Below are positions 1-64,000 of a stretch of DNA of 64,000 nucleotides, one piece after another. The number at the start of each line of letters is the position of its first letter. Within the stretch, counting starts at the first letter, position 1. Source of the DNA: Rhodocytophaga aerolata (GTDB taxonomy: Bacteria; Bacteroidota; Bacteroidia; Cytophagales; 172606-1); the NCBI RefSeq assembly GCF_030503435.1, contig NZ_JAUKPO010000013.1, positions 124,001 to 188,000 of the forward strand. Reading direction: 5' to 3'. A model generated the notes under the pieces. It did not search any database. It saw only the letters and a list, made by a program, of their open reading frames with translations, and was not told where the DNA came from. Position numbers and translations under genes: made by a program.

Positions 1-1
1 T

Positions 2-868
2 ACCGATTCAGAAAAACTACTGGAAAAAATTATGGCTGCTAAAGAAGCAACGGACATTGCGCCATTAATACATATAGAAAAGACAGAGGGCGTACTACCC
101 CAAAAAACAAGTCAAAAGCATCCAAGTGTATTTCCATTATGGGCTAGATATGCCGCTGTGGTCACAGGTGTATTGGTACTTGCTTTTGCCTTTTGGATCA
201 CAAGTAAAACAGATACCATCATGGAAAAAACAGCTTTTGGCGAAACGAAAACTGTTATACTTCCAGATGGATCTACGGTAATCTTAAACGGAAACTCTAG
301 TCTGCAGTATCAAACGGATTTTCATCTGGCGGAAATCAGAGAAGTCTGGCTGGATGGAGAGGCGTTTTTCTCCATCGCACACCTGCCAGAAAATCAAAAG
401 TTTATAGTAAATACTTCCGATAACTTTAATGTAGAAGTGCTAGGCACCACCTTTAATGTGCTGACAAGGGAGGAAAAAACAAAGGTTGTTTTAAACACCG
501 GTAAAATTAAACTGAATATCCGCCCGGATGAAAACACAGAAGAGCATCTGGTAATGAACCCTGGCGAGTTAGTGGAGTTTGATAACTTATCTACCACGTA
601 TATTAAACGCAAGGTAAATCCTGAAGCCCATTCTTCCTGGAAAAGCAAGAAAATGATTTTTGAAAATACAAGCCTCTCAGAAATCTTGTTGCTGCTGGAA
701 CATACCTATGGCCTTGAAGTAGAAGTTGCCGACACTAGCCTGCTGAGTCAAAAAGTAAACGGAACTATCCCTACTGAAAATGTGGAGGTGTTGCTGGAAG
801 GACTTACGCATGTGTTCAGCTTAAAAATTTCCAGAGATAATCAAAAAGTTATTATAGAAAACCAATAA
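2..868 (+). CDS. FecR-family anti-sigma factor (5' end outside window)
   Basis: This is an inner-membrane anti-sigma factor of the FecR type, which holds an ECF sigma factor until a SusC-type receptor signals. The reading frame is open to the left edge. The first ATG at 32 gives only 278 residues, whereas the family is normally about 320-400, so roughly 50 N-terminal residues (the cytoplasmic sigma-binding part) are probably outside. Counted from that ATG, a single membrane helix lies at residues 38-57. A FecR periplasmic domain follows at about 65-165 (the segment reading VILPDGSTVILN is typical), and a DUF4974-like C-terminal domain covers about 205-278. The STN-containing SusC gene starts 18 bases downstream, the expected partner. 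An ECF sigma gene is predicted just left of the window (inference). Confidence 0.93.
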   Translation, partial: TDSEKLLEKIMAAKEATDIAPLIHIEKTEGVLPQKTSQKHPSVFPLWARYAAVVTGVLVLAFAFWITSKTDTIMEKTAFGETKTVILPDGSTVILNGNSSLQYQTDFHLAEIREVWLDGEAFFSIAHLPENQKFIVNTSDNFNVEVLGTTFNVLTREEKTKVVLNTGKIKLNIRPDENTEEHLVMNPGELVEFDNLSTTYIKRKVNPEAHSSWKSKKMIFENTSLSEILLLLEHTYGLEVEVADTSLLSQKVNGTIPTENVEVLLEGLTHVFSLKISRDNQKVIIENQ

Positions 869-886
869 CCAACCGCAAACCCGAAT

Positions 887-3800
887 ATGATGCCTATGAA
901 AAGATTTTCCAAGTTACTGTACAGTCTAGGATGTTTACTGGGCTGTTTACATTTCTCTGCCGTAGCCCAAACGCTGGCATTTAATGCAGGAGGAGCCGGG
1001 CCTGTAAGAACACAAACTGCTGATCAGAACAGTACACTCAAATTTATCCTCAGTGAACTGGAATCTACTTACGGAGTTTCCTTTATTTATAAAAGTGAGT
1101 TAACAGATTTAAAAATCGAAGGGTATGAAAAATTAAAATTTACAAATGTTGAGGAAGCCTTAGTCAAATTTCTGAATCCTAATGGGTTGAAATTCAAGAA
1201 AGTCAGAGAAAATTTTTATGTGGTTACCCGCAACACGAACACCAAATACATCCGGAAAATTAGCAATCAGTTACAGGAATCTACCTCAGATGTTTCTGCA
1301 CCCACCAACCTGATGGTAGACCGGCTGGGCAGGCTGGGACTTACCTTGAGCAGTATAGCAGATGTAAATGTAAGTGGCCGGGTTACTTCTGAAACCAATG
1401 AAGGTTTACCAGGGGTGAATGTGACTGTAAAAGGGTCCACAAATGGTACCGTTACAGATGCCAACGGCAGCTACCGGTTAACTGTTCCGGAAAATGCTAC
1501 GCTCGTTTTTAGCTACATAGGCTATGTAACAGAAGAAGTAGCCATTGGAACACGGACCACTGTTGATGTAAAATTAGTGCCGGATATAAAATCTCTTTCG
1601 GAAGTGGTAGTGGTAGGCTATGGAACGCAGGAACGGGCAAAAGTAACTGGGGCTATCTCTTCTGTTTCTTCGGAAGAAATCAGTGCCTTGCCAGTCGCCA
1701 GTCTGGATGCTGCCTTACAAGGCCGCGCGGCTGGGGTTACCATTACTAACCGTGGCGCTCCGGGAACGAACCCCACTGTACGTATCAGAGGGGTAGGCAC
1801 GGTAGGGAATACCGATCCCTTATATGTAATAGATGGTGTGCCTGCCGGGGGGTTGAATGCGATTAATCCGAATGATATTGAATCTATTGAAGTTTTAAAA
1901 GATGCGGCCTCTGCTGCTATTTATGGTTCCAGAGCAGCAAATGGGGTAATCCTGGTAACCACTAAAAAAGGCACTAGAGGCAAAACAAAGATAACAGCAG
2001 ATGCCTACTATGGCGTACAGCAAGCCTGGAAGCTATTAGATCTGTTGAACCGCGACCAATATATTGCCTATGGTACCGATCTGTTACGAAATGCAAATGC
2101 TGCGCTGCCCGACCGCTTCTCTAACCTAGGAGAATTTGCCAATGTTGAGACAGACTGGCAAGATGAAATGTTCCGGACAGCACCCATACAAGATTATAAT
2201 ATTGGCATAAGTGGAGGTACTGATAATGCTTTGTTCAATATTTCAGGAGGCTACTTCAATCAGGAAGGGATTATGCTGGGAACCGATTTTCAGCGGGCAT
2301 CTTTCCGGGCAAATACAAGCTTTAAATTAGGTAGAGTAAGTGTGGGGCAAACATTAACGGTGGCTTTCACTGATCAGAATAATGAACCCTTTAGTGGTGG
2401 CAGATCGCAGCTGGAGCACATGATTAAAAGTGTGCCTTATATTCCGGTACGTGATGCAAGCCGGCCAGGTGGTTTCCGTGCCCCAGACCGGATAGATGGC
2501 TCAGATCCGGAAAACCCTGTATTGAATGCCACCTTACGTAAAAACCTCACACAGAACACTAAACTACTCGGTACTGCCTTTGCAGATGTGGATCTGTTTG
2601 CCGGGTTGAAATACCGTTTTCAGCTGGGGTTAGATATGAATTATAGTACCAACGAAACGTTTACTCCTAGTTTTAATGCTGGCGATTTTAGTGTTTCTCC
2701 GAATGCAACACTTGCTCAAACCAGAAATTCGTATGTTTCGCCCGTTATTACAAATCAGTTAAGTTTTAACAGAACGTTTGGAGCCCATACCATAGATGCC
2801 TTAGCCGTTATAGAAAGGCAAACTTCTGTATTTACTTCCTTAAACGCAGGCGGACAAAATGCCCTTACTAATGATATTACAATCGTAAATGCAAATGCAA
2901 CAACCCCTAATATTGGAGGTAGCAGATCTGAAACAGCCTTGCTTTCCTATATTGGCCGTATCAATTACGATTTTGGTGGCAAATATCTGTTAGGTGCTTC
3001 TATCCGCCGGGATGGTGCCTCCAGGTTTGCACCAGGTAAAAAATGGGGATGGTTCCCCTCTGTGTCTGCCGGTTGGCGCATCAGTCAGGAATCCTTTATG
3101 GATGCGGTCCCGGTTATTAGTGATCTGAAGCTACGGGCAAGTTATGGCTTAACAGGAAACTGGCAAATTGGAGATTACGGATATCTGAACACAGTTAATG
3201 GAAATTTCTTCTACAAGTTTGCCGGATCTTCTTTAGTGCCAGCCTATGCTGTAACGAACTTGGCAAGTACCAATATTCAATGGGAAAGCACAGCTATGAC
3301 CAACGTTGGCTTAGATATGGGATTCTTCGAAGACCGCTTAACAGCGAGCTTTGAATGGTTTAGCAATGAAACCCGCGACATGTTATTACCTGTGCCTATT
3401 CCTCCTTCTTTAGGATATGATGGGGCTCCTACCGAAAACGTAGGAAATGTGACCAACAAAGGGGTAGAGTTTATGGTAGGCTACCGCAAAAATGCAGGCG
3501 CATTTCAATGGTCAGTAAACGGTAACATTTCCTTCATTAAAAATGAATTTACCAACCTGGGTACAGGAAATACCATCTTCGGACCTGGGTTTGAAGGTGA
3601 TCCGGTAAGTTATACAGAAGTAGGCCAACCCATTGCGTATTTCTATGGATGGGTAGTAGATAAAATTTACCAGACACAAGAGGAAATAACCAACGATAAT
3701 GCCTTAGATGGTAATTCTACTACTCCTTATCAGAATAATGCTACCGCTCCTGGGGATATCCGCTTTGTAGACCTGAATAACGATGGTGTTATAAATGCGA

Positions 3801-4354
3801 GTGACCGTACCAACATTGGTCATTTTCTGCCTGATTTTTCTTATGGCATAAATGCAACAGCTAACTGGAAAAATTTTGATCTGACATTGTTTATACAAGG
3901 CGTTTCCGGTAATGAAATCTTAAATACTAACCTCTATGACCTGGAGGGCATGACCCGCTTGTTTAATTCTGGAACAGCCGTATTGAACCGCTGGACACCA
4001 ACGAACACCAACACAGATGTGCCCAGAGCCATAGCCAACGATCCGAACAGAAATTCAAGAATATCTTCCAGGTTTATTGAGGATGGTTCCTACCTGCGGC
4101 TGAAGAACTTGTCTGTTGGATATACACTTCCAGCGGATCTGTTGAAATCATGGGGTAATGGATTTATTTTAAACATCCGGGTATATGTTTCTACACAGAA
4201 TCTGCTAACCTTCACTGGCTACTCTGGCTGGGACCCTGAAGTAGGAGTACGTTCGGATATAACTGGCAATAATGTAACCCTATCTAATGGGGTGGATTAC
4301 GGCCAGTTCCCACAGGCAAGAACAATATTCGGTGGTATTCAAATTGGGTTTTAA
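887..4354 (+). CDS. SusC/RagA TonB-dependent receptor with STN signalling domain
   Basis: Outer-membrane TonB-dependent transporter of 1155 residues. A signal peptide ends near residue 27 (AVAQ). An STN (secretin/TonB short N-terminal) domain lies at about 45-115, then a carboxypeptidase-regulatory-like domain at about 160-230 (pattern GLPGVNVTVKGSTNGT). The SusC signature LSEVVVVGYGTQ is near 237, followed by the plug (about 245-370) and a long barrel ending in a terminal Phe. The STN domain is what contacts FecR in trans-envelope signalling, so with the upstream FecR gene this receptor probably controls its own operon. Start could be 887 or the ATG at 896; both keep the signal peptide. SusD follows after 32 bases. 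Substrate cannot be read from sequence. Confidence 0.96.
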   Translation: MMPMKRFSKLLYSLGCLLGCLHFSAVAQTLAFNAGGAGPVRTQTADQNSTLKFILSELESTYGVSFIYKSELTDLKIEGYEKLKFTNVEEALVKFLNPNGLKFKKVRENFYVVTRNTNTKYIRKISNQLQESTSDVSAPTNLMVDRLGRLGLTLSSIADVNVSGRVTSETNEGLPGVNVTVKGSTNGTVTDANGSYRLTVPENATLVFSYIGYVTEEVAIGTRTTVDVKLVPDIKSLSEVVVVGYGTQERAKVTGAISSVSSEEISALPVASLDAALQGRAAGVTITNRGAPGTNPTVRIRGVGTVGNTDPLYVIDGVPAGGLNAINPNDIESIEVLKDAASAAIYGSRAANGVILVTTKKGTRGKTKITADAYYGVQQAWKLLDLLNRDQYIAYGTDLLRNANAALPDRFSNLGEFANVETDWQDEMFRTAPIQDYNIGISGGTDNALFNISGGYFNQEGIMLGTDFQRASFRANTSFKLGRVSVGQTLTVAFTDQNNEPFSGGRSQLEHMIKSVPYIPVRDASRPGGFRAPDRIDGSDPENPVLNATLRKNLTQNTKLLGTAFADVDLFAGLKYRFQLGLDMNYSTNETFTPSFNAGDFSVSPNATLAQTRNSYVSPVITNQLSFNRTFGAHTIDALAVIERQTSVFTSLNAGGQNALTNDITIVNANATTPNIGGSRSETALLSYIGRINYDFGGKYLLGASIRRDGASRFAPGKKWGWFPSVSAGWRISQESFMDAVPVISDLKLRASYGLTGNWQIGDYGYLNTVNGNFFYKFAGSSLVPAYAVTNLASTNIQWESTAMTNVGLDMGFFEDRLTASFEWFSNETRDMLLPVPIPPSLGYDGAPTENVGNVTNKGVEFMVGYRKNAGAFQWSVNGNISFIKNEFTNLGTGNTIFGPGFEGDPVSYTEVGQPIAYFYGWVVDKIYQTQEEITNDNALDGNSTTPYQNNATAPGDIRFVDLNNDGVINASDRTNIGHFLPDFSYGINATANWKNFDLTLFIQGVSGNEILNTNLYDLEGMTRLFNSGTAVLNRWTPTNTNTDVPRAIANDPNRNSRISSRFIEDGSYLRLKNLSVGYTLPADLLKSWGNGFILNIRVYVSTQNLLTFTGYSGWDPEVGVRSDITGNNVTLSNGVDYGQFPQARTIFGGIQIGF

Positions 4355-4386
4355 TGATTCATAGGTAGCAATTAACATTACATACG

Positions 4387-5913
4387 ATGAAAAATAAACT
4401 GTTTATATTAACCATTGCCTCTGTTTTTGGGGTAGCTTCTTCCTGTAATGAGGATGATTTAGAGAAAAACACGAATCCAAACAACTTAACAACAGAGACT
4501 TTCTATAAAAATGAAGCACAAGCACTTTCAGCAGTAAATGCAGTGTACGCCGGGTTGCAGGCGAATAACCTGTATAACAGAGAGTACTTCTTTTTACACG
4601 ATCTGCTTTCAGACGATAACCAGTCGGGTGGTCCACAATTGGAAGCCCCCAGAGGCCAGATACTCAACCATGTATTTGATGCCTCAAATCCACTTGTTCT
4701 GGCAGTATGGCGTGGATTATACCGGATGATTCACCGGTCTAACCTGGTTATTGAAAATGTTCCAAAAGCTGACGATGTGCTGGTTCCGCCAGCCCTAAAA
4801 AACCGTATTGTAGGAGAAGCACGATTCTTGCGTGCATGGGCATATTTTGATTTGGTAAGCCTTTGGGGAAGAGTCCCTTTAATGACAGAGGTTGCTACGG
4901 CACCGGCAGATAACAAAGCCCGTTCCTCTTCAGAAGACGAAGTATATGCCGTTATTTTTGAGGATTTGACGTATGCAGCAGAAAATCTTCCCTTAAGATA
5001 TACCGGATCGGATATTGGCAGAGCTACTAAAGGAGCCGCACAAGCACTAGCCGCCCGAGCCCATATGTTCCGTGGTGAATATGCAGAAGCCAGACCCTTA
5101 TTAAATGAAGTAATTACCTCAGGAGTTTACAGCCTGATACCCAACTTCATCGAAAACTTCCGCGAAGAAAATGAGTTCAACAGCGAATCTTTATTTGAAG
5201 TGCAGTTTACCGAAGCTTTCGGTGATAGTGGCGGATGGAACGCAGATGGCAGTGGAATTGCTGAAATAACCTTCCGTGGTCAGGAGTATGGTCCGAATGC
5301 CTGGCGAAATGTAATACCCTCTAACAGTTTGGTGGCTGAATTCGAAACAGTTGCTAATGGGGCTACCAAAGATGATCCCCGCCGCGCAAGTTCGTTTTAC
5401 TTTATCGGCGACCAGTTTGCGAACGATACCAAAACCTTAACTACCACTGATGTTCAGGGAGATGTAACCAAGCCAAGCTGGAAAAAATACCAGATGATTT
5501 ACAAACGGGATACCGAAAATTCCAGGTCTGGTATAAACATGCGGGTCATCCGGTATGCAGACGTTCTTCTTATGATGGCAGAATGTGAAAATGAGTTAAC
5601 CGGGCCAGTTGCCGCATTACCCTATATTAATCAAGTAAGAGCCAGGGCTACCATGCCGCTTTACCCAACAGCCCAGTATCCAGCCAGTACAAAAGAAGAA
5701 ATGTTGCGGGCTATTGTGCATGAACGGAGGGTAGAGCTAGCCGGGGAGCAAATCCGCAACCGGGACATCCGCCGGTGGCGTAAACAAGGTAAACTTGCTG
5801 CCGAACCTATTGCTGGTTTTCAGAGTGGTAAACATGAGTTACTGCCCATCCCTTTAGAAGAGATAGATAATAATAGCTCATTGACTAATGCCGACCAGAA
5901 TCCAGGATACTAG
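4387..5913 (+). CDS. RagB/SusD-family substrate-binding lipoprotein
   Basis: Surface lipoprotein of 508 residues that caps the preceding SusC barrel and binds the substrate. The lipoprotein signal peptide ends with lipobox ASSC (Cys20). The SusD-like N-terminal domain and TPR-like helices follow (AVNAVYAGLQ, then ARFLRAWAYFDLV near residue 145). The family C-terminal region is recognisable from VIRYADVLLMMAE and ERRVELAGEQIRNRDIRRW, and the protein ends in NADQNPGY, the usual SusD ending. It is co-directional with SusC across a 32-base gap, and a clear terminator follows at 5928-5965, so the first operon is probably sigma/FecR-SusC-SusD. SusD-family membership is certain; ligand unknown. Confidence 0.96.
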   Translation: MKNKLFILTIASVFGVASSCNEDDLEKNTNPNNLTTETFYKNEAQALSAVNAVYAGLQANNLYNREYFFLHDLLSDDNQSGGPQLEAPRGQILNHVFDASNPLVLAVWRGLYRMIHRSNLVIENVPKADDVLVPPALKNRIVGEARFLRAWAYFDLVSLWGRVPLMTEVATAPADNKARSSSEDEVYAVIFEDLTYAAENLPLRYTGSDIGRATKGAAQALAARAHMFRGEYAEARPLLNEVITSGVYSLIPNFIENFREENEFNSESLFEVQFTEAFGDSGGWNADGSGIAEITFRGQEYGPNAWRNVIPSNSLVAEFETVANGATKDDPRRASSFYFIGDQFANDTKTLTTTDVQGDVTKPSWKKYQMIYKRDTENSRSGINMRVIRYADVLLMMAECENELTGPVAALPYINQVRARATMPLYPTAQYPASTKEEMLRAIVHERRVELAGEQIRNRDIRRWRKQGKLAAEPIAGFQSGKHELLPIPLEEIDNNSSLTNADQNPGY

Positions 5914-5927
5914 ATAAGTACCGTGGA

Positions 5928-5965
5928 AACAAAAGCTCTTTCTTGCAAAAGGGAGAGCTTTTGTT
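5928..5965 (+). terminator. Intrinsic terminator after first SusD
   Basis: A 12-bp perfect stem (5928-5939 with 5954-5965) has a 14-base loop, with T-rich sequence on the 3' arm. It lies 15 bases after the SusD stop and separates the first SusCD operon from the CRTAC1-like gene. Confidence 0.8.
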
Positions 5966-5995
5966 ATATAGTCAGACAACAGTAGATAATCCGGA

Positions 5996-8308
5996 ATGAA
6001 CATTTTCTCTTCATTTGTTATAGGAATTATTTGGAAGGTAGGGGTTACAGCAAGTATACTGTATTTGCTAGTGGGTACTTCCTGTCAAAAGTCTGACAAA
6101 CAGTTACCTATGGTAAAGTTGTTGGAGAAGGTTAGTAAAGAAAAGTTTTATGTTTCAGAAAATATATATGCAAGCAGTGTCAGAGTTGCGTATTATGATA
6201 GCCTGTGGCAACAAGCAGGTCCATCTGAGAAAAATAAGTATCTCTTCCAGAAAGCAGTAAATCTATTATATGGCGGCCAAACTACCCAGGCCATTCAATT
6301 GTTGGAAAACCTACTTGCCATTAAAAAACAGCATTACATAGTTGAAGGTTTACAAGCCTATGAGGAAGATCAGCTGGAAGAATTGACCGCTCTGGCCTAT
6401 TTGAGGTTGGGAGAGCAGGAAAACTGCATTCTGAATCATACGGCTGCCTCATGTATCATACCTATTCGTCCGGAAGGCTATCATCAGTTGCCACAGGGTT
6501 CCCAGCAAGCCATACATATTTATCAGCAATTACTCAAGCAAAACGGGTATGATCACAGCAGTCGATGGTTATTGAATGTAGCATATATGACGCTAGGGAA
6601 ATATCCTGGAGACGTACCATCCGAATGGTTAATTGATGAAAGTGCTTTTCGATCGGCCTATCCTTTACCTAGATTCAAAGATATTGCTCCTGACCTTGGG
6701 TTAGATGACAATCGCCTGGCGGGTGGAGCTATTACCGATGACTTTAACAACGACGGATTCATAGACCTGATGCTTACCAGTTGGGGGGCTAATCACCAGA
6801 TGAAGTTTTTTATCAACGTGGGTAATGGAACGTTTACGGAAAAAACAATTGAAGCAGGTCTGCAAGGAATCACCGGTGGATTAAATATGATTCAGGCTGA
6901 TTATAATAATGATAATTTTTTGGATGTGTTTATTTTACGGGGCGCCTGGCTTGAAAAATTAGGCGGCCATCCGAACTCACTTCTGCGTAACAATGGCAAT
7001 GGTACCTTTACAGATGTTACCTATGAAGCAGGTCTGCTTTCATTTCATCCCACACAAACCGCCGTATGGACAGATGTAAATCTGGATGGTTGGCTTGATC
7101 TTTTTATCGGGAACGAAAGCACAGCTTCAGACAATATTCATCCCTGCGAATTATTCATCAATCAGCAAAATGGCACATTTAAAGAGGTGGCTCAGCAGGC
7201 AAACATTACTGTCAGCAGGGCAGTAGGAGACATATATTATGTAAAAGGCGTAAGTGCTGCCGATTATAACAAAGATGGATGGCCGGATATCTATGTGTCA
7301 GCCTTAGATGACCGTAATAGAAATCTGTTATTCCGCAATAATGGGGTTGATAGAAATGGTATTCCCACCTTTACAGAAGTAGGAATAGATGCCGGGCTAG
7401 GGGAAACTATTTCCTCCTTTCCTACATGGTTCTGGGATTATAATAATGATGGATGGCCGGATATTTTTGCAGCAGGCTTCCGAAGGAGCAACCCCTGGGA
7501 ATCCATAACTGAAGATGTAGCGGCCGAATATTTAGGCTTACCCCATCAGGCAGAAACTGCCAGACTTTATCTGAATAGAAGAGACGGAACTTTTACAGAT
7601 GTAACCAAACAAGCAGGACTTAAAAAAATCACGTATGCGATGGGAGCCAATTTTGGAGATATGGATAACGATGGTTTTCTGGATATGTATTTAGCTACTG
7701 GCGAAGTTAATTTTGCATCCATCATACCAAACCGGGCTTTCCGTAACGAGCAGGGAACGATTTTTCAGGATGTAACAACCTCTGGTGGTTTTGGACATTT
7801 ACAAAAAGGGCATGGCGTATGCTTTGCCGACCTGGATAATGACGGAGATCAGGATATTTATGTTGTGATGGGAGGTGCGTATGAGGGGGATGGTTTTCAA
7901 AATGCCTTATTTCAAAATCCGGGAAATACCCACGGATGGATCACATTACAACTTGAAGGAAAAGAAGCGAACAGGGCAGCCATTGGAGCACAAATTAAAA
8001 TTACCGTCCTTGATAGTGCTGCAAATAGAAGAATAATATATAGTACTGTTAATTCCGGAGGCAGCTTTGGTGCTTCCAGTCTACAACAAGAAATAGGCCT
8101 GGGTAAAGTGAAATCAATTGAACAAGTGGAAATTACCTGGCCAGATACGAAGCAAACCACAACCTTATATACGCAACTAAGTCTTAACAAAAAATATAAA
8201 ATTATGCAGGGTGCCGCAAAACCTATACCAGTTAACATACCAGTAATCGAGTTTGATTCTTCTTTAAATGAGCATACTTCAACCCAAGCGCATTCCATCC
8301 ATAAATAA
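5996..8308 (+). CDS. CRTAC1-like lipoprotein: TPR-like N-terminus, FG-GAP/VCBS propeller, ASPIC/UnbV domain
   Basis: Predicted surface or periplasmic lipoprotein of 770 residues with lipobox VGTSC (Cys30). Residues about 50-215 look like TPR-type helices. At least seven repeats with the D-x-[ND]-x-D-G-x-x-D calcium-binding pattern follow (for example DDFNNDGFIDL and ADLDNDGDQDI), typical of an integrin-like beta-propeller. The ASPIC/UnbV domain is at about 655-740 (IGAQIKITV, GGSFGASS, VEITWPD). Such CRTAC1-like proteins are common beside SusCD genes in Bacteroidota, but their biochemical role is not established. A terminator lies before it, so it probably has its own promoter. Its domain kinship to the two FG-GAP proteins at 14348-19705 ties both halves of the locus together. 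Confidence 0.9.
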   Translation: MNIFSSFVIGIIWKVGVTASILYLLVGTSCQKSDKQLPMVKLLEKVSKEKFYVSENIYASSVRVAYYDSLWQQAGPSEKNKYLFQKAVNLLYGGQTTQAIQLLENLLAIKKQHYIVEGLQAYEEDQLEELTALAYLRLGEQENCILNHTAASCIIPIRPEGYHQLPQGSQQAIHIYQQLLKQNGYDHSSRWLLNVAYMTLGKYPGDVPSEWLIDESAFRSAYPLPRFKDIAPDLGLDDNRLAGGAITDDFNNDGFIDLMLTSWGANHQMKFFINVGNGTFTEKTIEAGLQGITGGLNMIQADYNNDNFLDVFILRGAWLEKLGGHPNSLLRNNGNGTFTDVTYEAGLLSFHPTQTAVWTDVNLDGWLDLFIGNESTASDNIHPCELFINQQNGTFKEVAQQANITVSRAVGDIYYVKGVSAADYNKDGWPDIYVSALDDRNRNLLFRNNGVDRNGIPTFTEVGIDAGLGETISSFPTWFWDYNNDGWPDIFAAGFRRSNPWESITEDVAAEYLGLPHQAETARLYLNRRDGTFTDVTKQAGLKKITYAMGANFGDMDNDGFLDMYLATGEVNFASIIPNRAFRNEQGTIFQDVTTSGGFGHLQKGHGVCFADLDNDGDQDIYVVMGGAYEGDGFQNALFQNPGNTHGWITLQLEGKEANRAAIGAQIKITVLDSAANRRIIYSTVNSGGSFGASSLQQEIGLGKVKSIEQVEITWPDTKQTTTLYTQLSLNKKYKIMQGAAKPIPVNIPVIEFDSSLNEHTSTQAHSIHK

Positions 8309-8561
8309 GCTTGCTGCCTAATATAGTTACCCTACACGGGCAAGGCGTACAAAGTAAGGCTCTGATAATTAGCATTACTTTATAAAATGAAAAATCATTT
8401 TTTATTTAAAAAAAAATAATAGAAAAAGGTTTACAGGATATTTCTTATAAATAATATTACTTGAGAGTGCAGATTTAAAATTATTTTGGATATTTTTGAT
8501 AACAAATAAAATATATAAAATAAATTGTATTTAAAGCCCAAGTTTTTTAACTTAGCAGGGT

Positions 8562-8569
8562 TATATTTG
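8562..8569 (+). promoter_or_regulatory. Candidate Bacteroidota -7 element
   Basis: TATATTTG matches the Bacteroidota primary-sigma -7 consensus TAnnTTTG. The expected -33 TTG about 19 bases upstream is replaced by a T-run at 8543-8548, so the match is partial. It would drive the small ORF at 8658 and/or the second SusC gene. Confidence 0.35.
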
Positions 8570-8657
8570 ATGCAAAGTGTTCCTAATATTTAGGATTCAA
8601 GTAATTAAAGAAACAGCAAAAAAAGGATACTGATTACTAAAATTTAAAAGGACTGAT

Positions 8658-8789
8658 ATGGTAAAAACTTTACTATCGCTTAAACACAGAAGTATTTCTG
8701 ATTCAACCACCCATGCAACTCCGGTAATAGACAATGCATTTGTCATACCTTTTACGAAAGCTTCCAATTTTCGGTCCAGCCACGCTTAA
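8658..8789 (+). CDS. Possible small peptide (43 residues) in the SusC leader
   Basis: An ATG ORF of 43 codons, preceded by AAAAGGA seven bases upstream and lying 89 bases after a TAnnTTTG element. The peptide is Ser/Thr/His-rich with a basic start (MVKTLLSLKHRSI) and no membrane helix. It resembles no family known to me. Length, an acceptable initiation region and isolated position in a long leader are the only support; it could be chance in AT-rich DNA. Confidence 0.25.
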   Translation: MVKTLLSLKHRSISDSTTHATPVIDNAFVIPFTKASNFRSSHA

Positions 8790-8998
8790 TTGTATTTAAA
8801 CATTTGATGTTCTTAAATCCACGCCAAAAGCAGAGGTGTATAGGTATTTAAATTGTACTTTACTAATAATTAATGTTACATAAATCGTAAATTTTATTCT
8901 AATTTTTAACCCTAAATTTTTAATATGAACAAAAAAATGTAAATGTAAAACGCTGTACACTAATTTATTACAACTATTTTAACCTTAAGTCAATTACT

Positions 8999-11900
8999 AT
9001 GTTTAACAAAAAACAATTCTTTACCCGTCGATCAGAGGATTTTACCTTTGAAGCAACTGGCCAAGGACCGGGCACCGGATCTGTAAGAAAAAACTCAAAC
9101 CTTAAGTTTGGGGTATCTTTAGCTGCTTTGGCTTTTTGTCTTCTATTTTTTGCCTTCCCTACATTTGCACAAAACCGTACGGTAACAGGCACGGTTACCG
9201 CATCTGACGATGGCTCTACCTTACCTGGTGTAAACGTTTTAGTTAAAGGAACTACATCAGGTACTACTACCGACGGTAATGGTAAATTCTCTATTAGCGT
9301 TCCAGGAAATGATGCAACCTTAGTATTCAGCTTCATTGGATATACTGCAGAAGAAGTAGCCGTTGGCGCCAGATCTGTCATAGATGTAGGACTTGTTCCG
9401 GATGTACAATCCTTACAAGAAGTGGTAGTTACAGGGTATACCACTGAAAACAGACGGGATGTAACCGGTGCGGTAGCTACTGTAAAAGCTAGAGACTTGG
9501 TAGCGGTTCCCTCGGGTAACGTTGAGCAGCAATTACAAGGCCGCGTACCTGGCGTTACGGTTATCACCAATGGCCAGCCTGGTACAACCAGTGTGGTACG
9601 TTTAAGAGGATTTGGTGCTTTTGGTGGCAATGAGCCTCTTTATGTCGTAGATGGGGTACCTGTAGGTTCTACTGATTTTCTTAACCCTGATGATATTGAA
9701 ACTACTACTGTCCTGAAAGATGCACCTTCAGCCTCTATATACGGAGCTCGTGCAGCTAATGGGGTAATTGTTTATACTACCAAAAAAGGATATGATGGCA
9801 AAATGCGTGTAACCTACGATGGGGTGTTTGGGGTGTCTACACCAGGGAAAGTGAATAACATTCTGAACCCACAAGAACAAGCCGATTGGACTTGGCAGGC
9901 GAAGCGTAATACAGCACAGCAACTTGGTTATGCGCCTGGTAGTGAGCTATACAATAATCTATTCAAAACTGACCAGTACGGCAACGATCCGGCAGGTCCA
10001 GTATTGCCCGATTACCTAATGGTAGGCAATCGATTTGGAGTGGTTGGTAATATTAATCTTGATGAAGAAAGAGCCAAGTACAATAATGATCCACGTTTAG
10101 GATCTGTGTATCTGGTGATGCCAGCCGATAAAAACGGCACTAACTGGTATGATGCCCTAACCCGCCCTGCCCTGCTTAACCGCCATACCTTAGGTTTTTC
10201 AGGAGGTAGCGAACGGAGCAAGTATTACATTAGCCTGGGCATGCAGAACCAGCAAGGCGTTCTGATTCACCAAAAATTTGAGCGGTATGCTATGCGCCTC
10301 AATTCCGAACATAACCTAGCCAAAGGGGTACGATTCGGACAAACCCTTCAGGGTACTTACATTCGCCGGCAAGGACTAGTAGGAGGTAATGGCGGTCGTG
10401 GTGCAGCGGGTGAAGAAAACAATTGGCTGGATGCCTTCCGGATGCCAGCTATCATTCCAGTGTACGATGCCTTCGGCGGCTACGCAGGTACACAGGCAAA
10501 AGGCTTCAACAACCCGCGTAACCCTGTTGCAGCCCGCGACCGGTCTTCTGACAATGGCGGCTTTGGGTATGGATTGTTTGGAAACTTTTATGTAGAAGTA
10601 GATCCCATCAAAGACCTTACTTTGCGTAGTAGCATCGGTGGCGGTCTTTCCTCAGGCTTTTCTAATTTCTACAGCCTACCTTCTTATGAGAATTCAGAAA
10701 ACCAGTCAGCCTACTCTTATGGTGAAAATTACAACTGGGGTGCCAACTGGGTGTTTACTAACACAGCTCGTTACAATAAAAAGTTTGGTATACATACCAT
10801 CGATCTGTTAGGCGGTATAGAGTCTCTGAATACTGGTTTTGGAAGAAATATAGGTGGCAATGGCCAGTCTCCTTTTTCGCGTGATCCAAACTACGTTACC
10901 CTGACTACTACCGGTAATCGCGTAGTGAACAGCGGCTACAACAGAGGTATAACTTTCTTCTCTATTTTTGGTCAGGCCAAATATATTTTCAATGACAAGT
11001 ACATCTTTACTGGCGTACTGCGTCGTGACGGTGCTTCTAGTTTCGGCCCTGAAAACCGCTATGGGGTATTTCCTGCAGCATCTGCTGCCTGGCGTATTTC
11101 ATCAGAAGACTTTATGTCTGGCGTACCATTTATTAATGACCTGAAAATACGGGGTGGTTACGGAATGATGGGGAATACCAGCGGACTTAGCTCCAGCAAC
11201 CAGTTTAGCTTATTTGCTGCCGACCTGGGTTCTTCTTTCTACGACATTACCGGCGGTAATGCAGCACCTGAACAAGGTTTCTTCCGTAACCGGATAGGTA
11301 ACCCTGCCGCTAAATGGGAAACATCTATTACGTCTAACATCGGTTTTGATGGGTCGTTCTTTGATGGCAAACTTGATGTAGTATTCGACGTATGGAGAAA
11401 AGACACCAGAGATCTCCTCTACTCCTTAGAGACGGCAGCTGTAATAGGACCTCAGGCAACTGATCCTGCCATCAACATCGCAAAGATGCGGAACGAAGGT
11501 ATTGATATAGGAGTGACCACACGGGGCACCCGCGGGGCTGACTTTAATTACGAAGTGACCTTAAGTGCATCTTTCCTGAACAATGAGATCGTAGCATTGG
11601 CGCCAGGTGTTGAGTACTTTGAACCTTTTACACTCCGGAATATCACTCCAATCCGTAATCAGGTAGGCCGTTCTATCTCGGCATTTTATGGCTATGATGT
11701 AGTAGGACTTTTTCAGAATCAGGCAGAAGTAGACGCCGCTCCAACACAAGATGGTAAAGCTGTAGGACGTTTCCGTTACAGAGACATCAACGGCGACGGA
11801 GCGATTACTGTAGACGATCGTACCTACTTGGGTAGTCCGGTACCAAAGTTCAATGGAGGGATCAATATTAAATTAGGGTATAAGAACTTCGAGTTCGAAA

Positions 11901-12346
11901 CATTCCTGCAAACCTTCCTGGGAGTACAGAACTACAACTTCTCTAAGTGGTATAACAACTTCTATCCTTCATTTACTGGAACGGCCTACAGCACAGCAGT
12001 AAAAGAGTCATTCACCTTTGAAAGAGGTGGTAACACTGTACCGATTTTTGAGGATGCATCTAACTTCAGTACCAACACGCAATCAAACTCTTTCTATATA
12101 GAAAGTGGTAACTATGCCCGTTTGACTAACCTGCAGCTGGCTTACAAACTACCAGAGAGCATGATGGGACGGTATGGTTTTTCAAGAGCACGGGTTTACC
12201 TGCAAGCTACTAACCTGTTCACTATCTCCAAATATTCAGGTTTGGATCCAGGAGTAGCAGGTAATGCAGATACTACACTGGGTATTGATGTGGGTAACCC
12301 ACCTATGCCCCGCGGCTATAACATCGGTTTAAATCTTACCTTCTAA
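8999..12346 (+). CDS. SusC/RagA TonB-dependent receptor (no STN domain)
   Basis: Outer-membrane TonB-dependent transporter of 1115 residues. The N-terminus is unusually long before the signal-peptide hydrophobic core (about 37-55), with cleavage likely after TFAQ near residue 58. The carboxypeptidase-regulatory-like domain (about 60-140, TLPGVNVLVKGTTSGTTTD) is followed by the signature LQEVVVTGYTTENRRD, the plug (about 150-265), and a barrel ending in NLTF. There is no STN domain, so unlike the 887-4354 receptor it should not signal through FecR. Strong similarity in the plug region shows the two are paralogues. SusD follows after a 63-base gap. Substrate unknown. Confidence 0.96.
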   Translation: MFNKKQFFTRRSEDFTFEATGQGPGTGSVRKNSNLKFGVSLAALAFCLLFFAFPTFAQNRTVTGTVTASDDGSTLPGVNVLVKGTTSGTTTDGNGKFSISVPGNDATLVFSFIGYTAEEVAVGARSVIDVGLVPDVQSLQEVVVTGYTTENRRDVTGAVATVKARDLVAVPSGNVEQQLQGRVPGVTVITNGQPGTTSVVRLRGFGAFGGNEPLYVVDGVPVGSTDFLNPDDIETTTVLKDAPSASIYGARAANGVIVYTTKKGYDGKMRVTYDGVFGVSTPGKVNNILNPQEQADWTWQAKRNTAQQLGYAPGSELYNNLFKTDQYGNDPAGPVLPDYLMVGNRFGVVGNINLDEERAKYNNDPRLGSVYLVMPADKNGTNWYDALTRPALLNRHTLGFSGGSERSKYYISLGMQNQQGVLIHQKFERYAMRLNSEHNLAKGVRFGQTLQGTYIRRQGLVGGNGGRGAAGEENNWLDAFRMPAIIPVYDAFGGYAGTQAKGFNNPRNPVAARDRSSDNGGFGYGLFGNFYVEVDPIKDLTLRSSIGGGLSSGFSNFYSLPSYENSENQSAYSYGENYNWGANWVFTNTARYNKKFGIHTIDLLGGIESLNTGFGRNIGGNGQSPFSRDPNYVTLTTTGNRVVNSGYNRGITFFSIFGQAKYIFNDKYIFTGVLRRDGASSFGPENRYGVFPAASAAWRISSEDFMSGVPFINDLKIRGGYGMMGNTSGLSSSNQFSLFAADLGSSFYDITGGNAAPEQGFFRNRIGNPAAKWETSITSNIGFDGSFFDGKLDVVFDVWRKDTRDLLYSLETAAVIGPQATDPAINIAKMRNEGIDIGVTTRGTRGADFNYEVTLSASFLNNEIVALAPGVEYFEPFTLRNITPIRNQVGRSISAFYGYDVVGLFQNQAEVDAAPTQDGKAVGRFRYRDINGDGAITVDDRTYLGSPVPKFNGGINIKLGYKNFEFETFLQTFLGVQNYNFSKWYNNFYPSFTGTAYSTAVKESFTFERGGNTVPIFEDASNFSTNTQSNSFYIESGNYARLTNLQLAYKLPESMMGRYGFSRARVYLQATNLFTISKYSGLDPGVAGNADTTLGIDVGNPPMPRGYNIGLNLTF

Positions 12347-12409
12347 ACAATCAGTGAGAGGTTGGATGAGCAGTATTCATCCACCTTCACTCTTCAAAAA
12401 AACGATTTT

Positions 12410-14152
12410 ATGAAAAAAACAATTAGAACTTTCGCAGTAATTGCTGCCATAATGCTTGGCCCAATTGCCTGTAAAGACGAGTTTCTGGAGGTGCCCGTAA
12501 CAGGCCAGCTTACAGATGCATCATTGAATACCCAGGCAGGGCTTGAAGGCTTACTGATTGGGGTGTACTCTCAGCTAGACGGTTCAGGCGGAGGTGGTGA
12601 ATGGCATGGGGGAGCTGTTAACTGGTTATGGGGAAGCATCCGCGGTGGAGATGCCAACAAAGGCTCTAACGCTGGTGATTTCAACTCAATGACTCCAATA
12701 GAACGTTTTGAACCACAGGTCAACAACGGAGAGCTGAACGCCAAATGGATGGGCTCCTATGAAGGCGTAGCCCGTGCCAATTCGCTTTTGGCTATCATGT
12801 CCAAGGCTACAGCGGTACCGGAAGCTGCCAAAACACGTATTGCGGCTGAGACGCGCTTCCTGCGGGCTCACTTTTACTCAGAATTGCGGAAAAATTTTAA
12901 GATGGTTCCATGGGTAGACGAAACAATGACTGATGCTGAAGCTGTTAAGGTACCAAACAATACTGATATATGGCCGAATATTGAAGCCGATTTTCAGTTT
13001 GCAGCGGATAACCTGCCGGAAACACAGCCTCAGGCAGGTAGAGCCAATAAATGGGCAGCCATGTCTTATCTGGCGAAAACATACATGTTCCAGAAGAAAT
13101 ATGCGGAAGCCAAGACTTTATTCGACAACATCATTGCCAATGGCAAAACTACCAATGGCAAAAAATACGGCTTATTTCCCGATTTTGATGGATTGTTCAA
13201 CTTAGAAAACGAAAACTCAGAGGAATCTATCTTTTCATTTCAGGCAACTGGGGGTGCAAGCAGTACCAATAATGCGCTCCACGAACTGGCTATGGCTCAG
13301 CCATACGGAGCAAAAATTGGCGAGGAAGCTGGCAGCGACTGCTGTGGCTTCTTTCATCCAAGTTTCGATTTGGCTGCTTCGTATCGCACAGCCAATGGCC
13401 TTCCTTTGTTAGATGGATCTTACCGCACTGGCACAAATGAGCTAAAAGCGGATCAGGGTCTGGCTACCACTGATGCTTTTACGCCAGATCAGGGGCCAGT
13501 TGACCCTCGCCTTGACCATACAATTGGCCGCCGGGGCCTTCCGTTTGAGGACTGGGGCCTTCACCCCGGGAAAGCCTGGATTCGTGACCAGAATTTTGCC
13601 GGACCCTATACACAAGAGAAGTATGCCTTAAATAAGAATGAATATGCTACCCGCGATGCCAGCGGATGGACACCAGGTTACCAGGCAACTAACTTCATGA
13701 TTATCCGCTTCGCCGATGTACTGCTGATGGCAGCGGAAGCAGAAGTAGAAGTAGGAGACCTGGAAAAAGCCCGGATGTATGTAAATATGGTACGGGCACG
13801 CGCTGCTAATCCTGCAACTTTTGAGAAGATGCCGGACGGTTCGAATGCAGCAAATTATGTAATTAGTGAATATCCTGCTGGCTGGACGCAAGATTTTGCC
13901 CGGGATGCTGTTCGTTTCGAGCGTAAGCTGGAATTGTCCCTGGAAGGGCATCGTTTCTACGACCTTGTACGGTGGGGCATTGCTGAGCAGGCGCTGAACT
14001 CTTACCTGGTTTACGAGGCAGGCAAACTTCCTAGTCAATTTGGTGGCCCTCAGGCCGTCTTCAGTGCAGCTGAGGACGAATACCTGCCAATTCCTCAGCG
14101 TCAGGTGGATTTGCAAGGCAACGATGTCTTAACACAAAACCCCGGATATTAA
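12410..14152 (+). CDS. RagB/SusD-family substrate-binding lipoprotein (second copy)
   Basis: Surface lipoprotein paired with the second SusC. The frame is open from 12362, but the ATG at 12410 gives a proper lipoprotein signal peptide (MKKTIRTFAVIAAIML, lipobox PIAC), so that start is chosen, giving 581 residues. SusD hallmarks are AETRFLRAHFYSEL near residue 145, a TPR-like stretch KTYMFQKKYAEAKTLFDN, MIIRFADVLLMAAEAEVE, ERKLELSLEGHRFYDLVRWG, and the ending LTQNPGY. A strong terminator follows at 14184-14216. It is longer than the first SusD, with an insertion around residues 280-400 that may reflect a different ligand. Confidence 0.95.
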   Translation: MKKTIRTFAVIAAIMLGPIACKDEFLEVPVTGQLTDASLNTQAGLEGLLIGVYSQLDGSGGGGEWHGGAVNWLWGSIRGGDANKGSNAGDFNSMTPIERFEPQVNNGELNAKWMGSYEGVARANSLLAIMSKATAVPEAAKTRIAAETRFLRAHFYSELRKNFKMVPWVDETMTDAEAVKVPNNTDIWPNIEADFQFAADNLPETQPQAGRANKWAAMSYLAKTYMFQKKYAEAKTLFDNIIANGKTTNGKKYGLFPDFDGLFNLENENSEESIFSFQATGGASSTNNALHELAMAQPYGAKIGEEAGSDCCGFFHPSFDLAASYRTANGLPLLDGSYRTGTNELKADQGLATTDAFTPDQGPVDPRLDHTIGRRGLPFEDWGLHPGKAWIRDQNFAGPYTQEKYALNKNEYATRDASGWTPGYQATNFMIIRFADVLLMAAEAEVEVGDLEKARMYVNMVRARAANPATFEKMPDGSNAANYVISEYPAGWTQDFARDAVRFERKLELSLEGHRFYDLVRWGIAEQALNSYLVYEAGKLPSQFGGPQAVFSAAEDEYLPIPQRQVDLQGNDVLTQNPGY

Positions 14153-14183
14153 TTTTATAAATTAATATATATCTAGAGTGATT

Positions 14184-14216
14184 AAAACAGGTCAGGTAGT
14201 TTATCTGACCTGTTTT
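14184..14216 (+). terminator. Intrinsic terminator after second SusD
   Basis: A 12-bp perfect stem (14184-14195 with 14205-14216) with a 9-base loop, followed by a run of T residues to 14219. It ends the second SusCD operon. Confidence 0.88.
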
Positions 14217-14347
14217 TTTATAGGTAGCTAAATAATTATGTTTTATTCATATTAAGACTATATTCTGCAGAAGAGTTTTAAATTACTTAAATTGCTCATT
14301 AATAAAGCTTGCCATTCAACGATCTGCTTTTGCTACAAATTACTAGA

Positions 14348-15976
14348 GTGAAGATATTTAGGTACGTGTGTTCAACCCTGAAAAATTGTGCGGGTTTAGT
14401 ATTGCTAGTAGGAGTCACAATCTTCTCATGCACTTCTAGAACAGAAACAGCATCCAGTGAAACATCTGACCTTGATTCTTTAAAAATATTATCTGCTACT
14501 GTCCATACATTAAATGAACGCCAAGTGGCGCAAGCCCTTTGCGGAAGTTGTCATGAATTTCCCGATCCGGCACTTCTCGATAAAAATACCTGGAAAAAAG
14601 GCGTTCTTCCACATATGGCTCTACGACTGGGTTTTATGTCTTTTGCAAACAATCCCTATGCTAAGCTATCCAGAGCAGAAATAGAAGCAGTTGTAAAAGC
14701 AAATGTTTTTCCGCATGAACCTATAATTGATACGGCAACCTGGGAGAAAATTGTACATTTTTATGAACAGGAAGCCCCTCAAACGCCTCTAAAGCAAGAT
14801 AAAAAAGCGGTAATTCTACACGATATGCCAGCTTTTGAAATAATTCCAAAGAAAATTCCTGGCAATCCCATGCCCTTAGCTACTTTGTTGCGATTTGATG
14901 CGAAGTCTAGCAACTGGTATATAGGCAACCGTCAGGCTATGTTGTATAAGCTTACTACACAATTTCAAGTTGTGGACTCGCTGAAACTGGACAGCCCCCC
15001 AGCTGATCTTACCCATGATTCACAAGGAAATATACATATTGTAACCATGGGAGTAATGGACCCGAACGATAAGGCAGCAGGGAAAATTATCAAATTAGGT
15101 GCACCCACTTTTAATGTAAATCAGTCGACTACTACACTAGATGGGCTGCTCCGGCCGGTACAAATGCTATTTCATGATTTAAATGCAGACGGTCTGGAAG
15201 ATAAAGTAGTTTGTGAATTTGGAAATTATACAGGTAAACTTGTTTGGTATGAAAACGAAGGCAATGAAAGATATACGCAACACATCCTGAAACAGAAACC
15301 AGGCGCACGGAAAGTTTTAGTACAAGACATTAATAAAGATACATTTCCGGATGTAGTTGTTTTAATGACACAAGGTGACGAAGGAATTTTTGCTTATATA
15401 AATGATGGGAAAGGCAATTTTACAGAAACCATTCTCCTTCGTTTTCCCCCAGTCTATGGATCAAGCGATTTTCAGTTGATAGATTTTAATGAAGACGGTT
15501 TGCTTGACATAGTATATGCTAATGGCGACAATGCAGACTTCTCCTATTCACTAAAAAAATACCATGGGATACGCCTGTTTCTTAATAAGGGAGGCAATTC
15601 ATTTGAGCAAAAATGGTTTTATCCAGTGCATGGAGCTACCCAGGCAGTAGCCTGTGATTTTGATCAGGATGGAGATCTGGATATTAGTACGATCGCCTTT
15701 TTTCCGGATTTTGCAAATGTAGCCGATGAAGGCTACCTGTACTTTGAAAATACTGGCAATCTTTCATTCCAGCCTCGGACTTTTCCGAATGCTTCCTTAG
15801 GTAGATGGCTCACCATGGAGACAGGCGATTTTGACCAGGACCATGATGTAGATATTGCTTTAGGGTCATTTATTTTTTCAGCAACGCCAGTGCCGCCAGA
15901 AAAAAGGCAAGAGTGGCTCAGAAATGGATATCATGTAGTCATTCTTGAAAATAAAACTTGCCATCCCGCCCGGTAG
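14348..15976 (+). CDS. FG-GAP/VCBS repeat lipoprotein with an N-terminal c-type haem motif
   Basis: Predicted exported lipoprotein combining a haem-attachment motif with a beta-propeller. No in-frame ATG precedes the signal peptide. GTG at 14348 gives a clean lipoprotein signal (lipobox IFSC, Cys28) and is preferred over TTG at 14309, which directly follows a stop. Numbered from the GTG, a CGSCH motif sits at 65-69, matching covalent haem c attachment (CxxCH), and a His-Met pair follows in LPHMALRLG. Five repeats of the D-x-[ND]-x-D type come later (LNADGLED, INKDTFPD, FNEDGLLD, FDQDGDLD, FDQDHDVD), with no ASPIC domain. The gap to the giant FG-GAP gene downstream is 168 bases. Electron transfer between a surface substrate and the respiratory chain is plausible but inferred. 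Confidence 0.85.
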   Translation: MKIFRYVCSTLKNCAGLVLLVGVTIFSCTSRTETASSETSDLDSLKILSATVHTLNERQVAQALCGSCHEFPDPALLDKNTWKKGVLPHMALRLGFMSFANNPYAKLSRAEIEAVVKANVFPHEPIIDTATWEKIVHFYEQEAPQTPLKQDKKAVILHDMPAFEIIPKKIPGNPMPLATLLRFDAKSSNWYIGNRQAMLYKLTTQFQVVDSLKLDSPPADLTHDSQGNIHIVTMGVMDPNDKAAGKIIKLGAPTFNVNQSTTTLDGLLRPVQMLFHDLNADGLEDKVVCEFGNYTGKLVWYENEGNERYTQHILKQKPGARKVLVQDINKDTFPDVVVLMTQGDEGIFAYINDGKGNFTETILLRFPPVYGSSDFQLIDFNEDGLLDIVYANGDNADFSYSLKKYHGIRLFLNKGGNSFEQKWFYPVHGATQAVACDFDQDGDLDISTIAFFPDFANVADEGYLYFENTGNLSFQPRTFPNASLGRWLTMETGDFDQDHDVDIALGSFIFSATPVPPEKRQEWLRNGYHVVILENKTCHPAR

Positions 15977-16088
15977 CACAGCAAAATGACGGTCTTGTAT
16001 ATAAGAAGTAACCGCATAAATTCTGTAAAGAGCTGTTATCAGTTTAAACTAGAAAGGTTTATATATGCATCGATTTACTTGGTTCTCC

Positions 16089-16119
16089 TTGTAAAATACC
16101 ACTAAAAATTGTATTTTTA
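16089..16119 (+). promoter_or_regulatory. Candidate promoter for the giant FG-GAP gene
   Basis: TTG at 16089-16091 and TATTTTTA at 16112-16119 (consensus TAnnTTTG with one mismatch) are 20 bases apart. The predicted transcript would begin about 20 bases before the ATG at 16145, which favours that start over the upstream TTG at 16109. Confidence 0.35.
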
Positions 16120-16144
16120 CTATTTAATATCTTCTTACCCCTGT

Positions 16145-19100
16145 ATGTGTAGTAAGCTATCACCATTCTATCTGCTACTAATTCTTAGTGCTTTACTTTT
16201 GGGTGCTTGTGAATCCAAAAAGACTCTGTTTAGCCTTATACCTGCCGATAATTCGGGAATTACTTTCTCGAACACCATTGTTGAGAATGATACCATGAAC
16301 ATACTAGATTTTGAGTACGTGTATAATGGGGGAGGAGTGGCTATTGCAGATTTCAACAATGACGGTTTACAGGATGTGTTCTTTTCAGGAAACCAGGTTT
16401 CAAATCAACTTTATTTAAATAAGGGTGATCTGGAATTTAATGATATCACTGAAAAAGCTGGTATAAATGGGCAAGGAAAATGGTCCTCAGGCGTAGCCGT
16501 GGTCGATATTAATAACGATGGCCTGATGGATATTTATGTAGGAGCCACTGTAAACAAAGTTGCGAGGTTGCGGGAGAACATGTTGTACATAAACCAGGGT
16601 GTTCAGGAGGATGGCCTGCCAGTTTTTAAAGATTTAGCAAAAGAATATGGGGTAGCAGATGATGGACACACCACTACTGCCGCTTTCTTCGATTATGATA
16701 ACGACGGCGATCTGGACCTGTATGTAGTAACCAATACCATAGAAAACTATCCCAATACATACCGGAAAAAAGTACTTGACGGCAGCTCGCCAACAACCGA
16801 CCGGCTTTACCGCAACGATTGGAACGAACAGCTAAAGCATCCGGTATTTACTAATGTATCTAAGGAGGCAGGCATAGTAGCCGAAGGATATGGCTTGGGA
16901 ATAAACATAACCGATATTAACCGGGACGGATGGCAAGATATATATGTTACCAACGATTATATAACCAACGACTTACTATATATTAACAATGGCAACGGAA
17001 CATTTACCGACAAAGCAGCCACTTATTTTAAGCACACAAGTAATTCGGCTATGGGAAATGATATTGGTGATATCAATAATGATGGCCTCGTAGATGTGGT
17101 GGTGGTGGATATGCTTCCGGAAGATAATTACCGGAAAAAAGTGCTTATGGGTGCTAACAACTACCATGGGTATATAAATAACGACACATATAAGTATACG
17201 TACGAATATGTACGGAATACATTACAACTTAATCAGGGCAACAAACCAGGAACCAATGAACCGATTTTTAGTGAGATCAGCCTGTTAGCTAATATGGCCC
17301 AAACAGACTGGAGCTGGTCGCCGCTGATTGTAGATTTCGACCATGATGGTAACCGGGATTTGGTGGTTACCAACGGATTTCCAAAAGATGTTACTGACCG
17401 GGATTTTATATCTTTCCGTGCACAAAGTTCATCTGTTGCCTCTAAAGAATACATTTTGTCACAGATTCCAGAGGTAAAGATAAAAAATTACGCATTCCGC
17501 AATAATGGTGACCTTACATTTACAAAAGTTACGGACGAATGGGGATTCACGCAGCCTTCTTTTTCAAATGGTGCGGCTTTTGGAGACCTGGATAATGACG
17601 GCGATCTGGATTATGTAGTAAATAATATTAATGACCAGGCTTTTGTTTACCGCAATAACCTGGTAGAGAAAAACCTCCCTAATTCAAACTATCTACGCAT
17701 CGTATTTAAAGGCGCTGAAAAAAATAAGATGGGCTTAGGGGTTTTGGTCGAACTGGAGTTACCAAACGGGCAAAAGCAGGTATATGAACATACCATTTAT
17801 AGAGGCTACCTGTCTTCTATTGAAAATGCTGCTCATTTTGGCTTAGGAAGTAACCCGGTAGTCAAAAAAATTAACATAGTATGGCCTGGAGGGAAAAAAC
17901 AACTGTTGGAAAATATACAGGCAAATCAGACACTAACAGTAGATATAAAGAATGCCTCGTCAAGTAAAGAGCCGGTATTGGCTGCTGAAACCATACTTAC
18001 GGAAGTTACCGATTCACTTCATGTTACCTATGTACATCAAGAACCTGATTATATTGATTTTAATGTTCAAAAACTGCTTCCTCATAAACTTTCTCAGTAT
18101 GCACCTGCCCTTGCTGTGGGAGACGTAAACGGAGATGGCCTAACCGATGTATTTACCGGCGGTTCACGGCAGCACCAGGGAGTATTTTTTATGCAAAACA
18201 GTAAGGGAAATTTCGAACAGAAGGAATTGCTGCCTGCTATAAAACAAGACTTAAAAGAGCAGGAAGACATGGGTACACTACTGTTTGATGCAGATGGAGA
18301 TAATGACCTGGATTTATATATTGCCAGCGGAGGAAGTGAAAAAGAAGGAAATAATCAGGCTTACCAGGACAGGTTATATATAAACGATGGAAAAGGTAAT
18401 TTTTCACTTGCTCAGGAAGCATTGCCGCCATTTACCATTAGCAGCAGTTGTGTAAAAGCCGCCGACTTCGATAAAGATGGCGACCTAGACCTGTTCGTTG
18501 GCGGCCGTGTAGAACCAGATAAGTATCCGAAACCAGTTACCAGCTACATTTTGCGGAACGATTCTAAACCCGGTGAACCTAAATTTACAGATCTTACCAC
18601 ACAAGTAGCTAGTACACTTACTAGTATAGGCCTGGTTTGCGATGCCCTATGGACAGATTATGACAATGATGGCTGGATAGACCTGCTATTGGCCGGAGAA
18701 TGGATGCCCCTGACGCTGCTAAAAAACAACGGTGGAAAACTGGAAAATGTAAGTTCCCAGGCCGGACTCGCTTCCCATACCGGATGGTGGAACAGTCTGC
18801 TTTCCGGAGATTTTGACAACGACGGAGATACCGATTATATAGCAGGCAACCTGGGATTAAATTCGCTGAATAAAGCATCCGACGAATACCCGGTAACTGT
18901 TTATGCAAAAGATTTTGATAATAATGGTAGTTTTGATGCCATTCCGACAACTTTTTTTCCCGATAATACCGGAGCCCTGAATGAATATACTTTTCATGGA
19001 CGCGAAGACCTGATTAAACAGATGATCAGTATGCGGGCACGTTTTCCGTACTACAAAGATTTTGCTAATGCCTCCTTAGATAAATTACTTTCCGCAGATG

Positions 19101-19705
19101 AAAAAAAAGATGCGCTTATTCTAAAGGCAAATTACTTAAGTACCTGTTATCTGGAAAATACAGGGAAAGGCAACTTTATCATTAAAGCACTCCCTGTACA
19201 AGCACAAGTAGCGCCGGTTTTTGGAATGATTGCTACTGATATTGACAATGATAGCAATTTAGACGTGCTACTGGTGGGCAATGATTTCGGGAATGAGGTT
19301 ATGATGGGCCGCTATGATGCATTTAATGGGCTGATTTTAAAAAACAATGGGAAAGCGGAATTTAAGCCATTACCTTTACAAGAAAGTGGGTTTTTTATAC
19401 CTGGTAATGCAAAAGCCCTGGCTCAGTTTACTACCAAAGATGGCCACCAGATGATCATAGCTTCACAAAATAGGGGCAGACTGTGTTTGTTTAAGAATAA
19501 ACAGAGTACAGAGATTATTAAACTACAACCCAACGATGCATTTGCCTGGATAACTTATGCAGATGGCCACAAAAAGAAAGAAGAATTTTATTATGGACAT
19601 TCATTTCTTTCACAATCGGCCAGGGAATTAATGTTGCCGGAAAATGTGAAAGAGGTAGAAATTTATACCTACCAGGGAAATAAACGGACCTTACCTTTGC
19701 AGTAA
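16145..19705 (+). CDS. Giant double-propeller FG-GAP/VCBS lipoprotein with central ASPIC/UnbV domain
   Basis: Predicted surface lipoprotein of 1186 residues. ATG 16145 is chosen because it gives a clean signal peptide with lipobox LGAC near residue 22; the frame upstream to TTG 16109 adds a non-signal extension. The first propeller (about 35-510) has seven calcium-loop repeats such as ADFNNDGLQD, FDYDNDGDLD and GDLDNDGDLD. An ASPIC/UnbV domain is central (about 520-602, with KINIVWPGGKKQ). A second propeller (about 645-1150) carries seven more (GDVNGDGLTD, ADFDKDGDLD, GDFDNDGDTD, TDIDNDSNLD and others). In the 770-residue relative ASPIC is C-terminal, so here a second propeller has been added. 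The haloperoxidase-like gene starts 75 bases downstream. Role likely adhesion or scaffold; enzymatic activity unknown. Confidence 0.9.
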   Translation: MCSKLSPFYLLLILSALLLGACESKKTLFSLIPADNSGITFSNTIVENDTMNILDFEYVYNGGGVAIADFNNDGLQDVFFSGNQVSNQLYLNKGDLEFNDITEKAGINGQGKWSSGVAVVDINNDGLMDIYVGATVNKVARLRENMLYINQGVQEDGLPVFKDLAKEYGVADDGHTTTAAFFDYDNDGDLDLYVVTNTIENYPNTYRKKVLDGSSPTTDRLYRNDWNEQLKHPVFTNVSKEAGIVAEGYGLGINITDINRDGWQDIYVTNDYITNDLLYINNGNGTFTDKAATYFKHTSNSAMGNDIGDINNDGLVDVVVVDMLPEDNYRKKVLMGANNYHGYINNDTYKYTYEYVRNTLQLNQGNKPGTNEPIFSEISLLANMAQTDWSWSPLIVDFDHDGNRDLVVTNGFPKDVTDRDFISFRAQSSSVASKEYILSQIPEVKIKNYAFRNNGDLTFTKVTDEWGFTQPSFSNGAAFGDLDNDGDLDYVVNNINDQAFVYRNNLVEKNLPNSNYLRIVFKGAEKNKMGLGVLVELELPNGQKQVYEHTIYRGYLSSIENAAHFGLGSNPVVKKINIVWPGGKKQLLENIQANQTLTVDIKNASSSKEPVLAAETILTEVTDSLHVTYVHQEPDYIDFNVQKLLPHKLSQYAPALAVGDVNGDGLTDVFTGGSRQHQGVFFMQNSKGNFEQKELLPAIKQDLKEQEDMGTLLFDADGDNDLDLYIASGGSEKEGNNQAYQDRLYINDGKGNFSLAQEALPPFTISSSCVKAADFDKDGDLDLFVGGRVEPDKYPKPVTSYILRNDSKPGEPKFTDLTTQVASTLTSIGLVCDALWTDYDNDGWIDLLLAGEWMPLTLLKNNGGKLENVSSQAGLASHTGWWNSLLSGDFDNDGDTDYIAGNLGLNSLNKASDEYPVTVYAKDFDNNGSFDAIPTTFFPDNTGALNEYTFHGREDLIKQMISMRARFPYYKDFANASLDKLLSADEKKDALILKANYLSTCYLENTGKGNFIIKALPVQAQVAPVFGMIATDIDNDSNLDVLLVGNDFGNEVMMGRYDAFNGLILKNNGKAEFKPLPLQESGFFIPGNAKALAQFTTKDGHQMIIASQNRGRLCLFKNKQSTEIIKLQPNDAFAWITYADGHKKKEEFYYGHSFLSQSARELMLPENVKEVEIYTYQGNKRTLPLQ

Positions 19706-19780
19706 ATCATCCAGGAAACAAGCCAAAAGCATCTTAATAGAATAATCTAACTATAGACATATACTTACAAAGATAGTTTC

Positions 19781-21139
19781 ATGAAAACATGTTATCTGTT
19801 AGCACTGGTCGTATGGACTTGTCTTCTGGCAAGCTGCACCACGGAAGAAAAACGTGAAGCCTCAACCTTCAAACCTGACAATCCGGACGTATTACACGCG
19901 ACTGTCAAAAAATTAACTGATGTAATTGTATACGATATCTTTTCCCCACCGGTTGCCAGCCGGATTTATGCGTATTCCAGCCTGGCAGCTTATGAAGCCA
20001 TCCGGTTCCAGGACCCAAAGCAATATCCCTCATTTGCCACTAAACTCAATGGATTTTCTTCTATTCCACAACCTGAATCCGGCAAAACGTATGATTATAC
20101 ATTGGCAGGAATCAAAGCCCTAATGACGGTTGCCCAGAAAGTAACTTTTTCTGTTGATACGTTAAAGATATTTGAACAAAACCTGATGGAAAACTATGAA
20201 CATGTACTCAACAAAGAAGTATATGATAGATCAGTGCTGTTTGGAGAGGAAGTAGGTAAGGCAATTCTGGCCAGATCTACCCAGGATAATTACAAACAAA
20301 CCAGAGGATTTGCCAGATATACAGTAACAGAATCGGAAGGTAAGTGGCGGCCAACACCTCCAGATTATATGGATGCCACAGAGCCGTACTGGAATACCAT
20401 TATGCCTCTGGCTCTGGATTCGGCTGCTCATTGCAGGCCTCCTAAACCTCTGGAATATAAAACAGATGCCCAAAGCCCTTTTTACCAGGAATTCAAATTA
20501 GTATATGATATTGGTAAGAATATAACTGAAGAACAAAGAGAAATCGCCCGTTTCTGGGATGACAATCCTTTTGTATCCCATCATACTGGGCATGCAACGT
20601 TTGCAACTAAAAAGATGACACCCGGAGGACATTGGATGGCTATAGCCTCTCTGGCAGCCCGGCAAACAAATGCGGATGTTATAAAAAGCGCACAAACCTA
20701 TGCCTTAACAGCTACCGCTTTGTTCGATGGCTTCATTTCATGTTGGGAGGAAAAATACAGGAGCCAGTATATACGGCCAATCACTGTTATCCATCAGCAA
20801 CTAGATGAGCATTGGGAACCTTTGCTGCAAACACCTCCCTTTCCAGAGTATTCAAGCGGCCATGGGGTAATTTCTTCTTCAGCAGCTACTGCACTTACCT
20901 TCTTATATGGAGAAAATTTTGCTTTCACGGATACTACAGAATTAGAATATGGAATGGGACAAAGAAGTTTTACGTCATTCAATCAAGCGGCCATAGAGGC
21001 ATCGCTAAGCAGGTTATACGGGGGCATCCATTATAAATTCACTTGTTTAGCTAGTGCTGAACAAGGGAAAAAAGTAGGCCAACAGCTATTGGCCAGAACA
21101 GGATTAACTAAACCGGAATGGGTAACTGCTAATCAATAA
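19781..21139 (+). CDS. Vanadium-dependent haloperoxidase-type lipoprotein (PAP2 fold)
   Basis: Exported lipoprotein of 452 residues with lipobox LASC (Cys19). All three motifs of the vanadium haloperoxidase/acid phosphatase (PAP2) superfamily are intact: K325-x6-R332-P333, S359-G360-H361, and R411-x5-H417. These residues bind vanadate or phosphate, with the histidines acting in catalysis. The architecture and spacing match bacterial vanadium haloperoxidases, which oxidise halides with hydrogen peroxide; a phosphatase of the same fold cannot be excluded from sequence. It is the last gene of the + strand locus, 75 bases after the giant FG-GAP gene, and ends at a strong bidirectional terminator. 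Together with the haem-motif protein it suggests oxidative chemistry in the periplasm or at the cell surface. Confidence 0.88.
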   Translation: MKTCYLLALVVWTCLLASCTTEEKREASTFKPDNPDVLHATVKKLTDVIVYDIFSPPVASRIYAYSSLAAYEAIRFQDPKQYPSFATKLNGFSSIPQPESGKTYDYTLAGIKALMTVAQKVTFSVDTLKIFEQNLMENYEHVLNKEVYDRSVLFGEEVGKAILARSTQDNYKQTRGFARYTVTESEGKWRPTPPDYMDATEPYWNTIMPLALDSAAHCRPPKPLEYKTDAQSPFYQEFKLVYDIGKNITEEQREIARFWDDNPFVSHHTGHATFATKKMTPGGHWMAIASLAARQTNADVIKSAQTYALTATALFDGFISCWEEKYRSQYIRPITVIHQQLDEHWEPLLQTPPFPEYSSGHGVISSSAATALTFLYGENFAFTDTTELEYGMGQRSFTSFNQAAIEASLSRLYGGIHYKFTCLASAEQGKKVGQQLLARTGLTKPEWVTANQ

Positions 21140-21158
21140 GTTTATTTACTGGGTAAAA

Positions 21159-21202
21159 GCCAAAAGAAAAGGCCAGAATCATTTCTGGCCTTTTCTTTTG
21201 GC
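21159..21202. terminator. 20-bp perfect bidirectional terminator
   Basis: Arms 21159-21178 and 21183-21202 pair perfectly over 20 bp around a 4-base loop, with A-rich and T-rich outer arms. It lies between the convergent haloperoxidase-like (+) and GH20 (-) genes and can terminate both. Confidence 0.88.
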
Positions 21203-21233
21203 ATCTAAGATAATGGATTTACCCGTCTTCAAG

Positions 21234-23282
21234 TTAAGTTGTAGCTTTTGCGGCTTTTTGTACTAATTTTTCAATCCCTTCTACCACTTTCAATTCACAC
21301 TTAGCTTGTGGTTTTTTAGCTTCTTCTAGCTGTTTCTTAGTGGTTTCTACCCAGCTGGCAGAAGGTGTTTTGCCTGTCCGTATATGTTCCATAGCTTGTA
21401 AGCCAATCTCCGACATGGCTGAAAGTGTTTGGGAAAGAGGGGCTACATCTTTCAGGATGGGAGCCTGTTTAAGTGTTTGCTGAAAGGCAGCATGATTGTT
21501 TTTCCATAATGTAAGCCAATAGGTTAGCTCTTTCGCAGCAGCTTCATTGGGAGAACTAATATATTGATCAGTTAAGAATCTGAACTTTCTGGCAACTGCT
21601 GCATCCGGGTTAGCTGCATCTGGTACTAAGGTATACGGGCCAAAACTGGTCAGGATGTTGCCTTTGCCATGCCTTTTATAATCTTCCACTGGTTCCAATA
21701 CGTCTACCAGGGTTTTCAGCGAAGTAATATCCCGGCAACCAGCTAAGCGGCGCAGCATCATTTCATAGTTTTTTTCATGCAATAAACCCACTTCTTCCAG
21801 TTGAAGGCTTATAATATCCAGGCGGCGGTACATGTCTTCTACATCTTTTACACTGCCCGGCGACCAGAAACGTTCGGCAATGGCAGCTGTCCGTGGCCAT
21901 ATTCTGGAATCTATTGTTTCTTCGGTTGCTAATTCCGACCACATGGCAGCTTCTCCGCCCAGAATATTCTTTTTTTGTTCATCTGTTAAATCAGCATCTG
22001 CAGGCACGGGATCTATTAAATAGTGTCTGCTGGTTGACCAGGCCAGGTCTATGTAATAACCATTGGAAAGTATAGCTGTATACCCTTTTCTTGCCGCCTC
22101 GAACAGAGATTTTTTTCCGCGCCACGACTGGATCATGATTGATTTTGTGATTCCAGGTTGCCAGATTTCATCCCATCCCATCATTTTCTTGTTGTACCTG
22201 GTTACGATTTTTAAGGCCCGTTCGATAAAATGCGTTTGCAGATCATGATTGCTTGCCAGGTTATTAGCCTTCATAAAGGCTTGTATCTGTGTATTGGCTT
22301 TCCACTGTTTGCCGTTATTTTCATCGCCTCCAATATGCAGGTATTCGTCTGGAAACAAGGCAGCCATCTCTTTAATGAAGGTATCGAGAAATGTATAGGT
22401 TTCTTCTTTTGTGGGGTCAAATGTTGGATTCTTGATGCCAAACTTCCGCTCAATGGTATAGGGCCCGGGAGCAGAGGCTAACTCCGGATATCCTACAAAC
22501 CAGCTGGTTGCATGGCCAGGTACATCAAACTCAGGCACTACCCGGATGCCCCGGCTATCGGCATACTGAATTATCTCTTTTATCTGTTCTTGCGTATAAT
22601 ACTGTCCGTCGGAGCCTAGTTCGTGAAGCTTTGGCAACGAGTTTGTTTCAACGCGGAAACCCTGATCATCAGTGAGGTGCCAGTGCAATACATTTAATTT
22701 TACAGCCGCCATTCCATCCAGGTTTCGTTTAATTACTTCTATCGGCATAAAATGGCGGGCTGCATCAATAAGCAATCCCCTCCAGGGAAACCTGGGTGCA
22801 TCTTGAATTGTAACAGCCGGAAGGTAATAGCCATTTTCATCCCTTCCTACCAATTGTAAAATTGTCTCTAACCCTCTCAGTGCACCTATATCTGTGGTAG
22901 CTGTCAACTTTATTTTTTCGGAAGTCACCGTTAAAGTGTAGCTTTCATCCTCATTTAGTATTACTTTTCCGGGCCGGTCTACAGTAATCTGCAAGGAGGC
23001 TGAAGCATCGGTGTTATTGGACGTGATGTATGCCTGAGAAAAAAACAGCCCTGTCCGGCCATCCAGACGGCGTAACATTCTGGTTGCTCCGCCATATATT
23101 CGCTGATGTGGCTTTCCCTTAATAGCTAAAGTAAACTCCTGAGTCAGCGTAAATCTTCCATTCCCTTTTTCCATACGGGCAGGTACTGGCATCAAATGAT
23201 GAACTAGCCCGGTTGGTTGGCTATATACTGCTTGAATAAGTAGGAGGCAGGAAAAAACAAAGAAGGAAAAGGTTTTTTTCAT
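21234..23282 (-). CDS. Secreted beta-N-acetylhexosaminidase, GH20
   Basis: Hydrolyses terminal beta-linked N-acetylhexosamine from glycans such as chitin oligomers, glycoproteins or peptidoglycan fragments. It has 682 residues, and the signal peptide ends near residue 22 (VYSQ). The N-terminal GH20b domain (about 28-155) precedes the GH20 barrel (about 158-500), with DAARHFMP, HWHLTDDQGFR near 200, EFDVPGHATS near 251 and the catalytic pair D320-E321 in HIGGDENN. GWDEIW follows near 372. The C-terminal 130 residues form an additional helical region. It is exported but has no lipobox, so probably periplasmic or secreted. It diverges from the POT transporter, with which it may share scavenging of amino-sugar/peptide material (inference). 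Confidence 0.95.
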   Translation of the reverse strand: MKKTFSFFVFSCLLLIQAVYSQPTGLVHHLMPVPARMEKGNGRFTLTQEFTLAIKGKPHQRIYGGATRMLRRLDGRTGLFFSQAYITSNNTDASASLQITVDRPGKVILNEDESYTLTVTSEKIKLTATTDIGALRGLETILQLVGRDENGYYLPAVTIQDAPRFPWRGLLIDAARHFMPIEVIKRNLDGMAAVKLNVLHWHLTDDQGFRVETNSLPKLHELGSDGQYYTQEQIKEIIQYADSRGIRVVPEFDVPGHATSWFVGYPELASAPGPYTIERKFGIKNPTFDPTKEETYTFLDTFIKEMAALFPDEYLHIGGDENNGKQWKANTQIQAFMKANNLASNHDLQTHFIERALKIVTRYNKKMMGWDEIWQPGITKSIMIQSWRGKKSLFEAARKGYTAILSNGYYIDLAWSTSRHYLIDPVPADADLTDEQKKNILGGEAAMWSELATEETIDSRIWPRTAAIAERFWSPGSVKDVEDMYRRLDIISLQLEEVGLLHEKNYEMMLRRLAGCRDITSLKTLVDVLEPVEDYKRHGKGNILTSFGPYTLVPDAANPDAAVARKFRFLTDQYISSPNEAAAKELTYWLTLWKNNHAAFQQTLKQAPILKDVAPLSQTLSAMSEIGLQAMEHIRTGKTPSASWVETTKKQLEEAKKPQAKCELKVVEGIEKLVQKAAKATT

Positions 23283-23630
23283 AAACTAGCTGAATTTGGC
23301 ATGTAATTGAAAAAGCAAGTTAAAAAAACTAACTCCCTCGCATATAAGTTTATTTGGGTAAACTATACATGGATATTACATAGGAGTGAGTAAACCTGTG
23401 TAATAATTAGAGTAGGTAGAGCAGATTCATTACCTAGGCGGGTATAAAAAGCCCCCAGCTTAGTTCGCATACAGATTAGTGGCAAAATGCTTATATTTTT
23501 AGTAACTTGCTTTTCCATCTGTCGGATAAACCATTATTCACACAAACTAACTTCTCATTGTTATTGCTCTGCCAGGCTGACTATTCTTGCTTCGTCTACT
23601 TTGCAAAGCCATAACCAACCTTAAACCTAC
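23283..23630. other. 348-base divergent intergenic region
   Basis: Separates the GH20 gene (-) from the POT transporter (+). It must carry both promoters, but no full -33/-7 pair matching the Bacteroidota consensus was found on either strand, and no convincing small gene or strong hairpin was seen. Confidence 0.5.
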
Positions 23631-25079
23631 ATGGAATCAACACAAACTGTACCCATTAACCAGAAAAAAACAGATAAATACCCGAAAAGTGTCCCCTACA
23701 TCATTGGCAACGAAGCAGCTGAACGCTTCAGTTTTTATGGGATGCGTTCTATTCTGCCAACCTTTCTTGTAGCGCAGTTCTTCAATCCCTCCAGCAATCC
23801 GGCTATGCAGACTATGGCCGAGGCTCAAGCCAATGAGCAAACCCACTTCTTTGTGGCACTGGCGTATGCCATGCCTTTGGTGGGAGGCATATTGGCCGAC
23901 TGGTTTTTTGGCAAGTATAAGGTTATTTTATATATCTCTCTATTATACTGCATTGGCCACTTAACGCTTGCCATTTACGATCATGATTTGCAAGGATTTA
24001 CCTTTGGTTTGGTATTAATAGCCATTGGGGCCGGTTGTATTAAATCGTGCGTGTCGGCAAACGTAGGCGACCAGTTTGATGAATCTAATCAGCACCTGAT
24101 GTCTAAAGTATATGGCTGGTTCTATTTCAGCATCAATGCAGGTTCTGTTTTTGCTACTTTAATGATTCCCATTATCTATGCAAAGTATGGCTCAGCCTGG
24201 GCTTTTGGTGTACCCGGTATTTTAATGGCCCTGGCAACATTTATTTTCTGGTTAGGCCGCAGAAAATACCGGAAAGTGCCTCCTTCAGGTATTCAGCGGA
24301 ATAATTTCCTGTTTATCTCTTTATATGCTCTGGCAAATGTAGGAAAAAAGAAAAAAGGCGAATCCTGGCTGGATGTAGCAAAAGCAAATTTTAAAGAAGA
24401 GTCCGTAGAAGGAGTAAAGGCTGTTTACCGGGTTCTCATGGTGTTTGCCTTCATTCCGATATTCTGGGCTATGTGGGATCAGAACCTTTCTGAATGGGTA
24501 TTGCAAGCAGCTAAAATGGATAGGACGGTATTTGGTATTGAACTTCTTCCAGAGCAAGTGCAGACCGTGAATCCAATGTTTTTGCTTTCTCTAATTCCCG
24601 TATTTACGTACATAATTTACCCATTTTTTGATAAACTAGGTCTTAAAACAACTCCTCTGCGCCGTATTGGTACTGGCCTTTTCCTGACTGCTTGTTCTTT
24701 TGTTATAATTGCTCTGATTCAGGAACAAATAGATAATGGGGGTTCTCCCACTATCTGGTGGCAGATTCTGGCTTATTTCCTTTTGTCTGCTGCTGAAGTG
24801 TTAGTATCTATTACAGGGTTAGAATATGCCTATACCCATTCACCAAAAGCTATGAAAAGTACAATGTCTGCTATATGGCTGTTAACTGTAGCAGTGGGAA
24901 ATATATTTGTTTCTTTGGTAAACAGCAGCATTGCCAACAAAGGCTTTTTTGCACAGTTAGAAGGAGCAACTTATTTCTGGTTCTTCGTAGGATTGATGAT
25001 GGCTTTTTTACTAGTATTTATGCTTGTTTCCGGTAGAATCAAAGAAAGAAGTTTTATTGTGAACGAGGCGGAAGCTTAA
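23631..25079 (+). CDS. POT/PTR2-family proton-dependent oligopeptide transporter
   Basis: Inner-membrane major facilitator of the POT (PTR2) family, importing di- and tripeptides with protons. It is 482 residues with about 12 hydrophobic helices. The family signature E-x-x-E-R-F-x-x-Y-G is present at residues 28-37 in helix 1 and provides the proton-coupling glutamates. The second family signature region (GxGCIKSCVSANVGDQF near 135) is also recognisable. The protein ends with a short basic/acidic tail. Monocistronic: divergent from GH20 and followed by a terminator at 25103-25142. Confidence 0.94.
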   Translation: MESTQTVPINQKKTDKYPKSVPYIIGNEAAERFSFYGMRSILPTFLVAQFFNPSSNPAMQTMAEAQANEQTHFFVALAYAMPLVGGILADWFFGKYKVILYISLLYCIGHLTLAIYDHDLQGFTFGLVLIAIGAGCIKSCVSANVGDQFDESNQHLMSKVYGWFYFSINAGSVFATLMIPIIYAKYGSAWAFGVPGILMALATFIFWLGRRKYRKVPPSGIQRNNFLFISLYALANVGKKKKGESWLDVAKANFKEESVEGVKAVYRVLMVFAFIPIFWAMWDQNLSEWVLQAAKMDRTVFGIELLPEQVQTVNPMFLLSLIPVFTYIIYPFFDKLGLKTTPLRRIGTGLFLTACSFVIIALIQEQIDNGGSPTIWWQILAYFLLSAAEVLVSITGLEYAYTHSPKAMKSTMSAIWLLTVAVGNIFVSLVNSSIANKGFFAQLEGATYFWFFVGLMMAFLLVFMLVSGRIKERSFIVNEAEA

Positions 25080-25102
25080 ACGTATAATTAATCAAGTTAC
25101 AT

Positions 25103-25147
25103 AAGCCTGTATCCATAAACGGTTGCAGGCTTTTTTTCTACCTATCT
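25103..25147 (+). terminator. Intrinsic terminator after POT transporter
   Basis: A 7-bp stem (25103-25109 with 25136-25142), extendable with a mismatch, is followed by a run of seven T residues. The loop is long (26 bases), so strength is uncertain. Confidence 0.6.
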
Positions 25148-25260
25148 TATCCGTAAGAAGGTGCTGCTGAATATTTTAAGAAAAATAAACGGTTACTTTT
25201 TGCCGGACAACTATACTTATGATTGCTTAACATACCCTGGCCGTTTCTACAGTAGTCTCT

Positions 25261-25290
25261 TTTGAACTTTGCTTACTAATTAATATATTG
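25261..25290 (+). promoter_or_regulatory. Candidate promoter for the 66-residue gene
   Basis: TTTG at 25261-25264 is spaced 19 bases from TATATTG at 25284-25290, which lacks one T of the TAnnTTTG consensus. A transcript would start about 20 bases before the ATG at 25317. Confidence 0.3.
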
Positions 25291-25316
25291 CTTACACAGA
25301 AAAATTATTACTACAC

Positions 25317-25517
25317 ATGAGAAAGATTACAGATCTGGATAGAGTTAAAATCTACGAACATGATGACAGCGTTCTGGAAGGAATGATCAATGAGTGCAAC
25401 CAAATGATAGATCGGTTTGAATCTTTAGAGGATCAGGAAAGTGCGGAAGGAAAAGATTTAAAAGTAAATATCCTTAATTATAAAAATAAGATCGCTAAAA
25501 TACGGAATGGCTATTAA
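25317..25517 (+). CDS. Small hypothetical helical protein (66 residues)
   Basis: Not recognised as a named family. The protein is hydrophilic and highly charged, with no signal peptide, membrane helix or cysteine-pair metal site. Heptad-like spacing of hydrophobics (VLEGMINECNQMIDRFESL, then LKVNILNYKNKIAKI) suggests an alpha-helical hairpin. It is bounded by a terminator on each side (25103-25147 and 25595-25628) and has a weak promoter match, so it is probably a single-gene transcript. The clean ATG and isolation support a real gene. Confidence 0.7.
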   Translation: MRKITDLDRVKIYEHDDSVLEGMINECNQMIDRFESLEDQESAEGKDLKVNILNYKNKIAKIRNGY

Positions 25518-25594
25518 TATGCCTGATCACTCTATAGGTAGCTTTCTGTTATCTTCCCTGATTCTACTCCATTAAGATAACTTAAAATGTATAA

Positions 25595-25628
25595 AAAAAC
25601 CTGTCTGCTTTTAAGCAGACAGGTTTTT
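25595..25628. terminator. Strong intrinsic terminator
   Basis: A near-perfect 34-base palindrome: 16-bp arms 25595-25610 and 25613-25628, A-rich on the left and T-rich on the right. It can act in both directions and follows the 66-residue gene. Confidence 0.85.
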
Positions 25629-25828
25629 GTGTTATTGGTAACGGCTTAAGCACGAGTCATACTGAGTTAAAGCAAGTGTAGTTAGAGATTTAGTAGAAAC
25701 CATCCCATCATCAAAGTGCTTGTACCTATTTTACATCCATCACCTACATACAGCATCCATGTATAGCAATCATTAGATCAATATAATAGGGGGGAAGCAC
25801 TAGATTACAGGTAACTAATAGTAAACAA

Positions 25829-25859
25829 AAAACCATGGCAACAAAATTACCATGGTTTT
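25829..25859 (-). terminator. Terminator of the ThuA-fusion operon
   Basis: A 10-bp perfect stem (25829-25838 with 25850-25859). On the - strand it is followed by a T-run, as expected for an intrinsic terminator about 70 bases after the stop at 25928. Confidence 0.8.
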
Positions 25860-25927
25860 AATACATTAATAATAACACATTTAACTATCTTCTGTCAGCA
25901 GCAAGCTGACTAAAATTTTGAAGTTCG

Positions 25928-28900
25928 TTACTCCACTTTCATTACTCCGTTCATAATCCGCCAGTGGCCGGGGAATGTACAGACAAAGGGATAATTTCCT
26001 TTTTGACTAGGTGCAGTAAACTTAAGCCGGAAAGTCTGATCAGGGTTAACCAATGGAGTAGAGGCTATCACCTGCGAGATGGAGGGTACATAATTTTTTT
26101 CTGCGCCATCTTTGGCAGTAATTAGTTTATCCGCTGCCGCCCCGATAACTTCTAGTGACTTAGGTTTCCCAATAACCATGTTATGTTGCATGGCATCAGG
26201 GTTTTCGAACACAATTTCTACCGGCTGACCTGCTTTTACCGTAAATTCTTTTTTGTCAAACTGTAAAGCTTCTCTTACTGCCTTGATCTGGATAATTTGT
26301 GCATTAGGGTCTGATGCTTCTTCGGCAGAGCGCAAGCCCCAGGCCTGTAACAACTGATTGTACCGGTCTTTATTATCTACGCCGATGTTATTACTCAAGC
26401 TCGCCAGAAACTCCTTATCCTTTTCTTCTACAGTAGCTGTCTTTTTCATATTCCAGCCCGTAGTAACCCCTTTTACGATAGCTCCGCTTTCATCGGCACT
26501 TAGTTGCTGAGACTGTTTGAGTAAGCTGATCACTTCCGGAGCATCGGCTACAGAGGTATAGCTTCTTATAGCTCTTTCCAGGGCGTACGAAGCAAGGCTT
26601 TTAGGAGCCTGATAAACCAACTTAAACATAGCCCGGTTATTGTTTTCGTTTGCTTCCGCAATCTGATTGTCTTTATCAGCTACAACCTGTATCGTATATG
26701 TACCAGCCTGGTCTGAGTTAAAGCTAATTGGACCAGTCCAGGGACCATTGGTGTTTTGAGAAATGGTTACTTTTTCACCGGGAGCTATACCTGCAGAATG
26801 CACCATACTAACCATATTGATCAGTTTATTATTGCCTTCAATCCGGATAGCCAGCGGAGTAACCGTACCACTTGGTATAGCCGTTTCGCCCTGGTTTTGA
26901 ACTTCTATAAATAAGCGGACGGTCTCACGCAGGGCAGGGGCAGCCGGTTCGCTACGCACCGAAGTAATTACTAAATCGGGTTTGTTGGATGAACTTACAG
27001 TTCTCTGCTCATTACCTGTATTGGTAGCAGTTTGCATAGCTTCGTGATTATGGTCCATAGCAGATGCCGAATTGCCTGCTGATTTTTGTGTGGTAGAGGC
27101 CTTAGCAGCTACTTGTTGCAAGTAGGCATTCATCAGCTTTCCTTTGTTACTGGTAAGTACACAGGCAAAGGCATCTGGCAACCAGCGGTCTGTGGATTCT
27201 GTGGCATTTTCCATACGGACCAATACTGCTTTTTCAGCTTCCGGAGAAAGCGGCATTTGAGACAGAGCCAATAATGAATGCAGCACTACGAGTGGTTCTT
27301 TATCATTTAAGGTATTGGCCTGCAATAATGCATTAACAGAACTAGCTTTGTAAGGAAGTACCTGTACGGCTGTTTTTCTAACGCCAGGGCATGCATGAGT
27401 TAATGCTTTTGTTACTGCTTCCATGGTTGCTGCATCTGAACCATCTAAAGTTCCTAAGCCATGGAGTGTCCAAAGGGCATGTATGGCGCCAGGATTTATA
27501 CCAATTTCATCCAAAGATTGATCTTGCACCAAAGCAAGTAGTTGTGGAACAACATCCCGGTTGTTTCTTTCTACTAATATCCGCTGGGCTGCTTGCCGCC
27601 AGAACATATTGTTGTTCTTCAAAGCAGCTACCAGTTCCTGTGGTTTGTCTTTACTTAAAACCATCGGTTTGTAGGGGGGAGCTTGCTTATAAGCCACCCG
27701 GTAGATACGGCCGTGCGTATAATCCCGTAAATCGGTTTCATAGGCATTTCCCTCGCCATTTTCAAATCCTTTAGGGGTTGGATTGTGTTGGATAATGAAG
27801 CTATACCAATCGGCTACCCAAACGGCACCATCCGGACCAATTTCTGCGGCCACTGGAGATACCCATTCGTCGGCACCGGCTAATAAGTTAAAACCATCTA
27901 CATCTTCATAATCAGTGCCCTTTTTAGCCATCACATTCTGATGCACAATATGACCTGTCGGTTCTGTCACAAATGCCACTGTATTCCAGTATTTTTTAGG
28001 AAAAGCTCTGGCGGTATAGAAGCTATGACCGGCAGCTGCTGTAAATCCGCCAAACACATCCACCTGGCGTACAGCACCGGTGATAGGCTTCATATCTTTA
28101 TGCGTATCTGTACTGCGGCTACCATTGTCTACTCCAGGAGCGGAATTGAAGAAACGGTGAGCAATAGGCATATACCATCCATGTGAGTTATTGGCTGTAG
28201 AACCGAATACATCGCCGGTTTCATTGAAGGCAAAGCCCCAGGTATTGTTAGAAGTACTGGTTACATACTCCAGTGCCGAGCCATCTGGTTTGAAACGGAA
28301 GAAACCTTGTCCGAACTTTAAAGAATCTGCACCAATTTTACCTTTGAAGCCAGAGTAGCCTACGCTTCCATAGATCCAGTTATCAAATCCATACTTTAAA
28401 TTGGAAGGACCTGCATGGGTATCAAACGTGCCAAAACCAGTATACAGGATCTCTTTTTTGTCGGCCTTATCGTCGCCATTGGTATCTTCTATATATAAAA
28501 TATGCGGAGCCTGCGAAACAATTAATCCATTTTTGTATCGGACAAGCCCTGTAGGAATACTTAATCCTTCCGCAAACCGGGTAAATTTATCGGCTTTGCC
28601 ATCTTTATTTGTGTCTTCACACAGTAAAATATAGTCACTGCCTCCATCGTCTTTGCGTTCGTTGGGATAATCTTTGGTAATCAATACGTACATGCGGCCT
28701 CTTTCATCCCAGGTAAGGGCAATAGGGTGCATGACATTGGGTTCACTGGCAAAAAGTTCCAGTGTAAATTCCGCAGGAACCTGGATATGCTTCATAGATT
28801 CTTCCGGAGTCAGTGCCAGCTGCTGCTTCTGAGTGCCGGGACGTTTCTCATAGTTAGGCAAGTTTGCTTCTTTATAAGCAAATGGCTGCGGGTTTAAGGC

Positions 28901-29704
28901 ATCGTGCAGTTTTTTTACATCATCGCCAACCGCCCACAAAATGCCATTTTCCATCAGTTTATGAAATCCCACATTGCTCCAGGTATGATCGTCATGCCCA
29001 TAAGCTGTATAGAACACGCGGCCTTTTCCATAGGAACGTGTCCAGGTATAGGGTTCTGTTTTTTGATTAGGCTTATCTTTTGTCTGGTCAGCTTTAATCT
29101 CCCGTTCCATCAGCACATTATTATCGGCTTGTAGTTGCTGATGCAGATAGGTTTCGTCAAAACTTTTGAATGGGGTAAAGCCTTGCATAACCGGATGTTC
29201 CGGTTTGGTTACCGTTGCCTGAATGGTATCCATGGTATGCCGCCAGAATTGTCCGCCTACCATCTTCACGTATTCGGAAGAGTTGCGGAAACAATAAGAA
29301 GCACAGTGTACAGGTATCAAGCCTTTGCCTGAAGAGACAAAATCTAGTAATGCTTTTTCAGGGGCAGCTGGGATACTGTCCCAGTTGGCGTAAATCATTA
29401 AACCATCGTATTTGGCTAAGTTTTCAGGATTAATATCTTCCAACTTATCCGTATAGGTGAGGTTTATGCCTTTGTTACCCAGGGCTGCCATTAATGCAGG
29501 AATCCGTTCAACAGGTTTATGATGTCCATTGTCGCCCAGGAAAAGAATTTCTACGCGCCTTGGTTTATTTTCTGCTTTGGCAGAACGGGTGTTGGTTCCT
29601 TTGCTGGAGGTGCAATACACCAGTACAAAGCAACTGATCAGCAGGCTTACCGACAGGTAAAAAATGCTCCGGAATGATCTGGTTTGTTTATTTAGTAGAT
29701 GCAT
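25928..29704 (-). CDS. Multidomain lipoprotein: ThuA, PVC-type dehydrogenase propeller, HEAT-like, CARDB, azurin-like copper domain
   Basis: Exported lipoprotein of 1258 residues (hydrophobic signal, lipobox-like VYC near residue 31). Domains in order: ThuA glutamine-amidotransferase-like (about 48-270), a PVC-type sugar dehydrogenase propeller (about 310-680, with VPAEFTLELFASEPNVMHPIA), HEAT-like repeats (about 690-860), a low-complexity linker, a CARDB adhesion domain (about 910-1020), and a C-terminal blue-copper domain (about 1135-1258). The copper ligands match azurin exactly: H1174, then C1242-T-F-P-G-H1247-x3-M1251. Related planctomycete-type proteins usually end in a CxxCH haem domain; no CxxCH exists here, so copper probably replaces haem as electron acceptor (inference). 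The gene overlaps the Gfo/Idh gene by 17 bases, implying co-translation and a shared sugar-oxidation pathway. Confidence 0.9.
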   Translation of the reverse strand: MHLLNKQTRSFRSIFYLSVSLLISCFVLVYCTSSKGTNTRSAKAENKPRRVEILFLGDNGHHKPVERIPALMAALGNKGINLTYTDKLEDINPENLAKYDGLMIYANWDSIPAAPEKALLDFVSSGKGLIPVHCASYCFRNSSEYVKMVGGQFWRHTMDTIQATVTKPEHPVMQGFTPFKSFDETYLHQQLQADNNVLMEREIKADQTKDKPNQKTEPYTWTRSYGKGRVFYTAYGHDDHTWSNVGFHKLMENGILWAVGDDVKKLHDALNPQPFAYKEANLPNYEKRPGTQKQQLALTPEESMKHIQVPAEFTLELFASEPNVMHPIALTWDERGRMYVLITKDYPNERKDDGGSDYILLCEDTNKDGKADKFTRFAEGLSIPTGLVRYKNGLIVSQAPHILYIEDTNGDDKADKKEILYTGFGTFDTHAGPSNLKYGFDNWIYGSVGYSGFKGKIGADSLKFGQGFFRFKPDGSALEYVTSTSNNTWGFAFNETGDVFGSTANNSHGWYMPIAHRFFNSAPGVDNGSRSTDTHKDMKPITGAVRQVDVFGGFTAAAGHSFYTARAFPKKYWNTVAFVTEPTGHIVHQNVMAKKGTDYEDVDGFNLLAGADEWVSPVAAEIGPDGAVWVADWYSFIIQHNPTPKGFENGEGNAYETDLRDYTHGRIYRVAYKQAPPYKPMVLSKDKPQELVAALKNNNMFWRQAAQRILVERNNRDVVPQLLALVQDQSLDEIGINPGAIHALWTLHGLGTLDGSDAATMEAVTKALTHACPGVRKTAVQVLPYKASSVNALLQANTLNDKEPLVVLHSLLALSQMPLSPEAEKAVLVRMENATESTDRWLPDAFACVLTSNKGKLMNAYLQQVAAKASTTQKSAGNSASAMDHNHEAMQTATNTGNEQRTVSSSNKPDLVITSVRSEPAAPALRETVRLFIEVQNQGETAIPSGTVTPLAIRIEGNNKLINMVSMVHSAGIAPGEKVTISQNTNGPWTGPISFNSDQAGTYTIQVVADKDNQIAEANENNNRAMFKLVYQAPKSLASYALERAIRSYTSVADAPEVISLLKQSQQLSADESGAIVKGVTTGWNMKKTATVEEKDKEFLASLSNNIGVDNKDRYNQLLQAWGLRSAEEASDPNAQIIQIKAVREALQFDKKEFTVKAGQPVEIVFENPDAMQHNMVIGKPKSLEVIGAAADKLITAKDGAEKNYVPSISQVIASTPLVNPDQTFRLKFTAPSQKGNYPFVCTFPGHWRIMNGVMKVE

Positions 29705-30854
29705 GTGACTGCTCGGATTGATAAAGATAATCAGTTGAAGTAAAATCAGGTATCTGGATAAGTTCTCCTCCCTTTAATGCTGACTCATGTGCCAGAATAC
29801 CTACACTGGTCCAGTTGGCTGATTGGGGAGCATTCGGGAAAGGTTCGCGGTCTTCAATAATGCTCATAATAAATTCATGAGCTAAATGTGGGTGAGAGCC
29901 TCCATGGCCGCTTCCTTGCACAAAGGATAAGTGTTGATTGGCCTCAATATCATATACCCCTTTCGTTGTGAACATTTGAATGGATTCTGGTAGCAGATGC
30001 GCATAGTCTGGCACCTGAACTTTAGAAGGAATTTCATGTTCGTGTTTTTTAGCTGTATGAATCACCGGATCTTCTCCTTCAATCAATGGCCATTCGAATG
30101 ATTTTTTGCTGCCATATACTTCAAAACTTTCACGGTACTGGCGGGCAGTGTCAAACAGGGAACGGTATACATTGGCGCTTAAGTCGCTGTCTTTAAACTT
30201 AATATGAGCACTTTCAACAGCAAACGGTGAGTTGTAATGCGCTATTAATTCTTCCCGGATTGTACCAGAACCAAAACAGGAAACATAGGCTGCATCAAGC
30301 TTTAATAACCCTGCTACCGGACCTACACAGTGCGTAGCGTAGTGCATAGGAGGTAACCCTGGCCAGTAATCAGGCCATCCGTCCATATCCTGCTGGTGGC
30401 TGGCTTTCAGAAACTGTACTTTGCCTAATTCGCCTTTCTCATACAATTCCTTGACAAACAAGAATTCCCGGCTGTATACAACCGTTTCCATCATCATGTA
30501 TTTTTTGCCGGATTCTTTTTGAGCGGCTACTATTTGCCGGCATTCTTCTACCGTAGTTGCCATCGGTACAGTGCAGGCTACATGTTTTCCGGCTTTTAAA
30601 GCAGCCAGGCTCTGGGACGCATGCAAGTGAATGGGTGAGTTAATGTGTACCACATCCACATCCGGATCTTTCAACAGTTCATTAAAATCGCTGTATCGTT
30701 TTTCTACACCAAACGCATCGCCAATCTGATTCAGTTTTGACTGGTTACGCTGGCAGATGGCGTACATGGTGGTATGCGGATGCCGCTGATAGATTGGAAT
30801 AAATTCTGCGCCGAAGCCTAATCCAACAATGGCAATGTTCAGTTTCCTGGTCAT
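29688..30854 (-). CDS. Gfo/Idh/MocA-family oxidoreductase
   Basis: Cytoplasmic NAD(P)-dependent sugar or polyol dehydrogenase-like protein of 388 residues. The N-terminal Rossmann fold starts at once (IAIVGLGFGAEF, residues 7-18) and has no signal peptide. The C-terminal half is the Gfo/Idh/MocA substrate domain. The conserved E-K-P motif is replaced by T95-V96-P97 (within CTVPMATT), so the usual catalytic lysine is missing, which is typical of a subset rather than a sequencing error, since the surrounding frame is intact. The stop lies inside the start of the ThuA-fusion gene. It is divergent from an AraC/cupin regulator across 383 bases, the likely regulator. Substrate not identifiable; a keto-sugar is a reasonable guess. 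Confidence 0.93.
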   Translation of the reverse strand: MTRKLNIAIVGLGFGAEFIPIYQRHPHTTMYAICQRNQSKLNQIGDAFGVEKRYSDFNELLKDPDVDVVHINSPIHLHASQSLAALKAGKHVACTVPMATTVEECRQIVAAQKESGKKYMMMETVVYSREFLFVKELYEKGELGKVQFLKASHQQDMDGWPDYWPGLPPMHYATHCVGPVAGLLKLDAAYVSCFGSGTIREELIAHYNSPFAVESAHIKFKDSDLSANVYRSLFDTARQYRESFEVYGSKKSFEWPLIEGEDPVIHTAKKHEHEIPSKVQVPDYAHLLPESIQMFTTKGVYDIEANQHLSFVQGSGHGGSHPHLAHEFIMSIIEDREPFPNAPQSANWTSVGILAHESALKGGELIQIPDFTSTDYLYQSEQSHASTK

Positions 30855-31237
30855 AATAGTTATTAGTTAATGAGGTGGATTACGTATGATAAAATGTGAT
30901 CTTTATGTAGTATTATGTAGAGCAATAGTTGAGAAAACTCGGTAAATGTTGCTGCTTTTTTCTCAATTTATCAATCTATTTATCCTGGCCTACAAACACT
31001 TGGATTAAGATAATACAATATTAGTTAAATCCTAATAAAAAAAATGTGTTTCTTTTAACCAATTGTTCCTCTATTTTGACTATTTTAAAAGCTATATTTA
31101 ATAAAAAAGGTAAATAAATAGATAGACTGGTTAAAGTTCAGGCTACTATTGGATCAAAAAAAGGTTCTGAGCCAGTCAGAAATGGCAAACTTTCCGGTAT
31201 ATCATATGGCCTGTTACCTAGTAAATAGATACCTGTT
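30855..31237. other. 383-base divergent regulatory region
   Basis: Lies between the Gfo/Idh-ThuA operon (-) and the AraC regulator (+). Very AT-rich, no gene seen. It should contain both promoters and AraC operator sites, but no complete consensus promoter or clear direct repeat could be picked by eye. Confidence 0.5.
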
Positions 31238-32110
31238 ATGAAAGCATTATTAAAAAAATCCGTTTCCTCTATTCACTCCTTCATCGTGAAAGAATTCCAT
31301 GATCCGGTATTCGACCCCAATTGGCATTTTCATCCGGAATACCAATTGTTTTGTGTCATGGAAGGAAGTGGCACCAGGTTTATTGGTGATAATATTAAGC
31401 ATTTTCAATCAGGCGATATGGTTTTACTGGGGCCTAACATGCCGCATCTATGGCGAAGCGACGACTACCTGAAAAAAGACAAAGCTCCGAAAGCACATGG
31501 AATAGTCATTTATTTTGAGGCGGACTTTCTAGGAGCCGAGTTTTTTGAAAAGCAGGAAATGGTATTACTAAAGCAGTTGTTTGAAAAAGCTCAACATGGG
31601 CTGGAAATTACCGGAAATACCCATGAAGTGGTGTTAGCTAAAATGCTTGAACTGGTAAACAAAGAAGGCTTTGAAAGCATTATGGGTTTGCTGGATATAT
31701 TATATACGTTAGCCTGCTCAGAAGAGTGCGAATTTATAGCCAGCCTGGGTTTTGAAAATAATTATAAACATACCGAAACGGAGCGGATGCGGGTAGTACA
31801 CGAATATGTGATGCAGCATTTCCAGCAAGAAATATCCTTGGAAAAAGTGGCTGCCCTGGCCAATATGAGTCCCTCAGCTTTTTGCCGGTATTTTAAAGCG
31901 AGAGCCAATAAAACGTTTTTTGATTTTGTCAGTGAAATCCGTATAGGCCATGCTTGCCGCTTACTGATTGAAGGAAATTTGAGTATTACCCAGGTTGCCT
32001 ACGAATGCGGATACAAAACTATTTCAAACTTCAACCGGCAGTTTAAGGAAACAGTTAAAGAAAGTCCGTCCAAATACCAGCAGCAATACATGCATCTGGC
32101 AAAAGGCTAA
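31238..32110 (+). CDS. AraC-family transcriptional regulator with N-terminal cupin
   Basis: DNA-binding regulator of 290 residues. The N-terminal cupin-type sensor domain (about 15-110) has the pattern WHFHPEYQLF and a metal-site-like PHLW. The C-terminal pair of helix-turn-helix motifs (about 185-285) shows the AraC signature: ISLEKVAALANMSPSAFCRYF, then ITQVAYECGYKTISNFNRQFK and SPSKYQ. It is divergent from the Gfo/Idh-ThuA-fusion operon and probably controls it in response to a sugar (inference). The next gene starts 79 bases downstream in the same direction but looks unrelated. Confidence 0.94.
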   Translation: MKALLKKSVSSIHSFIVKEFHDPVFDPNWHFHPEYQLFCVMEGSGTRFIGDNIKHFQSGDMVLLGPNMPHLWRSDDYLKKDKAPKAHGIVIYFEADFLGAEFFEKQEMVLLKQLFEKAQHGLEITGNTHEVVLAKMLELVNKEGFESIMGLLDILYTLACSEECEFIASLGFENNYKHTETERMRVVHEYVMQHFQQEISLEKVAALANMSPSAFCRYFKARANKTFFDFVSEIRIGHACRLLIEGNLSITQVAYECGYKTISNFNRQFKETVKESPSKYQQQYMHLAKG

Positions 32111-32189
32111 GACACCGCTACGTTAGTAATATTGGTTGGAATCAACTAGGTTTGCAAATTGTTCAGGATATATTGTGTCTAACCAGCCT

Positions 32190-33626
32190 ATGTCTATATT
32201 TCCTTCGGAGTGCCGTGTCCGGCTATGTCAGCTTATTGTCATACTTTTTATCTTTACTTCCTGCCAGCGTACCAAAATTATTAATCCAATACAACCTGAA
32301 GAAACCTATACCCAAGTGAGTACACAGCCAGTAAGCCAGTTATCTGTTATTAATGTTCCGGTAACCATTCCGCTTTCCGAACTGGAAAAGCAAATGAATA
32401 AGCAAGTGAAAGACCTTATTTTTGAAGATACCAGCCTTGAAAATAATGAAGGAGATAACTTGTTATTGAAAGTTTGGAAAAGAGAACCCATTACTATTCA
32501 AGCAGTCAATAACCAGTTTCAGATAACTGTACCCCTGCGCATATGGGCAAAAGGCGGCTTGTCGCTGGAGCGGATGGGAATAAACCATACAGAATTTAAA
32601 GAAACCGATTGCGAACTGAATGTGCATTTTGTCACGAAAGTAAGCGTAAATGAACAATGGCAGGTACAAACTACTACCTTGGCAAAGGGATACGACTGGA
32701 TTTCTAAACCTAAGATAAAAATAGGTTTTGTTGAATTATCGGTTGCTTCGTTTCTGGATAATACGATAGATACACAACAAGCCCGCATTGCCTCCTTATT
32801 AGATAAGCAGGTAGCCGAAAGATTAGACATCCGCAAATATGTGCAGAAGGCGTGGATAGGAGTTCAGCAGCCATTTTTACTTTCCCAGGAGTATCAAACG
32901 TGGTTGAAACTGACGCCAACCGAAGTATTACTTACCCCATTGGCAGTTAAAAAAAATCTGGTTACAGCCATGCTGGGTGTAAAAGCTTATTCTCAGACTG
33001 TCTCCGGCCTTAAGCCTGAAGTAGTGGTGAATGAACAGCTCCCGGCATTGCAACTGGTAAAACAAATGCCAGATAAGGTTTCTATAGGCGTAAGCGGCCA
33101 AGTATCGCATGCCTATGCCTCTCAGATTTTAGCAGAAAAATTTGTAGACCATACTTTCACTTTTAGTGAGGGTAAATACGAAATTACGCTGACTTCTATA
33201 GATTTATATGGGCATGGGGAGAATATCGTGGTAAAGGCTGGCATGGCCGGAAGTATCGAAGGTACCGTTTATCTGAAAGGAAAACCGTATTATGATCCGG
33301 ATACTCAATCGGTGGCCCTGTGGAACTTAGACTATGATCTGGATACTAAGAATAAGTTGATTAAAACGGCAAACTGGCTGGCAAAAGGTAAATTCGTAAG
33401 GACTTTGCAGGAGAAACTACGGATTCCCCTGGGAGAGCGTATGGAGGAGGCAAAAGAGTTGATTCAAAGTAAACTTACGGATAAGCAAGTGGCCAAAGGG
33501 ATAATTGTAAATGCACAAATTCAAGAATTAACCCCAGCGGATGTATACATAACTCCAGAAACGATTGTTGCCCTGGTAACAGCCAAGGGAAAGGCAACAG
33601 TTAAAATAGAAGGGCTAACAGAATAA
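32190..33626 (+). CDS. DUF4403-family lipoprotein
   Basis: Exported lipoprotein of unknown function. The frame is open from TTG 32136, but ATG 32190 gives a normal lipoprotein signal (hydrophobic LIVILFIF, lipobox FTSC), so that start is used (478 residues). Beyond the signal the protein is beta-rich without catalytic motifs. Family cues are the N-terminal SVINVPVTIPLSELEKQMN, the repeated phrase VNEQLPALQLVKQMPDKVSIGV and the C-terminal GIIVNAQIQELTPADVYITPE. DUF4403 proteins are widespread in Bacteroidota and resemble lipid-binding tubular folds in layout (weak inference). A 32-base perfect palindrome terminates it at 33645-33676. Confidence 0.88.
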   Translation: MSIFPSECRVRLCQLIVILFIFTSCQRTKIINPIQPEETYTQVSTQPVSQLSVINVPVTIPLSELEKQMNKQVKDLIFEDTSLENNEGDNLLLKVWKREPITIQAVNNQFQITVPLRIWAKGGLSLERMGINHTEFKETDCELNVHFVTKVSVNEQWQVQTTTLAKGYDWISKPKIKIGFVELSVASFLDNTIDTQQARIASLLDKQVAERLDIRKYVQKAWIGVQQPFLLSQEYQTWLKLTPTEVLLTPLAVKKNLVTAMLGVKAYSQTVSGLKPEVVVNEQLPALQLVKQMPDKVSIGVSGQVSHAYASQILAEKFVDHTFTFSEGKYEITLTSIDLYGHGENIVVKAGMAGSIEGTVYLKGKPYYDPDTQSVALWNLDYDLDTKNKLIKTANWLAKGKFVRTLQEKLRIPLGERMEEAKELIQSKLTDKQVAKGIIVNAQIQELTPADVYITPETIVALVTAKGKATVKIEGLTE

Positions 33627-33644
33627 TTTTATCCAGACTTTCTT

Positions 33645-33676
33645 AAAAAAGAGCCCTGCATGCAGGGCTCTTTTTT
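33645..33676. terminator. Perfect-palindrome bidirectional terminator
   Basis: Arms 33645-33660 and 33661-33676 are exact reverse complements (16 bp, no spacer), A6 on the left and T6 on the right. It serves the DUF4403 gene (+) and the small ORF/endonuclease-fold gene (-). Confidence 0.88.
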
Positions 33677-33691
33677 AGACGCTTGCAATTA

Positions 33692-33802
33692 TTAAGGTAC
33701 ATTATTTTTCCGCTTGTACCAGTTAATGCTTTCGTTGGGCACAGTGAAAGCAGAAACAATGCTTGCTACAATGAGAATGAAAATTAAAATTAGCCAGGCC
33801 AT
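33692..33802 (-). CDS. Possible single-span small membrane protein (36 residues)
   Basis: A - strand ATG ORF of 36 codons. The N-terminus is one hydrophobic helix (AWLILIFILIVASIVSAF), then a polar basic tail (NWYKRKNN). It lies 114 bases downstream of the endonuclease/phosphatase-fold gene on the same strand and ends 15 bases before the shared terminator, the position of a last operon gene. The topology is what a real small membrane protein looks like, while the + strand reading of the same region is TTG-started and featureless. I do not recognise a family. Confidence 0.45.
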   Translation of the reverse strand: MAWLILIFILIVASIVSAFTVPNESINWYKRKNNVP

Positions 33803-33916
33803 ACAAATAATTTATAGAAAATTACAAATTGAGAATAAAAGAATGGGTATGCATTACCTAATACATTCATTTGATGCTGCTAGTTACGAAAATATTTGCA
33901 TTCGAAAAACAGAAGA

Positions 33917-34969
33917 CTAAGATTCTTCTACCCCCTTTTCGATAAGTTCTTCCGCTTCTTTTTTATCTTCTGCATCTGCTTTTTTGGGGTGCTGCTCTTT
34001 TTTCTCTTCGGGTTTGTATAGTAATTGGATCAAAATTGGAAAATGGTCAGAGCCAAATTTGGGTAATCTTTCCAGATGCACAAGCTTAAACCTGGGATCA
34101 TAAAATACATGATCTAATGGATAGCGGAAGAAGGGAACAAATACATTATAGGTATTGAAAAAACCTCTACCAACCCGGGGGTCTAACAGTCCGCTAATCC
34201 GCTGAAATAACTTGGTGGTATGCGACCAGCCTACATCGTTTAAGTCTCCTGCAACAATACTGGCGCGTTTAGATTTTTTTACATTTTTTCCAACGATTAA
34301 TAGTTCTGCTTCCCGTTTTTCGGTGTTAGAGCCAATAGTGGGAGGGGTAGGGTGCACACAACATAATTCTATTTCTTCACCAGACCGCAACTTTATAACC
34401 GCATGTACGGAAGGAATATCCTCCTGAACCAAAAATTGCAGGTTGGCCTTTACAAATTCAAGCTTAGAATAAACAATCATTCCATAGGTATTCTCTATGG
34501 GTTTTTTTACATGATATGGATACTCTTTATCTAATACAGCTAATTGTTCGGCCCACCAATGGTCTGGTTCGTTTATCAGAATAATGTCGGGTTTTTTGTC
34601 TTTTACAATCTGCAGGTATTTTTTCGATTTGCGGTTCTCCATCCGGATGTTGGAAATCATGAGGCAAATAGTATTGTTAGGGTCATTTTCTTTGCTACGT
34701 TGCGCCTGCTTAGGAGCCAGAAAAGTAAATGGATAGATATACCTGCCCTGTATGAGTAAGACAAGGATTAAGGCAGCTAAAAAAATGTACTGATATACAT
34801 TTTCAACCGTGAAATAAGTAAGGTAACTTATTAAGATCAACAGGCTAATAAGGGCAATCTGAAATCTGGGAAAGTCCATGATGCGAATGAACCAGAGGGA
34901 GGTGCGGATCATGGGCAATAAAGTAAAAGCTAACATGAGCCAGCCAATAACTTCCAAAGCAATTTTCAT
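33917..34969 (-). CDS. Membrane-anchored endonuclease/exonuclease/phosphatase-fold protein
   Basis: Protein of 350 residues starting at ATG 34969; the frame continues upstream to GTG 35089, but the extra 40 residues look non-coding. Two to three hydrophobic helices (about 1-90) precede an EEP-fold domain (about 105-325) with INEPDHWW (metal-binding Glu), AGDLNDVGWS and the terminal GSDHFPILIQL, all hallmarks of the DNase I/synaptojanin-like superfamily. The C-terminal tail is Lys/Glu rich. Substrate could be nucleic acid, phospholipid or an inositol phosphate; membrane anchoring with the domain probably outside favours extracellular DNA or lipid (inference). Confidence 0.9.
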   Translation of the reverse strand: MKIALEVIGWLMLAFTLLPMIRTSLWFIRIMDFPRFQIALISLLILISYLTYFTVENVYQYIFLAALILVLLIQGRYIYPFTFLAPKQAQRSKENDPNNTICLMISNIRMENRKSKKYLQIVKDKKPDIILINEPDHWWAEQLAVLDKEYPYHVKKPIENTYGMIVYSKLEFVKANLQFLVQEDIPSVHAVIKLRSGEEIELCCVHPTPPTIGSNTEKREAELLIVGKNVKKSKRASIVAGDLNDVGWSHTTKLFQRISGLLDPRVGRGFFNTYNVFVPFFRYPLDHVFYDPRFKLVHLERLPKFGSDHFPILIQLLYKPEEKKEQHPKKADAEDKKEAEELIEKGVEES

Positions 34970-35188
34970 AGGTTTTGAGTTTATATTTGTATCGTAAAAG
35001 GAAATGTACAGGTATCCCGCTTTATTCAGCAACCTTTCATTAAATATACATAAACAAAAAAGCCGTAAGAGAATAACAGGTTCAGCCACACAAATGGAAT
35101 AGTTACTTTTCCAACGCAGGTATTTCCACAGGCTTTTTTAAATTAACTAAAAAAACCGTAAAGTTCAGTCAGGCTAATGCCTAAACGG

Positions 35189-37699
35189 TTAAAGTTTGAA
35201 TTGGGTAGTCACAAAAATACCAAATTTGCGCACGCCTGGTTGATTCAAATACGTAAGTCTATGTACAGCATCTATACGTATAAATTTGAATATGTTTTCA
35301 ATGCCATAACCTACTTCTACATAAGGCATGGAACCCAGGGGTTGGATGGGGGGGAGAATGGAAGACTGGTTTACTGTCTGTGGATATAAATGTAAATTTT
35401 CTTCGCGTAAACTTCCCTTAAGCACGTTAGCTGTTGCCAGCATACGCCATTTTAATTTTCGCATCAGGGGAATTCTGTTAAAAAGGAGTCCTTCAAAATT
35501 ATGCTGATAATTCAATGATACATATTGATCACTGGAAAATTCAAAATAATTCATCAGGTTGTAAGAGGACGAGTTATAAAAATATGTTTGATTTCCCAAA
35601 TGGTTGAAAAGCAGTGGGTAAGGCAATTTTCCGGGGATATACGCTGCATTAATGGCATAGTAGGATCTTCCCAGAATTCCTAAACGAACATCCTGGCTGG
35701 CAGTCAGGCTGAATTTGTGATAACTAAAGTCCCCACCCAATATGCCTTTTAACCCAAGTGTGTATTGCAGCGAAATCACAGGTTTATTTGTCCCTAAGCT
35801 AATGCGTTCATTATCATTTTGCAAGAATGTTTCATCTTTGGTAATTCTTGTTTCCATCACAAGTTCGGTAGTAGAGAACCTGGTTAACAAAGGGGAGTTA
35901 TCGCCATCTTCCGGATTTTTAAGGTAAGAAAAGTTATACAATGGATTGAAATCCATTTGCCGGAGTTTTATGCGCTGAGTAATGCCTTTCCTTACATCTG
36001 TTTGCACATAGAAGGTGTTTTCAGTACTCATAAATGGCCTTCGCAAAGTGCCAAACCGGGAGGCTGTCAGCAGCAACGTATTGTCATAAATATCATCGGT
36101 AAGCAAGCCGATTCTTTCCAGGTCGTAGCGGCGTTTAATTCCGGCTATTGTCCAGGGCTTTCGTGAGATAATCCGCTGTAACTCGGCACTGTATTTTAGC
36201 CTGGTATCTTTGGTTCCATAAGCCGCATACGCCTTTACTACCCATTTTCTGCTAAAATCTGCATTGGTCTTAAACCCAAGCTGAAATCTATGTCCTTCTA
36301 CGGTATTCAGACCATAAGCCAGTACATATGGGCCCACATCTACCGGGCCAACTTTTTTGTACCCATTTATGGCAATATTTAAGATTTCAACATAGGTTTT
36401 AACAGTAGGTAGGTTTCTGACAGAATCAATCATCACATACACATTTTTTTCTGTAGAGGTTAATGAATCGTGTCTTTTCGCATCCCAATACCCTGCTTCC
36501 TTTTGCTGGGCATCTTCAGCTAGTTCCAGGGGTACGTCATAAAATTTAAGATCTTTGGGTTGGTTTATTTTGAAGTTTTTATTGGAGGTGTAAAACTTAG
36601 CGAGCATACCCGGTGATTCATCCCGTATTTCAGCTACATCAATTAAGACCCGGGTGCGTGAGGGGAGCCAGGCGTTTCCGCTAGTTGGCTCTAATTCCTG
36701 CTGAATTTTTATTTTTTCCACAAAATTCAGATTTGCCCCTTTGCCCACTGTTACATCAATTTGTTTTAAGGCATATGTTTTACTTTCTATCCACATGGTG
36801 CCGCTAAATGCCAGATCTTGTACCCGTTTGGGGGTAAAATCTATCCGGTAACACCAATGTTCGCCTACATACAAACTATCATTCAATAAAAAATCATAGG
36901 ATGCTTTCCAGCCATCGGCCATTGGCGAAACAAAATCTTTTTCTAATATATTAAGCCAGTTATTGTAAAAATTGTATTCCTGAAAAGAAGAACCTACTAG
37001 CTGAGAAAGCAAACTGCCATCCTGCATGCCAATACCTGTGATGTTGGTTTTCAAAATAAACTCCCGCTTCTTTTGAGGAGTTTTGCGGTAATAAACATTA
37101 GAAAGCGACTCGGATATAAAAATGGGAAGAATGGGTTTGCCATCTTCCCCCGCAATTCGCTCAATACTATCCATCACCTGGGTTATTTTCTGCAAGGTTT
37201 TGTTACGCCTGAGCTTTTCAGAAAGGTGGTCTATATCAAATTCTATTTTATTGTAACTTTCATATTCATACGCACTCAGTGATCTTTTATCGTTTTTGTC
37301 TTTATTTTTAATCACATTCCGCATGATTGGGAAAGCAGGATTTTCTCCGGCTACCACAACTACTTCATCCAGTTTTACTTCGTTGGAAGATAATTGGAAG
37401 TCAATCACCTGATTGCCAAGCGAGCGGTTAACGTATTTGGTTTTTGCTATATAGCCAATGTAGGAAGCAACCAGCGAGTCAGTAGGTGTGGAGGTAGTAA
37501 TGGAATAATAGCCATCAAAATCTGTAGTTTTACCGATAGAAGTTCCTTTGAAAAAAACATTGACAAAAGGCATTCCATCCCCAGTTTCGGCATCAGTAAC
37601 CCGGCCTTTAATCTGAATGCTTTGTGCATTAGCAAAAGTGGATATTACCATGAATAACCAAAAGGCAATATAATTGAAAGCTGGTCGGTGGATGAACAT
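35189..37699 (-). CDS. DUF5686 outer-membrane protein with carboxypeptidase-regulatory-like domain
   Basis: Predicted outer-membrane protein of 836 residues. The signal peptide ends near residue 26 (ANAQ). A carboxypeptidase-regulatory-like (CarboxypepD_reg) domain lies at about 29-110, reading DGMPFVNVFFKGTSIGKTTDFDGYY. The rest is the DUF5686 region, beta-rich and ending in Phe-Lys-Leu like a barrel strand (VTTQFKL). No plug domain or TonB box is seen, so it is not a classic TonB-dependent transporter. The function of DUF5686 proteins is not known to me. It is monocistronic; a 332-base gap lies upstream, and the EEP-fold gene starts about 220 bases downstream on the same strand. Confidence 0.9.
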   Translation of the reverse strand: MFIHRPAFNYIAFWLFMVISTFANAQSIQIKGRVTDAETGDGMPFVNVFFKGTSIGKTTDFDGYYSITTSTPTDSLVASYIGYIAKTKYVNRSLGNQVIDFQLSSNEVKLDEVVVVAGENPAFPIMRNVIKNKDKNDKRSLSAYEYESYNKIEFDIDHLSEKLRRNKTLQKITQVMDSIERIAGEDGKPILPIFISESLSNVYYRKTPQKKREFILKTNITGIGMQDGSLLSQLVGSSFQEYNFYNNWLNILEKDFVSPMADGWKASYDFLLNDSLYVGEHWCYRIDFTPKRVQDLAFSGTMWIESKTYALKQIDVTVGKGANLNFVEKIKIQQELEPTSGNAWLPSRTRVLIDVAEIRDESPGMLAKFYTSNKNFKINQPKDLKFYDVPLELAEDAQQKEAGYWDAKRHDSLTSTEKNVYVMIDSVRNLPTVKTYVEILNIAINGYKKVGPVDVGPYVLAYGLNTVEGHRFQLGFKTNADFSRKWVVKAYAAYGTKDTRLKYSAELQRIISRKPWTIAGIKRRYDLERIGLLTDDIYDNTLLLTASRFGTLRRPFMSTENTFYVQTDVRKGITQRIKLRQMDFNPLYNFSYLKNPEDGDNSPLLTRFSTTELVMETRITKDETFLQNDNERISLGTNKPVISLQYTLGLKGILGGDFSYHKFSLTASQDVRLGILGRSYYAINAAYIPGKLPYPLLFNHLGNQTYFYNSSSYNLMNYFEFSSDQYVSLNYQHNFEGLLFNRIPLMRKLKWRMLATANVLKGSLREENLHLYPQTVNQSSILPPIQPLGSMPYVEVGYGIENIFKFIRIDAVHRLTYLNQPGVRKFGIFVTTQFKL

Positions 37700-38031
37700 T
37701 CAGGTATAGAAATGCAAGGCAACTAAATTACGGAAATTCCTTAGAAAAGTAGCTATATTTATTTTAACGGTCTGAAATTGATTTGATAATGCTTTATTAT
37801 AGTGTATGAAAGTAATGTACTGGTTTAGTTATTTCCTTAGTCTCTAAAATTATAAGGAAACAGTAGTATCTACTCTGGAATGTAATTTTTTTAATCATAA
37901 ATATAATTAACAGTACTTTAACCGGAGTAGTTTTATAAGAAATTAGACAAGTACAAAAATACAAGCAACCTATATGCAGGTATAATGGCTGTAGAACTAT
38001 AAAAAAAGGCAGGTTCTAAGCCTGCCTTTTT
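37700..38031. other. 332-base intergenic region upstream of DUF5686 gene
   Basis: Lies between parC (ends here) and the DUF5686 gene, both - strand. It holds the parC terminator (38001-38033); the rest is AT-rich, presumably the promoter of the DUF5686 gene. No small gene was seen. Confidence 0.5.
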
Positions 38032-38033
38032 TT
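38001..38033 (-). terminator. parC terminator overlapping the stop codon
   Basis: A 13-bp perfect stem (38001-38013 with 38021-38033), 7-base loop and T7 on the - strand. The outer arm overlaps the last two bases of the parC stop codon (38032-38034). Confidence 0.88.
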
Positions 38034-40626
38034 AAAATATACCTAGTTGGTTAATATTCATTGTACCATTTTCGTCTTTTTTATCCTTATCGGTGGGCGG
38101 ATGTATAATGAGCCGGTCTATATCTTTTTCAGGTTTACTCGCCAAAAGTTTAACCCGTAAGACCTTATAACTGGAAAGTTTTGTTCCTATGGCTTTCCAG
38201 CCACTTACTTTTGTAAGTAAATCCAGGTCAAAGGTGTCGGTTTCTTCTTTATCTTTAGGGCTTTTCTTGAAAGAAACTTCAACCTGTGGTTTTGGGTCAG
38301 AAGTGACCACTACCAGTTTAGAGCCTTTGGCATCCGAGATAAAGGAGAATTTCTTATCTACGCCTTTGGTTTCTATGCGGAAGCGCTTCACAAAGAAGTT
38401 AGCCTGGTTGCCATCATAATGAATAGCCGAAATTATGGTATTGGGGTCAAACTTTTCAATCAGCAGAATGTCATTGGGCTCGTAGCGGTTGGTAAGTTCG
38501 TAATTGGTTAGTTCATACTGTCCGTCTTTATAAATAACCAGAATGTTCTGCTCCCCATCAAACTTGCCTAGTTTCCGGCCGCGGCCATCTGTATTCAATC
38601 TGCCAATGGTTTCATCGTACCAGATGTTCAAGCCACCCATCGTAGAAACTCCCTCTGATTTAAGGCTGACTTTCCGAACCGGATATTTGGTAAGAATATT
38701 TCCCTGGGCTCCTCGTCCTTTTATTTCCAGCTCAGCAAAATTGAAGTCGAAATTTTTTACCTTCGCTTTGCAGGCTGCTGTCAGGTTCACTGTAACAATC
38801 TCCGCTTCGGCATTCGGATTAGCTGTGAAGTAAAGTACTTTGGAGCCCGGATTTCCTTTTGTCAGTTCATATTCCCGGTCGCGTGTAACGGCCGTCACCT
38901 GAAACCGCTTTACATAGGAAGTGCCTTCTTTGCCATCTGTATAGATCAGATTATATACCATGCGTTCGTCGTTTTTCTTGAAGACACTCGCATATATAAT
39001 ATCTTTTCCGACAAAAAGTTTGTCTTGTATTTTGCTCACTACACATTTTCCATCCCGGCGGAATACGATCACATCATCAATATCCGAACAATCGCCTATA
39101 TGTTCAACATTTTCATCTTTTTTAAGGCCAAACCCAATAAAACCTTCTTTCCGGTTTACATAAAGTTTGTGGTTAGCCGCCGCAACAGCTGTAGCAGCAA
39201 TGGTATTAAATGTGCGAATTTCTGTTTTCCGTTCCCTCCCTTTGCCATATTTTTTCAGCAGTTCCCGGAAATAATTGATGGCAAACTTAGTCAGATTAGC
39301 CAGGTTCTGGTCTGTTTCTTCAAGTTCTTCTTGAAGCCTTTTCATCAACTCATCTGCCTTAAAAGAATCGTATCTGGAAATCCGTTTAATCTTTATTTCC
39401 GTTAAGCGGACTATATCTTCTACGGTGATGGCTCTATAAAACTGCTTTTTATATTTATCCAGGGCTTTATCAATTGTGCTAATGACAGCATCCCATGTTT
39501 CACACTCTTCAATTTTGCGGTAAATTCTGTTTTCAATGAAGATTTTTTCCAGAGAGGCATACAGAAGTTTTTCTAACAATTCGGCCCGGCGAATTTCTAG
39601 TTCTTGTTTCAGCAGCCTTACTGTATTATCGGTATTTATTTTTAGCAGTTCATTTACACTTATGAAATGAGGCTTTTCTCCAATGATGACGCAGGTATTG
39701 GGAGAAATAGAAACTTCGCAATCGGTAAAGGCATACAGGGCATCTATGGTAATGTCGGGCGAAACGTTGGGAGCCAGCTGTACTTGTATTTCTACATCTT
39801 TGGCTGTATTATCTACTACTTTCTTGATTTTAATTTTGCCGGAATCGTTGGCTTTTATAATAGAGTCAATCAACTGATTAGTAGTTACGCCAAACGGTAC
39901 ATCCTTGATAGCTAGTGTCTTCTTGTCTAGTTCTTCTATCTTTGCTCGAACACGTATTTTTCCACCCCGCTGGCCTTCATTGTATTGCGTGATATCAATA
40001 AGCCCACCTGTCTGGAAATCGGGATAAATGGTAATGTCTTTCCCTTTCAGTAGATCAATGGATGCTTCAATAAGTTCGCAGAAGTTGTGGGGCATTACTT
40101 TAGTTGACAGACCTACGGCAATACCTTCTACCCCTTGAGCCAGTAGCAGGGGAAACTTCACTGGAAGTGTTACGGGTTCTTTTTTACGTCCGTCATAGGA
40201 GAGTTGCCATTGTGTGGTATCTGGGTTAAATACTACATCTAATGCAAATTTCGAAAGCCTGGCTTCGATATAGCGGCTCGCGGCCGCTCCATCTCCGGTA
40301 CGTACATCGCCCCAATTTCCCTGGGTGTCTATTAGTAAATCTTTCTGGCCCATATTCACCATGGCTTCATTAATGGAAGCATCACCATGGGGATGGTATT
40401 GCATGGTCTGGCCTATGATATTAGCTACTTTATTATACCTGCCATCATCCATTTCCTTCATGGCGTGCAGGATTCTCCGCTGCACAGGTTTCAGGCCATC
40501 TTCAACGGCAGGTACGGCTCTTTCCAGAATTACATAAGAAGCATAATCCAGGAACCAGTTTTCGTACATTCCTGATACCAGTACAGCATCGTGCAAGGAT
40601 TCATTTGACTGATTGTTGTTTTCCAT
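38032..40626 (-). CDS. parC: DNA topoisomerase IV subunit A
   Basis: Type IIA topoisomerase cleavage subunit of 864 residues, which decatenates chromosomes together with ParE. The N-terminal winged-helix/tower region contains KPVQRRILHAM near residue 46, HPHGDASINEAM near 78 (quinolone-resistance-determining region) and the active-site tyrosine Y119 in AASRYIEARL. The C-terminal half is a degenerate beta-propeller domain (about 500-840), more variable than in GyrA and without a clear GyrA box, which fits ParC rather than GyrA. parE is 1.4 kb away on the same strand with pheA between. A 17-bp inverted repeat lies just upstream of the start. Confidence 0.93.
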   Translation of the reverse strand: MENNNQSNESLHDAVLVSGMYENWFLDYASYVILERAVPAVEDGLKPVQRRILHAMKEMDDGRYNKVANIIGQTMQYHPHGDASINEAMVNMGQKDLLIDTQGNWGDVRTGDGAAASRYIEARLSKFALDVVFNPDTTQWQLSYDGRKKEPVTLPVKFPLLLAQGVEGIAVGLSTKVMPHNFCELIEASIDLLKGKDITIYPDFQTGGLIDITQYNEGQRGGKIRVRAKIEELDKKTLAIKDVPFGVTTNQLIDSIIKANDSGKIKIKKVVDNTAKDVEIQVQLAPNVSPDITIDALYAFTDCEVSISPNTCVIIGEKPHFISVNELLKINTDNTVRLLKQELEIRRAELLEKLLYASLEKIFIENRIYRKIEECETWDAVISTIDKALDKYKKQFYRAITVEDIVRLTEIKIKRISRYDSFKADELMKRLQEELEETDQNLANLTKFAINYFRELLKKYGKGRERKTEIRTFNTIAATAVAAANHKLYVNRKEGFIGFGLKKDENVEHIGDCSDIDDVIVFRRDGKCVVSKIQDKLFVGKDIIYASVFKKNDERMVYNLIYTDGKEGTSYVKRFQVTAVTRDREYELTKGNPGSKVLYFTANPNAEAEIVTVNLTAACKAKVKNFDFNFAELEIKGRGAQGNILTKYPVRKVSLKSEGVSTMGGLNIWYDETIGRLNTDGRGRKLGKFDGEQNILVIYKDGQYELTNYELTNRYEPNDILLIEKFDPNTIISAIHYDGNQANFFVKRFRIETKGVDKKFSFISDAKGSKLVVVTSDPKPQVEVSFKKSPKDKEETDTFDLDLLTKVSGWKAIGTKLSSYKVLRVKLLASKPEKDIDRLIIHPPTDKDKKDENGTMNINQLGIF

Positions 40627-40715
40627 GTACTACTATTCTATCTATTTAGACACTTACGGCTTAGTAAGCGAACGGTACAAAATATGTTTTTTATTTTAGG
40701 ATTTTATTTATGGTA

Positions 40716-40803
40716 ACCTAACAAATTATTAGTAAACTGAATTGGTGTGTTATCTAATATTACACTATATTATGCGAAGGTTATATCTAATAATTTGTTA
40801 GGT
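40716..40803. repeat. 17-bp perfect inverted repeat upstream of parC
   Basis: Arms 40716-40732 and 40787-40803 are exact reverse complements (ACCTAACAAATTATTAG), separated by 54 bases. The spacer contains copies of TATCTAATA-like sequence. It lies between the pheA stop and the parC start. It could be a long-loop terminator, an operator, or a small palindromic mobile repeat; one copy only in this window. Confidence 0.75.
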
Positions 40804-40844
40804 AAGCTATTGATGTTTAGGGTATTATAAATTTATTTTTGCCA

Positions 40845-41915
40845 CTAAGATAATTTTAAATAACTACCTAGCCATTTCACATGAGAGGTGTGTTTTTGTA
40901 AAATTTCCTGGACCTTCTCATCTTCAATATGCCCGTCAAAATCTATGTAAAACCACGATCTGAATTTTTCATCTGCTCTGGTTGGCCGGCTTTCGATCTT
41001 GGTCAGGTTGATTTGTCTTTCGTTAAACTCCTGTAGAAAAGAGGCCAGACTACCTGGCTTCTCTGGTAAATCTACCACCAATGAGGTTTTGTCTTTGCCT
41101 GTGTTCTGGTTAGTAAAGTCTTTACTAATAATCAGGAAGCGGGTTCGGTTATATTGTCCATCTTCAATGTTTTCGAACAAAATGGGAACCCCAAACAGCT
41201 TGGCCGCAATATGCGAGCAGATGGCAGCACTATTTGGTTCAGTTGAAACAATTCTGGCAGCTTTAGAGGTAGATTCAATAGGAATTAAATCTACTTGGTT
41301 TACATCCAGGTATTCATTGAGAAATCGCTGGCATTGGCGGAAAGCTATATCTTTGGAATACACCCGTTTGACCTCCTGCAGAGTATGGCATTTGGTTGCA
41401 AAGGTATGATGTATGGGCAACAGCACTTCAGCTACAATTTTTATATCTAGTTCATACAGTAAATCGATTGTTTCATTGACAATGCCTTCCCGGTTGTTTT
41501 CAATGGGAACTACGCCAAATCTTACCCTTCCTGTATCCACACTTTCAAATACGGACCGGATGCTTGGCAGGGAAATATAATCACTCATGGCACCAAAGCG
41601 GCTTTCGGCTGCCTGATGTGTAAAACTTCCTTCCGGCCCCAGATAAGAAATACGCTCAGGCAGTTCGATGTTGCGGCTAACAGCAAAAATTTCCAGATAG
41701 ATGGCCTCTATCGCCGACCTGTTGAGTGTACGCCCTTGATTGAGTGCAGACAGACGGTCGATAATGGCTTTTTCTCTTTCTGGCCGGTAGATGATAGTAT
41801 TGGTAGCCCGTTTTAATTCGCCCACTTTTTTTACTATCTCCACACGTTTGTTCAGCAGCTCGAGCATTTGATTGTCAATTTCATCAATTTGCTGCCTGAG
41901 TTCTTGTAAATCCAT
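40845..41915 (-). CDS. pheA: Bifunctional chorismate mutase / prephenate dehydratase (P-protein)
   Basis: Converts chorismate to prephenate and then to phenylpyruvate in phenylalanine synthesis. It has 356 residues in three parts: an AroQ-type chorismate mutase helix bundle (1-85, LRQQIDEIDNQMLELLNKRVEIV), a prephenate dehydratase (about 92-270, starting ISYLGPEGSFTHQAAE and containing TRFLIIS with the catalytic Thr-Arg-Phe), and a C-terminal ACT domain (about 278-356, GSLASFL and ESRP) for feedback by phenylalanine. It is placed between parE and parC on the same strand, with gaps of 112 and 218 bases, so independent transcription is possible. Confidence 0.93.
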   Translation of the reverse strand: MDLQELRQQIDEIDNQMLELLNKRVEIVKKVGELKRATNTIIYRPEREKAIIDRLSALNQGRTLNRSAIEAIYLEIFAVSRNIELPERISYLGPEGSFTHQAAESRFGAMSDYISLPSIRSVFESVDTGRVRFGVVPIENNREGIVNETIDLLYELDIKIVAEVLLPIHHTFATKCHTLQEVKRVYSKDIAFRQCQRFLNEYLDVNQVDLIPIESTSKAARIVSTEPNSAAICSHIAAKLFGVPILFENIEDGQYNRTRFLIISKDFTNQNTGKDKTSLVVDLPEKPGSLASFLQEFNERQINLTKIESRPTRADEKFRSWFYIDFDGHIEDEKVQEILQKHTSHVKWLGSYLKLS

Positions 41916-42027
41916 GTAGGTGGTTGGTTGATATAAAAAATATTAAATTATACTTACTGATAAACAGAGTATTACAACAAATGCTTCAAGAAGTGGTTTA
42001 AGCCTTTTAGCCTATACGTCTAGTATG

Positions 42028-43938
42028 CTAATCTGCTTCTACCACTTCAGCTTTTTCCAGCGGCAAGGTTTCAGCAGTGGTTAAATCTTTTTCAACCCGT
42101 AAGTTATCAATAATAAACCGCTGCCGTTCAGGGGTGTTCTTCCCCATATAATAAGTCAGCAGCTTGGTAATGGAGGTATCTTTATGCAGAATGATTGGTT
42201 CCAGCCGCATATCTTCTCCAATAAATTTACCGAACTCATCGGGAGAAATTTCTCCTAAGCCTTTGAATCGTGTAATCTCTGGCTTTGGCCCCAGTTTTTG
42301 AATAGCCTTCTGCCTTTCTTCGTCGGTGTAACAATAGATTGTCTGCTTCTTGTTTCTTACCCGGAAAAGAGGCGTTTCCAGAATATATAAATGGCCATTT
42401 TTTACCACATCCGGGAAGAACTGCAGGAAGAAGGTGAGCATCAGCAACCGGATGTGCATACCATCTACGTCTGCATCGGTGGCAATTACTATTTTATTAT
42501 ACCGCAGGTTTTCTATACCATCTTCTATATCCAGGGCATGTTGCAGCAGGTTAAACTCTTCATTTTCATATACTACTTTCTTGGTCAGGCCAAAGCAATT
42601 TAAAGGCTTACCCCGCAAACTGAATACAGCCTGGTATTGTACATCCCGGGATTTTGTAATAGAACCACTGGCCGAATCGCCTTCAGTAATAAACAAAGTA
42701 GAGTCAAACCTTCTGTCTTCTGCATTCTTATCCGTTTTGGCATCATTATAATGAATGCGGCAGTCGCGGAGTTTTTTGTTGTGCAGGTTTGCTTTTTTTG
42801 CCCGTTCATTTGCCAGCTTTTTTATGCCGGCTATTTCTTTACGCTCTCTTTCCGATTGTTTAATCCGTTTTTCCAGCGCATCCGCCACATCTTTGTGTTT
42901 GCGCAGGTAATCGTCCAGGTGTTTTTTGATAAAATCTCCGATATAGCCACGAACGGATGGACCTTCTGGCGCCATATTTAAAGAGCCTAGTTTGGTTTTG
43001 GTTTGCGACTCAAATACTGGTTCCTGTACCCGTACACTAATGGCACCAATAATAGAGGCCCGGATATCGGAGGCTTCATATTTGGTTTTAAAAACTTCCC
43101 GGATAGTATCTACCACTGCTTCCCGCATAGCGGCTAAATGGGTACCTCCTTGGGTGGTATACTGCCCGTTCACAAAGGAGTAATACTCTTCCCCATATTC
43201 ATTCCCGTGTGTCAAGGCCAGTTCAATATCATCTCCCTTTAAATGAATTATAGGATATCGTAGGCTGTCAGCGTCAGTTTTGCGAAGGAGAAGATCTAAT
43301 AATCCTTTTTCTGAAAAGTATTTTTTGCCATTGAAAATCAACGTTAACCCTGCATTCAGGAAGGCATAGTTCCAGATCTGATTTTCCAGATACTGGGGGA
43401 TAAAATGGTAGTGCTTAAAAATGGTATTATCCGGCTCAAATATCATTAAGGTCCCATTTTTCTGGGTAGTTGCCGTATCTTTGGATTCCATTTTAAGGAT
43501 GCCTCTTTCAAATTCGGCCAGTCTCGTTTTACCATCCCTAAAAGATTGTACCCTAAAATAAGTAGACAAGGCATTTACTGCTTTGGTACCCACGCCATTC
43601 AAACCCACTGATTTCTGAAAGGCACCAGAGTCGTATTTTCCACCAGTATTTATTTTGGAGACACAATCAATCATTTTACCGAGCGGAATGCCCCGGCCAT
43701 AATCCCGTACTTCTACCCGGTGTTCGGAGATGGTGATTTCGATTTTACTCCCAAACCCCATCACATGTTCATCTATGGAATTATCTATAATTTCTTTTAC
43801 CAGTACATAGATGCCATCATCCTGTGAAGACCCATCGCCCAGCTTTCCTATGTACATACCTGGCCTTAAACGGATGTGTTCCCGCCAGTCCAGAGATTTA
43901 ATACTATCTTCGGTGTAATTATGTGTAATTTCTGCCAT
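42028..43938 (-). CDS. parE: DNA topoisomerase IV subunit B
   Basis: ATPase subunit of topoisomerase IV, 636 residues. The GHKL ATPase domain shows the Bergerat motifs: [10 protein letters not shown] near residue 50, DYGRGIPLG near 80 and [14 protein letters not shown] near 115. The transducer domain follows, then the Toprim domain with EGDSASGS near 419 and DADVDG for metal binding. The C-terminal [10 protein letters not shown] is typical. The length and sequence around EGDSASG fit ParE better than GyrB. First gene of the parE-pheA-parC run on the - strand and divergent from the molybdenum hydroxylase operon. Confidence 0.93.
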
Positions 43939-44528
43939 ATCTATAAAACCAGTTATCTGTGTGGTATTCCCTGATAACTATAGCTTGTGTTTAGGTTGCG
44001 TTTGCAAATTAAATAAAATACTAAAACAGCAAATCCATCCAGGGAGTGCTGTAGTTTTAGAATTGAATCAAAATAAAGGAATCCAGTTTAAATATACAAA
44101 ATTTGTCAAGTGTTTTTGTGAATATACTATAGGACTTTTGTTGTCTACCTCTGGCCCTTCTATCATCCGTAAAGATACTCAAATTCCTTATCTATTAAAA
44201 TTATTTACCAGGATTTCATTTCGAAGCTGGGAGTCTATACAATATAAATTGTATAAGAATTTTCAACTGTTTTAGAATGAAAAAACATTTCTGGTAAGAG
44301 AAAAAAATTAAGCCAACCTATGGGAGAAAACAACAGTTACTCTTGCAAAAAAATATCTATTGCTTGCAGATCCTTTGAAAAGAAAGTATCCTTTTTTATT
44401 TTGCTATCCTAGCAAATTCTGTAATTTTAAAGGGAATTCTTTTAACAATATCCATACAGTTGAAAGTCACTTATCCGCAAATACTTATTCTTTCTTATAG
44501 CTACATACTATAGCACCATTTCTGATTT
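43939..44528. other. 590-base divergent intergenic region
   Basis: Lies between parE (-) and the 2Fe-2S subunit gene (+). A 104-codon frame (43961-44275) starts with GTG and has no recognisable domain, so it is treated as chance. No consensus promoter, strong hairpin or RNA gene was seen. Confidence 0.5.
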
Positions 44529-45023
44529 ATGGCAAATTTCACCTTAACTATTAATGGGGAACAGCACCAGGTAGATGTTGACCCACAAATGCCCCTCCTG
44601 TGGGTTATCCGGGATTTTGTAGGCCTTACTGGTACAAAGTTTGGCTGTGGCATAGCCCAATGCGGAGCCTGCACTGTGCACCTGGATGGCAATGCAACCA
44701 GATCTTGTGTATTGCCTGTTTCTGCAGTGGCCGACAAGCAAATTACAACTATTGAAGGCTTGTCCACAGAAAAGTCGCATCCCTTACAGAAAGCCTGGAT
44801 CGAACACCAGGTACCTCAATGTGGGTATTGCCAGTCCGGACAACTGATGTCTGCGGCTGCGTTATTAAAGCAGAAACCTAAACCTACCGATGCAGATATA
44901 GATACAGCTATGCAAGGAAATATCTGCCGCTGTGGAACCTATGTACGGATACGCAAAGCCATACATTCGGCCGCCAATCTCATGAGCGATGCAACACCTA
45001 CCAATAAAACAGGCAAACCATGA
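44529..45023 (+). CDS. 2Fe-2S subunit of molybdenum hydroxylase (IorA/CoxS-like)
   Basis: Small iron-sulfur subunit, 164 residues, that relays electrons from the molybdenum site. The plant-type ferredoxin domain binds one 2Fe-2S cluster through C40, C45, C48 and C60. The helical domain binds the second through C98, C101, C133 and C135 ([11 protein letters not shown]). It has no signal peptide, so export with the Tat-tagged large subunit is expected. It overlaps the start of the first large-subunit gene by 4 bases (ATGA), indicating translational coupling. The closest named type is isoquinoline 1-oxidoreductase alpha subunit, but the real substrate is unknown. No FAD subunit gene is present in the operon. 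Confidence 0.94.
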
Positions 45024-47197
45024 CCGAACAAACCATAGACCGCCGTAAATTTTTAAAGCTAACCGGTTTTTCCGGGGCTGCGCTCACCTTAGGATTCTAC
45101 TTTCCGGCACAGGGTAAAGCAAAGTTGGCAGAAGCACCCCTATATAATTTCTATGCTGACATTCCCTCAGGTGTAGAACTCAATGCCTTTATTATTATCG
45201 AAAAAACAGGCCGTATCACCCTGATTAACCCGCGGCCAGACATGGGACAGGGTTCTTTTCAGGCTGTACCCAGTCTGCTGGCTGAAGAGCTGGAAGTGAA
45301 TCTGGACCAGGTGAATATAGTGCAGTCGGATGGCAATAAAAAATTTGGAAGCCAGTTATCCGGGGGCAGCAGCAGTGTACGAACCTCCTGGCTGCCGTTG
45401 CGAAAAGCTGGAGCTGCTGCCAGAGAGATGCTGGTACGTGCAGCAGCCAACCGGTGGAAAGTAGCTGAAGCCGACTGTTATGCAAATCAAGGCAAAGTAT
45501 TCGAAAAGAAAAGCGGAAAATCGCTTGGCTATGGAGAGTTAGTAGAAGAAGCCTCTAAACTGGAAGCCCCCAAAGATCCAAAACTGAAATTACCTAAAGA
45601 CTATAAATTATTAGGCAAAGCGTTGCCCCGCCAAGATATTCCAGCTAAAGTAGATGGCAAAACCATTTTTGGACTTGATGTAAAATTACCAGGAATGCTC
45701 TATGCGTCTATTGAACGTTCACCCGTCATTCATGGAAAGGTCTTGAAAGTTGATGACACCAAGGCAAAGCAAGTGAAAGGAGTAAAACAGGTTCTGCTAT
45801 CGGAAAGACCTATGCCTCACAAAACTACACATGGTGTGGCGGTAATTGCAGACTCTTATTATGCTGCCTTGCAAGGAAGAAAAGCCTTAACAATCACCTG
45901 GGATAATAGTGAGTTTGATAAGATAAGCACAGAAGCTTATTTTACCAACTTACGGGAATTAGCAAAAACGGAAGGCGTTCTGTTTAAAGAGAAAGGAAAA
46001 GTGGAAGATGGGCTGAATGCAGCTGTAAAAAAGCTGGAAGCACAATATGAAACTCCCTTTATGGCTCATGCTCCAATGGAACCGGAAAATGCCGTGGCCT
46101 CTGTCAAAGGAGATACGTGTGAAATATGGGCACCGGTTCAGGCTCCTGACTGGGCTGTGGATCAGGTAGCAAAATACCTGAATATAAAACCGGAAAATGT
46201 AAAAATACATGTTACCTTCCTGGGTGGTGGTTTTGGACGCAAGGCCTATTACGATTATTTATTAGAGGCCGTTAATTTATCCAAACAAATTCAGGCTCCT
46301 GTAAAACTGCTCTGGACACGCGAAGACGATACAGCTCAAGGTCCATTCCGGCCGGGTATGCTAAGCGCCATGCGGGGTGGATTAGATAAAGAAGGTAAAG
46401 TGGTTGCATTTGAGCATAAAGCTGTTGGAGCTTCTATTCAGCAACAGGTTTTCAAAGCACCTATGGCAGGCAAAGCCGATGAATGGGTAATGGAATGCAT
46501 TGGTCCGGAAGAAAGCCCCTATGCATTCGCTAGTGCCAAATACAGTTACGTACTGGCAGAAACAGAAATTCCTATCGTTTGGTGGCGGTCGGTGTATTGT
46601 TCCACTAGCGCATTCGGGCAGGAATGTTTCGTAGATGAACTAGCCCATGCAGCTGGAAAGGACCCCATGGATTTCCGGTTAGCAATGTTTGCAAATGCAC
46701 CCCGCTTTAAAAATGTGTTGCAACTACTGGCCGAAAAAACAGATTACAAAACAAAGTTGCCTGCCGGGAAAGCCAGAGGAATAGCCATTGTAAAATCATT
46801 TGGTAGCATATGTGCACATGCCGTAACCGTAACTAAACAAAACGGGAAGCTTACCATTGAAAAAGTAGTATCCGTAATCGATTGTGGGCAGCATGTAAAT
46901 CCGGATAATGTAAAAGCACAGACAGAAGGAAATATTGTGATGGGATTAACGGCAGCCATAAAAGATGGGATTACCTTCGAAAACGGCCAGGCAAAACAAA
47001 GCAATTTCAATACTTACCGGGTATTGCGGATACATGAAATGCCTGCAGTAGATATTCACATTGTGCAAAATACCGAAGAACCCGGAGGTGTAGGAGAGCC
47101 TGGATTACCACCTATCGCACCAGCTTTGGCTAATGCAGTATTTAACTTAACTGGCAAACGTATCCGTAAATTGCCCTTCAATCTAGACGAAGTATAA
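45020..47197 (+). CDS. Tat-exported molybdopterin-binding subunit, xanthine dehydrogenase family (IorB-like), copy 1
   Basis: Catalytic subunit of 725 residues. A Tat signal ([19 protein letters not shown], residues 7-25) directs folded export. The family's molybdopterin regions are clear: [19 protein letters not shown] near 74, the [13 protein letters not shown] loop near 403, and near the end [13 protein letters not shown] with the catalytic glutamate E693. No FAD domain, so electrons leave through the 2Fe-2S subunit to an acceptor such as the cytochrome c gene at 49646. Translationally coupled to the Fe-S subunit gene. A hairpin at 47240-47271 separates it from a paralogue of exactly equal length. 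Hydroxylates an N-heterocycle or aldehyde by family analogy; substrate unknown. Confidence 0.93.
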
Positions 47198-47239
47198 GCT
47201 TTTTCAGCATCCAACTATCACCGATGCTGCACAATTACC

Positions 47240-47271
47240 GAAAGCCGGACCAACGAAAAGGTCCGGCTTTC
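47240..47271 (+). terminator. Hairpin between the two large-subunit genes
   Basis: A 12-bp perfect GC-rich stem (47240-47251 with 47260-47271) with an 8-base loop. Only a short T-run follows, so it may attenuate expression of the second copy or protect the upstream mRNA 3' end rather than fully terminate. Confidence 0.6.
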
Positions 47272-47315
47272 ATACCCTAACTTCTCATTACGCCAGTATC
47301 CCTTACTCTATCTGT

Positions 47316-49493
47316 ATGACCAAACCCTTACAACAACCCATCAGCCGTCGGGAATTCATTCATCTATCCGCATTAACTGGCGCATTTCTCGGATTAGGGT
47401 TTTCTCTTCCTGACCGAGCGCAAGCCGGAGAAAAATCAATCTTCAAACTAACCAATGACAATCCTGTTCCAACAGAAATTACTCCCTTCATTCTAATAGA
47501 TTCTACTAACCGGATAATCTTGATTAACCATAAACCGGAAATGGGCCAGGGTACCTGGCAATCTATACCTGTGTTAGTAGCAGAAGAACTGGATGTGCGG
47601 TTAGATCAGGTTGAAATTCACATGGCTACTGCAGACAAAAAATATGGAGACATGGGAGTAGGAGGGAGCAACAGTGTAAAGGGGTCGTATATGCATTTAC
47701 GGAAAGCCGGAGCTGCCGCCAGAGAAATGTTACTGGCAGCGGCAGCCCAAACCTGGAATGTTCCCCTTATAGATTGTACAACCAAAGAAGGAATGGTTTT
47801 GCATAAAAAATCTACTAAAAAACTCAGTTATGGAGAATTGGTAGAAAAGGCAAGCAAACTGGACGTACCGAAAGAACCTAAACTCAAAGATCCGAAAACT
47901 TTTAAGCTGATTGGTAAAGCCATTCCCAGGCCAGATGTGCCACTGAAGGTGGATGGAACGGCTCAATTTGGGATAGATATAAAAGTACCTGGTATGTTGT
48001 ATGCTTCCATTGAAAGAGCACCGGTATTTTATGCCAAAGTTAAAAGTGTGGATGATGCTAAGGCAAAGACAGTGGCTGGAGTAAAACAGGTCCTGCGAAG
48101 CGAAAGAAAATTAAATAAAAATACTTTTTATGGAGTGGCGGTATTGGCAGAAAACTATTATGCGGCAACTCAAGGAAGGAAGGCGTTAAAAATACAATGG
48201 GAGACTGGAAATAACACCCAGTGGAATAGCCAAACAATCTACGCACGGATGAAAGATCTGGCTCAGGCTGAAGGAAAAATATCGCATAGCACCGGGGACT
48301 TTGATAAAGCTTTTTTAGCTGCCCCGACTAAACTGGAGGCGGAGTATAAACTGCCTTTTGCAGCGCATGCTCCGATGGAACCACAAAACTGTGTGGCACA
48401 CGTGCAGGCAGACAAATGCGAAATATGGGCCCCTACACAAGTACCAGACTGGGCAAAAGGAGAAGTAGCCAAATACCTTAATATGCCAGAGGAAAGTATC
48501 ACCTTGCATACAACGTATTTAGGTGGAGGTTTCGGCCGGAGGCTGTTTTTTGATGCGATTATGGAAGCAGTACACCTTTCTAAACAGGCCGGGGTACCGG
48601 TAAAAACAATCTGGAGCCGCGAAGATGACATGACGGCCGGCCCTTTCCGGCCTGGTACGTACAGCAGCCTGAAAGCAGGATTAGATGCTGCCGGCAAACC
48701 TATAGCCTTTCAGCATAAAGTAGTAGCTCCATCTATTAGCTACGACAATTTTGGAAGCAAAGACCCTTCTCAAAGGGAAGATGAAGGGGCCATGGAAGGC
48801 ATAAAGGACAGTGCGTATGAATTTGCCCATGCAAAGTATCACACTATCTATGCAGAAACGACCATGCCCCTTGGCTGGTGGAGAGCCGTTTATTCTACGA
48901 CAACAGCTTTTGCTCACGAAAGCTTTATTGATGAGGTAGCTCATGCCGCTAAGAAAGATCCATTGCAATTCCGCCTGAGCTTAATCAACAAAAATACCCG
49001 GATGAAAAAGTTATTAACTTTTCTGGGAGAAAAAAGTGGATGGAGCAAGCCCCTGGATAAAGGCTGGGGAAAAGGTGTGGCCATCTGGCAGTTTTTTGCA
49101 GGACAGGCAGGTCATGTGGTGTATGTTTCGAAGCTTAACGGACAAACAAAAATTGAAAAAATAGTAGCCGCCATTGATTGTGGTATGGCTATAAATCCAG
49201 ATAATGTGAAGGCGCAAGTGGAGGGGGCTACCGTAATGGCGTTGATGGCTGCGTTGAAAGATGAAATTACTTTTGAAGGTGGAAAAGCCGTACAAACCAA
49301 TTTTAACAATTACCGGATGATGCGCATTCAGGAGATTCCCCCCATAGAAGTATATATTTTGCCAAGCACCGACAAACCAGACGGCGTAGGAGAACCTGGC
49401 TTACCCCCATTGGCTCCAGCCCTGGGAAATGCGTTATTTGCGGCCACCGGCAAAAGAGTCAGGCAGTTGCCTTTCAGAATGGAGGAAATGTAA
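47316..49493 (+). CDS. Tat-exported molybdopterin-binding subunit, xanthine dehydrogenase family (IorB-like), copy 2
   Basis: A paralogue of the preceding gene, also 725 residues. The Tat signal is SRREFIHLSALTGAFLGLG. Matching motifs are PEMGQGTWQSIPVLVAEEL, LGGGFGRRLFFDA and the C-terminal [13 protein letters not shown] with catalytic E693. Residues around the substrate pocket differ (GSNSVKGSYMH versus [11 protein letters not shown]), suggesting another substrate. It has no Fe-S subunit gene of its own and probably borrows the 164-residue subunit or another elsewhere in the genome. It is preceded by a hairpin and followed about 150 bases later by the cytochrome c gene. Confidence 0.93.
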   Translation: MTKPLQQPISRREFIHLSALTGAFLGLGFSLPDRAQAGEKSIFKLTNDNPVPTEITPFILIDSTNRIILINHKPEMGQGTWQSIPVLVAEELDVRLDQVEIHMATADKKYGDMGVGGSNSVKGSYMHLRKAGAAAREMLLAAAAQTWNVPLIDCTTKEGMVLHKKSTKKLSYGELVEKASKLDVPKEPKLKDPKTFKLIGKAIPRPDVPLKVDGTAQFGIDIKVPGMLYASIERAPVFYAKVKSVDDAKAKTVAGVKQVLRSERKLNKNTFYGVAVLAENYYAATQGRKALKIQWETGNNTQWNSQTIYARMKDLAQAEGKISHSTGDFDKAFLAAPTKLEAEYKLPFAAHAPMEPQNCVAHVQADKCEIWAPTQVPDWAKGEVAKYLNMPEESITLHTTYLGGGFGRRLFFDAIMEAVHLSKQAGVPVKTIWSREDDMTAGPFRPGTYSSLKAGLDAAGKPIAFQHKVVAPSISYDNFGSKDPSQREDEGAMEGIKDSAYEFAHAKYHTIYAETTMPLGWWRAVYSTTTAFAHESFIDEVAHAAKKDPLQFRLSLINKNTRMKKLLTFLGEKSGWSKPLDKGWGKGVAIWQFFAGQAGHVVYVSKLNGQTKIEKIVAAIDCGMAINPDNVKAQVEGATVMALMAALKDEITFEGGKAVQTNFNNYRMMRIQEIPPIEVYILPSTDKPDGVGEPGLPPLAPALGNALFAATGKRVRQLPFRMEEM

Positions 49494-49645
49494 AAGTACA
49501 ATAAGTAAGGTTTGATCAGTTTGGCAACTATTCTAAGGCATGATTTATGCTTTCCACCAAATATTATCGTAAATTAGTAGAAATTTTTCTCGTACTATTT
49601 ACATTTATTTTGCAGAATAAACCAGTTTTCAAACATCACTCTTAC

Positions 49646-50095
49646 ATGAAACGTAGATTTTTAACACTTGCCTCCATTGCAGCAGTATCCGCTACACTGT
49701 ATTCATTTACTGTAAGTCCAAGTGAATCAGGTACACCGACTTCCACACCAGTACAGGAAGATGCGCTAGCAAAAAGCATTAAAGAAGGGAAAACTTTATA
49801 TGCCAGCTATTGTTCCATGTGCCATCAGCCAGAAGGACAAGGTATTGCCGGAGCATTTCCTCCTTTAGCTAAATCAGATTATCTGATGGCTGACACTAAA
49901 CGGGCTATTGGTGTTGTAAAAAATGGATTGCAGGGAGAAGTTACTGTAAATGGACAAAAATATAATAACGTGATGCCAGCCCAGGCACTCGACGACCAGC
50001 AAATTGCACATGTATTAAACTATGTACGGAATAGCTGGGGAAATAAAGGAAAAATAATTACTGCCGCTGAAGTCAAAGCAGTAGCTAAAAAATAA
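49646..50095 (+). CDS. Periplasmic c-type cytochrome (class I)
   Basis: Mono-haem cytochrome c of 149 residues from the ATG at 49646. The frame extends upstream to an ATG at 49547, but the later start gives a proper signal peptide (MKRRFLTLASIAAVSATLYS). The haem site is C56-x-x-C59-H60 (CSMCHQ) and the axial Met is probably M110 in NVMPAQ, followed by ALDDQQIAHVLNYVRNSWGN, the typical class I C-terminal helix. Its place after the FAD-less molybdenum hydroxylase genes makes it the likely electron acceptor in the periplasm (inference). Confidence 0.92.
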   Translation: MKRRFLTLASIAAVSATLYSFTVSPSESGTPTSTPVQEDALAKSIKEGKTLYASYCSMCHQPEGQGIAGAFPPLAKSDYLMADTKRAIGVVKNGLQGEVTVNGQKYNNVMPAQALDDQQIAHVLNYVRNSWGNKGKIITAAEVKAVAKK

Positions 50096-50165
50096 TTTTG
50101 CTGGGCTCCGCTTTACAGGGTTTGTGAAAGCGGAGCTTCTGCTTACATACATTCCCATTACCGAT

Positions 50166-51356
50166 ATGAAAGAGCTGAAAAGATTAATTGAGGTATATGA
50201 CAAAATTGATTTTACCCAGCGCAAAGCTGCTTTAGCATCTGTAGTTAAGTTATATGGTTCCTCTTACCGCAGGCCAGGTGCCCGTATGCTTATAACTGAC
50301 GATGGACGGTGGGAGGGAGCTATCAGTGGAGGTTGCTTAGAGGGAGATGCCTTGAGAAAAGCCCGGCAGGTAATGTCAAGTGGAAAACCAATGGTTGTCA
50401 CCTATGATACCATGGATGATAATAACAGCAGTTTTGGAATAGGTTTGGGCTGCAACGGGATTATTGATGTGTTGATTGAACCAGTGGTTCCAGATACTTC
50501 CTCCAATCCTTTCTATTTATTTAAAAATTTTGCAGAAACGACAAACCGGGAAATAGCCGTATTAGTTACCGTGGCAAAAACAGCGGATGCTACTACCGTT
50601 CCTTTGGCCACTCGCTGGTTGGTTCAAAACGATGGTTCCCTGATTCAGCACACAGGTCAGGCGTTACCTACCCAATTGCAGCAGGCAATTAATCTTGCAC
50701 TGCAAGGAGAGAAGCCTGCTTACGGAAACTTTCTGCTAAACAATACAGAAGTCGAGGTATTTTTAGAGATCATGCATCCAGGAATACAATTACTGGTATT
50801 TGGGGGAGGCTATGATGCAATTCCTTTAGTGAATCTGGCAAAAGATATAGGGATGCGGGTTATAGTTACTGACGATTGTATTGCCCATCTGGCTCCGCTG
50901 CGATTTCCGAAAGCCGATACGATTAAGCAAGTAGACCGCCATCAGATCCCAGGTAATCTACCCCTTACCAGACATACAGCCGTGGTTCTTATTTCCCACA
51001 ATTATAAGTATGATCTGGCCGTTCTGACGCAACTCCTGGAAACGGATGTTCCCTACATTGGTATTCTTGGCCCCAGAAAACGTACAGATAAAATGCTGAC
51101 GGAATACGAGGTAGCAGGAAAAACATTTGCAGACCAACAACTTGAAAAAATATACAGCCCGGTAGGTCTGGATATCGGCGCTGAAACACCTGAGGAAATA
51201 GCTCTCTCTATTGTCAGTGAAATTCAAGCTTTTTTTACTCGTAAGTCTGGTGGAAACCTTAAAAATAAACAAGGCTATATCCATGACCGTGCCGGTGAAA
51301 TGGATATAGTTGTATCTGCACGTGACTATACCATTGGAGACACATGTGCCCTCTAA
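50166..51356 (+). CDS. XdhC-family molybdenum cofactor insertion/maturation protein
   Basis: Cytoplasmic accessory protein needed to mature and insert the molybdenum cofactor into xanthine-dehydrogenase-family enzymes, 396 residues. ATG 50166 is preferred; an in-frame GTG at 50124 adds 14 residues. The N-terminal XdhC/CoxI domain shows GSSYRRPGARMLI and GAISGGCLEGD near residues 36-75. The C-terminal Rossmann-like domain shows LLVFGGGYDAIPL near 220 and GILGPRKRTDKML. The gene overlaps the MocA-like gene by 13 bases, so the two maturation factors are co-translated. Confidence 0.93.
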   Translation: MKELKRLIEVYDKIDFTQRKAALASVVKLYGSSYRRPGARMLITDDGRWEGAISGGCLEGDALRKARQVMSSGKPMVVTYDTMDDNNSSFGIGLGCNGIIDVLIEPVVPDTSSNPFYLFKNFAETTNREIAVLVTVAKTADATTVPLATRWLVQNDGSLIQHTGQALPTQLQQAINLALQGEKPAYGNFLLNNTEVEVFLEIMHPGIQLLVFGGGYDAIPLVNLAKDIGMRVIVTDDCIAHLAPLRFPKADTIKQVDRHQIPGNLPLTRHTAVVLISHNYKYDLAVLTQLLETDVPYIGILGPRKRTDKMLTEYEVAGKTFADQQLEKIYSPVGLDIGAETPEEIALSIVSEIQAFFTRKSGGNLKNKQGYIHDRAGEMDIVVSARDYTIGDTCAL

Positions 51357-51967
51357 CTAAAAAATCATCTATAGGCCTCATCATTCTGGCTGCCGGAGCA
51401 TCGTCCCGTATGGGTAAACCCAAACAGTTACTCCCTTTCAGCGGCCATAGTCTGATTCAGCACATGGTGGAAAGTGGGCTTACTTCCAGATGTTTTCCGG
51501 TTGTGGTGGTGTTGGGTGCGAATGCATCCCTAATTAAACTTGAGATTGCTGAACTTCCGGTTTTTGTAACAGAAAATCCCCAATGGGCAGATGGAATGGG
51601 ATCATCCATCCGTGCAGGCATGGAGATGCTTCTTACTGTAAACCCCCATGTAGAAGGTGTACTCATTATGTTATGCGATCAGCCGTATGTTAAAGCTACC
51701 CTGCTCAACCATTTTATAGAAGAATACCAGACTACCCGAAAACCACTGATAGCCTCTTCTTATGCAGATACCTTAGGGGTCCCTGCCTTTTTTCATAAAA
51801 TGTATTTTCCTGTGTTACAGCAACTAACAGGGCAGGAGGGAGCCAGAAGGATTATTGCCAGTGCGTCAGAGGTACATACCATTCCTTTCCCAGAAGGAAA
51901 AGTAGATATTGATACTCCAGAAGACTACCTGAACTTAAGTGCCGACAGCAAGACAGACGTACTATAG
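51344..51967 (+). CDS. MocA-like molybdenum cofactor nucleotidyltransferase
   Basis: Probably transfers CMP to molybdopterin to make the cytosine dinucleotide cofactor used by this enzyme family, 207 residues. The nucleotidyltransferase signature LAAGASSRMGKPKQLLPF is at residues 12-29. The acidic metal motif MLCDQPY is near 107 and the C-terminal DIDTPEDYLNL is typical of MobA/MocA/IspD-like proteins. It overlaps xdhC by 13 bases and is the last gene of the molybdenum operon. Its presence fits the absence of a bis-guanine-type signature in the large subunits. MocA versus another MobA-like transferase cannot be proved by eye, but context is strong. Confidence 0.92.
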   Translation: MCPLTKKSSIGLIILAAGASSRMGKPKQLLPFSGHSLIQHMVESGLTSRCFPVVVVLGANASLIKLEIAELPVFVTENPQWADGMGSSIRAGMEMLLTVNPHVEGVLIMLCDQPYVKATLLNHFIEEYQTTRKPLIASSYADTLGVPAFFHKMYFPVLQQLTGQEGARRIIASASEVHTIPFPEGKVDIDTPEDYLNLSADSKTDVL

Positions 51968-52353
51968 GTAACCGGAAAAATTCAAGTTATGGCTGTTTTA
52001 TCCGCCGGGCATGTAATTTTTATAGAAAATAGGCTGCACTCTTTCATAAGCAACCAGGTTGTTGGACCGTACTTTCGTATTAACTTTCAATTCAGCGATA
52101 AATAGTTTGCTAAATCCGGCAAAGGCATGCAGTTATGGATAGTAAAAAGGCTATAAAATCATACTATGGTCTAGTTGCTTACCTTACTTGATATGTATCC
52201 GGTAGAATTACCAGCAGAATGAAATGTGAGATAGTTGCTGATTTTCAATAAATCCCTTGCTGCTTAATTGATATTTTTGCGGTGTATAGAAACTTTCAAA
52301 ATTGTTAACATACATTGGAAAATTTTAAGAATTATTTTGTTGTAATAAAATAT
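51968..52353. other. 386-base intergenic region before the TPR-thrS operon
   Basis: No gene supported; a 38-codon ATG frame at 51989 has no notable features. Contains a -7-like TATTTTTG at 52272-52279. Confidence 0.5.
52272..52279 (+). promoter_or_regulatory. Candidate -7 element of the TPR-thrS-infC operon
   Basis: TATTTTTG matches TAnnTTTG exactly. No good -33 TTG is at 17-21 bases, so it is a partial match. The transcript would start about 65 bases before ATG 52354. Confidence 0.35.
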
Positions 52354-53484
52354 ATGCATCAAAATAGTATAAAGAATATTGCCTTGCTTATTGCAGGAGT
52401 TATTTTATGGACTTCTTGCCAGCCGCATGAGCAACGGGACACCCATATTCCTCCTTTACCGGAAGGGGAGTCTGCTACCTATAAGGTGCAATTGCAAGTA
52501 TTGACTGACGCCATTGATGATTATCCGAATAACGGCGATTTCTTTTATAAGCGGGCGCATTTATATCACAGCCATGAGCAGTGGACACCTGCCCTGGACG
52601 ATATAAGCCAGGCGATAGAATTAGACCCAAATAATGGGAAATATTATTTGCTGAGGGCTCGTTTGCATCAGCGGTTACAACATCCCGAACAAGCCTATGT
52701 GGATATACAAAAAGCAGAAAAACTCCAGGTACAATCCACAGATTTCTACACATTACTTGGGGAGTTGTATGCTATGCGTAAAGAGTACGACAAAGCTGGC
52801 GAAGCCTTAGATAAGTCTTTAGAAACAGCTCCCTATAATGGCTTAGCGTTCTATTGGAAAGGAGCCATTGCTGCAGAAACAGGCGATACAGCGGTAGCTT
52901 TAAAATATTTAACAGCTGCCATGCAATATCAACCCGGAAACGTAGAAACCTACGACCGCCTGGCGAGTATATTACAAGCTAAAAGAGATACATTAGCCGC
53001 CAAGAAGTATGTGTTACAAGGGTTACAGCTTTCTCCTTCACACGCCGGTCTTCACTATAAACTTGGCAATGTATACATGACCAGCGGCAGACTAGATAGC
53101 GCCAAAATTCACTACCGCAAAGCGTTGGAACAGAATTCTTCATTAATTCAGGCTAGCTACCGGTTGGGAGAAATCTATATGCTCGAAAAAAATTATCAGG
53201 AAGCAATCAATACGTTTACCCAGTTGCATGCCCACGATAAAAAATTGCCTGATATTTATTTTCTCACAGGGCTGAGTTATGAGCGGATAGGTAACAAAGA
53301 AGAAGCCTTAGCCCACTATCAGCAAGCGATGGAAATTAATAGCAACAACCCGAAATTACAGAAACAGTATGCTAATTTAAAATGGGCTATTGAACATCCC
53401 ATTCAAAAACCTGCTATATTGCAACCATTGGAACTATTACCTTCCATTACACCTGAAATAAAACCGAACCAAGAACAAGAATGA
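52354..53484 (+). CDS. TPR-repeat lipoprotein
   Basis: Exported lipoprotein of 376 residues from ATG 52354; the frame upstream begins at TTG 52315. The lipobox is WTSC near residue 22. About eight to nine tetratricopeptide repeats follow from residue 50 to 350, recognisable from [29 protein letters not shown]-like spacing and [25 protein letters not shown] proteins act as scaffolds; the partner is unknown. Its stop overlaps the thrS start by 4 bases, so it is translationally coupled to threonyl-tRNA synthetase, an unexpected pairing. Confidence 0.92.
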
Positions 53485-55442
53485 TTACCGGTGAACAAGA
53501 AAAAATAAAAATAACGCTTCCGGATGGAAGTAAGCGGGAACTCCCCAAAGGAAGTACCAGCATGGATTTGGCTTTGCAGATAAGCGAAGGACTAGCCAGG
53601 AATGTATTAGCTGCGAAAGTGAATGGAGAAGTATGGGATGCTACCCGGCCTATTGAAAAAGATGCCGCTGTGCAATTGTTAACCTGGAATGATACGGAAG
53701 GCAAAGCTACATTCTGGCATTCATCTGCGCACTTAATGGCAGAGGCTTTGGAAGCACTCTATCCTGGTATAAAATTTGGTATTGGCCCGGCCATAGAAAA
53801 CGGGTACTACTATGATGTGGATTTTGGCGGAAAAGCTTTTTCACAAGACGACTTTAAAGCCATAGAAGATAAAATGCTGGAACTTGCCAGGCAGAAAAGT
53901 GACTATATCCGTAAACCAGTAAGTAAAGCTGATGCCATAGCCTATTTTAAAGATAAAGGCGATGAGTATAAACTAGATCTGATTGAGGGGTTAGAAGATG
54001 GCAGTATTACCTTCTATACCCAGGGTAACTTTGTAGATCTTTGCCGTGGTCCCCATATTCCGAACACTGGGTTTATCAAAGCGGCCAAATTAATGAACGT
54101 GGCGGGAGCTTACTGGCGTGGCGATGAAAAAAACAAACAGCTTACCCGTATCTATGGTATTACGTTTCCGAAGCAAAAGGAGCTTATAGACTACCTAACT
54201 TTGCTGGAAGAAGCTAAGAAACGCGATCACCGGAAATTAGGGAAAGAGCTGGAATTGTTTACGTTCTCAGAAAAAGTAGGCATGGGCTTGCCTTTGTGGT
54301 TGCCAAAGGGTACAGCCCTTCGCGAACGGTTAGAGCAGTTTTTGCGGAAAGCTCAAGTAAAAGCCGGGTATTCTCCGGTAGTTACGCCTCATATTGGTAG
54401 CAAACAGCTTTATGTTACCTCTGGCCACTGGGATAAATATGGCAAAGATTCTTTTCAACCCATCCATACACCGGATGAGGATGAGGAGTTTTTGTTAAAA
54501 CCCATGAACTGCCCACATCATTGCGAAATATATAAAGCGAAACCTCGGTCATATAAAGATTTGCCTTTACGTCTCGCTGAATTTGGTACCGTTTACCGCT
54601 ACGAACAAAGTGGCGAATTACACGGGTTAACCAGAGTAAGAGGATTTACCCAGGATGATGCCCACATATTCTGCCGTCCTGAACAAGTAAAAGAAGAGTT
54701 TATTAAAGTAATAGACCTGGTTTTATACGTGTTCAGAGCTTTAGGATTTGATGATTACACTGCCCAAATTTCTCTGCGTCACCAGACAGAACGTGAAAAG
54801 TATATCGGCGATGAGGCGCAGTGGGAAAAAGCAGAACAGGAAATAATGGAAGCAGCCAGCGAACGGGGGTTAAGAACAGTAATTGCCTTTGGAGAGGCTG
54901 CTTTTTATGGCCCGAAATTGGATTTTATGGTGAAAGATGCCTTGGGCAGGAAATGGCAGTTAGGCACCATACAAGTAGATTATCAGTTACCCAACCGGTT
55001 TGAGTTAGAGTATGTAGGGTCGGATAACCAGCGTCATCGACCGGTAATGATTCACCGGGCACCTTTTGGCTCATTAGAACGTTTTGTAGCTGTATTGATT
55101 GAACACTGTGCGGGAAACTTCCCGCTTTGGTTATCTCCTGAGCAAATTGCCGTGCTTCCAATATCTGAAAAATTTGCTGCCTACGCACAAAAAGTTTATA
55201 CAATGCTGGAAGAAAAAGACATCCGGGGTTTTATCGATAACCGGGATGAGAAAATAGGACGTAAAATCCGGGATGCGGAGGTGAGCAAAGTGCCTTTTAT
55301 GCTTATTGTCGGAGAGAAAGAGCAGGAGGAGGGAAAAGTTTCAGTCAGAAAACATGGTCAAGGAGATCTGGGTAGTTTTACTCTGGAAGATTTTGCAAAG
55401 TATTTCCAGAATGAAGCCAGCATTCAGCCTGTATCCGCCTGA
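53481..55442 (+). CDS. thrS: Threonyl-tRNA synthetase
   Basis: Charges tRNA-Thr in the cytoplasm, 653 residues. The N-terminal TGS domain (about 8-70) is followed by the editing SAD domain with [16 protein letters not shown] near 79 (HxxxH). The class II core contains motif 2 [27 protein letters not shown] (shown split: YRYEQSGE and [12 protein letters not shown]), the zinc-ligand segment MNCPHH, and motif 3 [11 protein letters not shown]. The anticodon-binding domain is at about 550-640. Overlaps the TPR gene by 4 bases and is followed after 94 bases by infC. Confidence 0.94.
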
Positions 55443-55524
55443 CAAACAAAAAAATACAAATAGCATTTTAATTATTTCAAAATTAATCTGATATTTGCAA
55501 ACTTAAATAGTGTATAAAACAAAA

Positions 55525-55531
55525 AAGGAGG
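55525..55531 (+). promoter_or_regulatory. Strong Shine-Dalgarno sequence for infC
   Basis: AAGGAGG at 55525-55531, 5 bases before ATC at 55537. A consensus Shine-Dalgarno is rare in Bacteroidota and points to ATC as the start of infC rather than GTG at 55510, which would place this sequence inside the coding region. Confidence 0.7.
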
Positions 55532-55536
55532 TAAAC

Positions 55537-56097
55537 ATCAATAGACCACAGAGACCTTATAGCCCTCGGGGGAGGGCTGAGGAGCCGTACAAAATTAATG
55601 AGCTGATCAGAGTGCCCAAGGTGCGTGTAGTAGGCGAGAACGTAGAACAAGGTGTTTATGATACCAAACAAGCACTAGCCATGGCGAAAGCTCAACAACT
55701 AGACTTGGTAGAAATATCACCGAATGCCGATCCGCCTGTTTGTAAAATCACCGATTACTCAAAATTCAAATATGAGCAGAAGAAAAAGCAGAAGGAGCTA
55801 AAAGCCAAAGCTCAGAAAGTAGTAGTGAAAGAGATCCGGTTTGGCCCTAATACTGATGAACATGATTTTGAATTTAAGCTCAAGCATGCGATTAATTTCC
55901 TGAAAGAAGGAGCCAAAGTGCGTGCATATGTACATTTTGTGGGAAGAACCATTGTATTTAAGGAAAGAGGAGAGATTTTATTATTAAAATTTGCCCAAGC
56001 CCTTGAAGAGCATGCAAAAGTAGATGAGTTGCCTAAACTGGAAGGCAAGCGGATGATACTCATGTTGTCGCCAAAGCCGGTCAGTCAGAAAAAATAG
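55537..56097 (+). CDS. infC: Translation initiation factor IF-3 (likely AUC start)
   Basis: IF-3 prevents premature ribosome subunit joining and proofreads the start codon. The frame is open from GTG 55510 (195 residues), but the Shine-Dalgarno AAGGAGG sits 5 bases before ATC 55537, giving 186 residues. The short arginine-rich N-terminus precedes the N-domain ([31 protein letters not shown]). A basic linker, [12 protein letters not shown], leads to the C-domain with [19 protein letters not shown] and VYVHF-like strands. A rare start codon is known to let IF-3 repress its own synthesis in enterobacteria (AUU); the same logic probably applies here. It belongs to the thrS-infC-rpmI-rplT cluster. 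Confidence 0.9.
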
Positions 56098-56108
56098 ACT
56101 ACTGATAT

Positions 56109-56163
56109 TTTAATGTGCTGACAGGTAGCATAAAATGTATGCAACCATATTCAGCACATTAAA
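56109..56163 (+). promoter_or_regulatory. Long hairpin in the rpmI leader, likely ribosomal-protein autoregulation or attenuator
   Basis: Arms 56109-56121 (TTTAATGTGCTGA) and 56151-56163 are perfect reverse complements (13 bp). The 29-base loop contains a second stem (56128-56132 with 56138-56142). A TTTTT run follows at 56164-56168. The layout, between infC and rpmI-rplT, matches where L20 controls its operon in other bacteria. It may be a conditional terminator or an L20-binding site. Confidence 0.6.
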
Positions 56164-56200
56164 TTTTTAATACACAATTCACCATTTATTCAGTAAAACG

Positions 56201-56395
56201 ATGCCAAAGTTAAAAACAAATTCAGGTGCCAAAAAGCGTTTTAAGCTTACTGGTACTGGCAAAATCAAAAGAAAGCATGCTTTCAAAAGCCATATCCTGA
56301 CAAAAAAGACAACCAAACAGAAAAGACGTTTAACGCATGCTACACTGGTAAGTGAAGCTGATGAACGCAGAGTAAAACAAATGCTTGTATTATAA
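56201..56395 (+). CDS. rpmI: 50S ribosomal protein bL35
   Basis: Ribosomal protein L35 of 64 residues, the normal length. The N-terminus [17 protein letters not shown] and the central [11 protein letters not shown] are diagnostic. Very basic throughout. Follows the leader hairpin and precedes rplT by about 99 bases. The order infC-rpmI-rplT is conserved in most bacteria. Confidence 0.97.
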
Positions 56396-56494
56396 CTTAT
56401 AATACACCTTAGGTTTATTAATTATTTTATGTTTCACCCGGTACCTGGCTTTAAGTACAAAGATTGTCGCCAGTTATCAAAAAATTAACAAAAA

Positions 56495-56839
56495 ATGCCA
56501 AGATCAGTAAATGCGGTAGCTTCCAGAGCCCGCAGAAAAAAAATTATAAAAGCTGCCAAAGGATATTTTGGTAGAAGAAAAAATGTATTAACTGTCGCAA
56601 AAAATGCGGTTGATAAAGCCATGGTTTATTCAACCCGCGACAGAAAAGTTAAGAAGAGAGATTTCAGAGCATTGTGGATTCAAAGAATTAATGCAGCCGT
56701 ACGGCAAGAAGGACTTTCGTATTCTCAATTTATTGGTAAGTTGAACCAAGCAAATATTGGGTTAAATAGAAAAGTATTAGCTGACCTAGCAATGAATCAT
56801 CCAGCTGCTTTTAAAGCAATTGTAAGTAAAGTAGCGTAG
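56495..56839 (+). CDS. rplT: 50S ribosomal protein bL20
   Basis: Ribosomal protein L20 of 114 residues, normal length. The N-terminal extension [20 protein letters not shown] and the conserved [17 protein letters not shown] region are diagnostic. It assembles early on 23S rRNA and in other bacteria represses rpmI-rplT translation by binding the leader. Last gene of the translation operon, followed by a clear terminator. Confidence 0.97.
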
Positions 56840-56862
56840 TTTAATATACTTAATTAACAGAG

Positions 56863-56894
56863 AGCAGAAAAGAGTATTCTTTTCTGCTTTTTTT
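56863..56894 (+). terminator. Terminator of the thrS-infC-rpmI-rplT operon
   Basis: A 10-bp perfect stem (56863-56872 with 56879-56888), 6-base loop and a T-run to 56894, 24 bases after the rplT stop. Confidence 0.88.
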
Positions 56895-57423
56895 ATGCAG
56901 TAGAAAATAGTGATTTACTGTTGTAAATTTATTAAAGTTCGATTTTGTTTGATTGCTGATTGTGTTTTGGTCGACAAATGGTTATGTTACATTTGTAATT
57001 AAGTTAATTATTAAATTATACTTCCTCATTTTTATACACTTACTGATATAAATGTATATCCTGTTACATGGTTAGATAAGCTTTAACAGTTCTGAAAAGA
57101 GACAATGTTAAACCGTATTAAATCAGTTTCATTTTTTGAAGGTAGCTACAAACTTTATTGAGGCGTACTGGTGTATATTTGTTACACACACTAAAGGCCA
57201 CTACCAATTTAGGCAATTATACTTTTTTATTGCTACACAGCTGTATAGTTAATACATGCTAAATAGTCCGTAGAAGCAACAGATACAAGCCTCTCAAAAT
57301 TTATAAGCGAAGTAGGTAGCATTACTAAAAGTTCAAGAAAAAATAATAGACATAAGTAAAACCATCAGTATAGATTTAGGTTCTTTTTCTATACTGATGA
57401 TTCTACCTCATCTTGGTATTATA
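56895..57423. other. 529-base AT-rich region between rplT terminator and integrase
   Basis: No protein gene seen. A TATATTTG (-7 consensus) at 57174-57181 on the + strand has no coding gene downstream on that strand. The integrase terminator hairpin is at 57363-57399. No copy of a recognisable attachment core was found. Confidence 0.5.
57363..57399 (-). terminator. Terminator of the integrase gene
   Basis: A 12-bp perfect stem (57363-57374 with 57388-57399) and 13-base loop. On the - strand it is followed by GTTTTAC, a short T-run. Confidence 0.65.
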
Positions 57424-58584
57424 TTACCATTCCCTCTGTTCAAGCTCGTGTTTCAGGCCGAGTCCTAACCTTTCCAGATAGCTGTTAGTCATCTCCATAT
57501 TCTGATGGCGAATATGAATTTGTAATGTCTTTATATCTATACCTGCTTTGTAAGCATTGACTACACCAGTATGCCTCCAGGAATAGAGCGTTACATCTTT
57601 TTGTTTAATTCCACAAGCCTGCAACACTTTCCGGTGCATTTCACTAACATAGGTAGGATAGATTTTATGCCTCCCAGGCAATAAGTTTCTGGAAAAAACA
57701 TAATCATCCGGATCATACTTATCTAACCGCATTGGGGCAATTTCAGCCAGTAATAGTTTGGGAATAGTTACAGGCTCTTCTTTCCGGTTTGTACTGATTT
57801 CAGCCGGCACCAGAATCTGTTTGTTTTTCAGATCAAAATCCTTGATTTTTAACTGTACCAGCTCACTTGGACGTAAAAATGTGAAATACAAAAATCTGGT
57901 AAATTTGTATAAGGGCAGATTATTATCTAACAGATACTTCTCTATGGTTAACCGTTGATGAAAATTAAGGGCTACATTTTTACATGATTCTTCAGGTAAA
58001 ATTTCCACAGCATGACATGGATTTTCTTTCAATACTTCCTGTCTGATAAGAATGTTAAATGCAGTAGTTAACCTTTGTAAATAGTTGTTGTAGGTTGTGT
58101 TCCCAATACCTTTTTCAATTTTGAGCCAGTTTAGAAAAAGTATAATATGCTCCTCGTTTACTTCTGTAATTGGTGTGTTGGCAAAATCAGTACGGTTAAC
58201 CCAGTCTTTAAAAATATTCAGGAAGCTGCGGTAGGTTTGAACAGTACGGTTACGGTCGCTGTTTAACTTTGTAACAATGGCTGATTCAATGCCCTGCGCA
58301 AATGTAAAGCGTGGGGCACTGATATGAGCAGTTTTTACAGTCAACGGCTTAAACGTATGTCCGGCATCTGCTTTTTCCTGAATTTCTTTTATTACTTCTC
58401 GGGCCCATTCTTCTCGGGCATTGGCTGTTTTTAAAGCGGAAGGTGCAAAAAGCTGCTTTCTCTGCAGTTCTGATTTGTCAGCGTTCCAGGCATAATACTC
58501 TACGTACCAGCGTTTGTCCAGGTCTCCCTTTCGGTTTACCAGGCGGGCAACTTGATAGCTTTTGTCATGGGAATTGGAATTCAT
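57424..58584 (-). CDS. Tyrosine recombinase / phage-type integrase (solitary)
   Basis: Site-specific recombinase of 386 residues. It has an N-terminal arm-type region (about 10-80), a SAM-like core-binding domain (about 90-195), and a catalytic domain (about 205-380). Catalytic residues are R238 (TFLRPSELVQL), a lysine near 268, R337 in YSWRHTG, H360 and nucleophile Y369 in TNSYLERL. The usual HxxR motif has Tyr in place of His (Y334-S-W-R337), a variant I believe is common in Bacteroidota integrases. No transposase, relaxase, phage or cargo genes are near, and the gene lies in AT-rich flanks after the ribosomal operon. It may be a leftover of an integrated element or a phase-variation recombinase. 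Confidence 0.9.
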   Translation of the reverse strand: MNSNSHDKSYQVARLVNRKGDLDKRWYVEYYAWNADKSELQRKQLFAPSALKTANAREEWAREVIKEIQEKADAGHTFKPLTVKTAHISAPRFTFAQGIESAIVTKLNSDRNRTVQTYRSFLNIFKDWVNRTDFANTPITEVNEEHIILFLNWLKIEKGIGNTTYNNYLQRLTTAFNILIRQEVLKENPCHAVEILPEESCKNVALNFHQRLTIEKYLLDNNLPLYKFTRFLYFTFLRPSELVQLKIKDFDLKNKQILVPAEISTNRKEEPVTIPKLLLAEIAPMRLDKYDPDDYVFSRNLLPGRHKIYPTYVSEMHRKVLQACGIKQKDVTLYSWRHTGVVNAYKAGIDIKTLQIHIRHQNMEMTNSYLERLGLGLKHELEQREW

Positions 58585-59056
58585 ACATAATAGGAGTTTA
58601 GTAATGGTTTAAGCAATAAAAATGCCTCCATAACAGAAGTTAAAGAGGCTAGTATTCCAAGACAACTTTGTAGAATGTTGTTTAGTAATAAGGTAATTTT
58701 TGTTGCGTTTTGTATGATCAAATACTTTCTAAAATTGAAGCGTTGAACATGAGAGGAACGAAAGGTTTCTATAAAAATTGCACAAAGAACCTGTTCATTA
58801 AATTTTTTTCCTCTATGCAAATTATCATCTTATTCAGGGAATTGCAATAAAAACCTGATATAAATTAGTGCTTGCCAAGCAAAAAACTATTAGTTCCGAT
58901 TGCCTTGGGAAGTAGTTCGTTTCTTTCGTAAGAGTATGAAAATGCACCTCGCTGCAGGTAGTACATATCTATTTTAAAGTATGAATTCAACAGCATGTCA
59001 ATAAAACAATTTCCATATATAATGATTATATAGAGTAGTTACTTATTTACGAGAAA
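58585..59056. other. 472-base divergent AT-rich intergenic region
   Basis: Lies between the integrase (-) and the FAD oxidoreductase (+). A 79-codon frame on the - strand (58581-58820) lacks recognisable features and is treated as chance. No promoter match or repeat was identified with confidence. Confidence 0.45.
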
Positions 59057-60319
59057 ATGTCACATCATTCAGTAATCATAATAGGAGCAGGAATTGCAGG
59101 CCTCACGTGCGCTACGTATTTAGAGCGGCAATCAGTGCCATTTGTCATGCTTGAAGCAGCAGAAGAGGTAGGAGGAAGAGTCCGGACTGACCTGGTGGAT
59201 GGATTTCAGTTAGACAGAGGTTTTCAAATATTTTTAACGTCTTATCCTGAAGCAAAGCAGATATTATCGTATGATGCATTGCAATTCCAACCATTCCGTT
59301 CTGGCGCAATTATCAGAAAGGAAGGCCGTTTTTTGCAATTGGTAAATCCGCTGAAAGAGCCATTAGCTGCCATACCCGATCTGATTACACCTATTGGATC
59401 ATTGCTGGACAAAATAAAAATTTTAAAGCTGGTAGCTGAACTGAAAGCAAAAACAATTGACGAAATCTTCAGCCAACCAGATAGCCGTACTAAACATTTT
59501 CTGCAAAAGTACGGCTTCAGCGAAAAGATTATCCAACAATTTTTTCAACCTTTTTTTGGTGGGGTATTCTTAGAAAGGGAGTTAAGTACTTCTAGTAACT
59601 TTTTTCAGTTTGTTTTCAAACAATTTGCTGTTTCAGATGCGGTGCTTCCAATGAAAGGTATACAGGCAATTCCAAAGCAGTTAGTTGCTAAATTGCCGGC
59701 TGGCAGTATTAGAAAAGGGATAGCCGTAAAATTGGTGAAGGACAATCAGGTATATCTCTCGAATGGAGAGGTGCTGACTGCAGATTGTGTTGTGATGGCC
59801 GTAGATGCGACTTCAGTGAACAAATTACTAGGCAAAAATCAGGAGTATGCATTTAATGATACAACATGTGTCTATTTTAATGCGCCTCATTCGCCGTTAG
59901 AAACACCCATGTTGGTTATTAACAGCGATGAAACAAGCCTGGTCAATCATGTATGTGTACCAAGTGATATTGCTCCAGCCTATGCCCCTGCGGGTAAATC
60001 GCTGATTTCGGTCAATATTATAAAACCTTATTCTTTTGGAGAAGAGGAATTGATCAAGCAGGTTAGGGCTGAGTTAACTCAATGGTTTGGTGAACAGGTA
60101 CATACCTGGCAACATCTAAGAACCTATTCTATACCTCAAGCTCTCCCATCCTACACACCAGACACCCAATATGACCCGAGAGTGAAACAATCAGATACTC
60201 TTTATACCTGTGGTGATTACACGGCTTACCCTTCATTGAATGGAGCTATGCAAAGTGGGAGAGAGGTGGCAGGTTTAGTAGCGGAAAAAATAAAAGGAAC
60301 TCTGACAAGCAACAGGTAG
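59057..60319 (+). CDS. FAD-dependent amine-oxidase/phytoene-desaturase-like oxidoreductase
   Basis: Flavoenzyme of 420 residues. The dinucleotide-binding motif GAGIAGLTCATYLE is at residues 9-22, followed by the FAD-ribose glutamate in LEAAEEVGGRVRTD and DRGFQIFLTSYPEA. The C-terminal second FAD motif CGDYTAYPSLNGAMQSGREVA is near 385-405 (typical of amine oxidases and protoporphyrinogen or phytoene-type desaturases). No signal peptide. It ends 7 bases before the stop of the convergent GNAT gene, with no terminator between. Substrate unknown; no carotenoid genes are adjacent. Confidence 0.92.
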   Translation: MSHHSVIIIGAGIAGLTCATYLERQSVPFVMLEAAEEVGGRVRTDLVDGFQLDRGFQIFLTSYPEAKQILSYDALQFQPFRSGAIIRKEGRFLQLVNPLKEPLAAIPDLITPIGSLLDKIKILKLVAELKAKTIDEIFSQPDSRTKHFLQKYGFSEKIIQQFFQPFFGGVFLERELSTSSNFFQFVFKQFAVSDAVLPMKGIQAIPKQLVAKLPAGSIRKGIAVKLVKDNQVYLSNGEVLTADCVVMAVDATSVNKLLGKNQEYAFNDTTCVYFNAPHSPLETPMLVINSDETSLVNHVCVPSDIAPAYAPAGKSLISVNIIKPYSFGEEELIKQVRAELTQWFGEQVHTWQHLRTYSIPQALPSYTPDTQYDPRVKQSDTLYTCGDYTAYPSLNGAMQSGREVAGLVAEKIKGTLTSNR

Positions 60320-60326
60320 ATAATTA

Positions 60327-60770
60327 TTAGGCGAGGCCAGGTTTACGAATCATTTTGAAGTGTTGTATATTGCATTCTTCAAACATATCGCCAACCGGCT
60401 CAAACCCGAATTTACGGTAAAGCGGCATAGCTGAAAGTTGTCCATGCAGATATAATATTTTACCCTGTGCAACGGGCTGTAATTGGATATCAGCTAGTAC
60501 AGCCCGAACTAAGGCAGAGCCAACACATCTGCCTCTGAATTCCTTCAATACAGCAAAACGTTCCAGTTTTATTCCTTTATCTGTATATCGCCACCTGGCG
60601 GTACCGCAAGGAATACCATCTGCAAACGCCAGAAAATGCCTGGAAGAAGTTTCAAATTCATCGTATTCCGCATTGGCGGGTACCTGTTGCTCATGGACAA
60701 ACACAGTTTCCCGTATGCGGTAGGCAATTTCTTGATGTTGCGGTTGGGTAATATGAATTACTTCTATCAA
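60327..60770 (-). CDS. GNAT-family N-acetyltransferase
   Basis: Acetyl-CoA-dependent acetyltransferase of 147 residues. The acetyl-CoA-binding motif is in FRGRCVGSALVRAVL (about 79-93), and the ending region MPLYRKFGFEPVGDMFEE with the C-terminal IQHFKM fits the ElaA/YjcF-like GNAT subgroup. The only available start is TTG at 60770, because an in-frame stop lies shortly upstream and no early ATG exists. It is the last of three - strand genes after phoH and the M43 protease. Small-molecule or protein substrate cannot be told. Confidence 0.88.
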   Translation of the reverse strand: MIEVIHITQPQHQEIAYRIRETVFVHEQQVPANAEYDEFETSSRHFLAFADGIPCGTARWRYTDKGIKLERFAVLKEFRGRCVGSALVRAVLADIQLQPVAQGKILYLHGQLSAMPLYRKFGFEPVGDMFEECNIQHFKMIRKPGLA

Positions 60771-60848
60771 AGGAGTATGTGGTTAGATGTGCGGTTAACA
60801 GAAAAATTCACAGAAAAGATGTATGCGATCAATTCTTATAGAAAAATC

Positions 60849-62204
60849 TTATAACTCTTTCTTTACCATCAATTTCACCGTGTTGGTTTGATTATCCGAG
60901 GCGACTCTGACAAAATACAAGCCGTTGGGTATAGAGCGAACGTCCAGGGATAGCCTATTACCGGAGAGTGAATACGAAACTGTATTCATTGTTCTTCCTA
61001 CAATATCAACAACTTCAATTTTGATATTGGAAAGATCACTGTAATTGACATAGATATTAGCGAAATCTTTTGCAGGATTAGGGCCTATATGCACTGTATT
61101 GTCTTCAGCCGATTTGAATGCTTCGCTTGATCGACGTACCAACTCTGCCCGTCTGGGACTTACTTCCATAACTAAACGAATACGTTCCTTTTGATTTTGG
61201 GTGAACACATTCATACATAAGTCAGGCGAATAGTCTAAAAAATTTTCAATCATGTTCCGTATTTCTGTACCAGAGCAGGTTGAAAACAGATCGGTGCAGG
61301 AGGTTGTATTATTTGGACCAGAAGCTTCGGGGGTATCTTCACAATAATCGTTTCCGCAGTCATCGTCTCCCCAGGTGTGCAGCAAACCCAGCCAGTGAGC
61401 TACTTCATGAGTAGTCGTTCGTCCATCCCCATACACTTTAGAGGTAACAGTACCTGTACGCCTGCCAAAATTGGTATGGTTGATTACCACACCATCTGTT
61501 TTTTCCAATCCGCCAATAGGGGAGAGGCCAGGTACATCGTTTACATCTGGAAACTGGGCATATCCTAAATACTTATTTTTTAGTGAAGTTACCCATATAT
61601 TCAGATACCGGTTGCTTGGCCAGTAAGAAATGGCTTTTAGTTTCTGATCATCTGTATTGATGTCGAAAGAGGCTTGTTCATCAAATACCCGCACAATTCC
61701 AGTAGTTGGGTTTCCATTTGGGTCCAGGCTTGCCAGGTGAAACTCAATATTTACGTCTGCACCCACCGGGTCTGTATTAAACCCATTTGTTCCTTCTTTG
61801 CGCCTATAGTCTTCATTTAATACTTCAAGCTGAGAAAGAATTTGCTCATCAGAAATATTTCCGTTGTTTGCCCCACCAACATATCCGCTTCTGGTATTAT
61901 GTATTACATGGATAACAACCGGAATAATAATAGTCGTTTCTGTTGCATTGGTACGCAGATGAGCTCTGTTTACGGCCTTGCTACGAGCCTGTATGACCAT
62001 CTGGTTTAATTTATCACGGTGTTGCCCCAGACCAGGATACCTGGCATGTAGTAAAGAATCGTACTGAGGGGTAAGACACCGGGGATCTACTTGACTATAG
62101 CCATTTGTTTGGCTAACCAAGATGAATCCCCAGAGTAGACTAAAAATAAGGCAGAAGTTTGTATAAGGTGTATTACTTCTTCTCTTCATTTTCAGCTTGA
62201 TCAT
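60849..62204 (-). CDS. Secreted M43-family metalloprotease with T9SS sorting domain
   Basis: Zinc endopeptidase of the M43 (pappalysin/cytophagalysin) family, 451 residues. The signal region is at about 15-38. The catalytic domain (about 90-355) has H266-E267-x2-H270-x2-G-x2-H276 (HEVAHWLGLLH), then a cysteine-rich DDDCGNDYCED segment and the Met-turn YSPDLCMNVFT (M331). The last 80 residues are a type 9 secretion sorting domain (IGPNPAKDFANIYV, then PNGLYFVRV), so the enzyme goes to the cell surface or medium. The ATG at 62204 overlaps phoH by 32 bases; an alternative ATG at 62189 reduces the overlap to 17. Confidence 0.93.
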   Translation of the reverse strand: MIKLKMKRRSNTPYTNFCLIFSLLWGFILVSQTNGYSQVDPRCLTPQYDSLLHARYPGLGQHRDKLNQMVIQARSKAVNRAHLRTNATETTIIIPVVIHVIHNTRSGYVGGANNGNISDEQILSQLEVLNEDYRRKEGTNGFNTDPVGADVNIEFHLASLDPNGNPTTGIVRVFDEQASFDINTDDQKLKAISYWPSNRYLNIWVTSLKNKYLGYAQFPDVNDVPGLSPIGGLEKTDGVVINHTNFGRRTGTVTSKVYGDGRTTTHEVAHWLGLLHTWGDDDCGNDYCEDTPEASGPNNTTSCTDLFSTCSGTEIRNMIENFLDYSPDLCMNVFTQNQKERIRLVMEVSPRRAELVRRSSEAFKSAEDNTVHIGPNPAKDFANIYVNYSDLSNIKIEVVDIVGRTMNTVSYSLSGNRLSLDVRSIPNGLYFVRVASDNQTNTVKLMVKKEL

Positions 62205-63126
62205 ATGCTTGAATTATTTCTTTGACTAAGCGGTGACGAACCACATCTTTGGCATCCAATTCCACAAATCCGATACCTTTTACATTCTTCAGTACTTTAA
62301 TGGCTTCCACCAGGCCAGATTTATGATGACGAGGCAAGTCTACCTGAGATCTGTCACCAGTAACGATCACTTTAGAATTTGGACCCATACGTGTCAGGAA
62401 CATTTTCATTTGCATAGGTGTGGTGTTTTGTGCCTCATCCAGCAAGATAAATGCATTATTCAGCGTTCGGCCACGCATATAGGCCAGGGGCGCAATTTCA
62501 ATGATGCGGTTTTCCTGATAATACTTGAGTTTTTCACTTGGAATCATATCATCCAAGGCATCATATATCGGGCGCAAATACGGATCTATCTTTTCCTTTA
62601 AATCACCAGGTAAAAAACCCAGATTCTCTCCGGCCTCTACGGCAGGACGGGTAATAATAATCTTTTTAACTTCCTTGTTCTTTAAAGCTTTTACAGCCAA
62701 GGCAACAGATATATACGTTTTTCCAGTACCGGCAGGCCCCAAAGCAAAAACCAAGTCATGCTGATCGGCACTCTCTACCAAGGTTTTTTGATTGGCTGTT
62801 TTTGGTTTAATTACAGAGCCCTTTGTCCCATAAAGAAGTATATCCTCTTCGTTGGTATGCTGTACATTTACTTCATCTTTCTGAATATAATTTAAAACAT
62901 TCTCCTGGGTTACTCTGCCATATTTATGATAATGATCCAGAAGAGAATTTAAGATATCGTTAATCTTAATTATTTCAGGCGTACTACCTTTTATTCTGAT
63001 TTCATTACCCCTGGAAATAATCCGGCTGCTAGGAAAAGCAGCAGCTACTTCTTTAATATTGTTGTTTTCTACGCCCAGAAAATCGATCAATGAGATATTT
63101 TCCAGTGTTATTACTTTTTCTACCAA
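62173..63126 (-). CDS. phoH: PhoH-family ATPase (TTG start)
   Basis: Cytoplasmic P-loop ATPase related to RNA helicase-like PhoH/YbeZ proteins, 317 residues. Walker A GPAGTGKT is at residues 130-137, Walker B in AFILLDEAQNTT near 230, and ITRPAVEAGENLGFLPGDL is diagnostic. An N-terminal KH-like region (about 20-75) precedes it. The start is TTG at 63126; an in-frame stop lies three codons upstream and no ATG precedes the conserved N-terminus VEKVITLENISL. It overlaps the M43 gene at its end, suggesting a single transcript. YbeZ-type proteins work in ribosome/rRNA quality control; that role here is by analogy. Confidence 0.93.
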   Translation of the reverse strand: MVEKVITLENISLIDFLGVENNNIKEVAAAFPSSRIISRGNEIRIKGSTPEIIKINDILNSLLDHYHKYGRVTQENVLNYIQKDEVNVQHTNEEDILLYGTKGSVIKPKTANQKTLVESADQHDLVFALGPAGTGKTYISVALAVKALKNKEVKKIIITRPAVEAGENLGFLPGDLKEKIDPYLRPIYDALDDMIPSEKLKYYQENRIIEIAPLAYMRGRTLNNAFILLDEAQNTTPMQMKMFLTRMGPNSKVIVTGDRSQVDLPRHHKSGLVEAIKVLKNVKGIGFVELDAKDVVRHRLVKEIIQAYDQAENEEKK

Positions 63127-63336
63127 TGTATCTAGTTAAGGGTTAATAGTTAGTTAAATAAGCCGACTGCCTGTTGAAACAGAAAAGCAAATCAAAAATT
63201 AGCTATTTTTGTTTAAACCACCAAATATGACGTGAGAACTGTCACAGGCTATCATTTTCATACGGTAGCCAGCACCTCTCAAACATAGCTACTGCATATT
63301 TTGTTCACACTCAAGTTAATTGCTTTTAAGAAATAA

Positions 63337-63639
63337 ATGATCACTCGCTTAGTAAAAATGACCTTTCAGGTTGACCAGATCAATACCTTTATTCAGCTTT
63401 TTGAACAATCGAAATACAAGATTAGGCAATTTTCTGGTTGTTTGCATCTGGAGTTATTAAGGGATAGTAACAAAGCAACTATTTTTTATACCTATAGCAT
63501 CTGGACAGATGAAGATGCTTTGGAACAATACAGAAAATCGGAATTTTTCAGAACTACTTGGGCACAAACTAAAGTATTATTTGAGTCAAAGCCTGAAGCT
63601 GTTTCTCTGTACCAAGTATCCAACACAGATGAACTATAA
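63337..63639 (+). CDS. ABM-domain (antibiotic biosynthesis monooxygenase-like) protein
   Basis: Small cytoplasmic dimeric alpha/beta-barrel protein of 100 residues. The ABM-like fold is suggested by MITRLVKMTFQ, CLHLELLRDSNKATIFYTYSIW and DEDALEQYRKSEFFRTTW. Such proteins range from haem-degrading enzymes to quinol monooxygenases, so function is open. The gene is divergent from phoH across 210 bases, which contain TATTTTTG (63204-63211) as a partial promoter match. tRNA-Leu follows after 66 bases with its own promoter. Confidence 0.85.
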   Translation: MITRLVKMTFQVDQINTFIQLFEQSKYKIRQFSGCLHLELLRDSNKATIFYTYSIWTDEDALEQYRKSEFFRTTWAQTKVLFESKPEAVSLYQVSNTDEL

Positions 63640-63654
63640 AAATTGATAAAATAA

Positions 63655-63685
63655 TTTGCAGGTTAGACATAATGCATTAGTTTTG
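63655..63685 (+). promoter_or_regulatory. Canonical Bacteroidota promoter for tRNA-Leu
   Basis: TTTG (63655-63658) and TAGTTTTG (63678-63685) are 19 bases apart, matching -33 TTTG / -7 TAnnTTTG. The predicted start is about 12-14 bases before the tRNA, and it lies just after the ABM gene stop. Confidence 0.75.
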
Positions 63686-63705
63686 CACACCCAATTCCAA
63701 TAAAT

Positions 63706-63789
63706 GCCCAGGTGGCGGAATCGGTAGACGCGTTGGTCTCAAACACCAATGGGGTCACACCCGTGCCGGTTCGACTCCGGCCCTGGGTA
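63706..63789 (+). tRNA. tRNA-Leu (anticodon CAA)
   Basis: Cloverleaf is visible: acceptor GCCCAGG (63706-63712) with CCTGGGT (63782-63788; the first pair is G-U), a D-arm with AGACG-like loop, anticodon stem TTGGT/ACCAA around CTCAAAC with anticodon CAA at 63740-63742, a long variable arm typical of leucine tRNAs, and a T-arm with GGTTCGACTCC. CCA is not encoded. It reads codon UUG. Confidence 0.95.
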
Positions 63790-63795
63790 CATTTT

Positions 63796-63826
63796 AAGCC
63801 TCTAATTTTAGAATTAGAGGCTTTTG
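63796..63826 (+). terminator. Terminator of tRNA-Leu
   Basis: A 12-bp perfect stem (63796-63807 with 63812-63823), 4-base loop, followed by TTGTTTT. It lies immediately after the tRNA. Confidence 0.85.
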
Positions 63827-63862
63827 TTTTTATATTGTTAGCTCATATCATACCAACTAAAG

Positions 63863-64000
63863 ATGATAACCTTAGAAAATGATTACTTAAAAGTCTCTAT
63901 CTCAGAAAAAGGGGCAGAACTGCATTCGCTGTATGATAAAGTTGCTAATACGGAACAACTCTGGCAAGCCGATCCGTCGGTATGGGCATGGCATGCACCT
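63863..64000 (+). CDS. Aldose 1-epimerase-family protein (3' end outside window)
   Basis: Only the first 46 codons are inside the window. The N-terminus (MITLENDYLKVSISEKGAEL) and the segment LWQADPSVWAWHAP are typical of aldose-1-epimerase/GalM-like proteins, which interconvert anomers of sugars. ATG at 63863 is the first in-frame start after the tRNA terminator. Confidence 0.8.
   Translation, partial: MITLENDYLKVSISEKGAELHSLYDKVANTEQLWQADPSVWAWHAP

Follow-up and report, generated by a model that had tools for sequence, protein, structure and literature searches.

Vanadium haloperoxidases are enzymes that oxidise halides using peroxide. To our knowledge, bacterial vanadium haloperoxidases of the VIPO type have been solved structurally but little is known of their physiology. 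The characterised example closest to the present work is VIPO1 of Zobellia galactanivorans (PDB 4CIT, 4USZ), and its vanadate site, lipoprotein-like N-terminus and full-length homology are all found in one product, VHPO, of a locus in Rhodocytophaga aerolata. A second comparison is provided by the levan and dextran utilisomes of Bacteroides thetaiotaomicron, where, as here, SusCD, further surface lipoproteins and an enzyme are encoded together, and stable complexes of SusCD with a lipoprotein and an enzyme exist in Bacteroides (PMC7618045). A third is cartilage acidic protein 1 (CRTAC1, PDB 9ETN), which combines an FG-GAP propeller with an ASPIC domain and is the best match, in both sequence and fold, of a second product of the locus, ASPICL. 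In the window, that is, the whole 64,000-nucleotide stretch of DNA that was analysed, these parts are brought together in a VHPO-ASPIC-SusCD cassette that is probably a single outer-membrane oxidation-and-uptake unit. No description of such a cassette (ASPIC with SusC/SusD, FG-GAP with SusD, ASPIC with vanadium, or VCBS with haloperoxidase) was found in the open-access papers searched.

Organisation of the locus

The features of the locus are listed in Table 1. The TTG starts given for several open reading frames are mechanical, and internal starts are likely for those at 14309 and 16109. Two SusCD pairs, each a SusC/RagA TonB receptor with an adjacent SusD (TIGR04056, TIGR04057, PF07980), lie at 887-5913 and 8999-14152, co-directional with the propeller and PAP2 genes as a first-pass annotation of the sequence had claimed. 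That annotation also placed the start of the unit at 5996, which has to be moved, as FecR, SusC1 and SusD1 all lie upstream within the window, and an ECF-type sigma-like reading frame, identified by reading, is found immediately upstream of FecR just beyond the window edge (L193:5077-5631). A very strong hairpin does lie at the end of the unit, as that annotation noted, but closure by one terminator is not upheld, since terminator-like hairpins also follow SusD1 and SusD2. Because of these hairpins and a 690-bp gap between the end of ASPICs (8308) and SusC2, a single operon spanning 5996-21139 was rejected.

Table 1. Features of the SusCD, propeller and haloperoxidase locus, in window coordinates
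Feature	Coordinates	Strand	Basis
FecR-type anti-sigma protein	32..868	+	Pfam FecR and FecR_C
SusC1, TonB-dependent outer-membrane transporter	887..4354	+	TIGR04056, 925 bits; TIGR04057 signature
SusD1 lipoprotein	4387..5913	+	PF07980
Terminator-like hairpin after SusD1, 3' arm U-rich	5928..5965	+	fold z -4.1
ASPICs, 770-aa FG-GAP/ASPIC lipoprotein	5996..8308	+	PF13517, PF07593; lipobox GTSC
SusC2	8999..12346	+	TIGR04056, 774 bits
SusD2 lipoprotein	12362..14152	+	PF07980
Terminator-like hairpin and U run after SusD2, probable attenuator	14184..14219	+	fold z -5.9
FGcyt, predicted mono-haem c-type domain and FG-GAP propeller lipoprotein	14309..15976	+	CxxCH, FG-GAP_3
ASPICL, FG-GAP/ASPIC lipoprotein, about 1,190-1,198 aa	16109..19705	+	FG-GAP_3 repeats, ASPIC/UnbV
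VHPO, predicted VIPO1-type vanadium haloperoxidase lipoprotein, PAP2 superfamily, 452 aa	19781..21139	+	phmmer to 4CIT; vanadate residues
20-bp hairpin, probable terminator common to convergent GH20 gene	21159..21202	+	fold z -8.4

A hairpin in the gap between SusD and ASPIC genes is kept among relatives, in 74 of 90 gaps against about 1 expected, and may keep the lipoproteins encoded downstream at a lower level of expression than SusCD. Between the sigma factor/FecR genes and the final terminator Pfam detected no CAZyme, the GH20 gene being convergent, so the unit gives no hint of its substrate and lacks the CAZyme that would mark it as a polysaccharide utilisation locus. A role in anti-phage defence was rejected, PADLOC returning no match.

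The predicted haloperoxidase and the propeller lipoproteins

VHPO aligns with the Zobellia haloperoxidase 4CIT over residues 6-438 of 452 (phmmer, E 6.7e-127, 427 bits), with 46% identity over 426 aligned positions. The first-pass annotation had described a PAP2 lipoprotein with a complete vanadate site, and this is upheld: Pfam places PAP2 in the product, and all seven site residues (K325, R332, S359-G360-H361, R411 and H417) are identical to those of 4CIT. On this homology and this site, VHPO is predicted to be a member of the VIPO1-type vanadium haloperoxidases. The vanadate-site serine is replaced by alanine in 20 of 160 close homologues. Lone copies of haloperoxidase genes are also present in the R. 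aerolata genome.

A lipobox-like cysteine is found in ASPICs, FGcyt and ASPICL as well as in VHPO, and FG-GAP_3 repeats are detected by Pfam in the first three, in accord with the three FG-GAP lipoproteins originally reported; ASPIC/UnbV is confined to ASPICs and ASPICL. NCBIfam offers no specific name for FGcyt, ASPICL or VHPO. In ASPICL, numerous FG-GAP repeats run along the length of the protein together with the ASPIC domain (model pLDDT 84.4), and the first half is CRTAC1-like (Foldseek to 9etn, E 3.9e-28).

The CGSCH motif noted earlier in one propeller lipoprotein belongs to FGcyt, whose haem site comprises C78-x2-C81-H82 and M103. CxxCH occurs in 74 of 75 relatives, the Cys/Cys/His being invariant and the Met retained in at least 90%. 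With its axial ligand and a helical N-terminal domain in the model (pLDDT 82.8), FGcyt joins, as far as motif and model indicate, a mono-haem c-type domain to a propeller. The notion that the whole protein is a haem peroxidase is unsupported, the haem portion being only a small mono-haem domain on the propeller. FGcyt is encoded once in the genome at E<=1e-20, and among loci its gene may precede ASPICL, stand between ASPICL and VHPO or follow VHPO, so that content is kept while order changes. Although a haloperoxidase is carried by 23 of the 30 genomes that have FGcyt, against 58 of all 296, several copies are located away from VHPO, and FGcyt as a strict haloperoxidase partner was rejected.

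Conservation and co-evolution across Bacteroidota

The neighbourhood sample comprised 296 Bacteroidota genomes with 72 close haloperoxidase genes. An ASPICL-type gene encoding 1,100-1,200 amino acids lies directly upstream (<400 bp) of 42 of the 72, in 21 genera and 10 families, so that the co-occurrence on which the first-pass proposal depended does extend beyond close relatives. ASPICL is found in 56/72 haloperoxidase loci and SusC/D as well in 36/72, each in 11 families; the latter set encodes together the SusCD, predicted surface lipoprotein and enzyme that characterise a utilisome at the gene level. In 20 genomes, 27 of 37 haloperoxidase genes have an ASPIC domain encoded on their own strand no more than 2.5 kb away, against 0.05 expected, and the proximity enrichment amounts to several hundred fold. 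The gap between ASPICL and VHPO has a median of 9 bp, with overlaps (stop-start) in 27 of 107 cases. The trees of the two proteins agree (r 0.65; 0/2000 permutations), and paralogous pairs have 82 of 125 nearest neighbours in common where about 10 would be expected. About a quarter of the close haloperoxidase genes have no ASPICL nearby, as do 14 of 17 in a distant clade, and no peroxide-producing gene was found to be conserved in the cassette.

ASPIC loci without a haloperoxidase mostly flank SusC/D (16/20), and ASPIC is therefore a general SusCD partner, to which the haloperoxidase is a frequent addition. The link between the FecR-SusCD1-ASPICs cassette and the haloperoxidase cassette is weak: both are present at this locus and also in L018 and L065, but of four close relatives of the 770-aa ASPICs in 24 genomes only one stands beside a haloperoxidase. 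The claim that all the genes form one machine is accordingly supported for VHPO, ASPICL and SusCD, by their conservation across 10-11 families, their close spacing and the co-evolution of the partners, but not as well for the SusCD1-ASPICs portion.

A possible surface assembly and its alternatives

As the haloperoxidase and propeller genes have evolved together, the cassette is probably one outer-membrane unit, and the case for a link between VHPO, ASPIC and SusCD at the level of an assembly is strong. SusC2, SusD2, FGcyt, ASPICL and VHPO may together form a utilisome-type assembly in the outer membrane, with SusCD as the TonB-driven importer and the FG-GAP/ASPIC lipoprotein, a usual SusCD companion that is probably calcium-binding, as the surface subunit for capture or docking. 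VHPO would be the enzyme subunit, generating a hypohalous species from H2O2 and halide that would attack the propeller-held substrate and yield pieces or forms taken in by SusCD. FGcyt could bring in a one-electron redox centre, serving either to transfer electrons or to handle peroxide. We infer, with the earlier annotation, that a surface-bound substrate is oxidised or halogenated; the propellers may, as it also proposed, act as a scaffold. A utilisome-like SusCD-ASPIC assembly in which VHPO oxidises the captured substrate is our tentative reading, with chances approaching even. A broader version, a phylum-wide "redox utilisome" in which a calcium-binding double propeller holds VHPO as the surface enzyme of SusCD importers and the haem-propeller assists in oxidatively opening hydrolase-resistant substrates whose products are imported, is somewhat unlikely.

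It is also conceivable, though unlikely, that the system serves iodide (halide) acquisition or detoxification, an iodoperoxidase oxidising I- with H2O2 and SusCD-ASPIC taking up iodine in its oxidised form or iodinated organic compounds, or the whole clearing the surface of peroxide and reactive halogen. The closest characterised relative of VHPO is indeed the Zobellia iodoperoxidase. In Arenibacter C-21, whose genome has at least five such haloperoxidase genes, iodine uptake needs glucose, oxygen and calcium, and H2O2 substitutes for glucose (PMC5064120), while Zobellia induces its vIPO3 when on a brown alga (PMC9296495). However, the association of the cassette with SusCD and, in relatives of some families, with nearby GH65, trehalase and sugar-type MFS transporter genes points to organic substrates. 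Many cassette hosts, moreover, come from genera that are not marine, Mucilaginibacter among them.

That VHPO is instead a surface phosphatase, trimming a phosphorylated substrate ahead of SusCD import, is quite improbable. PAP2 phosphatases and haloperoxidases have active-site residues in common, and PAP2 is the sole Pfam match of VHPO, but the similarity to a solved haloperoxidase covers its full length. The third motif of the acid phosphatases is SRx5Hx3D, whereas VHPO has SRLYGGIHYKFT, in which the final Asp is absent, as in 4CIT. Trp322 and Phe354 also match 4CIT and are kept in all 160 close homologues. Least probable is that the genes merely accumulate in PUL-rich regions without joint function. 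ASPIC and SusCD genes are common and multi-copy, the linkage of the 770-aa ASPIC cassette is inconsistent and lone haloperoxidases exist, yet the enrichment, stop-start overlaps and partner-specific co-evolution of paralogues already disfavour chance for the ASPICL-VHPO pair.

Through their consistent coupling to SusCD and ASPIC across Bacteroidota, the vanadium haloperoxidases acquire a role open to testing, and oxidation may take its place alongside hydrolysis in some SusCD systems. The widespread bacterial FG-GAP/ASPIC proteins gain a concrete context as SusCD partners, and bacterial halogen chemistry at the surface is relevant to terrestrial organohalogen formation and iodine cycling.

Comparison with known systems

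The second fold match of FGcyt, over its propeller, is aldos-2-ulose dehydratase (PDB 4A7Z), but with 12% identity, a TM-score of 0.5 and another domain make-up this probably reflects just the common propeller fold, and dehydratase-like chemistry was rejected. Only about half of the 1,198-aa ASPICL is matched by CRTAC1, from which it also differs as a lipoprotein encoded beside SusCD. A possible distinction from VIPO1 is that VHPO lies within a SusCD-ASPIC cassette. Compared with the levan and dextran utilisomes, the present assembly is a predicted one; its enzyme is a putative peroxide-dependent oxidase rather than a glycoside hydrolase, and it is accompanied by an FG-GAP/ASPIC propeller accessory and a putative haem protein.

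Gene content of the window

The first cassette comprises FecR, SusC1, SusD1 and a 770-residue protein, and the haloperoxidase cassette runs from SusC2 to the PAP2 protein (VHPO). An ECF-type sigma gene lies immediately upstream of FecR, outside the window, and lipoprotein-like signal sequences are found at the start of the PAP2 protein and of all three FG-GAP proteins. Elsewhere, the gene at 25928-29704 (minus strand) encodes a 1,258-residue fusion of ThuA, DUF7133, HEAT, CARDB and a C-terminal cupredoxin domain, and overlaps a GFO/IDH/MocA oxidoreductase gene. Two tandem molybdopterin-binding large-subunit genes (xanthine dehydrogenase type), both of 725 residues and followed by XdhC, occupy 45020-49493 (plus strand); the pair looks like the product of a duplication.

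Genes and terminator-like hairpins of the two cassettes
Feature	Position	Strand
FecR	32-868	+
SusC1	887-4354	+
SusD1	4387-5913	+
Hairpin after SusD1	5928-5965	
770-residue FG-GAP/ASPIC protein	5996-8308	+
SusC2	8999-12346	+
SusD2	12362-14152	+
Hairpin after SusD2	14184-14219	
FGcyt, 555-residue FG-GAP protein with CGSCH	14309-15976	+
ASPICL, 1,198-residue FG-GAP/ASPIC protein	16109-19705	+
VHPO, 452-residue PAP2 protein	19781-21139	+
Hairpin after VHPO		

The PAP2 protein as a vanadium haloperoxidase

Assignment of the PAP2 protein as a vanadium haloperoxidase is well supported, since among solved structures it comes closest to the Zobellia vanadium haloperoxidase 4CIT (46% identity; E 6.7e-127 over residues 6-438), its vanadate site is kept, and the Asp that closes the acid-phosphatase motif is absent both here and in 4CIT. 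The complete vanadate site read in the first-pass annotation is borne out, with the same seven residues identical in 4CIT, and all seven are retained in 132 of 160 close homologues. The vanadate-binding Ser is replaced by Ala in 20 of the 160 (KRAGHRH pattern; among neighbourhoods L010-L192), possibly marking a subgroup with altered chemistry. Zobellia VIPO1 is reportedly iodide-specific (Fournier 2014); that study is cited in PMC9296495 and PMC5064120. In the R. aerolata genome (G000; contigs C33, C111, C121, C117, C11 and C169) there are about nine matches to haloperoxidase homologues, of which two fall in a single gene. An ASPIC gene adjoins three of these homologues, the window copy included.

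Conservation of the neighbourhood

Among the 80 closest loci from named genomes, the arrangement SusC-SusD-ASPICL-VHPO recurs, accompanied by one FGcyt gene or two. These loci come mostly from Mucilaginibacter, and 296 Bacteroidota genomes were therefore drawn as a sample. A haloperoxidase homologue (E<=1e-60) occurs in 58 of the 296 and in 41 of 140 genera; at most five candidates were scored per genome, so that copies are undercounted and copy counts are lower bounds. The close-clade set consists of 72 haloperoxidase genes with more than 2 kb of upstream sequence. ASPICL lies less than 400 bp upstream of 42 of these (32 genomes, 21 genera and 10 families, the family count being the safer measure as genes of one genome are non-independent), and within 7 kb upstream of 55. 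The co-occurrence anticipated from this single locus is thus found across Bacteroidota. With wider SusC/SusD models, ASPICL is present at 56 haloperoxidase loci, and ASPICL plus SusC or SusD at 36 (18 genera, 11 families). Twenty of the haloperoxidase-bearing genomes contain 103 ASPIC-domain places, and 27 of their 37 haloperoxidase genes are preceded, at most 2.5 kb away and in the same orientation, by an ASPIC domain, against 0.05 expected from random placement; because the choice of these genomes followed inspection of the neighbourhoods, the 42 of 72 is the figure free of selection.

Distances in the haloperoxidase and ASPICL trees correlate at 0.65 over 65 adjacent pairs, a value reached by none of 2000 permutations. 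In multi-pair genomes, a haloperoxidase and its neighbouring ASPICL have the same nearest relatives elsewhere in 82 of 125 cases (about 10 expected), which indicates that partners have been kept together across paralogues. The two genes overlap in 27 of 107 pairs, and the median gap between them is 9 bp.

ASPIC proteins and FGcyt

ASPIC is a SusCD partner first, the haloperoxidase being an addition in a large subset, because SusC and/or SusD lie beside 16 of 20 ASPIC places remote from any haloperoxidase. The ASPICL model is confident (pLDDT 84.4) and matches mouse CRTAC1 best in fold; the invariant columns of ASPICL include Asp-rich FG-GAP positions of calcium-binding type. The 770-residue type of ASPIC protein adjoins the SusC-SusD-ASPICL-VHPO cassette in two neighbourhoods of relatives (L018 and L065), and a haloperoxidase adjoins one of its four close relatives in 24 genomes; SusCD1 and this protein are weakly tied to the haloperoxidase cassette.

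Of 75 FGcyt relatives, 74 carry CxxCH; an alignment of 22 sequences shows no variation at the two Cys or the His, and Met103 in at least 90%. In the predicted model (pLDDT 82.8), a helical domain precedes a propeller. FGcyt is single-copy in R. aerolata at E<=1e-20; depending on the lineage, its genes are close to the haloperoxidase or at other places, among them SusCD-ASPICL loci without haloperoxidase. FGcyt appears to be a redox accessory of the wider system; it is a non-obligate partner of the haloperoxidase.

Hairpins and regulation

Of the single strong terminator first described, the hairpin after VHPO stands, but there are three terminator-like hairpins in all. Between SusD and ASPICL, 74 of 90 gaps contain a hairpin with a U run, where shuffled sequences would give about 1; no such hairpin occurs in any of the 106 SusC-SusD, 107 ASPICL-VHPO or 50 VHPO-FGcyt gaps. 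Such a hairpin also directly follows SusD in 6 of 10 SusD-ASPIC gaps without haloperoxidase. The hairpin after SusD would act as an intra-operon attenuator, holding the accessory lipoproteins below SusCD.

Possible function

The component families are already known; for the conserved SusCD-ASPIC-haloperoxidase unit, no description was found in a limited library of open-access literature. The main rival to oxidation of a captured substrate is that the cassette serves iodide handling, for which Zobellia and Arenibacter provide precedents (PMC5064120, PMC9296495). In some families, GH65, trehalase and MFS genes are added at haloperoxidase loci, an indication that the substrates there are organic and in part alpha-glucosidic. 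In several families (L104, L112, L113, L139, L143, L165 and other neighbourhoods) these genes flank the haloperoxidase on one side or both and ASPIC genes stand in tandem, an arrangement that looks like a haloperoxidase joined to a locus for alpha-glucoside use.

An oxidation step ahead of uptake is plausible, because lignin-like material is reportedly more degradable after chloroperoxidase chemistry (PMC7854439). The haloperoxidase would be a surface enzyme whose hypohalous species oxidise captured material, and ASPICL a putative capture or docking subunit, with SusCD as the core of a utilisome-type surface assembly proposed by analogy to the levan and dextran utilisomes (PMC7618045).
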